Below, piece by piece: positions 1 to 64,000 of a DNA stretch of 64,000 nucleotides (position 1 is the first letter of the stretch; each line of letters starts with the position of its first letter). The stretch is taken from the NCBI GenBank assembly GCA_032209605.1, contig JASFXZ010000009.1:18463553-18527552 (forward strand), in the 5' to 3' direction. This stretch comes from Mactromeris polynyma. Its lineage: Eukaryota; Mollusca; Bivalvia; Venerida; Mactridae. Below the pieces are notes generated by a model. It was not told the DNA's origin. It saw nothing but the letters and a program-made list of their open reading frames with translations, and did no database searches. The translations under genes were made by a program, and so were the position numbers.

Positions 1-3000
1 CCGTATCCGTTTTTATATTCGCATCCATACTGCGGTAGGAGAGTTTTCATTTCTACGTATTTTTGTATAAAATACATGCGCAAATTTGCTTTTTGGCATC
101 TTGTCTTTGCGTATATTAGGTCAATATAATCAACAGGTGAACTCTATTTTCCTCACTAATTGCATTCAAAATAGTAAATATAACATATTACATTTGAATT
201 TTAGTTCAATATATTCAAACATGAACTCTAATACACCCATAAAGTGCATTCAAAGTGGAAAATTGTGCATATTCCTTAGGTATATTAGGTCCATACAATC
301 AACATGTGAATTGTTTTTACTCACTAATTGCATTCACAATAGGAAATATAATATATTATGTATGACTTTGAGGTCAATATATGCAAAAATAAACTAAAAT
401 ATACCCATAAATTGCATTCAAAGTGGAAATTTGTCCATAATCTATAGGTATATTAGGTCTATATAATCAATAGGTGAACTCTATTCTCCTCAATAATTGC
501 ATTCAAAATAGTAAATGTAACTTATTACATATGAATTTTAGTTCAATATATTCAAACATGAACTCAAATATACCAATGAACTGCATTCAAAGTGGACAAT
601 TTTGCATATTCGTTAGGTATATTAGGTCAATATAATCAACAGGTGAACTCTATTTTCCACACTCATTGCATTTAAAACAGTAAATATAACATATTTCATA
701 TGAATTTTAGTTCAATATATTCAAACATGAACTCTTATACACCCATAAATTGCATTCAAAGTGGAAAATTGGGCATATTCTTTAGGTATATTAGGTCCAT
801 TCAATCAACATCTGAACTGTATTTTTCTCAGTAATTGCATTCAAAATAGTAAATATATCTCAATATATATGAATATTAGGTCAATATATGCAAACATAAA
901 CTCAAATATACACATACATTGCATTCAGAGTGGAAAATTATGCATATTCCTTAGGTATATAAGGTCTATGTAATCAATATGTGAACTCTGTTCTCCTCAC
1001 TAATTGCATTCAAAACAGTGAATATAACACATTTTATATAATTTTAGGTCAATATATGCAAAAATGAACTCTATTATACACATATATTGCATCAAAGTGG
1101 AAACTTATGCATATTCTTTAGGTATATTAGGTCTATACAATCAATAGGTGAACACTATTTTTCTCACTAATTGCATTCAAAACATTGAATATAACTTACT
1201 ACATATGAATTTTAGTTCAATATATTCAAAAACAAACTCAAACATACCAATGAACTGCAATCAAAGTGGACAATTTTGCATATTCTTTAGGTATATTAGG
1301 TCTATATAATCATTAGGTGAACTCTATTCTCCTCACTAATTGCATTCAAAACAGTGAATATAACTTATTACATATGAATTTTAGTACAATATATTCAAAA
1401 ATAAACATAAATATACCAATGAACTGCATTCAAAGTGGACAATTTTGCATATTCTTTAGGCATATTAGGTCAATATAATCAAAAGGTGAACTCTATTTTC
1501 ATCACTAATTGCATTCAAAACAGTGAATATAACTTATTACATATGAATTGTACCTCAATATATTCAAAAATAAACTCAAATATAGCAATGTACTGCATTC
1601 AAAGTGGATAATTTTGCATATTATTAAGGTATATTAGGTCAATATAATCAAAAGTTGAACTCTATCCTCACTAATTGCATTCAAAACAGTGAATATAACT
1701 TATTACATATGACTTTTAGTTCAATATATTCAAAAATAAACTCAAATATACCAATGAACTGCATTCAAAGTGGACAATTTTGCATATTATTTTGGTATTT
1801 AGGTATATTAGGTCAATATAATCAAAAGTCGAACACTATTTTCCTCACTAATTGCATTTAAACTGTAAAAATAACATATTACATATAAATTTTACCTCAA
1901 TATATTCAAACATGAACTCTAAAACACCCACAAATTGCATTCAAAATAGTAAATATAACACAATATATATGAATTTTAGGTCAATATATGCAAAAATGAA
2001 CTCAAATATACATATACATTGCATTCAGAGTGAAAAAGTATACATATTCTGTAGGTATATAAGGTCTATATAATCAATAGGTGAACTCTATTCTCCTCAC
2101 TAATTGCATTCAAAACAGTGAATACAACTTATTACATATGCATTTTAGTTCAATATATTCAAAAATAAACTCAAATATACCAATGAGCTGCATTCAAAGT
2201 GGAAAATTTTGCATATTCTTTAGGTATATTAGGTCAATATAATCAACAGGTGAACTCTATTGTCCCCACTAAGTGCAGTTTAAACAGTGAATATAACATA
2301 TTACATATGAATTTTAGTTCAATATATTCAAACATGAACTCTAATACACCCACAAATGTCATTCAAAATAGTAAATATAACACAATATATATGAATTGTA
2401 GGTCAATATATCTAAAAATGAACTCAAATATACACATACATTGCATTCAAAGTGGAAAATTATGCATATTCTTTAAGTATATAAGGTCTATATAATCAAT
2501 AGGTGAACTCAATTCTCCTCACTAATTGCATTCAAAACAGTGAAAATAACTCATTACAAATGAATTTTAGTTCAAAATATTCAAAAATAAACTCAAATAT
2601 ACCACTGAACTGCATTCAAAGTGGACAATTTTGCATATTATTTAGGTATTTCGGTATATTAGGTCAATATAATCAACAGGTGAACTCTATTTTCCTCACT
2701 TATTGCATTTAAAACAGTAAACATAACATATTTCATATGAATTTTAGTTCAATATATTCAAACATGAACTCTAATACACCCATAAATTGCATTCAAAGTG
2801 GTAAATTGTGCATATTCTTTAGGTGTATTAGGTCCATTCAATCAACATATGAACTGTATTTTCCTCAGTAATTGCATTCAAAATAGTAAATATAACACAA
2901 TATATATGAATTTTAGGTCAATATATGCAGAAATGAACACAAATATACACATACATTGCATTCAGAGTGGAACATTAAGCATATTCTTTAAGTATATACG

Positions 3001-6000
3001 GTCTATATAATCAATAGGTGAACTCTATTCTCCTCACTAATTGCATTCAAGACAGTGAATATAACTTAATACATATGCATTTTAGTTCAATATATTCAAA
3101 AATAAACTCAAATATACCAAAGAACTGCATTCAAAGTCGAAAATTTTGCATATTCTTTAGGTATATTAGGTCAATATAATCAACAGGTGAACTCTATTTT
3201 CCCCACTTATTGCATTTAAAACAGTGAATATAACATATTACATATGAATTTTAGTTCAATATATTCAAAAATTAACTCAAATATACCAATGAACTGCATT
3301 CAAAGTGGATCATTTTGCATATTATTTACGTATTTAGGTATATTAGGTCAATATAATCAACAGGTGAACTCTATTTTCCCCACTAATTGCATTTAAAACA
3401 GTGAATATAACATATTACATATGAATTTAAGTTCAATAATTCAAACATGAACTCTAATATACCTACAAATTGCATTCAAAATAGTAAATATAACACAATA
3501 TATATGAATTTTACATCAATATATGCAAAAATGAACTCAAATATACACATGCATTGCATACAAAGTTGAAAAATTTGCATATTCTTAAGGTATAATAGGT
3601 CTATATAATCAATAGGTGAACTCTATTTTTCTCACTAATTGCATTCAAAACAGTAAATATAACTTATTAAGTGAATCTATTTACATAATTGTCTATATAT
3701 CAATAGTACTCTATTCTATACCAATGAACTGCATTCAAAGTGGATCATTTTGCATCTTCTTTAGGTATATTAGGTCTATATAATCTACAGGTGAACTCTA
3801 TTTTCCTCATTAATTGCATTCAAAACAGTGAATATAACTTATTACATATGAATTTTAGTTCAATATATTCAAAAATAAACTCAAATATACCAATGAACTG
3901 CATTCAAAGTGGACAATTTTGCATATTCTTTAGGTATATTAGGTCAATATAATCAACAGGTGAACTCTGTTTTCCTCACTAATTGCATTTAAAACAGTGA
4001 ATATAACATATTACATTTGAATTTTAGTTCAGTATATTCAAAAATGAACTCAAATACACCCATAAAGTGCATTCAAAGTGGACAATTGTGCATATTCTTT
4101 AGGTATATTAGGTCCATACATTCAACATGTGAACTGCGTTTCCTCAGTAATTGCATTCATAAAGTAAATATAACACATTTATATAAATTTGGGTCAATAT
4201 ATTCAAAACTAACTCAAACATACCAATGAACTGCATTCAAAGTGGACAATTTGGCATATTCTTTAGGTATATTAGGTCTGTATAATCAATATGTGAACTC
4301 TATTCTCCTCACTAATTGCATTCAAAACAGTGAATATAACTTATTACATATGAATTTCAGTTCAATATATTCAAAAATAAACTCAAATATACCAATGAAC
4401 TGCATTCAAAGTGGAAAATTTTGCATATTCTTTAGGTATATTAGGTCAATATAATCAACAGGTGAACTCTATTGTCCCCACTAATTGCAGTTTAAACAGT
4501 GAATATAACATATTACATATGAATTTTAGTTCAATATATTCAAACATGAACTCTAATACACCCACAAATTGCATTCAAAATAGTAAATATAACACAATAT
4601 ATATGAATTATAGGTCAATATATCTAAAAATGAACTCAAATATACACATACATTGCATTCAAAGTGGAAAATTATGCATATTCTTTAAGATATAAGGTCT
4701 ATATAATCAATAGGTGAACTCAATTCTCCTCACTAATTGCATTCAAAACAGTGAAAATAACTCATTACAAATGAATTTTAGTTCAAAATATTCAAAAATA
4801 AACTCAAATATACCAATGAACTGCATTCAAAGTGGACAATTTTGCATCGTATTTAGGTATTTAGGTATATTAAGTCAATATAATCAACAGGTGAACTCTA
4901 TTTTCCTCACTAATTGCATTTAAAACAGTAAACATAACATATTTCATATGAATTTTAGTTCAATATATTCAAACATGAACTCTAATACACCCATAAATTG
5001 CATTCAAAGTGGAAAATTGTGCATATTCTTTAGGTATATTAGGTCCATACAATCAACATATGAACTGAATTTTCCTCAGTAATTGCATTCAAAATAGTCA
5101 ATATAACACAATATATATGGATTTTAGGTCAATATATGCAACAATGAACTCCAATAAACACATACATTGTATTCAAAGTGGACAATTTGCAAATTCTTTA
5201 AGTATACAAGGTCTATATAATCAATAGGTGAACTCTATTCTCCTCACTAATTGCATTCAAAACAGCGAATATAACTTATTACATATGAATTTTAGTTCAA
5301 TATATTCAAAAATAAACTCTAATATACCAATGAACTGCATTTAAAATGGAAAATTTTGCATATTATTACGTATTTATGTATATTAGGTCAATATAATCAA
5401 CAGGTGAACTCTATTTTCTCCACTAATTGCATTTAAAACAGTGAATATAACATATTACATATGAATTTTAGTTCAATATATTCAAACATGAACTCTAATA
5501 TACCCACAAATTGCATTCAAAATAGTAAATATAACACAATATATATGAATTTTACATCAATATATGCAAAAATGAACTCAAATATACACATGCATTGCAT
5601 ACAAAGTGAAAATTTGCATATTCTTTAGGTATAATAGGTCTATATAATCAATAGGTGAACTCTATTTTTCTCACTAATTGCATTCAAAACAATGAATAAA
5701 ACTTATTACATATGATTTTTTGTTCAATATATTCAAAAATTAACTCAAATATACCAATGAACTGCATTCAAAGTGGATTATTTTGCATCTTCTTTAGGTA
5801 TATTAGGTCTATATAATCAACAGGTGAACTCTATTTTCCTCATTAATTGCATTCAAAACAGTGAATATAACTTATAACATATGAATTTTAGTTCAATATA
5901 TTCTAAAATAAACTCAAATATACCAATGAACTGCATTCAAAGTGGATTATTTTGCATCTTCTTTAGGTATATTAGGTCTATATAATCAACAGGTGAACTC

Positions 6001-6750
6001 TATTTTCCTCATTAATGGCATTCAAAACAGTGAATATAACTTATAACATATGAATTTTAGTTCAATATATTCTAAAATAAACTCAAATATACCAATGAAC
6101 TGCATTCAAAGTGGATTATTTTGCATCTTCTTTAGGTATATTAGGTCTATATAATCAACAGATGAACTCTATTTTCCTCATTAATTGCATTCAAAACAGT
6201 GAATATAACTTATAACATATGAATTTTAGTTCAATATATTCTAAAATAAACTCAAATATACCAATGAACTGCATTCAAAGTGGAAAATTTTGCATATTAT
6301 TTAGGTATTTAGGTATATTAGGTCCATACTATCCACATGTGAACTGTATTTTCCTCAGTAATTGCATTCAAAATAGGAAATATAACACATTATGTATAAA
6401 TTTGAGGTCAATATATGCAAAAATGAACTCAAATATACCCATACATTGCATTCAAAGTGGAAAATTGTCCATATTTTTTAGGTATATTAGGTCTATACAA
6501 TCAACATGTGAACTCTATTTTCCTCAGTAATTGCATTCAAAATAGTACATATAACCCATATATTTGAATTTTAGTTCAATGTATTCCAAAATGAACTCAA
6601 ATATACCAATAAAATGCATTGAAAGTGGAATTAGTGTATATTCTTTAGGTATATTAAGTCAATATAATCAAAATGTGAAATATATTTTCATCACAAATTG
6701 CATTCAAAACAGTAAATATAAGATTGTAAATATGAATTTGACTGATATGT
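1..6750. repeat. Satellite array, block 1 (~169-bp monomer)
   Basis: Head-to-tail copies of an AT-rich monomer of about 169-170 bp fill this block, roughly 40 copies. Each monomer has two recognisable halves of about 84 and 85 bp. Both halves begin with GCATTCAAA and share a middle section (TAG[GT]TCAATATA..TCAA...GAACTC), so the monomer is an ancient dimer. Conserved words such as TTAGGTATATTAGGTC recur at 602-774-944-1110-1278-1448 and so on. Monomers differ by substitutions and small indels. The array enters the window already in progress, so its left end is outside. Short open frames across it are by-products of low stop density and do not hold frame from monomer to monomer. Confidence 0.95.
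5761..6267. repeat. Three near-identical satellite monomers
   Basis: Starting at 5761, 5930 and 6099, three consecutive 169-bp monomers are almost identical. All carry the unusual GGATTATTTTGCATCTTC and TTCTAAAATAAAC variants. Neighbouring monomers differ much more, so this is the youngest local amplification in the array and it fixes the monomer length at 169 bp. Confidence 0.85.
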
Positions 6751-8139
6751 CATGTTGTATATTTGGGGACCAGAGCATAACAATATTTCGAATGAGACAC
6801 TGTAATTACAGCCTTCAAATTATTCAAGTAATCTGATCATATAGCCTAGATATCTGAAATTCTTATTAATTAATGAAATTTAAATACTAATATGATTACA
6901 ACATTCTATACAGAATCATTTAATACTTGCATAATGGTGTAACTATCTCATTTTGTGTCAGATTGCTTTTTTTCAAACCCATCTCATATCTTTAAAGTTA
7001 ATTAATAACTCTTCTAGCAAACCTTAGCATGTTTGAAGCTGTATGGTTATATGGTTCTTCTTTTTGTTCACTTTTAACCTTCTGTGTTTCATAGTATAAA
7101 TCATAAGATGCTTAAATGAAGGGTTGTCTAAAAATGTAACGAATTTATATTCACTGTACCTCAAAGTATTCAAACTGAACTAGAGGTAGGTTCTAATATA
7201 CACTTCGCCTTGCATTATAATAACTAGGACCGACAATTCGGCCCCGCAAATACCGTGAACGAGCCGGATAATATGGTCAAAGTGTTTATTTCCAACGTGT
7301 GAGGGTATTTTCTTTATTTCCAACGAGTGAGAACCGGTTAAATGTTTAACATTCGGCGTGTTTTTCGGAGCTCCGTCCGCCATGCGCAGATACAAATGTA
7401 ACTTCACGATTTTTCCCCTCAAAGTTTGCGAGCCCGGTCATTGAGATTACAGGTGTCTAAAATGTCAAAACGCACACTTATTAAAATACTTGTATTTCAA
7501 GTATTTCAAATATCTCTCCAATGTTGCAACTGTAGTCGTTAGATATGCCTACAATTGGAACCATAAAGGAAAAACGCATTAGAAAGATAAATAAGCATTT
7601 TTTATTCTAACTAATTAAACCTACCCAGCTTTAATTTCTTAAATAAATGTGAAACCAAAATGTGACTGCGAAAAAGTTAATTCCTGTCTCAAAACTCAAA
7701 CATTGCAAAAGTTTCAATGGGATACGTTTACTTTTCTTTGTTACTCGGCAAAAACCGAAATTTACCTGAAACTTAAGTATCCGTTATAATTCCGGGCCCT
7801 GACGTTAACGTACATGCGGACTATATTACAAGTCTGAAAATAAGAATGGTGACAGACAAATACAAAGAATCATGTCGATGAGTCTAAAGTAATGCAATGG
7901 TACAGACTATATAAAACTAGATATAATTGTACCCCAACGAGAGGGATACATTGATGCTGTACATAAGTACGATAGGTTTTATGAGATAAGTTTTATGTTC
8001 AAACATCCAGAAGAGCATAGACCCATGTTGGACATATTAACATACGTTTATATAGACAGTTACATTACTTATACATTTACAAATGTGGTACATATTAGGA
8101 TACTTTTAAAAAACATTATATTCCGTATACATCAATAAT
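6751..8139. other. Non-satellite spacer between the two satellite blocks
   Basis: About 1.4 kb without satellite monomers. It holds a moderately GC-rich stretch (about 7190-7440) with a short direct repeat (TTTATTTCCAACG[TA]GTGAG at about 7285 and 7312). I see no convincing gene. An open frame on the minus strand (7180-7422) has no recognisable domain and sits in the GC-richer repeat-like stretch. At 7777-7801 lies a 25-base word ending in CGGGCCCTG that recurs with one mismatch at 61301-61325. Confidence 0.5.
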
Positions 8140-11100
8140 TATCAACAGGTGAACTCTATTTTCGCCACTAATAGCATTCAAAATAGTAAGATTACCAAAG
8201 TATAAAATTGTGCATATTCTTTAGGTATATTAGGTCCATACAATCAACATGTGAACTCTATTTTCCTCACAAATTGCATCCAAAACAGTAAAAAATATAA
8301 CTTATTACATATGAATTTTAGTTCAATATATTCAAAAATAAACTCAAATATACCAATGAACTGCATTCAAAGTGGACAATTTTGCATATTCTTTAGGTAT
8401 ATTAGGTCAATATAATCGACAGGTGAACTCTATTTTCCTCACTAATTGCATTTAAAACAGTGAATATAACATATTACAAATGCATTTTAGTTCAAAATAT
8501 TCAAAAATAAACTCAAATATACCAATGAACTGCATTCAAAGTTGAAGATTTTGCATATTACTTAGGTATTTAGGTATATTAAGTCAATATAATCAACAGG
8601 TGAACTCTATATTCCTCACTAATTGCATTTAAAACAGTAAATATAACATATCTCATATGAATTTTAGTTCAATATATTCAAACATGAACTCTAATACACC
8701 CATAAATTGCATTCAAAGTGGAAAATTGTGCATATTCTTTAGGTATATTAGGTCTATGTAAACACTATGTGAACTCTATTTTCCTCACTGATTGCATTCA
8801 AAACAGTGAATAAAACTTATTACATATGCATTTTAGTTCAATTTATTCAAACATGAACTCTAATGCATCCACAAATTGCATTCAAAATAGTAAATATAAC
8901 ACAATATAAATGAATTGTAGGTCAATATATGCAAAAATGAACTCAAATATACACATACATTGCATTCAGAGTGGAAAATTTTGCATATTCTTTAGGTATA
9001 TAAGGTCTATGTAATCAATAGGTGAACTCTATTCTCCTCACTAATTGCATTTAAAACAGTGAATATAACTTATTACATATGAATTTTAGTTCAATATATT
9101 CAAAAATAAACTCAAATATACCAATGCACTGCATTCAAAGTGGAAAATTTTTCATATTCTTTAGGTATATTAGGTCCATACAATGAACATATGAACTGTA
9201 TTTTCCTCAGTAATTGCATTCAAAATAGTAAATATAACACAATATATATGAATTTTAGGTCAATATATGCAAAAATGAGCTCAAATATACACATATATTG
9301 CATTCAGAGTGGAAAATTTTGCATATTCTTAAGGTATATTAGGTCAATATAATCAACAGGTGAACTCTATTTTCCCCACTAATTGCATTCAAAACAGTGA
9401 ACATAACATATTACAAATGAATTTTAGATCTATATGTGCAAAAATGAACTCAAATATACCCATACATTGCATTCAAAGTGGAAAATTGTGCATATTCATT
9501 AGGTATATTAGGTCTATATAATCAATAGGTGAACTCTATTTTCGTCACAAATTGCATTCAAAATAGTGAATATAACTTATTACATATGAATTTTTGTTCA
9601 ATATATTCAAAAATAAACTCAAATATACCAATGAACTTCTTTCAAAGTGGACAATTTTTGCACATTCTTTAGGTATATTAGGTCAATATAATCAACAGGT
9701 GAACTCTATTTTCCTCACTAATTGCATTTAAAACAGTGAATATAACATATTACAAATGCATTTTAGTTCAAAATATTCAAAAATAAACTCAAATATACCA
9801 ATGAACTGCATTCAAAGTTGAAGATTTTGCATATTACTTAGGTATTTAGGTATATTAAGTCAATATAATCAACAGGTGAACTCTATATTCCTCACTAATT
9901 GCATTTAAAACAGTAAATATAACATATCTCATATGAATTTTAATTCAATATATTCAAACATGAACTCTAATACACCCATAAATTGCATTCAAAGTGGAAA
10001 ATTGTGCATATTCTTTAGGTATATTACGTCCATTCAATCAACATATGAACTGTATTTTCCTCAGTAATTGCATTCAAAATAGTAAATATAACACAATACT
10101 AGTATATATGAATTTTTGGTCAATATATGCCAAAATGAACTCAAATATACCAATGAACTGCATTCAAAGTGGAAATTTTTTACATATTCTTCAGGTATAT
10201 TAGGTCAATGTAATCAACAGGTGAACTCTATTTTCCCCACTAATTGCATTTAAAACAGTGAATATAACATATTACATATGAATATTAGTTCAATATATTC
10301 AAACATGAACTCTAATACACCCACAAATTGCATTCAAAATAGTAAATATAACACAATATATATGAATTTTAGGTCAATATATGCAACAATGAACTCAAAT
10401 ATACACATACATTGCATTCAGAGTGGAACATTAAGCATATTCTTTAAGTATATAAGGTCTATATAATCAATAGGTGAACTCTATTCTCCTCACTAATTGC
10501 ATTCAAAAGCAGTGAATATAACTTGTTACATATGAATTTTAGTTCAATGTATTCAAAAATAAACTCAAATATACCAATGAACTGCATTCAAAGTGGACAA
10601 TTTGGCATATTATTTAGGTATTAAGGTATATTAGGTCAATATAATCAACAGGTGAACTCTATTTTCCCCACTAATTGCATTTTAAACAGTGAATATAACA
10701 TATTACATATGAATTTTAGTTCAATATATTCAAACATGAACTCTAATACATCCACAAATTGCATTCAAAATAGTAAATATAACACAATATATATTAATTT
10801 TAGGTCAATATATGCAAAAATGAACTCAAATATACATATACATTGCATTCAGAGTGGAAAATTATACATATTCTTTGAGTATATAAGGTCTATATAATCA
10901 ATAGGTGAACTCTATTCTCCTCACTGATTGCATTCAAAACAGTGAATATAACTTAATACATATGCATTTTAGTTAATTATATTCAAAAATAAACTCAATT
11001 ATACCAATGAACTGCATTCAAAGTGGAAAATTTTGCATATTCTTTAGGTATATTAGGTCAATATAATCAACAGGTGAACTCTATTTTCCCCACTAATTGC

Positions 11101-12205
11101 ATTTAAAACAGTGAATATAACATATTACATATGAATTTTAGTTCAATATATTCAAACATGAACTCTAATACACACATAAATTGCATTCAAAGTGGAAAAT
11201 TGTGCATATTCTTTAGGTATATTAGGTCCATACAATCAACATGTGAACTGTATTTTCCTCAGTAATTGCATTCAAAAAGTAAATATAACACATTTTATAT
11301 AAATTTTGGTCAATATATTCAAAAATAAACTCAAACATACCAATGAACTGCATTCAAAGTGGACAATTTTGCATATTCTTTAAGTATACAAGGTCTATAT
11401 AATCAATAGGTGAACTCTATTCTCCTCACTAATTGCATTCAAAACAGCGAATATAACTTATTACATATGAATTTTAGTTCAATATATTCAAAAATAAACT
11501 CAAATATACCAATGAACTGCATTCAAAGTGGAATATTTAGCATATTATTTAGGTTTTTAGGTATATCAGGTCAATATAATCAACAGGTGAACTCTATTTT
11601 CCCCACTAATTGCATTTAAAACAGTGAATATATCATATTACATATGAATTTTAGTTCAATATATTCAAACATTAACTCTAATACACCCACAAATTGCATT
11701 CAAAATAGTAAATATAACACAATATATATGAATTTTAGATCAATATATGCAAACTAAACTCAAATATACACATGCATTGCATACAAAGTTGAAACATTTG
11801 CATATTCTTTAGGTATAAAAGGTCTATATAATCAATAGGTGAACTATATTTTTCTCACTAATTGCATTCAAAACAGTGAATATAACATATTACATTTGAA
11901 TTTTAGTTCAATATATTCAAAAATGAACTCAAATACACCCATAAAGTGCATTCAAGGTGGAAAATTGTGCATATTCTTTAGGTATATTAGGTCCCTACAA
12001 TCAACATGTGAACTGTATTTTCCTCACTAATTGCATTCACAATAGGAAATATAACACATTATATATGACTTTGAGGTCAATATATGCAAAAATAAACTAA
12101 AATATACCCATAAATTGCATTCAAAGTGGAAAATTCTCCATATTCTTTATGTATATTTGGTCTATATAATTAATAGGTGAACTCTATTCTCCTCACTAAT
12201 TGCAT
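8140..12205. repeat. Satellite array, block 2 (same ~169-bp family)
   Basis: The same satellite family resumes here with about 24 monomers in the same orientation as block 1. The left edge is ragged: degenerate partial units lie at about 8130-8230. The right edge is abrupt at about 12205, after CACTAATTGCATT. A run of monomers at about 8445-8680 recurs nearly unchanged at about 9721-9955, a shift of 1276 bp. That equals seven and a half monomers, which fits exchange between the two similar half-units. Confidence 0.93.
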
Positions 12206-14090
12206 TATCAATGTAACTGAATGAATGGAGGAAATTATTGGTTGATGCCCATATTGCAGCCCAACATGTAATAACAGCAAGGTGTTTATTATACGTGCAT
12301 ACATTTACACAAATATGAAAATGAATTTCTTGAACCTATCATATGTTAAAGTAGATACATTGTTGTACATAGTTGAATGTTATTATGATTATTATGTTAT
12401 TATGATTTTTTTGATGAGAATATGTTATAAATAAAATCCCTTATTTTGAAGGAATCATTCTACGCGTCCATTGTTTTGAAATAATTATTTGAACAGATTC
12501 TAAGCGTTTTAAAAAGTTTTCAGGAAAAAAAATCATTGATGAAGCAAAATGGTTAACTTAATAAGAGAAAATGTGTTCAATACTTTACGATTATTACAAT
12601 TCATATTTCCTAATATTTATGAAAAAGTGTAATGATTTTGAAGTAACATTTATCTAAATATGATAAAAGACAACTACCTGCTACCTTACAAGAACATGTC
12701 AGACCAGGATTCGAACCTGGGACCTTCTCATGAACATTAGTTATATCAACAGTTCGGAGATGCTCTTCCATCTGAGCTATCCAACATATTCACAAAGCAA
12801 GGTAATGCTTTCAATTAGAAATACCACTCGGACACCATATGAGCCTCGTCTAAAACTAATGCACATACACGTTCTTGATACAACCGAGAATGCAGGATTT
12901 TCATTACATTACTGTTGAACATGGCCTCAGGATGAGAATAAACATATTACTGCATCCTTTCTTTAATTCACTCAGTGACATGGTAGCGGGTAGTCTAACT
13001 CTTTCTGTGGTTAAATCTAGAAAAATAAAACAGCAAAACACTCAATTTACTTCATGCATATTTCTGTTTTCCAAGGTGCAACCAATTCAGATCCACACTA
13101 TTACTATGTATACATGTACAGTGTGCAATGTGTTTAACATGTGTGTTTGTAAGCATTATTGGTATTGCTTGCTATAACACGTTTTCATTTGGTTGGTTCG
13201 AGTTCAAAATTTAATGTTTAATGAAAATTTATAATAATTAAGAAAAAAACACAATGTGCTTTTTGCATGTTTTTTACCATATATGTATTACCTTCATTTA
13301 CTGCTACATGTGTGTTATGAGTTGCAATTTGCAAATGTTTGTTATATTGTACATGGCAGTGCTAAGCTTACTATTTCTTGCTTGTAGATCTCATAGCATT
13401 ATATTGTTCAGAATGTAAAAAAGTATAACTTACAATACTACTGATGATGTATACATGTATAATATTACATATGTTGTGCATTTACGGAATAATGATGGAA
13501 TCACAATAATGTTATATTCTCATACATGTATTATGTACAGGTCGGTTTAAATATTAAATCGCATAAATATCATTGTGGTATTTTTTTGTACTACTGACTT
13601 TGTGAATGAATATATATATTACTTCACTTGACAGTAAGACTTGCTCATTTGCACTGATATGCAGGATCTGGGTATAAAATTATCACACTTGAGTCCAAAT
13701 ATACAGGCTTCAAGTAAAGGATAAGTTAAAAAAAATACAAGGTGTATAAAAACCTTCTGAATTGATAGTATAGAACAATGCAATTCTCAGACAAATTACT
13801 CGCAATGTTTTGCACATAATTTATTTTTAGATGATTTTCGATTTTGACCAGCGACATTTAGTCATATCAGTCTGGAGCTGACAATGATATGCCTCATCAT
13901 GATGGTAATATGTTATGCACATATTTTTGGCAGTAGATCTAGATCTAGTTATGAGTATGGGTTAGTAATCCTTGACGTGTTAACAAAATATTTTTAAACA
14001 TAAGTTTTTGTTGTACATATATATAAAGCTATATCGGAATATCATATACCCACACATAAAATGCAACATCACACCGACTTACTACATCAT
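12206..14090. other. AT-rich intergenic DNA
   Basis: Apart from the tRNA-like locus at 12697-12786 this stretch is AT-rich with scattered short open frames. None shows a domain or plausible splice structure. I see no gene in it. Confidence 0.5.
12697..12786 (-). tRNA. tRNA-like sequence with intron-length anticodon loop (possibly SINE-derived)
   Basis: Read on the minus strand, a full cloverleaf can be drawn. A 7-bp acceptor stem pairs 12780-12786 with 12697-12703 (two G-U pairs). The D-arm has a GCTC/GAGC stem around an A-box-like TAGCTCAGATGGAAGAG. A T-arm with a 5-bp stem (12704-12720) contains a B box, GGTTCGAATCC. The anticodon stem pairs 4 of 5 bases. Its loop is about 25 nt, 18 more than usual, which would fit an intron. 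U33 is not evident and no anticodon can be assigned safely. It could be a diverged intron-containing tRNA, but a tRNA-derived SINE head or pseudogene is at least as likely. Confidence 0.45.
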
Positions 14091-14174
14091 CACACTAGTA
14101 GTTTTCCGCAAATAATATAATAATATAAATTAAATCAAAATATACATCACACATGTACTTAAACAGCATACCAT

Positions 14175-14456
14175 CTACTTCAAATCCATCACAGCCGATT
14201 TGGAATTCGAAACTTGATCTTCCATAATGGAATTCAACGGCAAAATAATCATTGGTTCGGACATACAATATTTCGCTTGCATCAAACAAGGCAAAAGCTG
14301 AAAAATTAACCTTTTTCCAAAACCTGTCGGTAGCACAGCAACAGAATCGTTACAGTTATACAATTTTAACAAACAATCCTTTTGCTCCTTCTTCAACTCG
14401 AAGAAAATTCCCATTTTTTGTACTGTTTTGCGTAAAGTACGCTCAAAGTCATCCAT
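14175..14456 (-). pseudogene. RecQ-like DNA helicase N-terminal fragment
   Basis: The open frame begins with Met at 14456 and reads like the first coding exon of RecQ-type helicases: a hydrophilic leader with ELKKEQKDCL, then helicase motif I in the form LPTGFGKRLIFQLLP, then a motif Ia-like PLNSIMEDQV. The Walker A lysine is present, but the residue after it, Ser/Thr in working RecQ proteins, is Arg. A few residues before the PLNS motif also appear to be missing. No DEAH box or later helicase motifs follow, so the copy is truncated and very likely dead. Multi-copy RecQ-like fragments are familiar in bivalve genomes (family knowledge). The region upstream on this strand (14740-14820) contains a CRE-like GACGTCAC. 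Confidence 0.7.
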
Positions 14457-15239
14457 TTTGAAATGACTACGCGGACTATTTCTTGCAGCGTATAGAAATG
14501 TTAACTTGTTTTGACAAAGTTAACAATTCTGATACATCCGAGGCATTGTTTCGTAGTTGAATAGCCGTGGTGTTCCGAATGTATTTCTCAGGTATAGCGC
14601 TACTAAAAGTTTAAATAAAACGCAAATACAAATGGAGATGTAATGTGAATGTTTTATTGCAAAAAATTGCTTATTGACATGTGGTAAGTTTTCTTCTAAA
14701 CGATTAAATAGTTGAACTAATTGCTGCAATTTGGCCGTGACACGACGTCGCGTTAAACTTTGCGCGTTTTCTCACGTTGAACGTCAGCTCAACAGGACTG
14801 ATTTCTGCTGACGACGTCACATATATGTATATGGTTTATAAATATTACATTGAAACAAACACTTTCGAGATACCAACATATTTGAACTTGGGTTATTTAT
14901 TTTGTTGCGTGTATGCACACTCTGAACAGTACAGTATTTATTAGATTGCCCACTCAATATTGAATCCATTACGCGTGTTACCGGAGCTATATTGTTATAC
15001 ATGTACAATACATTATACATGTATACACTGAACAAATTTTCTAAGCATCCATGTAATAAAATACAAAATTAAGAAAACGGTTTTATATGCTGACTTAAAA
15101 TTTGGCATACTTGTATTATACATGATACTCTATCGATTTTAATAAAAATATCTATTTATCGTCATGGTTGACCTAGCGTGACGATGAGTACGATTTGGCT
15201 AACCAACTGATAAACCCAAGCACATCTCAATTAAAAGGA

Positions 15240-17510
15240 AAATCTGCCTTACATTGTTGTGTCCCACTATGTAACTCTGATTCAAGATATGATAATTCAA
15301 CTCACTTTCATAAAATACCAAAAGATACTGCTTTGAAAAAAAATACGAAGGGATGAAGGAGAATACTTCAAGGTAAAATTTCTTTCTTCATTGTTTACAT
15401 AAAGTTATTTTCCTCATAAAATTACAAAATAATATCTTAAACACTTCCCTTTACAAATTATGGTAAAATGTGTATTTAGCTATGAGATATTACAACTTAA
15501 TTGTCTAATTATAGTTCAAGTATTTAATCAGGATAGCACGTTAATACTTATCAGGTCACTACATATTCTTGACCAGTACAGTTACCGTATTCATGCTAAA
15601 TAGCTCTGAGAAACTGATGCTTGGTACTGTTTCAGATCGGTAAGATGAAAGTTGTTTGTTCAAAACATTTAAAGAAGGAGATTATCGGTCATGGACACCG
15701 GTTAGAAAATGCCTCAAACCAACCGATGTACCTTCAGTGTTTGATTGGACTTGTGACAAACTACCAATGCGAGCATTGAAGAGGAAGATCTTGACTAGTG
15801 ACAGGTATATAAATAAGTTAACGTATACACAATGATTTTAAAGTATATTTTAATTAAGATGTAACAGACAGTTTGATATAAATGGAATATAATGTACTGT
15901 ATCATATCAAAACATATAGATGTGGAAACATTAACAATGTCAATTTATATTTCAGTGCATGTGATGACGTAGCTACTCTAGAAGAGCAGTCAGAAGTTGA
16001 CCCACCTTTTATTGCTACACCTACCGGTATCTACATCAGTGAAAAAACAGATGAAAATGAAACAATTTCAAAGTTAAAAAAAGAAATACAAAAGTCTAAA
16101 GAAGAAAACATACAATTACAATACCAAATAGAAATTGAGCGCTTTTGCACAAACAGATTTTTAAATGATGACAGCTGCATATCTTTTTATACAGGATTTT
16201 CTTCTTATATGTCTTTTCTTACATTTTTCAATATTATTCAACCTGCTATGAAGCTAGTGAAACCATTAGTTTAGCAGGAAGAAAAAGAGGAATGCTACTT
16301 ATTGTTTATGAAATGTTTATGTTTTTCTGCCGTTAGCATGTTGGTCTGTTAGAAAAATACTTTTCACTTTCTGCCTCACACTTTCCTCAGTTACATCTAC
16401 ACTCTCTACATCCACATCCTCTGTGGTATCATACTCTCCCTCACTCTCTCTTGTCTTTTTCTTAGAACCTTCTGTATCAACAGGTGTATTTTTATTCCTA
16501 ACAAGATCTCGAATAATTTTAGGCGTTTTATTAACCCATTGCCGTTTGGATGGCGATTCCTCTAACTCATCCCCACCCCCAAGACTCTGTCGACCAGCCC
16601 TTCGGGGGGACAGACCTAAACTCTGCGACTCTACAGCAGCACGCTTAGCTTCAGCAGCTAACTGCTTGTTACGTTTCTTCACCTGTTGATATGCATCATC
16701 CCGACTGTAAGTGTACAACATCTCGTCCTCTTCTAGTTCAGCTCTTCTCTCCTCTTCTTCCTTCAATGTTTTCAGACGATTCAATTCCCAGTCTCTCTTC
16801 ACAGCTTCAATGTCTTCCTGTAAAATATCCAAGTTACATTTAAATACAAAATAGCGTGCAGAACTATTATTACATTACAAATTTTCTGTATTTTGTGCTG
16901 GCAGACATGCCAATATGGCTTTCCAAATCTACAATTCGAAACTTAATGCCAGAAGAATTAAAAACTTTGTATCCTCGAACACGGGTTACCAATGATTGTA
17001 CAGAACTAAGGACTCAGACACCTTCCTCACTTGTACTCAATTCCCAAGCCTTTACTAGTTATAAGGCACTACAACTGTTAAGTCTTTATTAGGTATGCCC
17101 CGAATGGGGCACTGACTTTTGTGTCATCCTTATTTACAGGGTCTATGTCAGATGTAAAAGTTACAAAACTTTCTGGACTATTGGATCTTATCGAGCCTAG
17201 AGATAATATAATTGCTGATAAAGGATTTACTTTGAAAAAGTCCTTCAACAAAAGGGCACAACATTGATTATACCCGACTTTTTAAGTAATAAGTGACACT
17301 TTTCTGTTGGCGAGATTGAAAATATTGAGCAGATTGCTAGGCTAAGAATACATATCGAACGTATTCATGAATAGAGAATAGACGCATCAAAGAAAATCAT
17401 TTATTTGATACACCAATATTGTTATCACTTAAAACACTATCAACCAGTTATGGAAGTAGCTTGCTTAATTGCAAATTTCAAAGGGCCTCTTGTACAATCA
17501 TGGGCCTAAA
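15240..17510 (+). pseudogene. THAP-domain / DDE_Tnp_4 transposase, decayed (ISL2EU/PIF-Harbinger-like)
   Basis: The pieces follow a multi-exon transposase. Exon A (to 15372, donor AG|GTAAAA) holds the start of a THAP zinc finger (CCVPLCNSD..., FHKIPKD). Exon B (15636-15804) holds the second zinc pair (VCSKH) and the terminal VPSVF motif. Exon C (from 15956) encodes a Glu/Lys-rich coiled coil, then FYTGFSSYMSFL. The catalytic part resumes at about 16856 with PIWLS..., YPRTRV..DCTEL (first Asp), GSMSDVKVTK...ADKGF (second Asp) and ARLRIHIER (Glu). The reading frame is broken at an A8 run near 15340 and again near 15672, and stops occur near 17092, 17290 and 17371. The helix-turn-helix region expected between exon C and the DDE fold is absent; a foreign minus-strand exon lies there. 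Assignment to ISL2EU rests on the pairing with YqaJ next door. Confidence 0.75.
16317..16832 (-). pseudogene. Captured exon, coiled-coil/acidic; Domino/SRCAP-like
   Basis: A minus-strand frame follows a plausible splice acceptor (ATTTTACAG just after 16825) and encodes about 165 residues. It runs DIEAVKRDWELNRLK, LKEEEERRAELEEDEMLYTYSRDDAY, then a basic Ser/Pro stretch and an acidic tail (EGEYDTTEDVDVESVD), ending in a stop at 16317. The EEEERRAE...DEMLYTYSRDDAY segment resembles the linker of Domino/SRCAP-type SWI/SNF ATPases. I recognise it by memory only. It contains no catalytic domain. It lies in the opposite orientation inside the THAP/DDE transposase, exactly where transposase coding is missing, so it looks like a host-gene fragment carried by or inserted into the transposon. 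It could still be an uncharacterised transposon protein. Confidence 0.4.
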
Positions 17511-17514
17511 ACTT

Positions 17515-18000
17515 TCAAATAAAGGAGTTGAAAAAGAAATCGTCTTCTTTGTCTTTTACAATGTTCCATAAATCACTGTTAAAATTGAAAGTTTCACAAT
17601 GGCTGTCATTTGAACACCACACAAACAGATCACACCATTGCAATCCTGTAACAGCTAACTGTGCTAATATTTGGAAGTAGTACTGGTGATTCCTATTTAA
17701 TTGTAGTGCACCACTGCCATCTTTCTTCAAATATGGCACCTCCAAAACACTAGAAACCTGCGGGCACTTTATTTCCAAATACCCAAAAGGTGGCGTCATG
17801 TCAGTGTTTTACACGTTTCGATCCGGGCTACCAGCTAACCATGGTGCCCAAACATTACCACTACCCCACAAGGGTAAATGTTCACATTACTTTTGAATGC
17901 AGCATAATCACTTGCTACTGCGGGCTCTGAAGCTAACCCTTGACGCATAGCTTCTGTTGTAACACATCGTGTCGATTTAAATTTTTAACAAGACTTGATG
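17515..18000 (-). pseudogene. YqaJ-like nuclease, decayed (transposon second gene)
   Basis: The longest open part (17515-17799) reads FGYLEIKCP, then LNRNHQYYFQILAQLAVTG and WCDLFVWCSND. This is the central pattern of YqaJ-type exonucleases: Glu-x-Lys metal-site strand, Tyr-Tyr-x-Gln...Gln helix, and the WCDxxVW strand. Upstream in another frame (about 17800-17870) is PWLAGSPD, the segment that normally precedes the catalytic strand. Stops and frame changes lie between them, for example just before 17799, so the gene is broken. It converges tail-to-tail with the THAP/DDE transposase with almost no gap, the two-gene layout reported for ISL2EU-type transposons. Confidence 0.75.
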
Positions 18001-18302
18001 CTGCTTTTACCTGACGGTCTTTCACATAATTTATTTTTCTAATTTTGTTGTTGGGTATTACAGTCGTAAAAAAACATTATGTTTTGAGTGAGAATGGTCC
18101 TAAAGAAATATGTGAGGGCTATTTGTCTACTAAAATGATAAAAAATAGTATGCCCTTTCCCAAATGTGGCTAAAAAATAGCATTTCGTGTACTACTAGAA
18201 GTAAAATATGTTGTACTCCTAAAGACAATTAACTGATTCTAACACCGGTTTGTTACATGAGATTTCCACGTGGGTACAAGTTAAAATTGTTAATTTTAAA
18301 AC

Positions 18303-18324
18303 ACCGGAAGTGGCACCGGAAGTG
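18303..18324. promoter_or_regulatory. Two tandem ETS-type sites (ACCGGAAGTG)
   Basis: ACCGGAAGTG occurs at 18303-18312 and again at 18315-18324 in a locally GC-richer stretch about 300 bp upstream of the YqaJ remnant. CCGGAAGT is the GABPA/ETS core found in animal promoters. They may mark the old promoter of the minus-strand transposon gene. No transcript start can be seen. Confidence 0.4.
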
Positions 18325-18449
18325 TCCGCGCCCTTCATGTCGCCACACTCGTAAAATGCTGCAAAAGTACAGAAAATCATGAACCACGTGTGCGTAGCAA
18401 ACGCTCAGTAATGAAATACATAGAGCACATTTCTTTGTTTTTAGCATAA

Positions 18450-19509
18450 GAAATTGAACTTATATATTTAAGTATTACTATTTTTTCTGTAAAATTTTAA
18501 ACACGTTTATTTGTTGGAACTTATTCAAGCACTTGTTATCTGTGTGATTTCATTGTGTTTTTTTCCTACTACAATGGCCATAAATGTTCAACCCCTCGTT
18601 CTTCTTATCGAAATTAAGTAAACCCAAAGTGATGCGTTAGAACTTTGGGTGAGTGTATAGTATGCTTATAAATGTCAAGGGAAGTAACTGCTGCGGGAGT
18701 TTGGCAATGTCAAAGTGTAATAACGCAAAAGTTGCTTCCCCTGATATTTAGATTTTCCGTTAATTTGGAAGGCTGCTGCGAGGAGTAAGGTTACGATCAA
18801 GTGTACTAACAATCGTAACTACTCGGCGGTATCCGGCAGAGCTCGGAATACATACCTCGTAAGTAAGTGGATGGATACACCCAATGTGATGCGTCCCCGG
18901 CGAATAACGCCGAGTAGATAATCACGAGATTATATTCTGAATGCATAAAATTTTTCTATTTTTCGCAACAATTCCTACAAATTGATGTTATTTCATTATC
19001 AGGGAAATATTTATTTGTCGTTCCAAATTTATTTGATGTTGGTTTCCCAAAAATATCGTATATGTCTCGATTCAATAATAGACATATCTCGGAGGCGGCC
19101 ATCTTGCGGACTACTTTCTTACCATAATATCTCCGAGGTTATTTATATCTCCGATGTTTTCCGAGTGGTGTACTAATGTAGAACTTCCTTCCCTTCATTT
19201 ATGTTTTTCTCTGAAAGAAGCACCTAGATCATCTATTTTTAATCACGGACCTGTGATTGTGATTTTCAGTAAATATAGATCAGTTTGCGGATTGTTTATA
19301 AGCGGTAAGTTAAGTTTTTACTGTTATATTTTGATACACAATTTGCTTCCGGGTTTCATATATTTACGGAACAGTACATAACAGAATGAATTATTAATAT
19401 CTGGATTCAAGTATAATTATTATCATCCAATGTATACAATTTACAATAATAATATTGACATACTGTACAAGTGCATTTATACATACATCATAGTCAAACG
19501 AAATATTAC
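18450..19509. other. Intergenic DNA left of the Polinton-like element
   Basis: No gene is visible. It contains a 41-bp word at 18811-18850/51 (AATCGTAACTACTCGGCGGT...) that recurs as an exact reverse complement at 52106-52146. It also contains a short motif CGGCCATCTTGCGG near 19085. Confidence 0.5.
18811..18851 (+). repeat. 41-bp dispersed repeat, copy 1
   Basis: The 41 bases starting AATCGTAACTACTCGG and ending AGCTCGGAATAC match the reverse complement of 52106-52146 exactly. Looser similarity extends a little to each side. This suggests two members of one dispersed family in opposite orientation. Confidence 0.7.
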
Positions 19510-19515
19510 AATACA
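19510..19515. repeat. Target-site duplication AATACA, left copy
   Basis: AATACA directly abuts the first base of the terminal inverted repeat at 19516. The same hexamer follows the last base of the element at 33847-33852. A 6-bp duplication is the length generated by Polinton/Maverick integrases. Confidence 0.8.
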
Positions 19516-19850
19516 AGTAGTAGAGGGCGTGACTCTAGGTAATTTTGTTTACTATATGTTCAATGTACATCCGCCATTTTGTGTTGAGGAGTCAATTTTT
19601 TCTCCTATACATTCCTATATGTCCAATGTAAATCCGCCATTTTGTCTTAAGGAGTCATTTTTTCTCTTCCTATATATTCAATGGAAATCCGCCATTTTGT
19701 TTTGAGGAGTCAATTTTTTCTCCTATACATTCCTATATATTCAATGGAAATCCGCCATTTTGATATGAGGAGTCAACTTTTGAGAATATAGGTACACCAT
19801 GACCCTAAGACTTCCGCCCTCTTATATGTGGGTAGTCCGTATAGGAAACT
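19516..19850 (+). repeat. Left terminus with four tandem CCGCCATTTTG units
   Basis: Four tandem units of about 55-63 bp start at about 19569, 19632, 19688 and 19751. Each begins with CCGCCATTTTG and continues with GAGGAGTCAATTTTTT and CCTATA. On the other strand the core is CAAAATGGCGG, which matches the YY1 site. The same four units stand inverted at the right end (33595-33795). Confidence 0.8.
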
Positions 19851-20189
19851 AGTTTTTTTTCTCTGTGTGTGTGTATGTGGTGTGGTGTGTTTGTGCCAGC
19901 GTCCCTCCCATCCCCGTTGATCATTGCGGGTAATGTTCTTTCACTAGATAGAGATATCTACTACAATATTTGCCTTTAACGCTTAAAGATGTGTAGGTGT
20001 GGTAGGTACATCCCAAAGATAAATATAAAGTGGATCTAACGACACAACTTTGTATTCAGATGACACCTTTAGTAGGATGTTGAGCGCGGGGGTTTAATTC
20101 AATTCTCAACCATATACTGCTTTGCTACTGGAGTATTACATATCGTTGATTAAGAATCACCAAACATAATAACAACAACAAAAGAACTT

Positions 20190-20215
20190 TTTACATGTTT
20201 TATTTATTTACAAGT
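20190..20215 (-). promoter_or_regulatory. Polyadenylation signals of left polymerase copy
   Basis: On the minus strand, about 85-105 bp after the stop codon at 20297, AATAAATAAAAC gives two overlapping AATAAA hexamers. The right arm has the same signals at about 33158-33170. This is the expected 3' end of the polymerase transcript. Confidence 0.55.
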
Positions 20216-20296
20216 TTAACATGTTCACAGTCATACAAATTGAATTATATAAAATAGTGTATAATACACACTAGAGCACAGCAAAGTCAAGCTTAA

Positions 20297-23200
20297 TTAA
20301 TAACCATAGGGGTATGACATGTAGCAGCCCTTGATTACTCTTTTATCGAATACCAGTCTATAATCTTTCTTCTGAGATGTGGTCAATAGGCGGGCGGCAT
20401 CTCGATCACGAACAATTTTGAAATGGTCAGCTACTGTAACTACATCGTCTTTGTCCTCCGTCACCATTCGCCTTAATGTATTAAAATTGATGTCCAGACA
20501 GTTCTTATAGTTGAGTGTTATACCGCGCACTTTACATTGTGTTGTCTTTCCGTCCTTGTCAGGGTTAGCCAACTGGTAGGCATAATTTTTAGTACCACCT
20601 GTTACGAACACCTTTATTGTATTATCAGGTGTCTCGTCAGTCAAGTCACCTAAATAATCGCCCAGGTTAGGTACCCATTCTCCTGGCTTTGTCAAAAAGG
20701 CGACACCATAGAGGGCACGAGGTCCTAGCCGTTCCAAATAGGAATAGAGTTTTAACCGTGCCTGAGTCGTAGTATAGGCAGCTATGACAACGTTTGTTTT
20801 CTCTGAGGTTTCAATGAACTCTTCTTTATAGTTCCATCGTAATTCTACTATGTCCTCCGAAACAAAATTCACACCAGTCACCTCCTCTCGGTCTGAAGTT
20901 AGTTTGTCAAAGTATGTGGAAGGGTCTTCAATGTATTTGACCTGAGGCATATTTGGTCTTGACCGAATTTCTCCCAAAACGAATTCAACATGAGTTTGGC
21001 CAGAGCGCGCATTCCAGGGTTCTTTTTGATATTGTTATTGTCCAACAAAATACCTTCCTTCTCATGATATAACTGAATGTATTTCTGTTTATCAACTTCC
21101 GTTTTACACCAGTCAGGCCAACCGCTGGCTTCCTGTTTAAGTTTAAGAAATGTATTAACATACTGGGTAAACAGACCCCCACTTTTTGTTTCAGTGTCAT
21201 ATTGGCATACCAGATTAAAATGCCACACTTCGTATACAGCCAGTACACGATACCCTTTTTCAATAGCCTTTTTCAATTCGTCCGTGACCCATGTACCAAT
21301 AAAACAACGTTCATCGTCAGTGTGTGTACACGACTCTTGTTGACGAGTGTCGGCACAAGTCCGACATAAAGCAAACAGTAATTTACCATTCATTTTACAT
21401 GGTAGTACTGGTGATGGTAGGATGACCTAATGGTATTTACCCCGTTTTATTGATAAACGGGTACAGTGATGTGACATCATAGTAACTGAGTGTTTCATCC
21501 CGACTACTTTCTTTAAACAATGTGAAGGCTTCTGTACGACCTCCGAAGAAAGCATCTCTGGGTTGTAGCTGAGTCACATATTCAAGACTATATACAAATG
21601 TGGCCATTTCGTCATTGTTTTTCATTTGTTGTTCAAATTCAGATTCCCAGATGGATTGGTACACGTAGCCTCTGTCCTCCAGGTATTTCTGTTTGTCTAA
21701 TGTCTTTTGATAGAGGTCGCCAATGGTTAATTTACTGACCGGATGGAGTGTAGAACTGGCATACATTTTTGGATTTCAATGCCAAAAATCCCACTTTCTG
21801 ACCATTTGTTTCATAATACCCGTCCACTTTGTAGGGTCCAATGACTTTCTCCCCGCCGTTTCGAGCGTGTTGAATACGTACATCCAGTGTATGTGATAGG
21901 TATTTAAGCCACTGGAGAGCTTTCACAGATTGAACTTGTTCGGGATTGTATCCATGCGACGGAATCAAACCTATAGTGTCTCTTTCCAGAAAGTTAGTAC
22001 GGAATACGCGCTGACAAGCCGAGGCAATGGTGATACTTTTTTCAAATGGGTCAACACCAGTAATGTGTATGAAATCCTGTCTAAATCTCAAAGCACAGCG
22101 TCTTAATATATCCACGTCTGACCTACAGTATTTAAGAAGTTCATGTTGAAAGTCGTAGGTTTTGTTTTTGTTTTCGTCATACCATTGTAAGAAATTGACT
22201 CTATCGTCAGCTTTCATAGCGTCTGGGTTGTAATAGGCCAAGTCAGGTAAATGGTCCAAGACAGTAGTCTGGTGTTCTTTCTTATTAAACAGATGTGAAA
22301 ATACCCCTTGGCTAATTCAGAAAAGCCAAACATCTTCGGGAGTTTTGACAATGCCATTGGCAGAAAGTTTAGAGAATCGATGATCTTGACTTTACTGTTA
22401 GGCTCAAACAATGACATAATCCTAGCCCCGTTTGGAATGACACTTGGCAAAATTCCATTCTTATACAAGAATCTTTGTGAACTACACAAAGATTTGGCAT
22501 ATGTTCATGAGATCCGCAAGTTGTCTTTTTACAATGAATGCATTTTCCGTTATCCCCTGGTTCGAAACCGTTTTCACACTCCACAATGTCGTCTTGGGTA
22601 CACTCAAAATCAAAGAAAATATATGTTTGTTTACTGTCTTCCTCTGTTTCTTCATCACACTCTTCAGGTTTCATATAACACTGATGTTCCTCTCCGACAA
22701 AATCTTTACACGTGTCGCAGTATTTTCCCCCACAGACATGTTTTCCATTACACATGGTTCTGTTTATAGTTTTAGAACACTCTACACAGCGGTAATAGGT
22801 TTTACAGGCCGAATTTCCCTTGGCAGTTTGTTTTTTGTGTAAGTTGAAACACATGTGTCCCTTGAAATATCTGTTACACTCAGAACAATGTATCCAGTCT
22901 TCTTCGCCTGACTCGTGTATTTTGTAACAGGCATGGCAAACGTTGTTACATTTGTGTTTCTCCTTGTGGTCGTATCCTTTCTGACATGTTGTACAGAAAT
23001 AACTCCTTCCTAAAAACGCAGGCATACTCGTAATGACGTCGTAGTGTTTGTCATGATAATACAAGAATATCTTGTTGTCAGAGTCCGGTCCTTTGTAAAT
23101 AATACTATTGAAATGGTCTTTTGAAATCACGTACAGCTGGTACTTAGGTAAAGCAGCCTGGAACTTTTTTAATTCATTAACACCGCATATGCCTAGTGAC

Positions 23201-23335
23201 ACGTCAGCCTCGTTATGTAAATGTGAGGCCAGTTGTCCTTATGGTACATCCCTTACGTATGCTCTCCCATTTTTCATGTTTGTCCAGTCTCGCTTTCGCT
23301 GTAACAATGGCTCTAGCACCATGAGCGGTTCCTAG
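20297..23335 (-). pseudogene. Protein-primed DNA polymerase B, left-arm copy (broken)
   Basis: Family B replicative polymerase of the protein-primed type. In order from 23335 downward: a Cys-rich multi-finger region (CTTCQKGYDHKEKHKC and several Cys-x2-Cys pairs), Exo I FFDFECT, Exo III LLKYCRSDVDIL, motif A YYDVTSLYP, motif B KLMLNSFW and the C-terminal end MSYPYGY at 20297. Breaks: a 2-nt loss near 23250; a ~190-bp deletion near 22495 that removes Exo II; a -1 frameshift near 22305; a 17-bp deletion near 21770; an in-frame TAA at 21437-21439; an ~80-bp deletion near 21410; a 1-nt loss near 20965; and a small deletion near 20708 that removes the motif C aspartates. The region upstream of 23335 (polymerase N-terminal section and C2H2 gene) is also missing. 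The product cannot be functional. Confidence 0.9.
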
Positions 23336-23640
23336 TATTAGTTTTAGTCACCACCTTACACCAATACTAAGTCGGTCTAACGACACCTCCATACTCATGG
23401 TAGTCTCCATCATGTTTTACTAGTTAAACGATATGATGTTTCACTATGAACAATGACAGTATACTATTCATTAAGTTGTTTAGATAGCATACCACCAAGG
23501 AGTCCGCAGTACACATATTGAGAACTTGTAGAAATTGAGGTTTGTACCTATCTCATTCTAGACGGAGAAATTCCTACTTTTCATTGCTTTCAGTACTTTG
23601 ATTTGTTACCGGGAGTAGCGTCATAAGCGCGTTATTGGTC
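23320..23640. repeat. Inner palindrome segment, left
   Basis: 23320-23545 is the near-exact reverse complement of 24290-24520. The next block, 23580-23630, matches the reverse complement of 24656-24706 (core TTGTTACCGGGAGTAGCGTCATAAGCG). Counting outward from the polymerase, the two blocks lie in opposite order in the two arms, so the tip of the palindrome has been rearranged. Confidence 0.75.
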
Positions 23641-24289
23641 AGTTTTCTGTTTAAAGACTAAATGTTGGTAACGTTTGTAGAGTTGAAATAGCGCGAAAAA
23701 AGCAAGATCGTCACATGTTATCCAGTGAGTCACCAAATTCTATCTCTCTCACCTGACACGCGTACATCTTAGACTCAGTGCTATGGATTGAGAGATGACA
23801 GCCCCGGTTTAGCGTTGATACAACTCGTTGTCTTATCAGAATTTAAAGTGTAAACGCTAATCATAGTTTTTTTGTTTTTATTTGTTGTTGTTGTAATAGT
23901 ATCAATACATTCTGCTATATTTTTATAGATTCAAGTCTAAATCAGAGTTTATACACTTTCAGGTAATAAAAAAGAGATTAACGAATCCAGTTCACCTCAT
24001 AGATTCGAAGGTTCGAGCCCACGGTCGTAAAGCCGAAACCTCACGGTTTCAAGGCTGACACCGTCCATCAACAAGGACCCCGTGAACAATGATTCTTTCT
24101 CATGAGGAGGACAGGAAGGGTTTAAGCGTACACGTGTTGCATTTGTGACATACCCAACCTCGCCTTAGAGAAATACTCACACGTATGCACACAGTGGGGC
24201 AAACCTCTCAAAATAAACACCTTACAGTCATGCATACTTAAAATATTTGTTTATATTTACATGGAATAGAAATATTTCAATTGTTCATG
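23641..24289. other. Asymmetric centre of the palindrome
   Basis: About 650 bp between the inner inverted blocks has no partner that I can see. At 24010-24020 it holds GGTTCGAGCCC, a Pol III B-box match, inside a GC-richer patch (23985-24085). No A box could be placed with confidence. It may be a fragment of a tRNA-derived SINE. No coding sequence is recognisable. Confidence 0.5.
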
Positions 24290-24735
24290 TACAAACCTCA
24301 ATTTCTACAAGTTCTCAATATGTGTACTACGGACTCCTTGGTGGTATGCTATCTAAACAACTTAATGAATATTATACTGTCATTGTTCATAGTGAAACAT
24401 CATATCGTTTAACTAGTAAAATATGATGGAGACTACCATGAGTATGGAGGTGTCGTTAGACCGACTTAGTATTGGTGTTAGGTGGTGTACAAAAGTAATA
24501 CTAGGAACCGCTCATGGTCACCACGAAGCGTTAAAGGCGAGGTAAAGATGGAGTGGCACCGTCTAGTGAGAGGCCATGACCCTCAATGATCGTTATCCTC
24601 ACTAGATCGGGTATGCAAGTCAGCTCTGTATACCATATGTGTGCTATCTTAAAACTCGCTTATGACGCTACTCCCGGTAACAAATCAAAACACTGAAAGT
24701 AATGAAATGTATAAATTTCTCAGTCTAATAAGATG
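24290..24735. repeat. Inner palindrome segment, right
   Basis: Partner of 23320-23640: 24290-24520 matches 23320-23545 inverted, and 24656-24706 matches 23580-23630 inverted. The 135 bp between the two blocks (24521-24655) has no left-arm equivalent. Confidence 0.75.
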
Positions 24736-25007
24736 ACCTTGTATTCAATGTATGTAGATATTACAAGACAATGCAAACCACCTCTGTATAATGTATAACA
24801 CAGTTTTTGTTGTTGTTGTCGTTAGAGAACAAATACAACATTTTGAAAATAAATAAATAAAGGCACTTTGTCGATTAATCACTTTCATTAAAGTATGTTT
24901 ATATACCCCTTACCCCTTCAAACGATTTAAACATTCACTATTTTCATACAATCAAGTGATAAAAAAAAGACCAATCAGAGTGCAGGATTAGTCAAGCGTG
25001 CTCTTGA

Positions 25008-25072
25008 AAATGTATAAGGGTAGGTGTGTACCTCATATTTCATTATCGCTCCAGACACAGAAGTAAACAGAC
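25008..25072 (+). promoter_or_regulatory. Candidate promoter / leader of the C2H2 gene
   Basis: A TATA-like TGTATAAG lies at about 25011, about 60 nt before the ATG at 25073. Between them is a short leader (ATTTCATTATCGC...AACAGACATGG) with a purine three bases before the ATG. This is only a sequence-based suggestion. Confidence 0.35.
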
Positions 25073-25411
25073 ATGGTTTTAAACTGTCCAGAGTGTGATT
25101 TTGCTGCCGCTAAGAAAAAACAGCTACTACAGCATCAACGATCATCTAATCACTGGAGACGTTTCCGGTGTAACTTATGCGGGGTCGTGTTCACTAGGAA
25201 AACTAACTTGGACCGTCATCTTGAGAGACATAGGGTTCCGAACAACGTTCATTGTTCCGAATGCGGTAGTGCCTTCTCCCGCCAAGACAAACTACAACGT
25301 CACATGCTAGAAAAACACCAAATTGGTGGTGGTGTCAAGAGGAGTTTAGATACCTCTGAAATAGGGCCGGTCAAACGTCTTCGGAAAGACGATGATCCCC
25401 GTCAATTTTAA
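25073..25411 (+). CDS. Small C2H2 zinc-finger protein of the Polinton-like element
   Basis: An intact 112-residue frame with three C2H2 fingers in a row: CPECDFAAAKKKQLLQH..NH (residues ~5-27), CNLCGVVFTRKTNLDRHLERH (~34-54) and CSECGSAFSRQDKLQRHMLEKH (~61-82). A basic tail with PVKRLRK looks like a nuclear localisation signal. It probably binds nucleic acid in the nucleus. It starts 65 bp after a TATA-like box and ends 3 bp before the ATG of the polymerase N-terminal frame, so the two are probably on one transcript or were once one product. It is the only undamaged gene of the element, and the left arm lacks it. Its role in the element's life cycle is unknown. Confidence 0.75.
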   Translation: MVLNCPECDFAAAKKKQLLQHQRSSNHWRRFRCNLCGVVFTRKTNLDRHLERHRVPNNVHCSECGSAFSRQDKLQRHMLEKHQIGGGVKRSLDTSEIGPVKRLRKDDDPRQF

Positions 25412-27338
25412 GTCATGACGAAGATCAAGGAACAGAAAATGAAAAAGTTTAGAACGACTGCCTCCACATACCGCGTACAGTTTAGAAGTATTGATGTGGA
25501 TGACGTCACGGATATATTGAAAACATTGAAACGTACGTTTGCTGCCATATTGGAGGACGTGACGTCACATGCCAAGACAGGAGATTTAATACGTATGACG
25601 GTACAGAGTCCTACATTGGACTATCCTATAGTGGTACCGATTCTGCGTCTCCATGAAGTCACGGTTGACAGGTTTCTGTCTGAAGTGGAACGAGTACTTC
25701 AATCCAACGAAGACTTTGTGATTGATGAAGGATTAGAGATTGACATCATACACGTGGATATGCCTAACGGTAGCGGTCTTAAAAAGCGCACCTTTGCGAA
25801 TATAGACAGAATTTTGAAAGAAAAAACAATGTATTATACGAATACAAAATGCCGATGAATTATGCTGTGCTAGAGCCATTGTTACAGCGAAAGCGAGACT
25901 GGACAAACATGAAAAATGGGAGAGCATACGTAAGGGATGTACCATACAAGGACAACTGGCCTCACATTTACATAACGAGGCTGACGTGTCACTAGGGATA
26001 TGCGGTGTTAATGAATTAAAAAAGTTCCAGGCTGCTTTACCTAAGTACCAGCTGTACGTGATTTCAAAAGACCATTTCAATAGTATAATTTACAAAGGAC
26101 CGGACTCTGACAACAAGATATTCTTGTATTATCATGACAAACACTACGACGTCATTACGAGTAAGTCTGCGTTTTTAGGAAGGAGTTATTTCTGTACAAC
26201 ATGTCAGAAAGGATACGACCACAAGGAGAAACACAAATGTAACAACGTTTGCCATGCCTGTTACAAAATACACGAGTCAGGCGAAGAAGACTGGATACAT
26301 TGTTCTGAGTGTAACAGATATTTCAAGGGACACATGTGTTTCAACTTACACAAAAAACAAACTGCCAAGGGAAATTCGACCTGTAAAACCTACTACCGCT
26401 GTGTAGAGTGTTCTAAAACTATAAACAGAACCATGTGTAATGGAAAACATGTCTGTGGGGGAAAATACTGCGACACGTGTAAATATTTTGTCGGAGAGGA
26501 ACATCAGTGTTATATGAAACCTGAATAGTGTGATGAAGAAACAGAGGAAGACAGTAAACAAACATATATTTTCTTCGATTTTGAGTGTACCCAAGACGAC
26601 ATTGTGGAGTGTGAAAACGGTTTCGAACCAGGGGATAACGGAAAATGCGTTCATTGTAAAAAGACAACTTGCGGATCTCATGAACATATGCCAAATCTTT
26701 GTGTAGTTCACAAAGTGTGTTCGGAATGTATGAATGAAAGCGTGACCAGCACGAGTGAATGTAATTTGTGTGGACAGAATGAATTCGTGTTTTCTGGTGC
26801 TGATACAGTAGATGCTTTTTGTGACTGGTTGTTTTCAGAAGACAACTATGCGGCTATTGTAATTGGTCATAATTTTCAGGGTTATGATTCCTACCCCATA
26901 TTAAGATTCTTGTATAAGAATGGAATTTTGCCAAGTGTCATTCCAAACGGCTTACAGACTTTTCAACCCCAAGACTTTTCAACCCCACTTTTCAAATGAA
27001 GATTTTTCAACCCCATGACTTTTCAACCCCTGATTTCAAGACTTTTCAACCCCTACCTGTTGAGACTTTTCAACCCCTAGTTTGAATATTTTCAACCCCT
27101 ACATTTATCTTTCTCAACCCCTACTTTGAAGACTTTTCAACCCCTATTTCTTTTTTTTATCATTTTCTATTTTATTAAATATACTGGTGTCTAACAATTC
27201 ACTTATTTCATGCGTAACTCTAATTCGTAAATAAAGGAAAACAATTCCTCTCAAAATGTCATCGAAAAATATATTTAATGACGTAATCACATAAACAAGT
27301 CTCTGACGTCATTCAGTATACACGCGTTCAGCGTGTCC

Positions 27339-27381
27339 GTTCAATCTGGGACCAATATATACATGTTGGTCCCAGGTTGAA
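27339..27381. repeat. Hairpin inside the foldback-like element
   Basis: TTCAATCTGGGACCAA pairs with TTGGTCCCAGGTTGAA across a 10-nt loop (27356-27365). The stem is 16 bp with one mismatch that becomes G-U in one RNA strand. Function unknown. Confidence 0.6.
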
Positions 27382-29073
27382 TCTCTCTGACTCGGATTGC
27401 AATCAAGTGTACTGAATTTAATACATTTTGATTGATAAAGGACTGAGCTCTTGTGCAAAGATAAATATATTTTTTAAAAGTTCCTGTGTAAACTGAAAAT
27501 GTATTGATAAGGTCTGAAACATAAATCATTTGAGATGGAATAAACTCACTTAATTGGATATGTACGTTTGAAGAATTTTGCTGAACATGCTTAGTAAATC
27601 TGTCATATAAGTAACTTGCTTGTTAACGGTAAATGTTACAATATTTATGTTTTCTGTTTGCTGCAGTGTTCATGAGGGTTCTTATTTAATACATCAAAAG
27701 TGTTAAATATTTTTCATCATTATTCGTTTTGTAAATTGTAAACAAGCAGCGTATAATTTTCATTTAGGTTTTTCCGCTCATTTGCGTAGTATATGCACAC
27801 TGTGCAATATGATATTAACTGTTATTGTATCGTAGAAACATACACGGATATGTGATAACTCGTCTGAACAGATGGTCGGTTTTATTTGAAAATAAAACAA
27901 TGATATTGCAAATATTTGATCGTTGCGTGCACGTCATATGATGCATGTTTTTGTCACTGATGGGTACAAGGCATATCATGTTCCTGAAAGAGATATTTGA
28001 ATTTGAAACATAACTTCTTATTTGTTATTCAGGTAATTAATACGAATGCCTTAACTTTAATAAAAACGACAATATTTAGCTGTATGCGCGTTAAATTAGT
28101 CATGTACTGGATATTAACATTTTTCCTTTTGTAATGTTACACCACTTGAAACATAAACATGTATGTATATATCTTTTGCGCATTAAACTACAACGAAAGG
28201 TATAGACAGTAGTAAATGCATGTTATTGTAAATCACAATTCGCAATTCGAAAATTGCATTCCTTTAATTTGTCATTATATTTTGTTTGATCATCATAATA
28301 ATTAGCAGATTATTTGTTTAATACAATTAAATGCTTGTTTGTTTTTATTTGTTGCACTTGTTTAATGGATCAAAGGCAATTGTGTTCTATTGATGTAACC
28401 ATCACACTTTTAATTATGTGTAAACTGTCAATTGTACGTTGTTTAAGGTGATATATGCCCGCTAAATGCCTTGAAATGGTATTGTTATTATATATATAGG
28501 TGAATGAATCAGTATATTCTCACAATTGTCTAAAATTGGATAAGTCGTTAAGACTTATATGAATGTATATCAGTAGGTCCTTCTTAAAATGCCTTTATCA
28601 ATTAATATATGTTTTATATATAGTACCTAAGATTGCAGATGCCATAATAATTATTAAGATATATATTCTCTTTTATCACCGATTTTGATAGAGTAATACA
28701 GGTTGAAACAAATAAATATATATAATGTGTCTTAAAACATAATGATTTCCGAACTTTGTTTAGGTTTAACCAATAACTCAACTCAATCATATTTATTGAA
28801 TAAAACATTCGTAGGCCTACATGTGTAAAGCATACAATACAATATAATACATAATGTAGAGAAAGTCGTTACATAAGCAAAGTGGTCAATGAAAATATAT
28901 ATACATGTACCAGATATATCTCAGTCTATCTGTACCAATAAAGAAACACAAATTCAACATATACAGATGACATGAGGAAAGGGCAATTATTGAGTTCTAA
29001 TATCATTTGCATAATAAATTAATTTTGAAAGGTTTATCAATTCAATCTTTGAGTCAGTGCTTAAATAAAATGT

Positions 29074-29371
29074 ATTGTTATGTTTGTTGACTGTGTTACG
29101 TAATGACGCGTGCTCGCTTAGCGAGGTGATTAACAAGGTGAGAAGCCGCTGTAGTGGGTGATTAGATAAGATGATAAGATTTAGGCGTGCTACTATTGAT
29201 ATTTATTTTTCAGAAATAAGGAATAGTTAGTTAAATACAATTATTAAAATCGACCAAATATCATTAATATAAACAGTTTTTTGATATAGCAAATGGTCAA
29301 TGATTAATGATCGACTATACCAATAAAGACAATGTAATTGTTATGTTTGTTGACTGTGTTACGTAACGACT
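29074..29371. repeat. Direct repeat in foldback interior
   Basis: TTGTTATGTTTGTTGACTGT followed by GTTACGTAA[TC]GAC occurs at about 29074-29107 and again at about 29338-29371. This indicates an internal duplication of roughly 264 bp spacing within the non-coding interior. Confidence 0.6.
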
Positions 29372-29560
29372 CTGGGACAAGTATGATGAACGGGACATTG
29401 TATGCGAGGATTTTCTGCGTGAAGTCGGCGAGATAAACGGTTAAGTGTATGTGCAAGTAATTGTGACAGTGTGAATAAATAGTGTGCCAGTGTGAAATAA
29501 AGTGTTTCTGAGTCAATGTACGTGCCAGTTTGAATAAAAAGTGTTTGAATAGTTTCAATT

Positions 29561-29599
29561 GGTGAAGCAGTCTCGGCAAATTCCTGAGACTGCTTTACC
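29561..29599. repeat. Hairpin with 14-bp stem
   Basis: GGTGAAGCAGTCTC (29561-29574) pairs with GAGACTGCTTTACC (29586-29599) at 13 of 14 positions, leaving an 11-nt loop. It lies in the foldback interior, outside any coding sequence. Confidence 0.6.
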
Positions 29600-32500
29600 A
29601 ATAATACGTATTACCATTTCCTTACAGTATATATAGTTTATTATAGTGTCAAACATAAAATATTACAGTACATTTTACAAAGTAAAAAAAAACATAAAAT
29701 ATTTTGTGCTCAGCCACACTTGGCTTACTAGACACTGACTAATTAACACAATATCACAGAATATCTACAATGCAATGTTGTTTGTACTTCAACATTGATA
29801 AAATATTATGAAGTATCATATATGTAATTAAAACACACAAAATCAATTTCGATTTGTATACAAAATGTGACAAATGCAATTAACTTTAATTGAAGGAGAA
29901 AGTGGAAGAGCAAAAACTTAAAAACTTACAAACGTAGCTATACAAATATAAGCAGAATTATTGCAATTGTTATAGAAAATTTTTAATCTGCTGTCTTCAT
30001 AAGTTTTTGCTATTCCATGTATGTTAAAGCTAGCTATGATGTCATGTCTTATACACTGTAAAATAATTGCATAACAAAAATAAAAAAATAATAAAAAAAG
30101 AAGAACAGAGGGATTATCATGTGTACAATAAGTCGATTCTGTTCTTACATGTATAGTGTCAAATTTTCGTTTCGTTTGAACTAAACATACTCCGTGAGGT
30201 CAAATATTAACATAATGTGAGACTAGTTACGTGCAAGAGACTTGATGTTTTATTCTATTCTATTGGCTATGTATTCGTCCTTTTTTCCTTTCTATATGCT
30301 GTATATAGTAATATAGTATTCAATATTGTTCCTTTATATATGTATATATTCATAAATAATTGTTAAACCATATATCTCCAGAAAATGGAGGCAATAAAGT
30401 TATGTATATATAAATAAATAATGTTTGAGTGTAAGTGACAGCGTAATTAGACTTAATTAGAATAACAAATCACATCATCAATTAAATACCAATTTAATTC
30501 CACCTGCAGTTTTAGGCCAAATAAAATGTGATAGAATGGCTGTGTGTATTTTGTGTGTATATATCTTTATTAGTATTCATTCTGGAATGTAAATAAACTT
30601 AAAAATTAAACTTAAACAACGTGATTGTCAACATTTTTCCAGGTAACAAATGTGATAATTGTCCAATTAAAAACATATTCGAGGGGTTGAAAAGTCTTGG
30701 TTTATTAGGGGTCGAAAAGTCTTGATTTTAACAGGGGTTGAAATGTCTTAGGCTAATTAGGGGTTGAAAATGACAGTGGGGTTGAAAAGTCTTGGATATT
30801 TTACCTTAGGGGTTGAAAAGTCTTGGGGTTGAAAAGTCTAGGGGTTGAAAAGTCTCGATACCATTCCAAACGGGGCTAAGATTATGTCATTGTTTGAGCC
30901 TAACAGTAAAGTCAAGATCATCGATTCTCTAAACTTTCTGCCAATGGCATTGTCAAAACTCCCGAAGATGTTTGGCTTTTCTGAATTAGCCAAGGGGTAT
31001 TTTCACATCTGTTTAATAAGAAAGAACATCAGACTACTGTCTTGGACCATTTGCCTGACTTGGCCTATTACAACCCAGACGCTATGAAAGCTGACGATAG
31101 AGTCAATTTCTTACAATGGTATGACGAAAACAAAAACAAAACCTACGACTTTCAACATGAACTTCTTAAATACTGTAGGTCAGACGTGGATATATTAAGA
31201 CGCTGTGCTTTGTGATTTAGACAGGATTTCATACACATTACTGGTGTTGACCCATTTGAAAAAAGTAGCACCATTGCCTCGGCTTGTCAGCGCGTATTCC
31301 GTACTAACTTTCTGGAAAGAGACACTATAGGTTTGATTCCGTCGCATGGATACAATCCCGAACAAGTTCAATCTGTGAAAGCTCTCCAGTGGCTTAAATA
31401 CCTATCACATACACTGGATGTACGTATTCAACACGCTCGAAACGGTGGGGAGAAAGTCATTGGACCCTACAAAGTGGACGGCTATTATGAAACAAATGGT
31501 CAGAAAGTGGTTCTTGAATTTCACGGGGATTTTTGGCATGGAAATCCAAAAATGTATGCCAGTTCTACACTCCATCCGGTCAGTAAATTAACCATTGGCG
31601 ACCTCTATCAAAAGACATTAGACAAACAGAAATACCTGGAGGACAGAGGCTACGTGTACCAATCCATCTGGGAATCTGAATTTGAACAACAAATGAAAAA
31701 CAATGACGAAATGGCCACATTTGTATATAGTCTTGAATATGTGACTCACCTACAACCCAGAGCTGCTTTCTTCGGAGGTCGTACAGAAGCCTTCACATTG
31801 TTTAAAGAAAGTAGTCGGGATGAAACACTGTCACATCACTGTACCCGTTTATCAATAAAACGGGGTAAATACCATTAGGTCATCCTACCATCATCACTGA
31901 AGATTTCGACAGTATCGACACATATGAAGGTATCATTAAATGTAAGGTCATACCACCCACAGGTCTCTTCGTACCTGTACTACCATGTAAAATGAATGGT
32001 AAATTACTGTTTGCTTTATGTCGGACTTGTGCCGACACTCGTCAACAAGAGTCGTGTACACACACTGACGATGAACGTTGTTTTATTGGTACATGGGTCA
32101 CGGACGAATTGAAAAAGGCTATTGAAAAGGGGTATCGTGTACTGGCTGTATACGAAGTGTGGCATTTTAATCGGGTATCCCAATATGACAATGAAACAAA
32201 AAATGGGGGTCTGTTTACCCAGTATGTAAATACATTTCTTAAACTTAAACAGGAAGCCAGCGGTTGGCCTGACTGGTGTAAAACGGAAGTTGATAAACAG
32301 AAATACATTCAGTTATATCATGAGAAGGAAGGTATTTTGTTGGACAATAACAATATCAAAAAGAACCCTGGAATGCGCGCTCTAGCCAAACTCATGTTGA
32401 ATTCGTTTTGGGGGAAATTCGGTCAAAGACCAAATATGCCTCAGGTCAAATACATTGAAGACCCTTCCACATACTTTGACAAACTAACTTCAGACCGAGA

Positions 32501-33149
32501 GGAGGTGACTGGTGTGAATTTTGTTTCGGAGGACATAGTAGAATTACGATGGAACTATAACGAAGAGTTCATTGAAACCTCAGAGAAAACAAACGTTGTC
32601 ATAGCTGCCTATACTACGACTCAGGCACGGTTAAAACTCTATTCCTTTTTGGAACGGCTGATTCAGTCGTCTTTTCGACAAAGCCAGGAGAATGGGTACC
32701 TAACCTGGGCGACTATTTAGGTGACTTGACTGACGAGACACCTGATAATACAATAAAGGTGTTCGTAACAGGTGGTCCTAAAAAATATGCCTACCAGTTG
32801 GCTAACCCTGACAAGGACGGAAAGACAACACACTGTAAAGTGCGCGGTATAACACTCAACTATAAGAACTGTCTGGACATCAATGTTAATACATTAAGGC
32901 GAATGGTGACGGAGGACAAAGACGATGTAGTTACAGTAGCTGACCAGTTCAAAATTGTTCGTGATCGAGATGCCGCCCGCCTATTGACCACATCTCAGAA
33001 GAAAGATTATAGACTGGTATTCGATAAAAGAGTAATCAAAGACGGCTACATGTCATACCCCTATGGTTATTAAATAAGCTTGACTTTGCTGTGCTCTAGA
33101 GTGTATTATACACTATTTTATATAATTGTATGACTGTGAACATGTTAAA

Positions 33150-33172
33150 CTTGTAAATAAATAAAACATGTA
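33150..33172 (+). promoter_or_regulatory. Polyadenylation signals of right polymerase copy
   Basis: AATAAATAAAAC about 80-95 bp past the stop at 33073 mirrors the left-arm signals at 20190-20215. Confidence 0.55.
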
Positions 33173-33509
33173 AAAAGTGCTTTTGTTGTTGTTATTATGT
33201 TTGGTGTTTCTTAATCAACGATATGTAATACTCCAGTAGCAAAGCAGTATATGGTTGAGAATTGAATTAAACCCCCGCGCTCAACATCCTACTAAAGGTG
33301 TCATCTGAATACAAAGTTGTGTCGTTAGATCCACTTTATATTTATCTTGGGGATGTACCTACCACACCTACACATCTTTAAGCGTTAAAGGCAAATATTG
33401 TAGTAGATATCTCTATCTAATGAAAGAACATTACCCGCAATGATCAACGGGGATGGGAGGGACGCTGGCACAAACACACCACACCACATACACACACACA
33501 CAGAAAACA

Positions 33510-33846
33510 ACTAGTTTCCTATACGGACTACCCACATATAAGAGGGCGGAAATCTTAGGGTCATGGTGTACCTATATTCTCAAAAGTTGACTCCTCATAT
33601 CAAAATGGCGGATTTCCATTGAATATATAGGAATGTATAGGAGAAAAAATTGACTCCTCAAAACAAAATGGCGGATTTCCGTTGAATATATAGGAAGAGA
33701 AAAATGACTCCTTAAGACAAAATGGCGGATTTACATTGGACATATAGGAATGTATAGGAGAAAAAATTGACTCCTCAACACAAAATGGCGGATGTACATT
33801 GAACATATAGTAAACAAAATTACCTAGAGTCACGCCCTCTACTACT
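33510..33846 (-). repeat. Right terminus with four tandem CCGCCATTTTG units (inverted)
   Basis: Mirror image of 19516-19850. CAAAATGGCGGAT units start at about 33601, 33663, 33718 and 33780, and the element ends in CTACTACT at 33846. A few substitutions separate the two termini, so they have aged independently. Confidence 0.8.
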
Positions 33847-33852
33847 AATACA
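33847..33852. repeat. Target-site duplication AATACA, right copy
   Basis: Exact copy of the hexamer at 19510-19515, directly after the last inverted-repeat base. Confidence 0.8.
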
Positions 33853-33937
33853 CATGACAGACGACAGTGATACAATATGAACAAATATGAAAACAACATT
33901 ATAAATATAACATCCAAGTATGTTCTGTTCACGTAGC

Positions 33938-33968
33938 GGATCCGTGGTCCAATGGTAACGCGCTTATG
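33938..33968 (+). other. tRNA-head-like fragment
   Basis: GGATCCGTGGTCCAATGGTAACGCGC resembles the 5' end and A box of a tRNA. No B box or cloverleaf follows, so at most it is a truncated SINE or tRNA remnant. Confidence 0.25.
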
Positions 33969-33999
33969 TTTGATGGTCTTGAAGGTGCCACTCGTGAAA

Positions 34000-35240
34000 A
34001 ATTATTTGCAATTAATAGACATGTCTCTAAGTTTTGTTCTGAGGGACAACTTCAACAGAATACATATAAATGGATATTTCATAAAAGCACTGCCATTTAC
34101 CGCAATTGTTTGGGGGCTTGATGGAAGTAGATTAAGGGGTTTATTTACAAGTTATCGAACCAGTTGGCAGGGAAACCTACATTTGACATCAACAACAAGT
34201 GGCAGTTGGGCGACTCTCTTGATACCTTGACTAACGGAATCTTGAACTTTGAGTACACGACCGCAAAATCTTCATTCTACGGTCAGTCTGTTATCCGGTA
34301 TATATGGAGTTTTAATACAGTTTGTCAGGCGGACTAGTGGTCAGTCTGTTATCCGGTATATATGGAGTTTTAATACAGTTTGTCAGGCGGACTAGTGGTC
34401 AGTTCGTCTTTAGTTCTTTTTCTGATTACATCTTTATTTCTTTTGTTTGGCGCCAAGATGTTAAATTATATTTTTGGACAAGAAAAATAAACAACTTAGA
34501 AACTGTAAATGTGTGTTATTCTATGCATTGGTGAAATAAAAAAATCTTTACGATCTCGGGTTGACAGTCCTGGTGTTACATAATTATATTATGCAGTCTG
34601 GGTGGTCATTTTGAAGGGAACGGATTTATGTCCTGTTGGTTTTTTTCCAAAAGAAAATGATTTTAATTCTTAGCAATTATAAATGAAGTTAAATAAAGAC
34701 GATGTCAAGATTTTTATACAGTGTAAAATTACTTACACTCAATTGAAATTATGTAGAAAACTCCCAAAAGCATTAGTAACGTAGTAAATATATGCTGTTA
34801 CAGAGTAGGCAATTAGTTGTACCACATATCATATTCATAAAATAATGACTGTAGTATCATTAGCGTATAATGCTTAACCAATAAAAACACTTTTTTTTAA
34901 ATTCTGACATTAATCTGGAGGCAAGTGCCTTTAACATAAACGCAATCTCCTTGTCACATGAACCCCTTGGACAGTTATTTCCTTTGTAGAAATACCTCGT
35001 GCTCCATTGATATTCTGTACATGCATTATTTATCTGATATAAATCGAATGTCCGCTGATACAATGTATGATAAACTTTGTATAATTCTATGGCTGTTGAC
35101 GTGTTTGTATTCAAAGAAATATATGACTAAGTCTTTCATGCATCTATGGTATTCCCTCAGATGGAAACGATGATGAACATACATTGTAATTTGAACATGC
35201 TCTCACACATATTTGGCATGTTTCTTAACATTTTTTTACT
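34000..35240. other. Intergenic DNA with a short tandem duplication
   Basis: Apart from the 58-bp tandem repeat I see no gene. The open frame at 33952-34230 has no recognisable domain. Confidence 0.45.
34281..34396. repeat. Exact 58-bp tandem duplication
   Basis: The 58-bp unit beginning GGTCAGTCTGTTATCC and ending GGCGGACTAGT stands twice without change (34281-34338, 34339-34396), followed by the first bases of a third copy. Perfect identity implies a very recent duplication. Confidence 0.9.
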
Positions 35241-35250
35241 TTCTTTGCAG

Positions 35251-35569
35251 GTTACCCTAAATCAGGATGATTAGAAATTACGTGGACAATGATCAGAATC
35301 GGAGACTGGGTCGTGTTGGAATGCCCCTTGGTAGTATGCCACATTCCAGTGTGTACGCAGATAATCCATTGAATAGGAGAGTTGGCAGGGTGGGTTTACC
35401 TATGGGAGCTATGCCTATATCGAGATCTAGCAATGTCTTCAATTTTGGCACATATATGTTTATCGAAATGAAAGTTGACCCTTATGGGCTATGGCAGGGC
35501 AACCCTTTTGCGTCCTATTTGGGCTGCCAGTATCTCGATCCGGATAGTCTTTCTTGGCGCCAAAACTAG
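35251..35569 (+). CDS. Candidate exon with internally repeated Arg/Gly peptide
   Basis: A strong splice acceptor (CTTTCTTTGCAG) ends at 35250, and an ATG at 35267 opens 100 codons. The first half is an internal repeat of about 25 residues: QNRRLGRVGMPLGSMPHSS, then NPLNRRVGRVGLPMGAMPISRSS. The pattern is N-R-R-x-G-R-V-G-x-P-x-G-x-M-P-x-S. The second half (DPYGLWQGNPFASYLGCQYLDP) is unique. I do not recognise the family. The two well-conserved peptide copies argue for real coding sequence, but the gene's other exons are not visible and the frame ends at a stop 70 bp before the LINE remnant. It could be a 3' exon or a gene fragment. Confidence 0.4.
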
Positions 35570-35639
35570 AGCTTGCAGACGTACGGTGAATTGTAAACAA
35601 ATTGTTTCCTGTTTTACATTTTGAAGTGTTATTCACATA

Positions 35640-37392
35640 AAAGTTTCCATGCTTATGTATGCAGACGACATAGTCCTCATGGCGGATAATGAAGAAAAAT
35701 TACAGGCAATGTTGGACACTGTTCACAAGTGGTGTAAACGTTGGAGGGTGCTGATTAATGCAAATAAATCAAAATGCATGCATTTTCGAAGACACAATAA
35801 CCCATGCAGTGAATTCGAATTTAAGATAGGTAATGATACATTGGAAACTGTGAAACAATACAAATATCTAGGTGTGATCTTTGAAGAAAAGAATGATAGT
35901 TCTAACAACTATAAGTCTCTTGGTAAAGCAGCCGGTCGAGCACTTGGTGCCATCATCAACAAAATTCACGACTTAAAGGAATTCGGATTTAGATCATACG
36001 AAAAACTATTTACAGCATGTGTGATACCAATTCTAGACTATTGCTCTTCAGTATGGGGGTTTAAAAGATACCAACAAATAGACAACGTGCAAAACAGAGC
36101 CATGCGCTACTTTCTTGGCGTCCATCGTTTTACTCCCATTTTGGCAATGGTTGGCGACACAGGATGGCTACCTAGCGTTTACCGACGATGGGAAAACATG
36201 CATACGACTCATCAAGATGGACGACACACGTTTAACAAAACAAATATACAACTTTGATTACCTTCAGAACAATAACAACAACAACTGGTCACGTGACATC
36301 AAAAATGTTATGACAGCACTGGGACTAATCGATAGTTTCAACAACAGAACGGTTATAAATTTACCTCAGGCACATGATTTATTAGTGAACTATTACTCAA
36401 ACAACTGGATTGAAAACGTTCAAACTATTTCAAAACTCAGGACATACCGACTCTACAAAAATAACTTTAAATGTGAAGAATATGTAAAACTGAATTTAAA
36501 TAAAAACGAACGGTCTATACTTTGTCAATTTAGATGCGGGATATTACCCCTAAGAATTGAAACTGTGAGATATACTGGGGAACAACCAAACGAGTGAGTC
36601 TGTAGACTATGTAACCTAAACCAAGTGGAGGACGAAACACATTTTCTTTTCAATTGTGAACTTTATAATGATCTTCGTGACAACTGTTTCAGTGGTCTAT
36701 TTTTAAATAGTGCCGATTTACAAGCAAATCAGAGACTTTCGTGTATAATGTCATCTAACCCACGAAAACTAGCTAAATTTCTTGTCTGTGCTTGGTTAAA
36801 AAGAAGAGACATACTGTTCCATAATTGATAAACCTGTATAAAATTATGTTTATTTTAGATTTGCATATATTTCCTGTATGTACTTATATTGTGTGCTTGC
36901 ATAGATCTGACTATGTCTAATTTCTATTTATTTGTACTGTTCTGCCCGAATGATCTGTATGATGTGTGTCTGAATGTATCTGCATTGTGTTGTTTAAGCG
37001 TGTCTGAATGTATCTGTATTATATTACTTGTTTGACTTGTATAAGTGTGAATGTATCTGTATTATATTACTTGTTTGACTTGTATAAGTGTGAATGTATC
37101 TGTATTATATTACTTGTTTGACTTGTATAAGTGTGTCTGTATGAATTTGCATTATGTTGCATGTAATGAATTGTAAAAGTGTGTCTCTATATACTTGTAT
37201 TATGTTGCCTCAGATGTATAATTATGATGTTGAAATAATTATATATATCGGAAATGTCTATTACTTCAATATGTTAAGGTGACCTATAGGCCCAATGAGC
37301 CGGGTGCTTATCTATCTGTTATTTGTAATGTATGTATATAAATGCACATGTCACTATAATCAACTATTTACTTACTTACTTACTTACTTATA
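35640..37392 (+). mobile_element. 5'-truncated non-LTR retrotransposon (LINE)
   Basis: The remnant begins inside a reverse transcriptase at MLMYADDIVLMADN, the catalytic YADD box, and continues through the thumb (W..LINANKSKCMHF, YKYLGVIF) and connection (IPILDYCSSVWG, VQNRAMRYFLG). The frame shifts near 36195 (the second part runs RLIKMDDTRLTKQIY...) and is cut by TGA near 36596, just before the terminal zinc-knuckle-like CRLCNLNQVEDETHFLFNC. Coding ends at 36828. The 3' UTR holds three 43-bp tandem repeats, and the copy ends in a (TTAC)n run at about 37368-37392, the usual simple-repeat tail. The endonuclease and the N-terminal reverse transcriptase are missing, so it is a dead 5'-truncated copy. 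I would not name the clade. Confidence 0.85.
37006..37134. repeat. Three 43-bp tandem repeats in LINE 3' UTR
   Basis: Units starting GAATGTATCTGTATTATATT begin at 37006, 37049 and 37092. A diverged unit precedes them near 36973. They lie between the LINE coding end and its TTAC tail. Confidence 0.85.
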
Positions 37393-39765
37393 CCCTGTCA
37401 ACAACCGGTATAACGAATTTATAATACTGCAATTCCATCTTTCCAATCTAATTTAGTTAAACAAGCAATGTTTCGATGCCTAGCTCTCTAGATCTAATAA
37501 TTAGATATTGTACGTATGTGTATTTTTGCTGTTTTTGGTTCATAAAGTTGTTTAGAGTGTTTTAGTTTTGTAAAATATCAGTTATTAAAACGTGTTCCTT
37601 TTAAAATATATCGGGAATTACTTGTTGAAGATCAAATTTCTTTTATTTCACTCACACGTTATATTGCCTGAAAATCAATTGCATTACCCCGTAAGGTACC
37701 TCAATACACATGGTTAAGCGCGCGCTTGCACTCTAATTTTTATTTTCAAGCGTCTGATCTCATGGACTTTATCGAACTGAATTTTGCTCAAACCTTAACA
37801 AATCTATCGTTTTGAATATTATTACTAGCACACGTGTAATCTGTTCAATATTTATAGAATCATGTGTGAAGATCAATTGTCAATTTCTAGTAACTTGCGG
37901 ATATCAAGAGACAAGTTTTCGAGTCGAGCCGTCAGCGAAAATTGTCACGAGGCGCATGAAGGGAAAAACGTCATATACCCTGTCAGCGCCGTGTTTATAG
38001 AATACTATACGCGAGCCTTTAACCAATGAAATTACTGGTTTTTTCTTTGCAGTATTATAAAACTACATATAGTGCTAGCTGTTGATTCGATTTACTGTTT
38101 ATAATAATTATGATTGTTTCACTGATGTAAAAGCATTGTTGCAAAGTTTTTTGTCTCGATGACGTACATTTGTTGATACATAACAATGCTTTCAATTAAA
38201 TTTCTATTTTTGTGTTTCCCTTTGTAATGTTAAGAGTGAATTACATATAACCAATTTTGTTAGATATCATGCAATATTTTGTTATACTTCTTTAGTGGTT
38301 AGAATTGTTGAAATGGCCGAGATATTAATGACATCAATGAAATTATTTTGAAAAGCATGTACTGATTTAAATACATTATTGCATTTGTATTGTGTTCTTA
38401 ATTAGCAGTATCAATAGTTTGTATCAGTTGAAATAAATGTATGACATATAGTTATATATACTGCTATGAGTCAGTTTATTATCCATACCTATGTCCCATG
38501 TTTAACTCCGATATAACTGATCCCTGTTGTGCATTTTGCACCTGCATAGAAAGCCTAAATAGCAATGAATATATTTTATATGACCATTTTTCTCTATTTC
38601 GTTTTGAAAATCTAGCTTTTCTAGAACAAGTCGGATTGAAGATCTTTTTGAAAAAATGTTTACTATTTTTCAATATTTTTTTATTCTTTTTCGCATTTCT
38701 GTCTTATGTTTTTAGTCTTATTTCAAATTCCATGCAAACCATCTTACCTATTTACACATACTTTGATATTATAAAACTGTTCAGTTACAAAACGGAAACT
38801 TGTATGCAATGTGATCATTTTGAAAACAATGAGAAATAAAATATTTTATCTGACTTTATTTCTTCTTTTCATTTTGTTGTCTATTGTTTCACACTTGAGT
38901 TGCTTTAATTAACGAACTGTAGGTGTCGTACATAAAGCCTCCCATCAACAACTGACAACAACTAAATAGCCATCAAATATCGATCCAGTATTGATTTTTT
39001 ATCCGTAACGCATTCCCCACGATCGTTGTCTAAGGGAGACAATTCAATTAGTCTCATACCTGAGAGAATCAAGGATAATCAAGGGAGACTATCGAGTAAA
39101 ATATTCTTCAACATTTCTGGCAAACGCCATTTTAGGTTTAGATCTCATTTATTTATCCACCAGTTAACAGATTAATGTACATTTAAGAATAATTATTTCC
39201 TGTTACATAATTTACCGTACATGGTGTACGAATGTACGATCAAAATATCGTCATGCACACGTTTTATGCCAATATATCCAAAAGTTAATGACCGACAATA
39301 AAATTGAGTTCTGAGCATGAAGATCCACCTCAGTTTACTTTCGTTCCCAGACTCTTTATCGTAAGAAGCCACCATGTCATTGTCAGATTACTTGTGTTTA
39401 TGCTAGTTAAGAACTGAAAATACACTATTCAAACAAAATATATTGGTTATGCGAGAGTCAAACGGCACATTATTAAATATTCACAGAGAAATAACTGGAA
39501 CTTGTGTCTTGTGCCATATACTGTCACGTTATTTTGTCGATATTTTTGAAACCACAGGTGGGAATTAACATTTTGAGTAAAAGTTCCTTAAATTATACTT
39601 TTTAGGTAAAATAGCTTTTACTGTGGCTGCAATACCTAGCAGCATAACAAATATTCCATTTGATAGTTATGTACTATAATTTGTATGGATGTCAATGAAT
39701 ATTCGTTTATATGTCCGAATATTCGAATACTGATCAGCATCTCCTGTAACCTATTTATGCAGCAG
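37393..39765. other. AT-rich intergenic DNA
   Basis: About 2.4 kb without a recognisable gene. The 38441-38839 frame is Phe/Ile/Tyr-rich and typical of AT-rich non-coding sequence. Confidence 0.45.
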
Positions 39766-39769
39766 ACCG

Positions 39770-39957
39770 GAACAATTTATGCAACTTTGAAAGAGGTCCA
39801 CCCAAGGATCATTCCTGTGAAGTTTGGACAAACTCCGTTCAGTGGTATAGGATGAAATGGTGTTTAAAGAAAATGTTGACGGACAACGCACGGCGACGGA
39901 CAGCCAACGATACTAAAAGCTCACCGAACACATCATGCTCAGATGAGCTAAAAATTT
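39770..39957 (+). repeat. Dispersed mollusc-type repeat
   Basis: The segment reads GTCCACCCAAGGATC, CTGTGAAGTTTGGACAAA, GACGGACAACGCACGGCGAC and ends with a stem-like AAAGCTCACC...GATGAGCTAAAA. I recognise this architecture (conserved GTGAAGTTTGGA, GACGGACG-type stretch, terminal 'gctcacc / aggtgagc' hairpin) as a very common dispersed repeat of bivalve and gastropod genomes. It supports the mollusc assignment. Confidence 0.6.
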
Positions 39958-40565
39958 GTCCTCTAGAGTGTAAACATGCTATTTTTTGACTAAGGACACA
40001 GGGCTATCCCAATAGCTCACACTGAGGCACATCCCTGGAGGGAGTTATAAGAGGCCCCCTCCACGTTTTCTCCTCTTATTTACATGTTTCATGAGATCGA
40101 CCTCTGAGCATCCCCAAACAAAAAAATTATATCAATAAGAAATAAAAAACAATTTGTGAATGTTTATTTTAGAATTAACAGAAATATCAATTGAAACAAT
40201 ATGGGGTGCACAATTTCACATGCACATTTTGAAATTTAAAACGGGCATAAAAGCAAATTCTTTAACCCAAATTACTGAACATAGCAAACATAGGGAAAAA
40301 TAAAAATAAATTAGGTGTACTCATTTACATAAATGAATACTATATTAAACTTAATAAGTTGCACGATAACCAATAAATACTTCAGAACAACCCTCCATAG
40401 GAGACTCACATTGGACTGTTCCAGAGAGGTTATTACTTACTAGAGGTTAAATTGATAGCAAGGTCATACTACAGGAATATTGATAATGTTATGGAGAGGT
40501 TGTTGCACAAGTAGGATACTCTGGTAGTTGCACTGTACAACTGAATGTCTGACTTTATTTGAATA

Positions 40566-40748
40566 CAGTAAAACCTCAATAATAAGACCACCATTGGGAC
40601 CCTTGTACATTGGTCTTCATATTGAAGGGGTCGTAATATTGAGGCTGAATAAAGAGCAAAACAGTGAAAATGGACTTTTAAAATCGTGTTTTTTATTCTG
40701 AGGTGGTATTAATTATTATTGAGGTGGTCTTTAAGTGAGGTTTTACTG
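40566..40748. mobile_element. MITE copy 1 (183 bp, TA target)
   Basis: Inverted ends CAGTAAAACCTCA...AAGACCACC and GGTGGTCTTTAAGTGAGGTTTTACTG are flanked by TA on both sides. There is no coding capacity. The TA duplication and the 'cagtaaaacctc' end type fit a Tc1/mariner-pogo related family. A second copy lies at 41839-41996. Confidence 0.8.
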
Positions 40749-41052
40749 TAATTCTAAGAGTTAATTCAGTCAGCTCTAACCTCATACAAATATCACGACA
40801 CATAAAATTCACACAAACGGAAGACTGAAAAAAAATATACATATAAATTATGTTCCTTCAATACAGTAAATCATGGTTTATTTTATTTTGATTTATTTTC
40901 AGCAAATTTTATCCACTTTTAGCAAGATAGTAATATTTAGCTCTTATTTTAATGTCATTGTCCGTAGAACCACAATGTATAAACATTGAGCAATGTTCAT
41001 AAGACTAACAGAATGGAATGGTACCTGGGTCTGCTCAGAGCTGTGTCCCATA

Positions 41053-41555
41053 CGAGGGGTGATCAAGAAATAATAGAACTTTCTGCATAACTGCTTAACA
41101 AACATCTATGAAATTGCTTTTATATGCATAACGTTTTATACTCTACAAATAAAAGCAACAAATTTTGGTTGTCTTTCTTAGTACTCTGAAAAAATGTTTC
41201 CGAATTAGATGAACAGTGGTACATGAAATCTTTTCAACAAAGGATACAGCATCATCGGAGGTGCAATAAGTGTAAAGAGGAATATTTTGAAAAGGTTTAA
41301 ATGTGACTGTTTAATGAACGTTTCAACTGGTTGCCTAGTCAATGCATCGAAAAGGCGGTTACCCGCCCCTATGATACTGACAGGTTTTTAAAAATGTTTT
41401 ATACATGTAATACCTTTATTTGCCAACTGAATTGCTTATATTAAGCACATTTTTCACTGACAGATGAACATTTCTTATTATCGTAATTGTTTTTGTTATG
41501 TCTGACCTGCACCGATGTCATCACAAAAGTCCTATAATATCTGGATCACCCCTTG
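41053..41555 (+). mobile_element. Mariner-like element remnant (503 bp)
   Basis: Inverted ends CGAGGGGTGATCAAGAAATA and its near complement (CTGGATCACCCCTTG) are flanked by TA (41051-41052, 41556-41557). Inside, around 41240-41300, a stretch reads like the C-terminal end of a mariner transposase (FQQR.QHHRRCNKCKEEYFEK). The rest of the transposase is gone. It is an internally deleted, inactive copy. Confidence 0.75.
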
Positions 41556-41838
41556 TACAAAAGGCTGATTTTTTCAGAAATACCATAATACAGGAATTCA
41601 AATATAAGGTACAGTATGTGAATAGTTTTAAGCATAGATAAGAACAGATAAAGTAGGACAATACAGAAACTCACAAGTTTATAGTATTTTTGATAATTTT
41701 TGTCACTATTAAAAATTAGATGAATGTAAACAAAAAACACTTGATGTGCTTTTTTGTTATTCAAGTAGAGTTTTTATGGATATTTAACATGAATGTTTGT
41801 AAGTAATCGGCAACATATGATTCTCAGGAACGATTGCA

Positions 41839-41996
41839 TAGTAAAACTTCAATAATAAGACCATCCTTGGGACCTTAGAAAATATGTCTTCCTATTGAGG
41901 TGGTCTTAATATTAAGGTTGAATAAAGAGCAGAACGGTGAAAAGGACTAGAAAATTGTGTTCTTACTATAAGTGGTATTTAAGTGAGGCTTCACAG
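41839..41996. mobile_element. MITE copy 2 (in 3' flank of the BTB-zinc-finger gene)
   Basis: Shorter, more diverged relative of 40566-40748. It has the same end type (GTAAAACTTCAATAATAAGACCA...), a shared internal GAATAAAGAGCA and the closing GTGAGGCTTCACAGTA. It lies only about 65 bp past the stop codon of the BTB gene, so it probably falls in that gene's 3' UTR. Confidence 0.75.
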
Positions 41997-42060
41997 TACA
42001 TTAGTGTTTCAAATCTTAACTAAACATGTAGGCAGTGAGACATGTATAAACACAATATGA

Positions 42061-45000
42061 TCAGAATAAAGCCATGAACGCCCCAAGACCTCCATATTCA
42101 GGTTGAATAGTGCCTGCAGCAGATGACTGTATTATAGTGTATGTATGTGGTGTATCAGCGCCTTCTGATGACGAGGACACTGTTGAACCGTTCACAACCA
42201 CTTGATCAAGCTGCACAGGATTTTGCACAAGATTCAAACACGGAACACTAGAGGAGATTACTCTAACAGCTGGGTTATGATGTAAAGCATTTTCACTGTC
42301 AACAATGCTACTAGAAACTTGTCCCACTATAGTTCCTGGTTCAATTGCCTTGGCAACACTTATTGCACCATTTATATGATCCATGGTAAGTATCTGCTGA
42401 ATAGGTTCTGTGGGTCCCATCTGATCTCTTAACACACAATATTCATTATCTGTATTCAGCATGGGGACAGCTTCTGTGACACTTTCACTTTGACCAGTTG
42501 TCTCCCCTTGTTCCTGGGACACAGTATACCTGGAATACCCCCCATGATCCCACTTTACTAGCAAAGGTGCCGTCACTTCAAGACGTTCGACTGGTTTGAC
42601 CTTTTTATCAGATTTACCAGTACTGATCATTTTAGCTTTTTTAGATTTTGGAGTAGCACCTTCCGTGTGATGCTTTTTGATGTGATCCTTTAATTTGTCC
42701 TTTCTAGGTGTGGTATAGTCGCACTGGTCACATTGTAATCTCACGTCAGTATGAAGTGCTTGGTGCCGGATTAGATGACTTTTTTCTACGAATGATTTAC
42801 CACAAGTGTTACAGACATATGCACGAATACCAAGATGAGCACGCATGTGCGCTTTCAGCTGACTTCTTTTTGGGGTGAAGTAACTACAATTAGGAAACTG
42901 GCAGTTAAACACCTCACCTGAAAAATTCAAAGTGTTTGATCAAAAATATTGTCTTACAATGTTAAAACAATATAGTGACAGATTTTGCCAAACTAATCAA
43001 ATGTTCATATTTTTCAGAAATTGACAATCAAACAAACAAGTGCTTTTAGAAGGACCGCACTTAACTGCTGAAGAATGTTTGCTAATACAGTGCCATCAGA
43101 TGGAAACTGACTTAAGATGCTGTTTTGTGATGGCAAACATTTTTACTCTTCCAGTACGGGCATTACATATAAGAAGTAAAGAAGAGATAGTAAAATTGAG
43201 AACTACCCCATAAAACTTTAATGCACACTATAATAATATATGGCAATAATGAATTCAAGTAACCTTGACCACCTTAGTATGTGACCCTAGAAGGGGGTCG
43301 TGATGACCCTATATTGATCACCCGCAAGGCTGCATACCTGAGAAAGATTTTAAATTGGTTTTAATTAAATTTCTAAATATTTGAATGTGGCTAAGATAAA
43401 CACTAATACTTACACTTAGACAATTTTATCATTTTGATCATGTAGTAAAGAAGGCTTGTCAATGTAAATTTGTAATGGTCTCATGACCATATATGACTCT
43501 GCATAACCTATTTTCACCCATGAGAATATTTTGCAAGTAGTTCATGAAAAAATGCTGTTTGGAGAGGTTTAACAGCATTTCTTGATTAGACCAAGTGACC
43601 TAATTTTTAAACCAAAGATAACTTTGTATCACACAACTGAAATTTTATGTAAACAAACACTCTATGTCAATCTGACAAGGTTTGATAATGATTGAGCTAA
43701 AATTATGACCTCTTGTTATTAATGATCAGTATGTTGAGAACAATCACAGGGCAATCAAAACAGCATCTACTGCTACGGTGAAGTAAAACCAAAGCCATTC
43801 ACATTTGAGGTTTCATGATACACGTAAAGAATAGGGTCAGTGGGGAGTTACAGTTGAACTGAGAACCACGCCACAAAATTTTCATCTGAACCAACGGTGA
43901 CATCAGAAGTGAGCAAACAATAGCCATTCTCAGTTTTAGAATAGTCAAATATGTTATTCGAAATGAAATTGTCACAAGTTGCTGAATTGGTTATTTTTAC
44001 CTGAATGCAATCTTTTGTGAGCTATAAGATGAGATTGAAATTTTGTAGAAAATCCACACAGATCACACAGGTATGGTCTTACGTCACTATGTACTACTTT
44101 ATGTTGAGCCAATGTATTCTTGGTAGCAAATGAACCTCCACACTCTGTACAAGTAAATTCCTTCTTACCTGAAACAATAAATGGAACAGAATGTCAAACA
44201 GTAACACAATTAATGTGTTTATAAGACAAAAATTAAACCATGTGTTTGTTGTGTTACCTGCCAGAAATGCTGAGCTTCAAAACGTTTCTTTGGCTCAAAA
44301 CAGGATATATTTTCAGTTAGTCATGTTTAAGAGAAATATATTTAAACTGTTACATTTGTACTTTCAAGAAGGGTTGATCCTCTAATTGTCAAAAGAAGCT
44401 CTTTTAATTTTTAACATAATCCATTCTTGATAAAACATCTTGTAAATTTTGTTTCAGTTTAGCTGAAGCATATATATTATTTTATTGGATACATATAGGG
44501 TACCTGCAACTTCACAATGACAAAGAACATAACGTTAATACAAGTATGAAAGTTAATGTCAATCATTTTACTGCCAAATAACAGCATTATTCAAATTTAT
44601 TGCTATATCAAAGGTTAGTAGTTTTTCATGTAATTTGAGATTAGAGAATAAATGATTTACTCTCAGACTTTCGAGGGAGTAAACTTCATTTTGCTCCTTA
44701 CAAAAGAAGGATACAAAATTTATGAGACTTACCTAAATGTACCTTTTTATGAGCAATGAGAGTATTGTTGGTTCTAAACCTCATACCACAATGGCAGGTG
44801 AAGGGTCTGTCATCAGAGTGTATAGCTCTATGTGTCAACAATGGCTGCATCTTATCCGCTTTATATTTACACCTGGGATAATCACATGTAAAAGGAGGAC
44901 CTGGGAAGTGCTCTTTCATATGTTTATTGAATTTTCGTACTTCCTTTGTATCAAATTGACACAGGTTACATTTCAGATCAAAAGTGGCTTCATGAGCACA

Positions 45001-46858
45001 TCGAACATGCTTTTCCATTCTTTGTTTAAACTTTGTCATATAAGCACAGTCCTCATATGCACATGCTATAACCTTTCCTTCAGATGCAGTCCCTCTCCTA
45101 ATCCTAGGTTTACTTCTTGCTTTTCTACCTCTCATTTTGTTTGTTTTTTTACTGTTGCTAGCTTCTTCATCAGTCATACTATCATCAGACTCATCTGATG
45201 AAGCTTCCGCATTTTCTTCAACTTTCAACTTCTCTTGGACATCTACTTCTATTTTTGTAACAGGTATAGCTTCCATGCTTTCAAGAGTCTTATCAGGTTC
45301 TACCTCCATATTTCTTTCACCCTCATTAAGCTCTTTGTAGAAACCTGACAATCTAGTTTGGCGACTGCTTTTTCGTCTTGGCGATTTTTGATGACCTTTT
45401 TTCTTTTCAGGTGCTTTGACCGGAATATTTATAACTTCTTCCTGCTGTTCTTTTGTCAATTTTTGATTCATCTCTTCTATTTCAGCTTCTATAAATTCAC
45501 CAAGAGTTTCGAATTTAGTGTTATCATTTACTGTAATTGGTTGCTCTTCTACCAGATCAGTTGGCTCATCTACCGTCATACCCTCTTTCTCAGACTCTTC
45601 AAAATGAAGACTATTAACATCAGTGTTAATAGCAGTTTCTCTTAAGTTACATGGCAACAATGAACTGTTTGTGTTAACAGAAGATTCTTTAAACAAGGGT
45701 CGTGATTTAACTGCTATAGTGACAGGGTTGAAACTTTCAGTGTCGATCTTTAACATGCTAGTATGCACTACCTCCTTAAGAATTGATGAATGATTTTCAC
45801 GTAGATAAGGAAATACACTTTTATAAGGTCCAAGAGAAATGCCAGCACTATATAAAGTTTGTAAAAGTAAATAGAGACTAGATTCATGGGTAGTGAAAAA
45901 ATTCTCAGTCCTGTTAATTTCTTGAAGAAAATCATTTGCAACAGTTGACCAATCAATATGACCAAGAAGTACCACCAGATACTTTTCACGTTCCTGTACA
46001 TCATAACCCACCCAGCTTATAATGAGAAACAACTTAATTTCCGGCTTGATCTTCTTCATCCATCCTTCTGACAAGAACGTATTAAACTTCTCCGCAGTTA
46101 AGGACAAGAATTCCCCTTGCTTCACAGCATCGGATAGGTTCAGCTGCAGAAATCCAACAATATATTCCTCTAACGTTTCAAGCTTAAACTTTCTACTGAG
46201 GAAATAAGTACTTACAAAGTTACCCAGGTGTAAATTGCACCTTAAAAACTCTTCACAATATTCTTTCAGGGTTTCAATCCTGAAGCTTACTGCAAGATGC
46301 AGCAACTGGAGAAAATTTGTTTCTCTAGGCGCAACATAACCATTGTACATGAAGTCCAACAGATCTGAAAACACTTCACTGTTGTCATAATAGACAACAA
46401 TATGGTCTTTATAAACATCTGGATCATCACTGAACAATTTGGACCCTAGCACTGGACTCCATGAAGCCAAAACATTCTTGTGCGCAACAAATTTGACGCC
46501 CCTCACTTCTAGCACCACATCACAATACTTTCTATTGTCACGGAGACGCTTTAGTTTTTCCAAGATATTGAAATCAGTTTTCTTGTCAAGAACACTGTTG
46601 TTGCTAGCTTGGTTTCCAGGACGAGCCTCCTGAGATATCGCTGGCACACTCCCAGTGGAGTCTTCCATTAATGAATATCTACTCATATTAGAATAGTCAA
46701 GTCATAATCTAACAAAGTGATATAGGTTCAGCCTTTTGAAATTCAGTAATCATATTCATTTATAGGTCTTCTTCAGCGCAGCACAAAAGTGACCATAATC
46801 CATCAAGAGAATGATTCACAGGTTGTCAAGAAGTGAGGTGTACAGCTAAAACCTCAAT
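42061..46858 (-). CDS. BTB-BACK-C2H2 zinc-finger protein (three coding exons, 992 aa)
   Basis: Coding exon 1 runs 46686-44733 (ATG at 46686), exon 2 44168-44001 and exon 3 42917-42061. Junctions G|GTAAGT...TTTCAG|GT and G|GTAAAA...TTTTTCAG|GT keep phase and give 993 codons including the stop. An acceptor near 46859 shows an intron in the 5' UTR; the first non-coding exon lies further right. Domains: BTB/POZ (residues ~45-150: YCDVVLEVRGVKFVAHKNVLASWSPVL), BACK (~155-260), a long acidic Ser/Glu/Lys linker with basic patches (KSPRRKSSRQTR, RGRKARSKPRIRRG), then nine C2H2 fingers: four in exon 1 (the fourth with Cys-x-Cys), two in exon 2, three in exon 3. The C-terminal tail has no domain. ZBTB-type proteins are nuclear DNA-binding regulators that dimerise through BTB. 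The frame is fully intact. I cannot name a vertebrate orthologue. Confidence 0.9.
42918..44000 (-). other. Intron 2 of the BTB-zinc-finger gene
   Basis: 1083 bp between donor (GTAAAA at 43995-44000) and acceptor (TTTTTCAG at 42918-42925). No further coding exon is evident within it. Confidence 0.8.
44169..44732 (-). other. Intron 1 (coding) of the BTB-zinc-finger gene
   Basis: 564 bp between donor (GTAAGT at 44727-44732) and acceptor (TTGTTTCAG). Read-through of the donor would append a short missplaced tail, KSHKFCILLL, to exon 1, and splicing restores finger five instead. Confidence 0.85.
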
Positions 46859-46859
46859 C

Positions 46860-49400
46860 TGAAAATAAATACAGCATTAAGTCTTATATTCGCTTACAAA
46901 ATGATTATACATTGAATGCTGTTTACAGGGCGTAAACTCCTAATCCTATAGGCCTTGACCTACACTTTTGTCAATAAGAATTAAGATATATTGAATGTAT
47001 ACTAAAAATTGATGTTAGCATACTGTGAGCATATTTACAAGAACGAAATATAGACCAAAATGCATCTCTGATGATCTAGCTACATACAAATTTGTGGGGC
47101 ATGGTTCCCCGGAAATTTATGTCAGGGGGAATCTTAGGGGCCAAACTCCTGGATCTAAAGTCAGCCTTTGGAGTCACTAGATATATATAGTAACGAAATA
47201 CATTTGCTTGTAATGTAATTATGCTAAATTTTGACAAAAACAGTGAGGCCCTTGAGTTAGAGACCCCCTCACAAGGGGGTCTCTGATTAGATATGGACAA
47301 TTTCATTTTGCCAAAATCTTTTGTCCCCGATCCCCCCTCTGGTCCCTGCACATGGATGTATACAGGAGAAGTAGAAATTCATTAGCAGAATATGTTCCAA
47401 AGGGGGTTGTACAGGGGATTGAATAAATGTTGTGATTTGCTTGATCATGATCGCTAGATATATGCAGGCTCTGTGTAATATAATTTATAACAAGAGTTAA
47501 AACAAAACGAATTTTAGGTAATTTCTAATATCAAAGCGTGATTACTCCCGAGTGACTTGAGAGATATGGCTGGTTATCGAACTTGATCGGGATATTATGC
47601 CCAAAAACATTTTCACCAAGTTTGGTAATGATCAGATCAAAACTGTTTGACTTAGAGAGCGGATAAGGCTAATTTTGCCAATTTTGCATAATTCAATGGC
47701 CATAATTCAGAAGTGCCTGTGGGAATGTGGCTGGTTATCGAACTTGGCCGAGACATCATGCCCAAAAACATTTTCACTAAGTTTGGTAATGATCGGATGA
47801 AAACTCTTCGACTTAGAGAGTGGACATGTGGACTACCATTTTTGACACTGGTGTTGATGGGGAATCTCATAATTGTAGATAATCAGCACTGTACAGGCTA
47901 CAATTACAGGCATTTGTGACATTGGAGTAATCGATAGTATTATCACAGACAATCGTTAAAAAAATATTCATATAATTATTTAACTGACAGTTTACCTGAA
48001 ATACATATATATGCCATATTTTCAGACGGTCAATTAGAGAGATTTTCCTCAGCAGGGCTTTTTTAAAGTGAGATTTGGGAAAAATAAGCGAGACTGTAAA
48101 TCATGATTTTTGGGAGCTCTTAATACAGCTTTTTAAACTAATTTTTAAGTATTTTAATATCAATAGAACCTAATATTGTGAAAAACTAATTATCATCATC
48201 ATGAATGTACATGCAGTCACCCGACCAATCAAATTTTACTCATATTTGTGACTAAAAGACACGCCAACACTAAAATACATTACACCACCCAACTGTTTTC
48301 ACGGGTAATTACAGTGTTTCTTTGTCGTAAATTCCTTCAACAAGGGACCAGTGTCCCCCTAGGGGCTTCATTATTCATATGCATCTATTAGAATAAGTAC
48401 GGTACCCAATGGCCGTTCTCTAACCTTTGATGTAAACAGAAATGTCGAAACTTCCACTTGCTAGCCTAAAATATCTTCCAAACCAACCCCTTTGATCTGC
48501 CCGACGCTAATATTACGTTACAAAGAGCTCAGTATTACGTCACAGCTAGCAGTATTGCCTGTCATACATGTGCCTATGTGACCTTTGTCATTTGCCTCAA
48601 TTCACCAAGTTTTGAAGTTTTAAATACAATAGTGGACTGTTTTACAGTTCAAAAGCTAAAAGTTTAACATTCTATAGTAACATTTACTGCTTTTATTGTG
48701 TGAACATTCCTTTTTATAGTGTCATTTTGATTCTTTGATACATTGGATATATGTGTGATGGATATAAATGATGGATCAAAGTAAGAATGTTTTTGTTTTT
48801 TTATTCAAAATAGGCAGGTCGTTTATAAGGAGAGGGGCGTTTTTAATTTCTAGGAATATTTTTACGGGTAATTCAGCCGCACAAATTTGGGAAAACCCCG
48901 CATTAAAACAAGCAGATTAACACCTTACTTGTCACGACTCACTATTGATGATTAAAGCTAAATCACCGCTTTAACAAACAACGTACTGCCTTAGGTGATT
49001 AAAAACACGCCAATCAACAGCTGATCAAAGCCAATCAACAAAGTGTCAACTTTTATCTCTAATCGACATTTTCGGGTTGTATCGAAGTGTCATAGCACGT
49101 CCGAGATACAAATTTTCGCACAATCAGTGATTTTTTTTTTCTTGGAGGTTCAATTTTACGTAAGGTTTTAATCTAATGGCATGAAAATACGTTAGGAATA
49201 GTCTCACAGCGTGAGGTATGGCATGTATGGAAATAATCCTAATTGAAAGTCAGTCAGGTTTACAGTCCTGTAATCGCAGCCACTTACTTGAAAAAAAACT
49301 TGACTGGTCAAGCTTATTGTACTGGTATGGGGTTAGATGGCCGCTATAGAGTATAGTGTTTAGGGGGTCGTGGGATCGAGCACCACACACTGGTGTGGGG
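46860..49400. other. Upstream DNA of the BTB-zinc-finger gene
   Basis: No coding sequence recognised. Contains the 161-bp tandem pair (47568-47890). The first untranslated exon and promoter of the BTB gene probably lie here but cannot be placed. Confidence 0.4.
47568..47890. repeat. 161-bp tandem pair
   Basis: GGCTGGTTATCGAACTTG..CGAGATATTATGCCCAAAAACATTTTCACCAAG-type sequence begins at 47568 and again at 47729, a 161-bp period with moderate divergence. The two units share GTTTGGTAATGATC and GACTTAGAGAG. It is a short tandem array of a dispersed repeat. Confidence 0.75.
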
Positions 49401-49475
49401 TAAGCTGGCAACCCAGTTAGCTCAGTCAGTAGAGCGCCATACTATTGTATCGTGGGTTCGAGCCCCACATCGGGT
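49340..49475 (+). repeat. Two tRNA-like units in tandem (SINE-like)
   Basis: 49411-49475 has a tRNA-type acceptor pairing (ACCCAGT with ATCGGGT), an A box TAGCTCAGTCAGTAGAG and a T-arm GTGGG-TTCGAGC-CCCAC. Only 15 nt lie between the D and T arms, so the anticodon arm is incomplete and it cannot be a working tRNA. Just upstream, 49340-49400 repeats the B-box side (GTGGGATCGAGCACCAC). A tRNA-derived SINE or pseudogene pair is the best reading. Confidence 0.5.
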
Positions 49476-49606
49476 GCACTTTTCCCTTGATTTACTTTAT
49501 TATCCTCGATTCACCCTATAACAAATGCCAATACAGTTAAATTACATGACAGAAAATTACGCTAATATCGGCATTAACATTGTAAAACTTTGTGTATCCT
49601 TGATAA

Positions 49607-50012
49607 TGCACCAGTCAATTGTAACCACGCCCCCCCCCCCCCCAGGTCCGGGGAATAGTGGGGACTTTGACTTTCGGTCCAGCCAATCCCAGGTAAAATC
49701 CCCGCCCTGCAGGGACAAACTGCTGGTAAAATCCCCGCCAAATGCCCCCGCACCCCGGGGACATCCTTTTTTAAATATCTTGCGAGATCTCGTTAAACTC
49801 TGGGAAAAGCTTGGCAAAAACGCGAACAAATCCTGTTAAAAGAACGGATATTTCCCGGCACAAAGCCACGGCCCATTCCCCGCTATTTTCGGCGCGAAAA
49901 CAAAACCACCACATTAACTCGGCACAGCGGGGCCACCTGGAAGGTAAAAACACGGCCCATTTCCCCCGCTATCCCCTCGGACTTGGGGGGGGGGTTACAA
50001 TTGACTGGTGCA
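49607..50012. mobile_element. GC-rich MITE with C-tract/G-tract inner ends (~406 bp)
   Basis: The ends are inverted: TGCACCAGTCAATTGTAAC at the left, followed by a C14-type tract, and a G10-type tract then GTTACAATTGACTGGTGCA at the right. Weaker inverted similarity (TTGATA..) extends a few bases outside. The interior is GC-rich in contrast to the AT-rich surroundings and holds several CCCCGC words. It encodes nothing recognisable. The target duplication is not clear because the flanks continue the inverted repeat. Confidence 0.8.
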
Positions 50013-51686
50013 TAATATCAACCTAATCTAAAGATATACAAAATAAGAAAACTATAGAAACAGAACAATATGAACGTTCTCTAAATTATTTCAGCATAAG
50101 TACATTACATTTAACCAAACACAACAAAGTGTACAATAAAAATAGTTCCATGTTGGTATATTCTACTTTCGTTTCGAAACCAAGATGTAAACATTCGAGT
50201 CCAAGGGGACGCATTAATGGGAGATAATCTTTCATCTTGCATTCGTCATCAACCCAGCGACTACAACGTGATATCTCGAAGAAGTCGCACCAAACGTGAA
50301 TACATACAATAAAAAAATAACAACCTTGTATTTCTGAAAACTACGTACCCAAGCAATTAGTATCAAAGAGTAATACTTCATAGGAAAAATTCATACGTTG
50401 AAACGTTCCCCAAATTTGGATAGCCAATACAGGAAGTTGTTGTACGCATGCGCCAGATCCACTGAGAAAGGCTAATGTTCTTTTCATTCCGTCCTGAGCA
50501 AATCAGGGTCTAGATAGGACATGATCATGAACTAGCGGCATTTTTGTTCATAAAAAATAAAACAGTTATTCGATTTTCAGATCGATTTACATGACATGAT
50601 CTGCAGAACAATCTACATGCTTGGCATATATAAAGTTATAGAATTTTACATTGTCATATTAGATATCTATATACAGTAGTATTAGCAAGGACCTATTATA
50701 GGTCCGTGGTATTAAGTACATTTCATAATTTATTCAAGTTATTAAATAATCCATTTGACAACTCATCATTAAATGTATGTTTAACTCCGTGTTGGCAAAT
50801 TAATAGATCACGTGTTTCTACCAACGAGTATATAGCAGTAATTGAAAATCATATATTTTTATAAAGGGAGGTAATTCACAAAGTATCTTAAAAATAATAA
50901 AAATGCAATTAAGAGACGGAAATTCTGTTTCAAATAAAATTTGACTGTAAGCGCATGGTAAAGATCTCTAAACGTTTGATATATTCTATGTTATATAGCG
51001 GCCTACTGACACGGACATATAATTAATTATATTTCCGTGATACTGAAGATAATTTTCATTACAGATAATCTGATACACCATTGATACTTCAGTTAAGTTA
51101 AAGTCTTCTGCTACTAACGATATACTAATTTCGAAAGGAAATTTGCCAATTTCGAAAATTTCATACTCATAAATGTTCCCATAACAATGTTTTCTTTGAA
51201 TTTCTTATAACTGTTTCGTACACGTTACATCGATCTATAGATGCTTTCCGATATAAGAACTATTAAGACATAAGAAAAACGATGTTTATTTCCCCTCATT
51301 GGTCATTTCGTATGGCTAATGAAGGAGGTTTACATAGAAAAAGGGTCAAGTGAGTTTTTTTGGAATAGTGAAAAATAATACATTTTGGTATTTTATCCGT
51401 AGAGTAACACATATTAAATCAATGACAGCCATTTGCAGTTGCCTTTGGAGATATGTCCATTAGACCCCTTCTACATTAAGTACATGTTCTAAGATCAAGA
51501 TTAAATTTATACATTTATTTCTGCTGATCATGCATGGGATGAGAAAAACGACATCTAATAGGTTCTGATATTGTTTTTTAAGATTACAATGTATATACTT
51601 CATGAAATGTTTATTTAAATGCAAATAGTGCACAATTGTTCAAATACCATTGCCAGTGTATGTAATCCGTTGAAATATTCCATGAA

Positions 51687-51750
51687 GGGGCGTAGTAGTC
51701 GATGGGTAGAGGGTCCAACTCCTGATCCCAGGGTCGCGAGCCCGGATTGA
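51687..51750 (+). repeat. tRNA-like SINE head
   Basis: GGGGCGTAGTAGTCGATGGGTAGAG has an A-box layout, and GGTCGCGAGCCCG follows about 35 nt later as a B box. Acceptor-stem pairing is weak, so this is a tRNA-derived repeat rather than a gene. Confidence 0.4.
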
Positions 51751-52105
51751 GTAGCGTTCAATAACAAATTTCAGGTAGTGGCCGGGTTCCATCCTTGGAT
51801 GAGGCGTATGCTCGCAGTGACAACTGCACTGAAGATAAAGGGTTCTCACTAGATTCCTAATTAGGCTTTTTGGACAATTTTTCCAAAAGCACGATTTTAG
51901 ACCAATGTTTTCAAATCATATGGAGAACCCTGTATATCCCTCACCTATGATTCGTACAGGGTTACGGCTTGCGACAGAACATATTGAACTGCACTGGCTG
52001 GTCACTGTTGAGATTAAATGACCGACCTATATCTGAATTGCTGTGGGCAAAATGTAAGTTTCGATTGTATTCGGAACACCTCGGCGAGTCTTGGCATAAT
52101 AGTTT

Positions 52106-52146
52106 GTATTCCGAGCTCTGCCGGATACCGCCGAGTAGTTACGATT
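52106..52146 (-). repeat. 41-bp dispersed repeat, copy 2
   Basis: Exact reverse complement of 18811-18851, 33 kb away. It sits in non-coding DNA with weaker flanking similarity. Confidence 0.7.
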
Positions 52147-53098
52147 ACTTCGATTGTACTTATGCTGACTCAAGGGAAATAAATGCAATAAGAATTATGA
52201 ACCGCCAATTGGAATTATCACCCTTGGCATATTTGGTACTTTCACTTTTTGATCTTATTTTATTTCACTTAATTATAATGTACGTGCGGTTATAATATTT
52301 TCATGCTTTTTGTGAACAAAATTTATGATGATCAAAATTTAATTTAGTAAATGTACATGTACATTGTAATTAACAAACATTTGCAACTGATGCACCCTTT
52401 CTCAAATATTCTTGAAAACTATCTCGACCAGAAGCATCATGTAAGTCATATCTCATATAGCTTACTGCATATCAAATTTTGCGTCTTGACATAGCTATCA
52501 GAAAAAAACTACAATAATTCCAATCATGACGTTTGAGTACCTGATTGAGGTATGGAGGTAACATTCTTTCTCACGAATTCCGGTCACTGCAATATTACGA
52601 ATGGTAAATTGTTTCTTTTTATCTTTTACACACGTTTACAACGGGATATTTGTAAGCAAACTGCTTGTTAACAATAAAAAGCGTAAGTGCACACACGGGG
52701 TGTTATAGAATATTCTGTCAAACACTTCAAATGAGGTACAACATGTATGCTATCACATTGCAAGTTGTTTTGTTCTGACACTCGTTCCCTGTATTTCCTC
52801 CTTCAAATGTTTTTTGGTAAGTTTCAAACTTCAACTTTCATCGACTGCTGTGTCCACATTGCCGTTAGTTCCCACGTTAGCCCTAGGTCGTATACATGCA
52901 TTCAATGCAAAACAGTGCTGATTTGTGTTTCACTATAAATCCAAGTGTTTGCTATTTAACAAGATATTTTTTCTACGACCACAAGCAAAGTCAAATTTAT
53001 AAAGTAATAAATGGGGTCTTAGGCTGTAAAATATATCTATACGACAATAGAACTTCTAGGCTAAGGATAACTCAACACAATTACATTACAAATATTCA

Positions 53099-54629
53099 TT
53101 ATAACAATTTTGCTCGCAAAAGCTTTACCATTTCGACAAGTTTATAGTAATTGGCTTCAATTATGACCTCCCTTATGATTTTATCATCCTTTTCCAAGGC
53201 TTCAATAGCATCTGAACCGTCTCTTAGATAATTCAATATAAACCGGAAGTTGACGCCATCTCTATCAATAAAATACGAGCCGTCCGCCTCCCTTTTTAAT
53301 GCATGACTTCCACTGAACATGGAACTTAGTAATGATCCCTCCTCCTTTGTGAGAGTTGCGACAGAAGTTGTGTACACTATGCCACCAACATTCAGTACTA
53401 TTCTGCTTTCGGATAGTTGATTAAGTTCTTTGATACAGTCAACGTCTTCATCGAACTTTTTCTTCTGTTTCTGAAGGTCATCTAGTCCTCGTATGTAATT
53501 CGACAAACGACTCGCCAAATGTGCCTCTTTTTCATTATTTTCATTCTCTTTGATCCTGATTGAAGTTTCCCTTTCCTCTAACATGGCAAATCGTTTTTCA
53601 TAATCAGCTCTTATTTCGTTTATTTCTTCCATCTTTTCACCTACAATTACTTTCGCAGAGTTCACTAGCTTCTCTTTTAGCATTACTGTACTTTCAGACA
53701 TATCATCCGTGTATTTCTCAACATTTTGAGTGAGTAAATCTTCCCATTCATTTCGAATAGATGAAATTGTTACAATGCTGTCGAACATTTCATCTTCGAC
53801 CCCAGCTTCAAAATTGTGAATACTTCTACCAACAATTTCTACACCTATTGCAATACACGGTTTGCTTGCCTTCAACACGACTGAAATATCATCCCAAAGA
53901 CACTTTCGCCTTTCAATTCCCTTTCCTTTTCCCTTTAGAATGTATTTGGGATTAAGTTGTGTATTTCGCTGTTTCATAACCGATCTAACGCTAGGTGCTA
54001 TTTCAATTAGTTTACATAGCAACGTATGCTCTTCAGCCATTATCGGCTCAATCACCACCAGTTCACTGGATTCTTTGTCAAGCAAACATAACCATAGCCG
54101 AACGGAAGTACTTTTCTTAATAGCCAAGACTGACTTAACTTGTTTGCATATATAAGTGAAATTATCCCACGCGTAGACAGACAACACTTGGTTATTTTCT
54201 GATGACGTCACGAGTTTATCCACATAGTTTGAATATATCGGCAAGACATCAAGCTCATTATCAGCAATGACAAAGTCCCCAGAAAGATTCATACTTGATT
54301 CTAAGCTCATGTACATACTGTAAATTGGGCGACGCCGAAGATCGTGTGCCGAATCTAGGCCAAACCAGTCGACATAGATTCGCCACTGACTTTCTGGAAG
54401 GTATTCGTTTTCCGCATCATTGGTTGCCATAGTGACAGGTCTTAACCTCGACCCAACGCTATCTTTGTGATCTTCAGTCGAGACAGTTTTTGAAAGCGAG
54501 GCAATCCAAGAGTCAAGCCATGATCTTGATACTGCATACTCCCAGTAGTCAGACGTTTCCAAGCGTCTGTATGACAAGTTCTTCATTATTGCCTTCTGCG
54601 TTTGCAAGGACAAGGAAGACATGGCAAAC
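53099..54629 (-). CDS. DUSP-Ubl-like / coiled-coil / KCTD-type BTB protein (507 aa)
   Basis: One uninterrupted coding exon runs from ATG at 54622 to the stop at 53099. A splice acceptor (TTGTTGCAG) ends 7 bp before the ATG, so an untranslated exon lies upstream. Residues ~25-110 resemble the DUSP domain of USP4/11/15-type deubiquitinases (YWEYAVSRSWLDSW, then ESQWRIYVDWFGLD). Residues ~140-205 resemble the ubiquitin-like domain that follows it (YAWDNFTYICKQVKSVLAIKKSTSVRLWLCL). There is no USP catalytic domain. A Glu/Lys-rich coiled coil occupies about 310-405. The C-terminus (~415-507) is a BTB/T1 domain of the KCTD class (RIVLNVGGIVYTTSVATLTKEEGSLLSSMFSG, FIDRDGVNFRFILNYLRDG). KCTD BTBs oligomerise and often bind CUL3. 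The order suggests a ubiquitin-pathway adaptor. The DUSP/Ubl call rests on pattern recognition; the BTB call is firm. Confidence 0.8.
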
Positions 54630-55461
54630 CTGCAACAATGACAAAGATCTATAATAAAACTTCTTTCTCGAGGAGTTATTGGGACGAGGAGAATGCTCGA
54701 GATATCAATGTTTCCGCCATTTCGACGTTTTCAAACTGCTGTCGTACTGGTTCTATGATATTGTACATGAGATGCGTTTTATTATGTTTTAATGCCTGTC
54801 GTCTGTTTTCGACACTTGTATCATATTATTATGGCACTAAGTGACAAGCGTGGCTTGCTTTCTTGGGGGAGACGACCTTCAGTCGGAAGGTCAAGTTAAT
54901 AAAATTTAATGGTTAAGGTTCATGTTAAGGGGATTTTGCATATTACTATTCACTGATTTTTTTAAGTAAAATAAAAATGCAATGTGGATTATTATAAATC
55001 TAAATGTTCGTCTGGATGAGCAGATACAGATAGATTATTTGTTATTCACAAATAATGTAATTTTGAAAACAAAAATACTTAAAATGTTCAGACATTTTAG
55101 AAAATATGTAAAAAAATAACATGTTTTTTAAATAATTTCAACTATTACTTTTTTTGATCAATAAAACACTATTCTAGGTGATAGAGACAAAAGAAAGTCA
55201 AAACACTTGGATTAACTCTTAAATGTCAACAAACAAAAATGGCGGCGCCCAGTGACAACATTTGAACAAGTTCGACATCAAATTTCTACTTTGTTGATAT
55301 AATTCTAGAATAAATAAGTTCTCGTATAAGTATACCACGATAAGTTGAGAGTGACGTCATGCAATGTGTACATGGTTTGACCACCTTTATTGATCAAAAT
55401 ACTAGGTAAATCAAATAACAATCAAAACTATTTATTGTGATATTGGTTTCGTTAAACTAAC

Positions 55462-55560
55462 AGCCGTGATAGCTCAGATGGAAGCGAGTCCTTACAATGC
55501 TAATTAAGCTTTTTAGTTTTGGGTCCGAGTTCGAGACCATCGGGAGGTAGTTTTTTTTTT
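55462..55560 (+). repeat. tRNA-like unit with T-run
   Basis: CGTGATAGCTCAGATGGAAGCG gives an A box, GAGTTCGAGACC at 55527-55538 a B box, and a run of ten T residues follows at about 55550, as a Pol III terminator would. The space between the boxes is long and no clean anticodon arm forms. Probably a SINE. Confidence 0.45.
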
Positions 55561-55944
55561 CATTACAATATTATATATTTCGTTGGTCATCTACAGTTGT
55601 ACTTACATGACTTATACTAATAAATGTTCGCTGGAATATCATTAATTAAACATTGTATAGCTAGATTGTGTATTTATAAGCTATTCACTAATAACAATAT
55701 GGTTTCATGATTTTTAAAGTGCACAATATCATCGTGCAGTAGATTTACATGTACATTTATCGCTACAAATGAACATTTTAGCGACGACGCTATAGCCATC
55801 ATTAAACACGTTTGATTAACGACAAATCAATTAGACGATAACAAAATAAATATTTAAAAAAAACAGACATACCCGACAAACAACAAGTAATTGACAAGCA
55901 GTGAGTAAGGGATAAAATTCATATTGTCCAAAAAAAGGGGGAGG

Positions 55945-56032
55945 CAGGAATGTGTCTCGAACTCACACCCTATCTATTGGTCGAAGTTACTAGTCAGAAG
56001 CGCTACCAATTGAACTATCGCTACTGTCTACT
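55945..56032 (-). repeat. tRNA-like unit, minus strand
   Basis: On the minus strand AGCGATAGTTCAATTGGTAGCG supplies an A box and GTGTGAGTTCGAGACAC a T-arm with B box. About 45 nt separate them and the acceptor stem pairs poorly. It faces the unit at 55462 from 400 bp away. A tRNA pseudogene or SINE is likely. Confidence 0.45.
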
Positions 56033-57727
56033 TTGAGCGATATTTCATCAACATTTAATACTAATACTGAAGATAATAGGCATGATAATGACCGTAAGCT
56101 GCTTTACATGTATTGGAAAGTGGGTATGGTCGTGTTAACTATCGACTTATCTTAACTGAGTTATACCATCTTACTATGATAATGGATAATAATGTTGGTA
56201 TGATATTAAACTTAAAATGTTTTCGGACAACAAGTTGGATATATGTTTGTGAAGGACCCTTTTTGTACCTGAAATGTCACATACATTTGGCCTATACAGC
56301 TATGGTAGTGCACAAAGGCATATATTAAACACTCAATATTTTTTCTTGTTACTCTTATAATTTATATCATGCAACTGATTTGAGTTAGAACGTATTGAAT
56401 TCCCAGAAATGTGTGTTGCATTTTTTGTAGCAATTGCAATGTCAATCCGCTTGACATGAAACTTAAAATGTTACTTTTTATATGGGAGATAACATTTACA
56501 CAAAATCGTTGCTTGTTAGTAGTCCAAATAAACAAAGAGAATAAACAAATGGTGACTGGAAAAATAATACCAGTTTTTGTAAATTACTTATATACCCGAG
56601 TAAATATGTCTAAATCATTTGATGTATCGATAATCAATGGCTTCCCGCCTTTCCAAGGTCACCAAATAATGTTGCAAGTATGATTAATCGTGACCAAACG
56701 TACCACAATTTAGTGAGCAAAGTTCAACTTAAAACAACGCGAATTAATTATACATGTGAAATGACTTTAAAAAATAAACATATACAAAATGAACATACAT
56801 TTAATAACTCAAATTATTTCTATATGACTCTTTTCCTCCATGTATATGAGTAAATTTATACGAGTTATTCTCATTAACTCGTTGTTATTTGAAAACGAAA
56901 GTTGACATTCAAAAATCTTCCGTAACCGATATGCATCACAAGCTGTTAATGAAATATATGTTAACTATACAAATTAAGTTAATTTGGTAAATTGCTGTGA
57001 ACAAAAAAAAATGTTTATGCAAAACGTGTGTACCTTTTCTAGAAGATTCAAGTTAGTCCTCAGGCAGATGCAGATACAGAACACGATTTATATGTTAAAT
57101 AAACATTACTTCCTACACTCGGATATCGAAGGTCGTGTCATATGTTAAACCGTATCTATTCATACGGTGTATTATAAACCGAGTTAACACAACACAAGGG
57201 AAATTAAGGCACGTGCGTAGCTAAATATTTGCATCATGTGACTTCTTGGGATAACTGATATTATGTTACCTGATTATAAAGACAGATGCGGAATTAAGTC
57301 GGTCAATTACTGTCGATTTCTTCCATTTATCAACAGTTTACATTCATATGACATACATCTATCCGCGTGTCCTTGTTTTCAACTATTTGAACGAGTAACG
57401 CAGTCATACGTGCACGTGTTGACGCGCACGTGGCGTTTGAAGTCGCGATCCTCCTGAAAATCGTCCGGAAAATAGTGCAGAATTTAACATAGCAAAATAC
57501 AACAACTGTATACAAGTAGCAATACAATCGATTTTAATGCATATATATTCGGATGCACGAGATAAATTTCAGCTGTGTTCACAATGGGCCAGAGATTTAT
57601 CAAGAATGTTTGCGTGTGTAATACCTAATGCGTTTTGATGTTCCGATTCTGACCCTGAGATGTATGCGCTTTATTAATTATACGTTATTAAGAAGCGATC
57701 CCGAATCGCTATTGTGTCTATGAACGC

Positions 57728-58270
57728 TTCTTCTTCTTCTTCTTCCGTTACAGTACATGATCCCACTCTGGGGCAATTTTTGTGCATGGTACAATGTTTA
57801 ATGTTGTGTGACGCAAGTATATACAGGCTAAAAACAGGCTACATGCCTCTATAGTGGGTTGACCAGCGCTCCCTTGAAGGCCTCTAGGGAGTCGACTGTA
57901 GCGATGTGCTCTGGAAGGCTATTCCACAGTCGTATGCCCGAGGGAAAGAAATAGTACCGGTAGATGTCTAGTTTGCAGAAGGGGACGAGGAACTTCATGG
58001 AATGATCTCTGGTGCTTATACTTGAGGGATAGTAGTACGTACAAGAGATGTCTATTAGTTCATGAAAAATCCTGTAGACCATAATCATTTTCGAGTGTGA
58101 GCTCTTGTTGAGTTTGCCAGCCAAGATAACTCGGCATCCGACTGGTGCTACTGGTTGTCCTGAAGTCACCCTTGGCAAACCGTGCAGCGCGCCGCTGAAC
58201 CGCCTCAAGTTGGTTGATGTTGTTTTGCCTGTGTGGGTCCCAACGTTAAGCAATGGCACAACCCTTAAAC
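57728..58270 (-). mobile_element. LINE 3' end (CR1-like), minus strand
   Basis: The frame at 57849-58289 ends with ...MIMVYRIFHELIDI, YYYPSSISTRDHSMKF, YFFPSGIRLWNSLPEH and SLEAFKGAL. This is the typical C-terminal end of a non-LTR retrotransposon polyprotein of the CR1/Jockey group (the F-F-P-x-x-I-R-x-W-N-S-L-P motif). Upstream sequence is in another frame. Past the stop, a short 3' UTR leads to a (GAA)n tail at about 57728-57747 on the element strand. Only the 3' end is present, so it is dead. Confidence 0.75.
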
Positions 58271-58289
58271 GATAGTGCATATGAATCAT

Positions 58290-61200
58290 GTATGAAACAG
58301 AGTCCCAGTTAATTGAGGAGGCTCTGTCTAGTGTATGTGGCGTTCCCTGTAGTTACGTATTCTCTCTGTTTTCTAACCGAAATGTGAGTATGAGAACGAT
58401 TAAACTCTGTATAGCAGCGAAGCTTGATTTGTTCTGAAATATAATGACTTGTAAAACACACAAGCTTTGTACATCTGAATATGAACGAAGAAAAGTAGAA
58501 CAGGAAATGCGGCATACAAAGTGAATGCACGTGCTTGATTGTGTGGCCATCGGTATCTCAATATTTCATTGTATTTTTGAATTATTTGCAAAACTATAAA
58601 CGTGGACCAACTAGATCACTGTTACATGGACATGCTCAATACAAACTGTGAAAGTACACAAACAGAATTATGAAAATGCCCAAGTCATACGTTCTTGTGT
58701 ATCTTAAAATAAACGTAACACAATGATAACGGTATATTACCACTACTTTATCAAGTCGTAATCTATGGCGAACCTGCGGAGTACTCCTTGTATGTCGACC
58801 CTATTCTATTCTTCTACTCTGTATGGTATAACTGTATTCTTAAGTAAGTGTATACGTATTTATTATTTATGTTAAGATTTTCCATAGGCCTGATTCATTT
58901 AAAGCAAACCCTGCGAATTGTTACCTTCGATACTTGTTTCGTCTCAGTACGATCATATACAATACGTAGAGGCTACTTGATGACCTTTTATTTTTGTTCA
59001 AACTCCTCCCAGTAGTTCCATTTGCGGTAGATTCGAGCAGCACTTGGAACTAGTCAAGTTATGCGTAGGGGGGTAAAAATGTTATACATGTATAAAGGAC
59101 AGTCAAGGGGAGACAAATCTCTCAGTACTTTGCGCTACTGGTTATCTCCCTTTAAAACGTTCTGATTTATTCGAAGTTCCCATTCGATCGAATACTGCAT
59201 TTATTAGTTTTATAAGTAAATCGTGCAGTGCATACATTTTTGAGAATAAGTATTTGCAGTGAATATAATTTCACGAAAATCATAACGCAAGCAATACCGA
59301 TGTATAAGAGCAATGTAGCCGGCATAATTGAACCACAGTCCTCCCAGCAGGTGCTATACCCAGTATATGGGTCGCCGTACCCAGTATATGGGTCCGCTGT
59401 ACTTGGTATATGGGTTACAGTGCAATGTTCATGGTGCCGCTGTACATAGTGTATGGGTCGCTTAACTCTGTATATGAGTCACTGTATCCCTTATTCAGAA
59501 CTACACTTGGTATTGTTAATACAGATACGTATATTCTTGGTATATCAATCCATGTGACGAACACAGCTGTATATATATTTAGTACAGAATTCCTTATACT
59601 CAATACTGCAAACAATGCAACGAGAACAATTGACTGTATATGTAATGACCTTTTAGATAAGCATTTGGGCCTATATTGTTTATCAACTTCGAAACGAAAA
59701 AGCTAAATATAAGTAGACGATTTCAAGGCGTTAGAAAAATAATAATGTCAACGTTGATTTATCAGTACGTGCGTAATAATACGTAATTTTCTTCTGCACC
59801 GATTGAATTACGAATGTCTGAAATTGAATAAGACTAGACACTATGATTACATTAATTAACATACATGACCTTAATTCCCCGGATGTTTCACACATGTACA
59901 TTAGCCTTATCGTATTAAACAGCCTATATACGGTATCAGGATTGTGGATAATACTGCTCTCAAAACACCACATGTCTGTTTGTGTCTTAAGAATTTTCGT
60001 TTCTGTGACACATACAGTCAAAACAGACAAGGCAATATTTGCAAAACACAGAAAGAACTGTGCCCACTTTTGGCAAATGTTCCAGCCACGGATATGTTAA
60101 TATATTGCAGTTCATAATATGTATTCAGTAACCTGATCCAATATGCCACGAAGGGAAAGGACACAACATGTTTTGGTGATACAGCTGATGTTCTACAATG
60201 TACATCATGTCTTCTAATCCACATAGAGCACATTTTAAGCCTAGTCTCGTATACAGAACTAAAAAGCTGAAATACATTAACTAGTTTTTCTTTTAGTAAA
60301 AGCTGTGATACAATGATTATGAAGGGCAATGATCAACCACACTATCCAGTATATAGGACACAGGGTCAAACATTCTCAAGGTATTGCTCAGATACCATTC
60401 TACTTTAATTCAAGATGATGTGGCCTTGACATCTGACCTCCGAAAGAACAATATAAAAGAAATGACCGAACTGCTTACCAAGATTGAGTAGCCCTAAAGC
60501 CACTTTCGTATACGACACTTGCAAAACTATATGCCCTATCTTTTTCTGCAGACTTGTCATGTGTATTCACAGTAAGGCTATCGACAACAAATATGACATT
60601 TGTACTAGATTTTTATATAAAATCTCTGGCATTTAAAGAACAACAAGCGTATTTGATAAACCAGCAATGTTTCTTAGACTAAGCACAGATCATTCTATTT
60701 TCTGTTCACGTTAATTGTTCAATATACATTATTATAGCAACAAAAAGCTCCGTGTCCTCTCTCTGTTTCTAACAAATGCTGTTACCATATCATCCATCAG
60801 GGATAGCACTTCTACATTCTACTTTTTCCTTCACACTCACATCTGTCACTACTTTGTAGACTTTTGTTTTTCCGGGATCTTTGTGGGGAGGCATTGTTCG
60901 TGTATGTGGCTTTCCTTGTAACAACTTAATCTCTCTTACACTCAGCACCCAAATAACAAAGTTCACTCTTTTGAGTCTGATAGTGACTCATATTGAGTGC
61001 GAACATGTATCATCATGTAAAACGAACGCTGAATATTCCTTGTGGTCCATTTCGATAAAGATTTGAGTGTAATATGATATCTAGGACCAAGTATCAAGTC
61101 TGAGTGTTAAGTGTGTCACGCAAAGCCAATAATTTCTCCTATATCTGATAATTATCATAATAATGAGAGAAAATGTAGCACCTACAGGAAAGAATATTCA

Positions 61201-61980
61201 GCACTCATTTGACATTTTCATGCATTTTCCACACTCAAATGTTCAATCTCGGAACAATAAGAGTAAATTTCGTAATTTCATGTTTGAGTTCCGAGTGTAT
61301 GTATCCGTTATAATCCCGGGCCCTGGAGAGGTTGCCCAACACTTGACTTGTTTCAACTGGCGATCACTCTTCATACAACTAACATATAGTATCATTGAGG
61401 GAGAAGCTCCGTACGAGAAAATATGCACACTTCCACGACAAAACCTGTATTAGCGACGTAACGGTTGTTTTTGACGTCAATTTTATTCATTTACTCTAAA
61501 ACATACACTTTATTGATCTAACTACAATAATCGTTCTACTTCTGTTCTTGTTAGTTTAAACGTATTTATATTTGTATTTAAAGATCGATTGTGAAACACT
61601 TTCTTGCAACTTATACTTATCATTCTCGACGACTGCTTCCTGGGTTCCTAACCAGTTTTAGCGCCAAACTCAGGGATTGTGAAGTTTATGATCAACGATC
61701 TTGTACCCTGACCCAAAATGAAAACTTTACACTTTATTTTTTTGAATATTTGTTTTGTTAGTATATATGTTGTTGTAAGTGTTATCACGATTTCATTGCG
61801 GATAACGATTATGCAATTGTTTTAAAAATCGCCGGTATATTCATGCGTCCAAACAGGAAAAACGTTTTCCTTACTTTGCACGTGCGCAGCAACATTGGTT
61901 TCACTTACAGGTTTTACACTGACAAGTAATCATTTGCTGCTTAGCACAGATAAAACATATTGAATTTGTTTTAAAAATCA
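58290..61980. other. Intergenic DNA
   Basis: No gene recognised. Contains a degenerate minisatellite (59340-59490) and, at 61301-61325, a 25-base word shared with 7777-7801 (one mismatch). Confidence 0.4.
59345..59490. repeat. Degenerate minisatellite
   Basis: About five imperfect units of the form [GC]TGTAC..[AG]GTATATGGGTC[GC] with spacing of 20-28 bp. Units are diverged. Confidence 0.6.
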
Positions 61981-61992
61981 ATTGCATTTAGT

Positions 61993-62800
61993 GATGCCAC
62001 GTCTTTCTGAAGATCAGAGAAACCAGGCTATTGGTATGCTCCGCGCGGGGTCAATGGTACATAACGTAGCGCGTCATTTTGGCTGCCAGACAGACTATTC
62101 ATAATCTTGCGAACCGGTACAACACTACTGGATCTGTCAGAGATCGTGCAAGACCCGGTCGCGTACGTGCTACAACGTTACGTACTGGTCGCGTTATCAC
62201 GTTGACTCACCTACGCACTCGTTTTTTTACCAGCTGCCAGACTTTTATGAGCACGACGTCATTTGCATTTTACGCGCAACAAGTGGAAAGCGATACATTT
62301 TAGCGATGAGTCACGGTTTACTGTGAACCATGCAGATGGTAGAATACGCATCTATCGCCGTACAAATTAAAAAACTTGCAGATTGTTGTATTCAGGAGAG
62401 AGACATATTTGGTGGTGGCAGTATTATGGTCTAGGGTGGGATAATGGAGAATCTGAAAACTGATCTGGTCATTATCCAAGGAAATCTCAATGCTCAAGGT
62501 TATATCAATGTTTTAAACAATACAATGATACCATTCATGTAAAATAATGGACCTGTCACTTTCCAGCATGACAATGCAACGCCTCACAAGGCAGACTTGA
62601 ACCCAATATAACACATATGGGATGAATTGGGTTGGCGAGCCAGGTCCGAGCATCAAATTGATACCATAAATGACCTCCGACATGCACTTGTGTTAGAATG
62701 GCAACGTATTCCAACCGCGGTCATACAACGATACGTAAATTCAATGAGGCGACGTATTTTCCAATGCATTCGTAAAAATGGCGGTCACACTGGTTACTGA
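61993..62800 (+). pseudogene. Tc1-like transposase, decayed
   Basis: From ATG at 61993 the reading begins MPRLSEDQRNQAIGML, the N-terminal HTH of Tc1-type transposases. It continues through a frame change near 62085 (LANRYNTTGSVRDRARPGR, the second HTH and GRPR-like hook), then FSDESRFTVNH (first catalytic Asp), VTFQHDNATPH (second Asp), IxHIWDELGWR (the WDELG end of the D34E/D box), and RYVNSMRRRIFQCI near the C-terminus at about 62798. Several stops and frame breaks, and a deletion in the middle of the catalytic domain, make it inactive. Clear inverted ends were not found. Confidence 0.85.
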
Positions 62801-62809
62801 TGCTTCTTA

Positions 62810-63270
62810 TAAATTCACTCAGTCAGTACTTTCTTTTCTCCAAATATTGTGTGATAATTTACATTTTTCTGGAATTTTAATTTCGACCCCTCTCCACTTA
62901 ATTGTTCATAAAAAATATGCATTATCTGATTTTTCCCAATAAATTACATAAACACATTGATATTGCATTGAAGTTTCAATGGAAAAAAATTAACCCCGAA
63001 TATACATTTATCAACAAAATATATACTTTTGAAATCGATGTTAAGTTTTCATTTTGGGTCAGTGTATTTCAGCAGAGGAATCAACGATTTATTTCGTATG
63101 CAATTAAAAGTTCGATGATAGATCTACTATGTATAAAAGTAATAAATACATGTATGTATATTATGCTGTTTTGTGAAGATCGGCCGACTATACGCTTTCA
63201 TATGTATATCAGGTCGGGTTAAATATTGTGATAAATAATAAAAAAGTAATGGATACAATGCATATTGTAT
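62810..63270. other. Intergenic DNA
   Basis: AT-rich, without recognisable genes; the 62902-63222 frame has no domain. Confidence 0.4.
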
Positions 63271-63419
63271 GGTTTATTTTCAGAAGTGAAGTTTATAAAC
63301 CAACAATATCATAGACTCAAATAACTTCTTAGAGAGGAAGTCCTTCAACTTGTCGACCAACCAAACCACCGCCAACATTGTGTGCGACTCTACATATTTC
63401 ATACCGATACCGTCTGTCT
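63268..63419 (-). CDS. Candidate 3'-terminal exon of an unknown gene
   Basis: On the minus strand, a good acceptor (TTTCGTTTTTCCAG) precedes 63419. One frame reads ...RRYRYEICRVAHNVGGGLVG, then RQVEGLPL and a TAA stop at 63329-63331. An AATAAA polyadenylation signal follows about 55 bp later (63272-63277). Acceptor, short conserved-looking end, stop and poly(A) signal together suggest a true last exon. I do not recognise the protein. A second frame is also open, so the assignment is tentative. The rest of the gene would lie at higher coordinates. Confidence 0.4.
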
Positions 63420-63854
63420 CTGGAAAAACGAAACATGATATTAATTTAAGTTAAATTGAAGCGTATTGATCTTTTGATTTATGTTTAGGCCAATTTTCAG
63501 GATTTTGTTTCTTGATAATGCTGACCTGTTCCATCAATGTTCAGTAACAGTTTACGTTATGGAACCACTTTCGATTCAATAATAATTCAGTTGAACGACT
63601 CAGTTATCTTCGTCCATATTTAAAGGATCTCAAACCTTATAATTATATTATTAGCCACGATTAATATTCGCTAATCTCTTCGTGTAGAATCTTCGAGAGG
63701 ACACGTGATGTTAATACAGTTCTTGAAATTCGCTCTTCGTATTTTACCGACCCTACCTTACGAGTTTATACGAATATTCACGATTGTAAGGTTATCTGGA
63801 GTATGGTCCAATTATACGAGTTGAATTACTAAAAGTGAGATTAAATTGTTACAG

Positions 63855-64000
63855 GGAACGCCACATGCAACCTACCCAAACAGACCCCCAAGAAAAAACA
63901 ACAGTCCACATAACATCATTCACTGAGGAGAATATGGATGCAAGGAATGGTCTGGCCGACTATAAAGAACAACTAAGAAAAGTTTGGGGGACAACAAGGG
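63855..64000 (+). CDS. Partial exon at window edge, unknown product
   Basis: After an acceptor (AAATTGTTACAG, ending 63854) one frame is open to the window end: ERHMQPTQTDPQEKTTVHIT, SFTEENMDARNGLADYKEQL, then RKVWGTTR. The composition is hydrophilic and protein-like, in contrast with the AT-rich flanks. I do not recognise it, and its 3' end is outside the window. Confidence 0.4.

What the first reader, a model, noticed from the sequence alone, without database searches (positions are those of the whole stretch)
19510..33852. A Polinton-like element that integrated as a giant palindrome
Seen: a 6-bp direct repeat AATACA borders both ends of 19516-33846, and the termini are exact inverted complements starting AG. 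The inverted identity does not stop after a normal terminal repeat; it continues through a complete polymerase gene on each side to within about 370 bp of the centre on both arms. Known: Polintons/Mavericks integrate with 6-bp duplications, and their single polymerase gene lies near one end. Inference: the molecule that integrated already had the same terminus at both ends, like the snap-back or inverted-dimer defective genomes known for protein-primed linear DNA viruses. A duplication after integration would not place one clean TSD around both arms. If confirmed, this is a structural class of endogenous virus-like element: mobilised defective palindromes.
Basis: partly seen in the sequence, partly recalled or inferred. 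Interest (0 to 1): 0.9.

Follow-up and report, generated by a model that had tools for sequence, protein, structure and literature searches.

The report
Palindromic dead Maverick element in clam
A virus-like jumping element in what is probably a clam genome carries the same end and the same broken DNA-copying gene twice, as mirror images around one centre, inside a single insertion scar; it may be a mobilised defective genome, though a later rearrangement is not ruled out.

Summary
The mirror-image structure is real. A 14,331-bp element (19516-33846) sits inside one 6-bp duplication (AATACA). Both ends carry AGTAGT, a terminal motif reported for Mavericks. The arms differ at 58 of 3,996 aligned bases, and both carry a Maverick/Polinton-type DNA polymerase gene pointing outward. 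Arm-specific deletions and a 3.9-kb nested transposon make an assembly fold-back very unlikely.

Two corrections: the left polymerase lacks its 5' part, and both arms share two polymerase lesions, so (unless conversion spread them) the gene was dead before it was doubled.

The ends are no more diverged than the arms, which favours pre-integration doubling only about 2- to 4-fold.

Best reading: a non-autonomous inverted-dimer Maverick derivative, copied and integrated by helper enzymes (0.5). Main rival: doubling after integration (0.33). The decisive host-genome search did not complete on all 11 tries.

The parts
19510..19515 (.). left target site duplication AATACA
33847..33852 (.). right target site duplication AATACA
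19516..23319 (+). left arm, mirrored by 33846-30862 and 26950-25867
23318..23547 (+). innermost part of left arm (mirror of 24289-24518, 97%), joined to the rest after loss of 1,348 bp with 2 bp of overlap
23548..24288 (.). central unpaired loop, 741 bp; no Maverick gene recognised
24289..26950 (-). right arm, inner part; 24519-25866 is now single copy apart from the 75-bp match listed below
26951..30861 (.). nested 3,911-bp transposon of unknown family inserted in the right arm; 12-bp duplication CATTCCAAACGG at 26939-26950 and 30862-30873; AGACTTTTCAACCCC repeats near both ends
30862..33846 (-). right arm, outer part
20297..23319 (-). left polymerase pseudogene, lacking the 5' part; ends at the PYGY stop shared with homologues
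25073..33073 (+). right polymerase pseudogene: N-terminal C2H2 zinc fingers, PolB body, PYGY end; interrupted by the nested transposon, stops and frame shifts
21437..21439 (-). in-frame stop shared with 31866-31868 of the right arm
31866..31868 (+). in-frame stop shared with 21437-21439 of the left arm
22290..22305 (-). frame switch at the same place as in the right arm (about 31004)
30997..31012 (+). frame switch shared with the left arm
19552..19781 (+). subterminal tandem repeats (63/118-bp units), left
33582..33810 (-). subterminal tandem repeats, right
23559..23633 (+). 75-bp segment, 89% inverted match to 24653-24727; makes the centre asymmetric
24653..24727 (-). partner of 23559-23633, upstream of the polymerase gene

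Best explanation
A non-autonomous Maverick/Polinton derivative that integrated as an inverted dimer. Shown: two near-identical arms with the same terminus and the same polymerase pseudogene around one 741-bp loop, inside one 6-bp duplication; the two copies share two lesions and have drifted without visible constraint since. Inferred: during protein-primed, strand-displacement replication of a copy whose polymerase was already dead, a growing strand switched onto its own strand about 5-6 kb from one end. This gave a hairpin with a single replication terminus; copying it through gave a linear palindrome with that terminus at both ends. Helper enzymes in trans (polymerase, terminal protein, integrase) replicated and integrated it with the usual 6-bp duplication. 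Later deletions and a nested transposon broke the symmetry.
For: Single AATACA duplication at two intact (AGT)2//(ACT)2 termini, the commonest terminal motif of vertebrate Mavericks (PMC8097293 section 7). Arms of about 4 kb aligned, 58/3,996 differences, with no older-looking zone at the ends: 0/147, 1/265, 4/383, 6/583 and 10/773 terminal differences, one-sided Fisher p for older ends 0.71-1.0. Taking residence time from shared versus private lesions, same-age ends are favoured 2.3- to 3.9-fold over older ends. Both arms extend far beyond the 46-1,447 bp terminal repeats of intact vertebrate Mavericks. No part of the other half of a Maverick was recognised in the loop (9 ORFs in and beside it scanned, of 17 of at least 40 aa listed), as expected if the dimer had only one end. 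Mismatches by codon position are 8/14/16 (chi-square p 0.25), so no constraint is visible since doubling.
Against: The shared lesions mean the palindrome could not copy itself; trans help is assumed, not shown. A resident copy that decayed and was doubled later explains the same lesions more simply. The age test is weak and depends on my count of 2 shared against 11 private lesions. Gene conversion between arms could have homogenised both ends and lesions. No parent and no second palindromic copy was seen, because the host genome could not be searched.
Confidence: 0.5

Rival explanations
1. Doubling after integration. An ordinary Maverick integrated, its polymerase decayed, then a break in its other half was repaired by copying from the opposite terminal repeat (in inverted orientation, on the sister or the homologue) through the polymerase, and was closed by end joining. 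The target duplication is untouched.
For: Explains the shared polymerase lesions with no helper. Needs only the two terminal repeats that an ordinary Maverick has. Host repair can make inverted duplications at breaks near inverted repeats (PMC10622511, abstract and outline seen), although the hairpin-capped, dicentric route described there would be expected to double the flanks too, which is not seen.
Against: The ends should be older than the arms; they are not, but the likelihood ratio is only 2.3-3.9. The whole other half of the element must be lost, with nothing recognised in the 741-bp loop.
Confidence: 0.33
2. Two separate Mavericks inserted in opposite orientation, followed by a deletion between them.
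For: Would also give two polymerase arms.
Against: The outer duplications would come from different insertions; a 6-bp match by chance has probability 4.4e-4. Shared lesions and uniform 1.45% divergence point to one recent common template.
Confidence: 0.05
3. Sequencing or assembly fold-back (chimeric read or hairpin artefact).
For: Palindromes are a classic artefact (general knowledge); no reads could be examined here.
Against: Unique flanks on both sides with a shared duplication; 58 substitutions and 12 gap events in the aligned pieces, 187-bp and 1,348-bp arm-specific gaps, and a 3.9-kb nested transposon with its own 12-bp duplication in one arm only.
Confidence: 0.02
4. A Maverick lineage whose normal terminal repeats are several kb long and include the polymerase gene (repeat expansion as a family trait rather than an accident).
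For: Terminal repeat length varies widely: 46-1,447 bp in intact vertebrate elements.
Against: The loop is only 741 bp and no integrase or capsid gene was recognised in it, so this copy at least is not an autonomous element with long repeats.
Confidence: 0.1

Closest known systems
Polinton/Maverick elements
   Same: PF03175 family B polymerase gene near the end, (AGT)2//(ACT)2 termini, 6-bp target duplication, metazoan host; closest named polymerase relatives include the clam Mercenaria (72%) and the mussel Mytilus edulis (67%).
   Different: The same end twice; no integrase, capsid, ATPase or protease recognised in the ORFs scanned; polymerase dead in both copies.
Snap-back defective genomes of adeno-associated virus (PMC8235507, abstract and outline seen)
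   Same: Fold-back ('snapback') subgenomic molecules made from one end of a linear genome.
   Different: AAV is a packaged single-stranded virus with hairpin-primed replication (recalled); here an integrated fossil of a presumably protein-primed element.
Inverted-dimer derivatives of protein-primed replicons: palindromic derivatives of yeast pGKL plasmids and symmetric recombinant adenoviruses (recalled; not found in the listings)
   Same: Same terminus at both ends; protein-primed replication; need for helper functions (recalled).
   Different: Known as free molecules or virions, as recalled, not as integrated elements with target duplications.
Foldback/Galileo and long-TIR Mutator transposons (search listings only)
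   Same: Long terminal inverted repeats; growth of such repeats by repair or recombination is recalled.
   Different: Other transposase families; their repeats do not normally contain a replication gene (recalled).

Membership tests
[quoted passage not shown]
   PF03175 at 3.5e-18 (right) and 1.8e-10 (left); phrog_1907 DNA polymerase 1.5e-14; 999 of 1,434 candidate proteins matched at E<=1e-3, best named relative in Mercenaria. The gene is broken in both arms; protein priming itself is inferred from the family.
Polinton/Maverick | retrovirus-like integrase ('all Polintons', PMC4642659 passages) | tested here: not met
   No integrase in Pfam scans of all 19 ORFs of at least 100 aa in 19000-34400 nor in the shorter ones tried; hence filed as a non-autonomous derivative, not as a Polinton.
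Polinton/Maverick | 6-bp target site duplication | tested here: met
   AATACA on both sides; chance 4.4e-4.
Polinton/Maverick | terminal inverted repeats with (AGT)2 or (AG)3 ends | tested here: met
   AGTAGT at both termini; motif from PMC8097293 section 7, vertebrate elements.
Polinton/Maverick | capsid, ATPase and protease genes | tested here: not met
   None in Pfam scans of the same ORFs.
snap-back / inverted-dimer defective genome | one terminus present at both ends around a unique loop | tested here: met
snap-back / inverted-dimer defective genome | produced during replication and present as a molecule before integration | tested here: inconclusive
   The age of the ends against the arms favours it 2.3- to 3.9-fold only; the host genome could not be searched.
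snap-back / inverted-dimer defective genome | copied by helper enzymes | not testable with these tools
   The polymerase was dead before doubling unless lesions were spread by conversion; a helper is inferred.

The most novel reading that the evidence does not exclude
Polymerase-dead palindromic Mavericks form a mobile class of their own: defective-interfering-like inverted dimers, with two replication termini from one end, that are copied and integrated in trans by full Mavericks, so that animal genomes keep a fossil record of defective genomes of a protein-primed virus-like element.
Probability: 0.25. Interest if true: 0.78.

Novelty: new variant of a known kind. Interest (0 to 1): 0.55.

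Why it matters
If the palindrome integrated as such, it is evidence that Mavericks pass through a free, linear, replicating stage that makes snap-back errors like other linear replicons, and that their replication and integration machinery can act in trans on defective molecules. Maverick particles had not been observed as of PMC8097293 (start of its abstract, seen in the listing). Palindromic copies could then be counted in any genome as a fossil record of defective genomes. If it was doubled after integration, it is a clear case of terminal-repeat-mediated copying that spares the target duplication, and a warning that a clean duplication does not date a rearrangement.

Tried and rejected
Assembly fold-back and two independent insertions were considered and rejected for the reasons given under rivals. 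I considered that 23318-24518 might be a separate transposon with 230-bp terminal repeats inserted beside a shorter palindrome. Against it: no target duplication seen, a 2-bp overlap as at a deletion join, and 97% identity like the rest of the arms; it is not fully excluded. I looked for relatives by polymerase and by terminus in viral contigs (4 pattern matches, none confirmed; 30, none confirmed; no match), by polymerase in prokaryote genome contigs (18 pattern matches, none confirmed) and in phage records (none); one polymerase piece against PDB sequences gave none. Rfam gave nothing in 19000-34400.

The literature claim rests on ten searches of an open-licence subset of PubMed Central. I saw 2 to 20 listed titles and abstract starts per search, often far fewer than the papers found. 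No listed one describes a palindromic Polinton, but most subscription papers are missing. Papers seen further: PMC8097293 (passages and section 7), PMC10294476, PMC6431247, PMC8504770 and PMC4642659 (passages), PMC8235507 and PMC10622511 (abstract and outline). Kapitonov and Jurka 2006 is not held.

Count caveats: private lesions were counted by hand as 6 left and 5 right, leaving out the 1,348-bp left deletion. Polymerase motif C (names of motifs recalled) is damaged in both arms by overlapping deletions of different extent; I counted these as private, but one shared older deletion under them is possible. Two lesions in the part now single copy (around 25409-25411 and 25812-25834) cannot be assigned and were left out. 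The 3,996 aligned columns count 5 positions twice where pieces overlap. For the shared frame switch, Pfam supports both frames only in the left arm; the right-arm piece downstream (31216-31875) has no Pfam match, and the right arm is assigned by its near-identical sequence. None of the fetched homologues that I matched to the arms spans that spot.
Full report
WHAT IS THERE. The element spans 19516-33846 (14,331 bp). It is bounded by AATACA on both sides, and both termini read AGTAGTAGAGGG inward; the outer 147 bp are exact inverted complements, and outside the ends only 30 of 100 bases match in inverted register. With the window's base composition, a 6-bp match at both ends has a chance probability of 4.4e-4. 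The inverted match continues inward in pieces as far as 23547 and 24289, leaving a 741-bp centre. Over the paired pieces 58 of 3,996 aligned bases differ (1.45%), with 12 gap events within the pieces (5 positions are counted twice where pieces overlap). A self-comparison of the whole window (blastn, E<=1e-3) lists only three inverted matches that start outside the element, the longest 45 bp.

INTERRUPTIONS. The arms are not symmetrical today. The right arm holds a 3,911-bp insertion (26951-30861) with a 12-bp duplication CATTCCAAACGG and AGACTTTTCAACCCC repeats near both ends; none of the 7 ORFs from it that I scanned has a Pfam match, out of 30 of at least 40 aa overlapping that stretch. The left arm lacks the mirror of 24519-25866 (1,348 bp, joined with a 2-bp overlap), of 26716-26902 (187 bp), and of 80-bp and 17-bp stretches; the right arm lacks 19-, 13- and 6-bp stretches; smaller gaps occur on both sides. 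In the centre, 23559-23633 is an 89% inverted match to 24653-24727. This fits the left side of the loop continuing the parent sequence while the right side is the junction; that is an inference.

GENES. Both arms carry a family B DNA polymerase gene, reading from the centre outward. PF03175 matches at 3.5e-18 (right) and 1.8e-10 (left), with further left pieces at 1e-7 and 1e-5 (the latter just below the family's cut-off). A search with one 283-aa piece gave 999 proteins at E<=1e-3 among 1,434 candidates (120 listed); named relatives include Mercenaria (72%), Mytilus edulis (67%), Ruditapes and Lingula (59% each). Nearly all aligned homologues that reach the end finish in PYGY or PYGF, as both copies do in PYGY, about 780 bp from the terminus. 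Upstream of the body lie C2H2 zinc fingers (25067-25408); protein P0003 aligns across fingers and polymerase N-terminus (25208-25765), so the fingers look like the N-terminus of the same protein. All 19 ORFs of at least 100 aa in 19000-34400 were scanned with Pfam, as were shorter ones in the loop and in the nested insertion: no integrase, capsid, ATPase or protease. Weak matches below their cut-offs (for example CadC_C1 at 0.00052, and THDPS_N at 0.00098 on an antisense ORF) are read as chance.

HOST. A BTB/BACK protein gene at 44701-46701 has its best named relative in the clam Mactra antiquata (78%; an unnamed protein is closer, 87%), then Mercenaria (68%) and Ruditapes (69%). The host is probably a heterodont bivalve near Mactra; this is an inference from one gene.

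BROKEN HOW. Each arm has its own lesions. Left: a frame shift near 23240, the 187-, 80- and 17-bp losses, a 1-bp loss near 20958 and a loss in motif C. Right: stops at 26526-26528 and 31213-31215, a 13-bp loss in motif A, a loss in motif C and the nested transposon (motif names recalled). Two lesions are shared. One is an in-frame stop at 21437-21439 / 31866-31868; 17 of 20 rows of alignment A1 have a residue there and 3 do not cover it. The other is a frame switch near 22297 / 31004. Both arms match PF03175 up to about position 96-98 in one frame. The left arm then continues in another frame at positions 82-220; the right arm has nearly the same sequence in that frame, but its own downstream ORF piece, cut by a private stop, has no Pfam match. 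So, unless conversion between the arms spread these lesions, the polymerase was already dead when it was doubled. Differences between the arms fall 8/14/16 on codon positions 1/2/3 (chi-square p 0.25): no constraint is visible since.

WHEN WAS IT DOUBLED. It does not: copying from one terminal repeat into the other side of a resident element leaves the duplication intact. A usable difference is age: if the element sat in the genome before doubling, its ends should be older than the arms. Terminal differences are 0/147, 1/265, 4/383, 6/583 and 10/773, against about 1.5% inside, none of these contrasts being significant. With residence time before doubling estimated from 2 shared against 11 private lesions (ratio 0.39, 95% range 0.07-1.38) or against 8, same-age ends are favoured 2.3- to 3.9-fold. 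That is weak, and conversion of the ends would erase the signal.

MECHANISM. Most likely (0.5), a defective copy was being replicated by protein-primed strand displacement when the growing strand switched onto its own strand. The hairpin was copied into a linear palindrome with a working terminus at each end, and helper enzymes integrated it. The steps before integration are inferred. The main rival (0.33) is doubling in place through the terminal repeats. Free palindromic derivatives of protein-primed plasmids and adenoviruses are recalled, not found in the listings; snap-back defective genomes are described for AAV (PMC8235507 abstract).

KIND. By polymerase, termini and duplication it derives from a Maverick. 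By the lack of an integrase, which PMC4642659 gives as universal (passage), it is not itself a Polinton. Intact vertebrate Mavericks have terminal repeats of 46-1,447 bp (PMC8097293 section 7), and the same paper says that 96% of vertebrate copies are defective (passage). A palindrome reaching through the polymerase is outside that range. Ten searches of an open-licence library listed no report of one (listings only, at most 20 per search).

LIMITS. 

Noticed in passing
window 26951-30861: Nested 3.9-kb AT-rich transposon with 12-bp target duplication and many AGACTTTTCAACCCC repeats facing inward at both ends; no Pfam domain in 7 ORFs scanned, family not identified.
   Followed up: partly
window 92-12212: Long AT-rich satellite array with a period near 168 bp, with a gap between about 6740 and 8130 (seen in the self-comparison).
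   Followed up: no
window 25067-25858: C2H2 zinc fingers apparently fused to the N-terminus of the Maverick polymerase; protein P0003 from another source shows the same fusion.
   Followed up: partly
window 24009-24025: GGTTCGAGCCCACGG in the central loop resembles a tRNA-type B box (motif recalled), perhaps a SINE fragment; neither Rfam nor ARAGORN finds anything there.
   Followed up: partly
window 12695-12787: ARAGORN calls a tRNA-Val (aac) on the minus strand just beyond the satellite array (bacterial settings).
   Followed up: no
window 35625-36254: Reverse transcriptase fragment (PF00078, 3e-13) just right of the element.
   Followed up: no
window 44698-46701 and 53099-54730: Host-type genes with BTB/BACK and BTB_2 domains; the first was used to place the host near Mactra.
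   Followed up: partly
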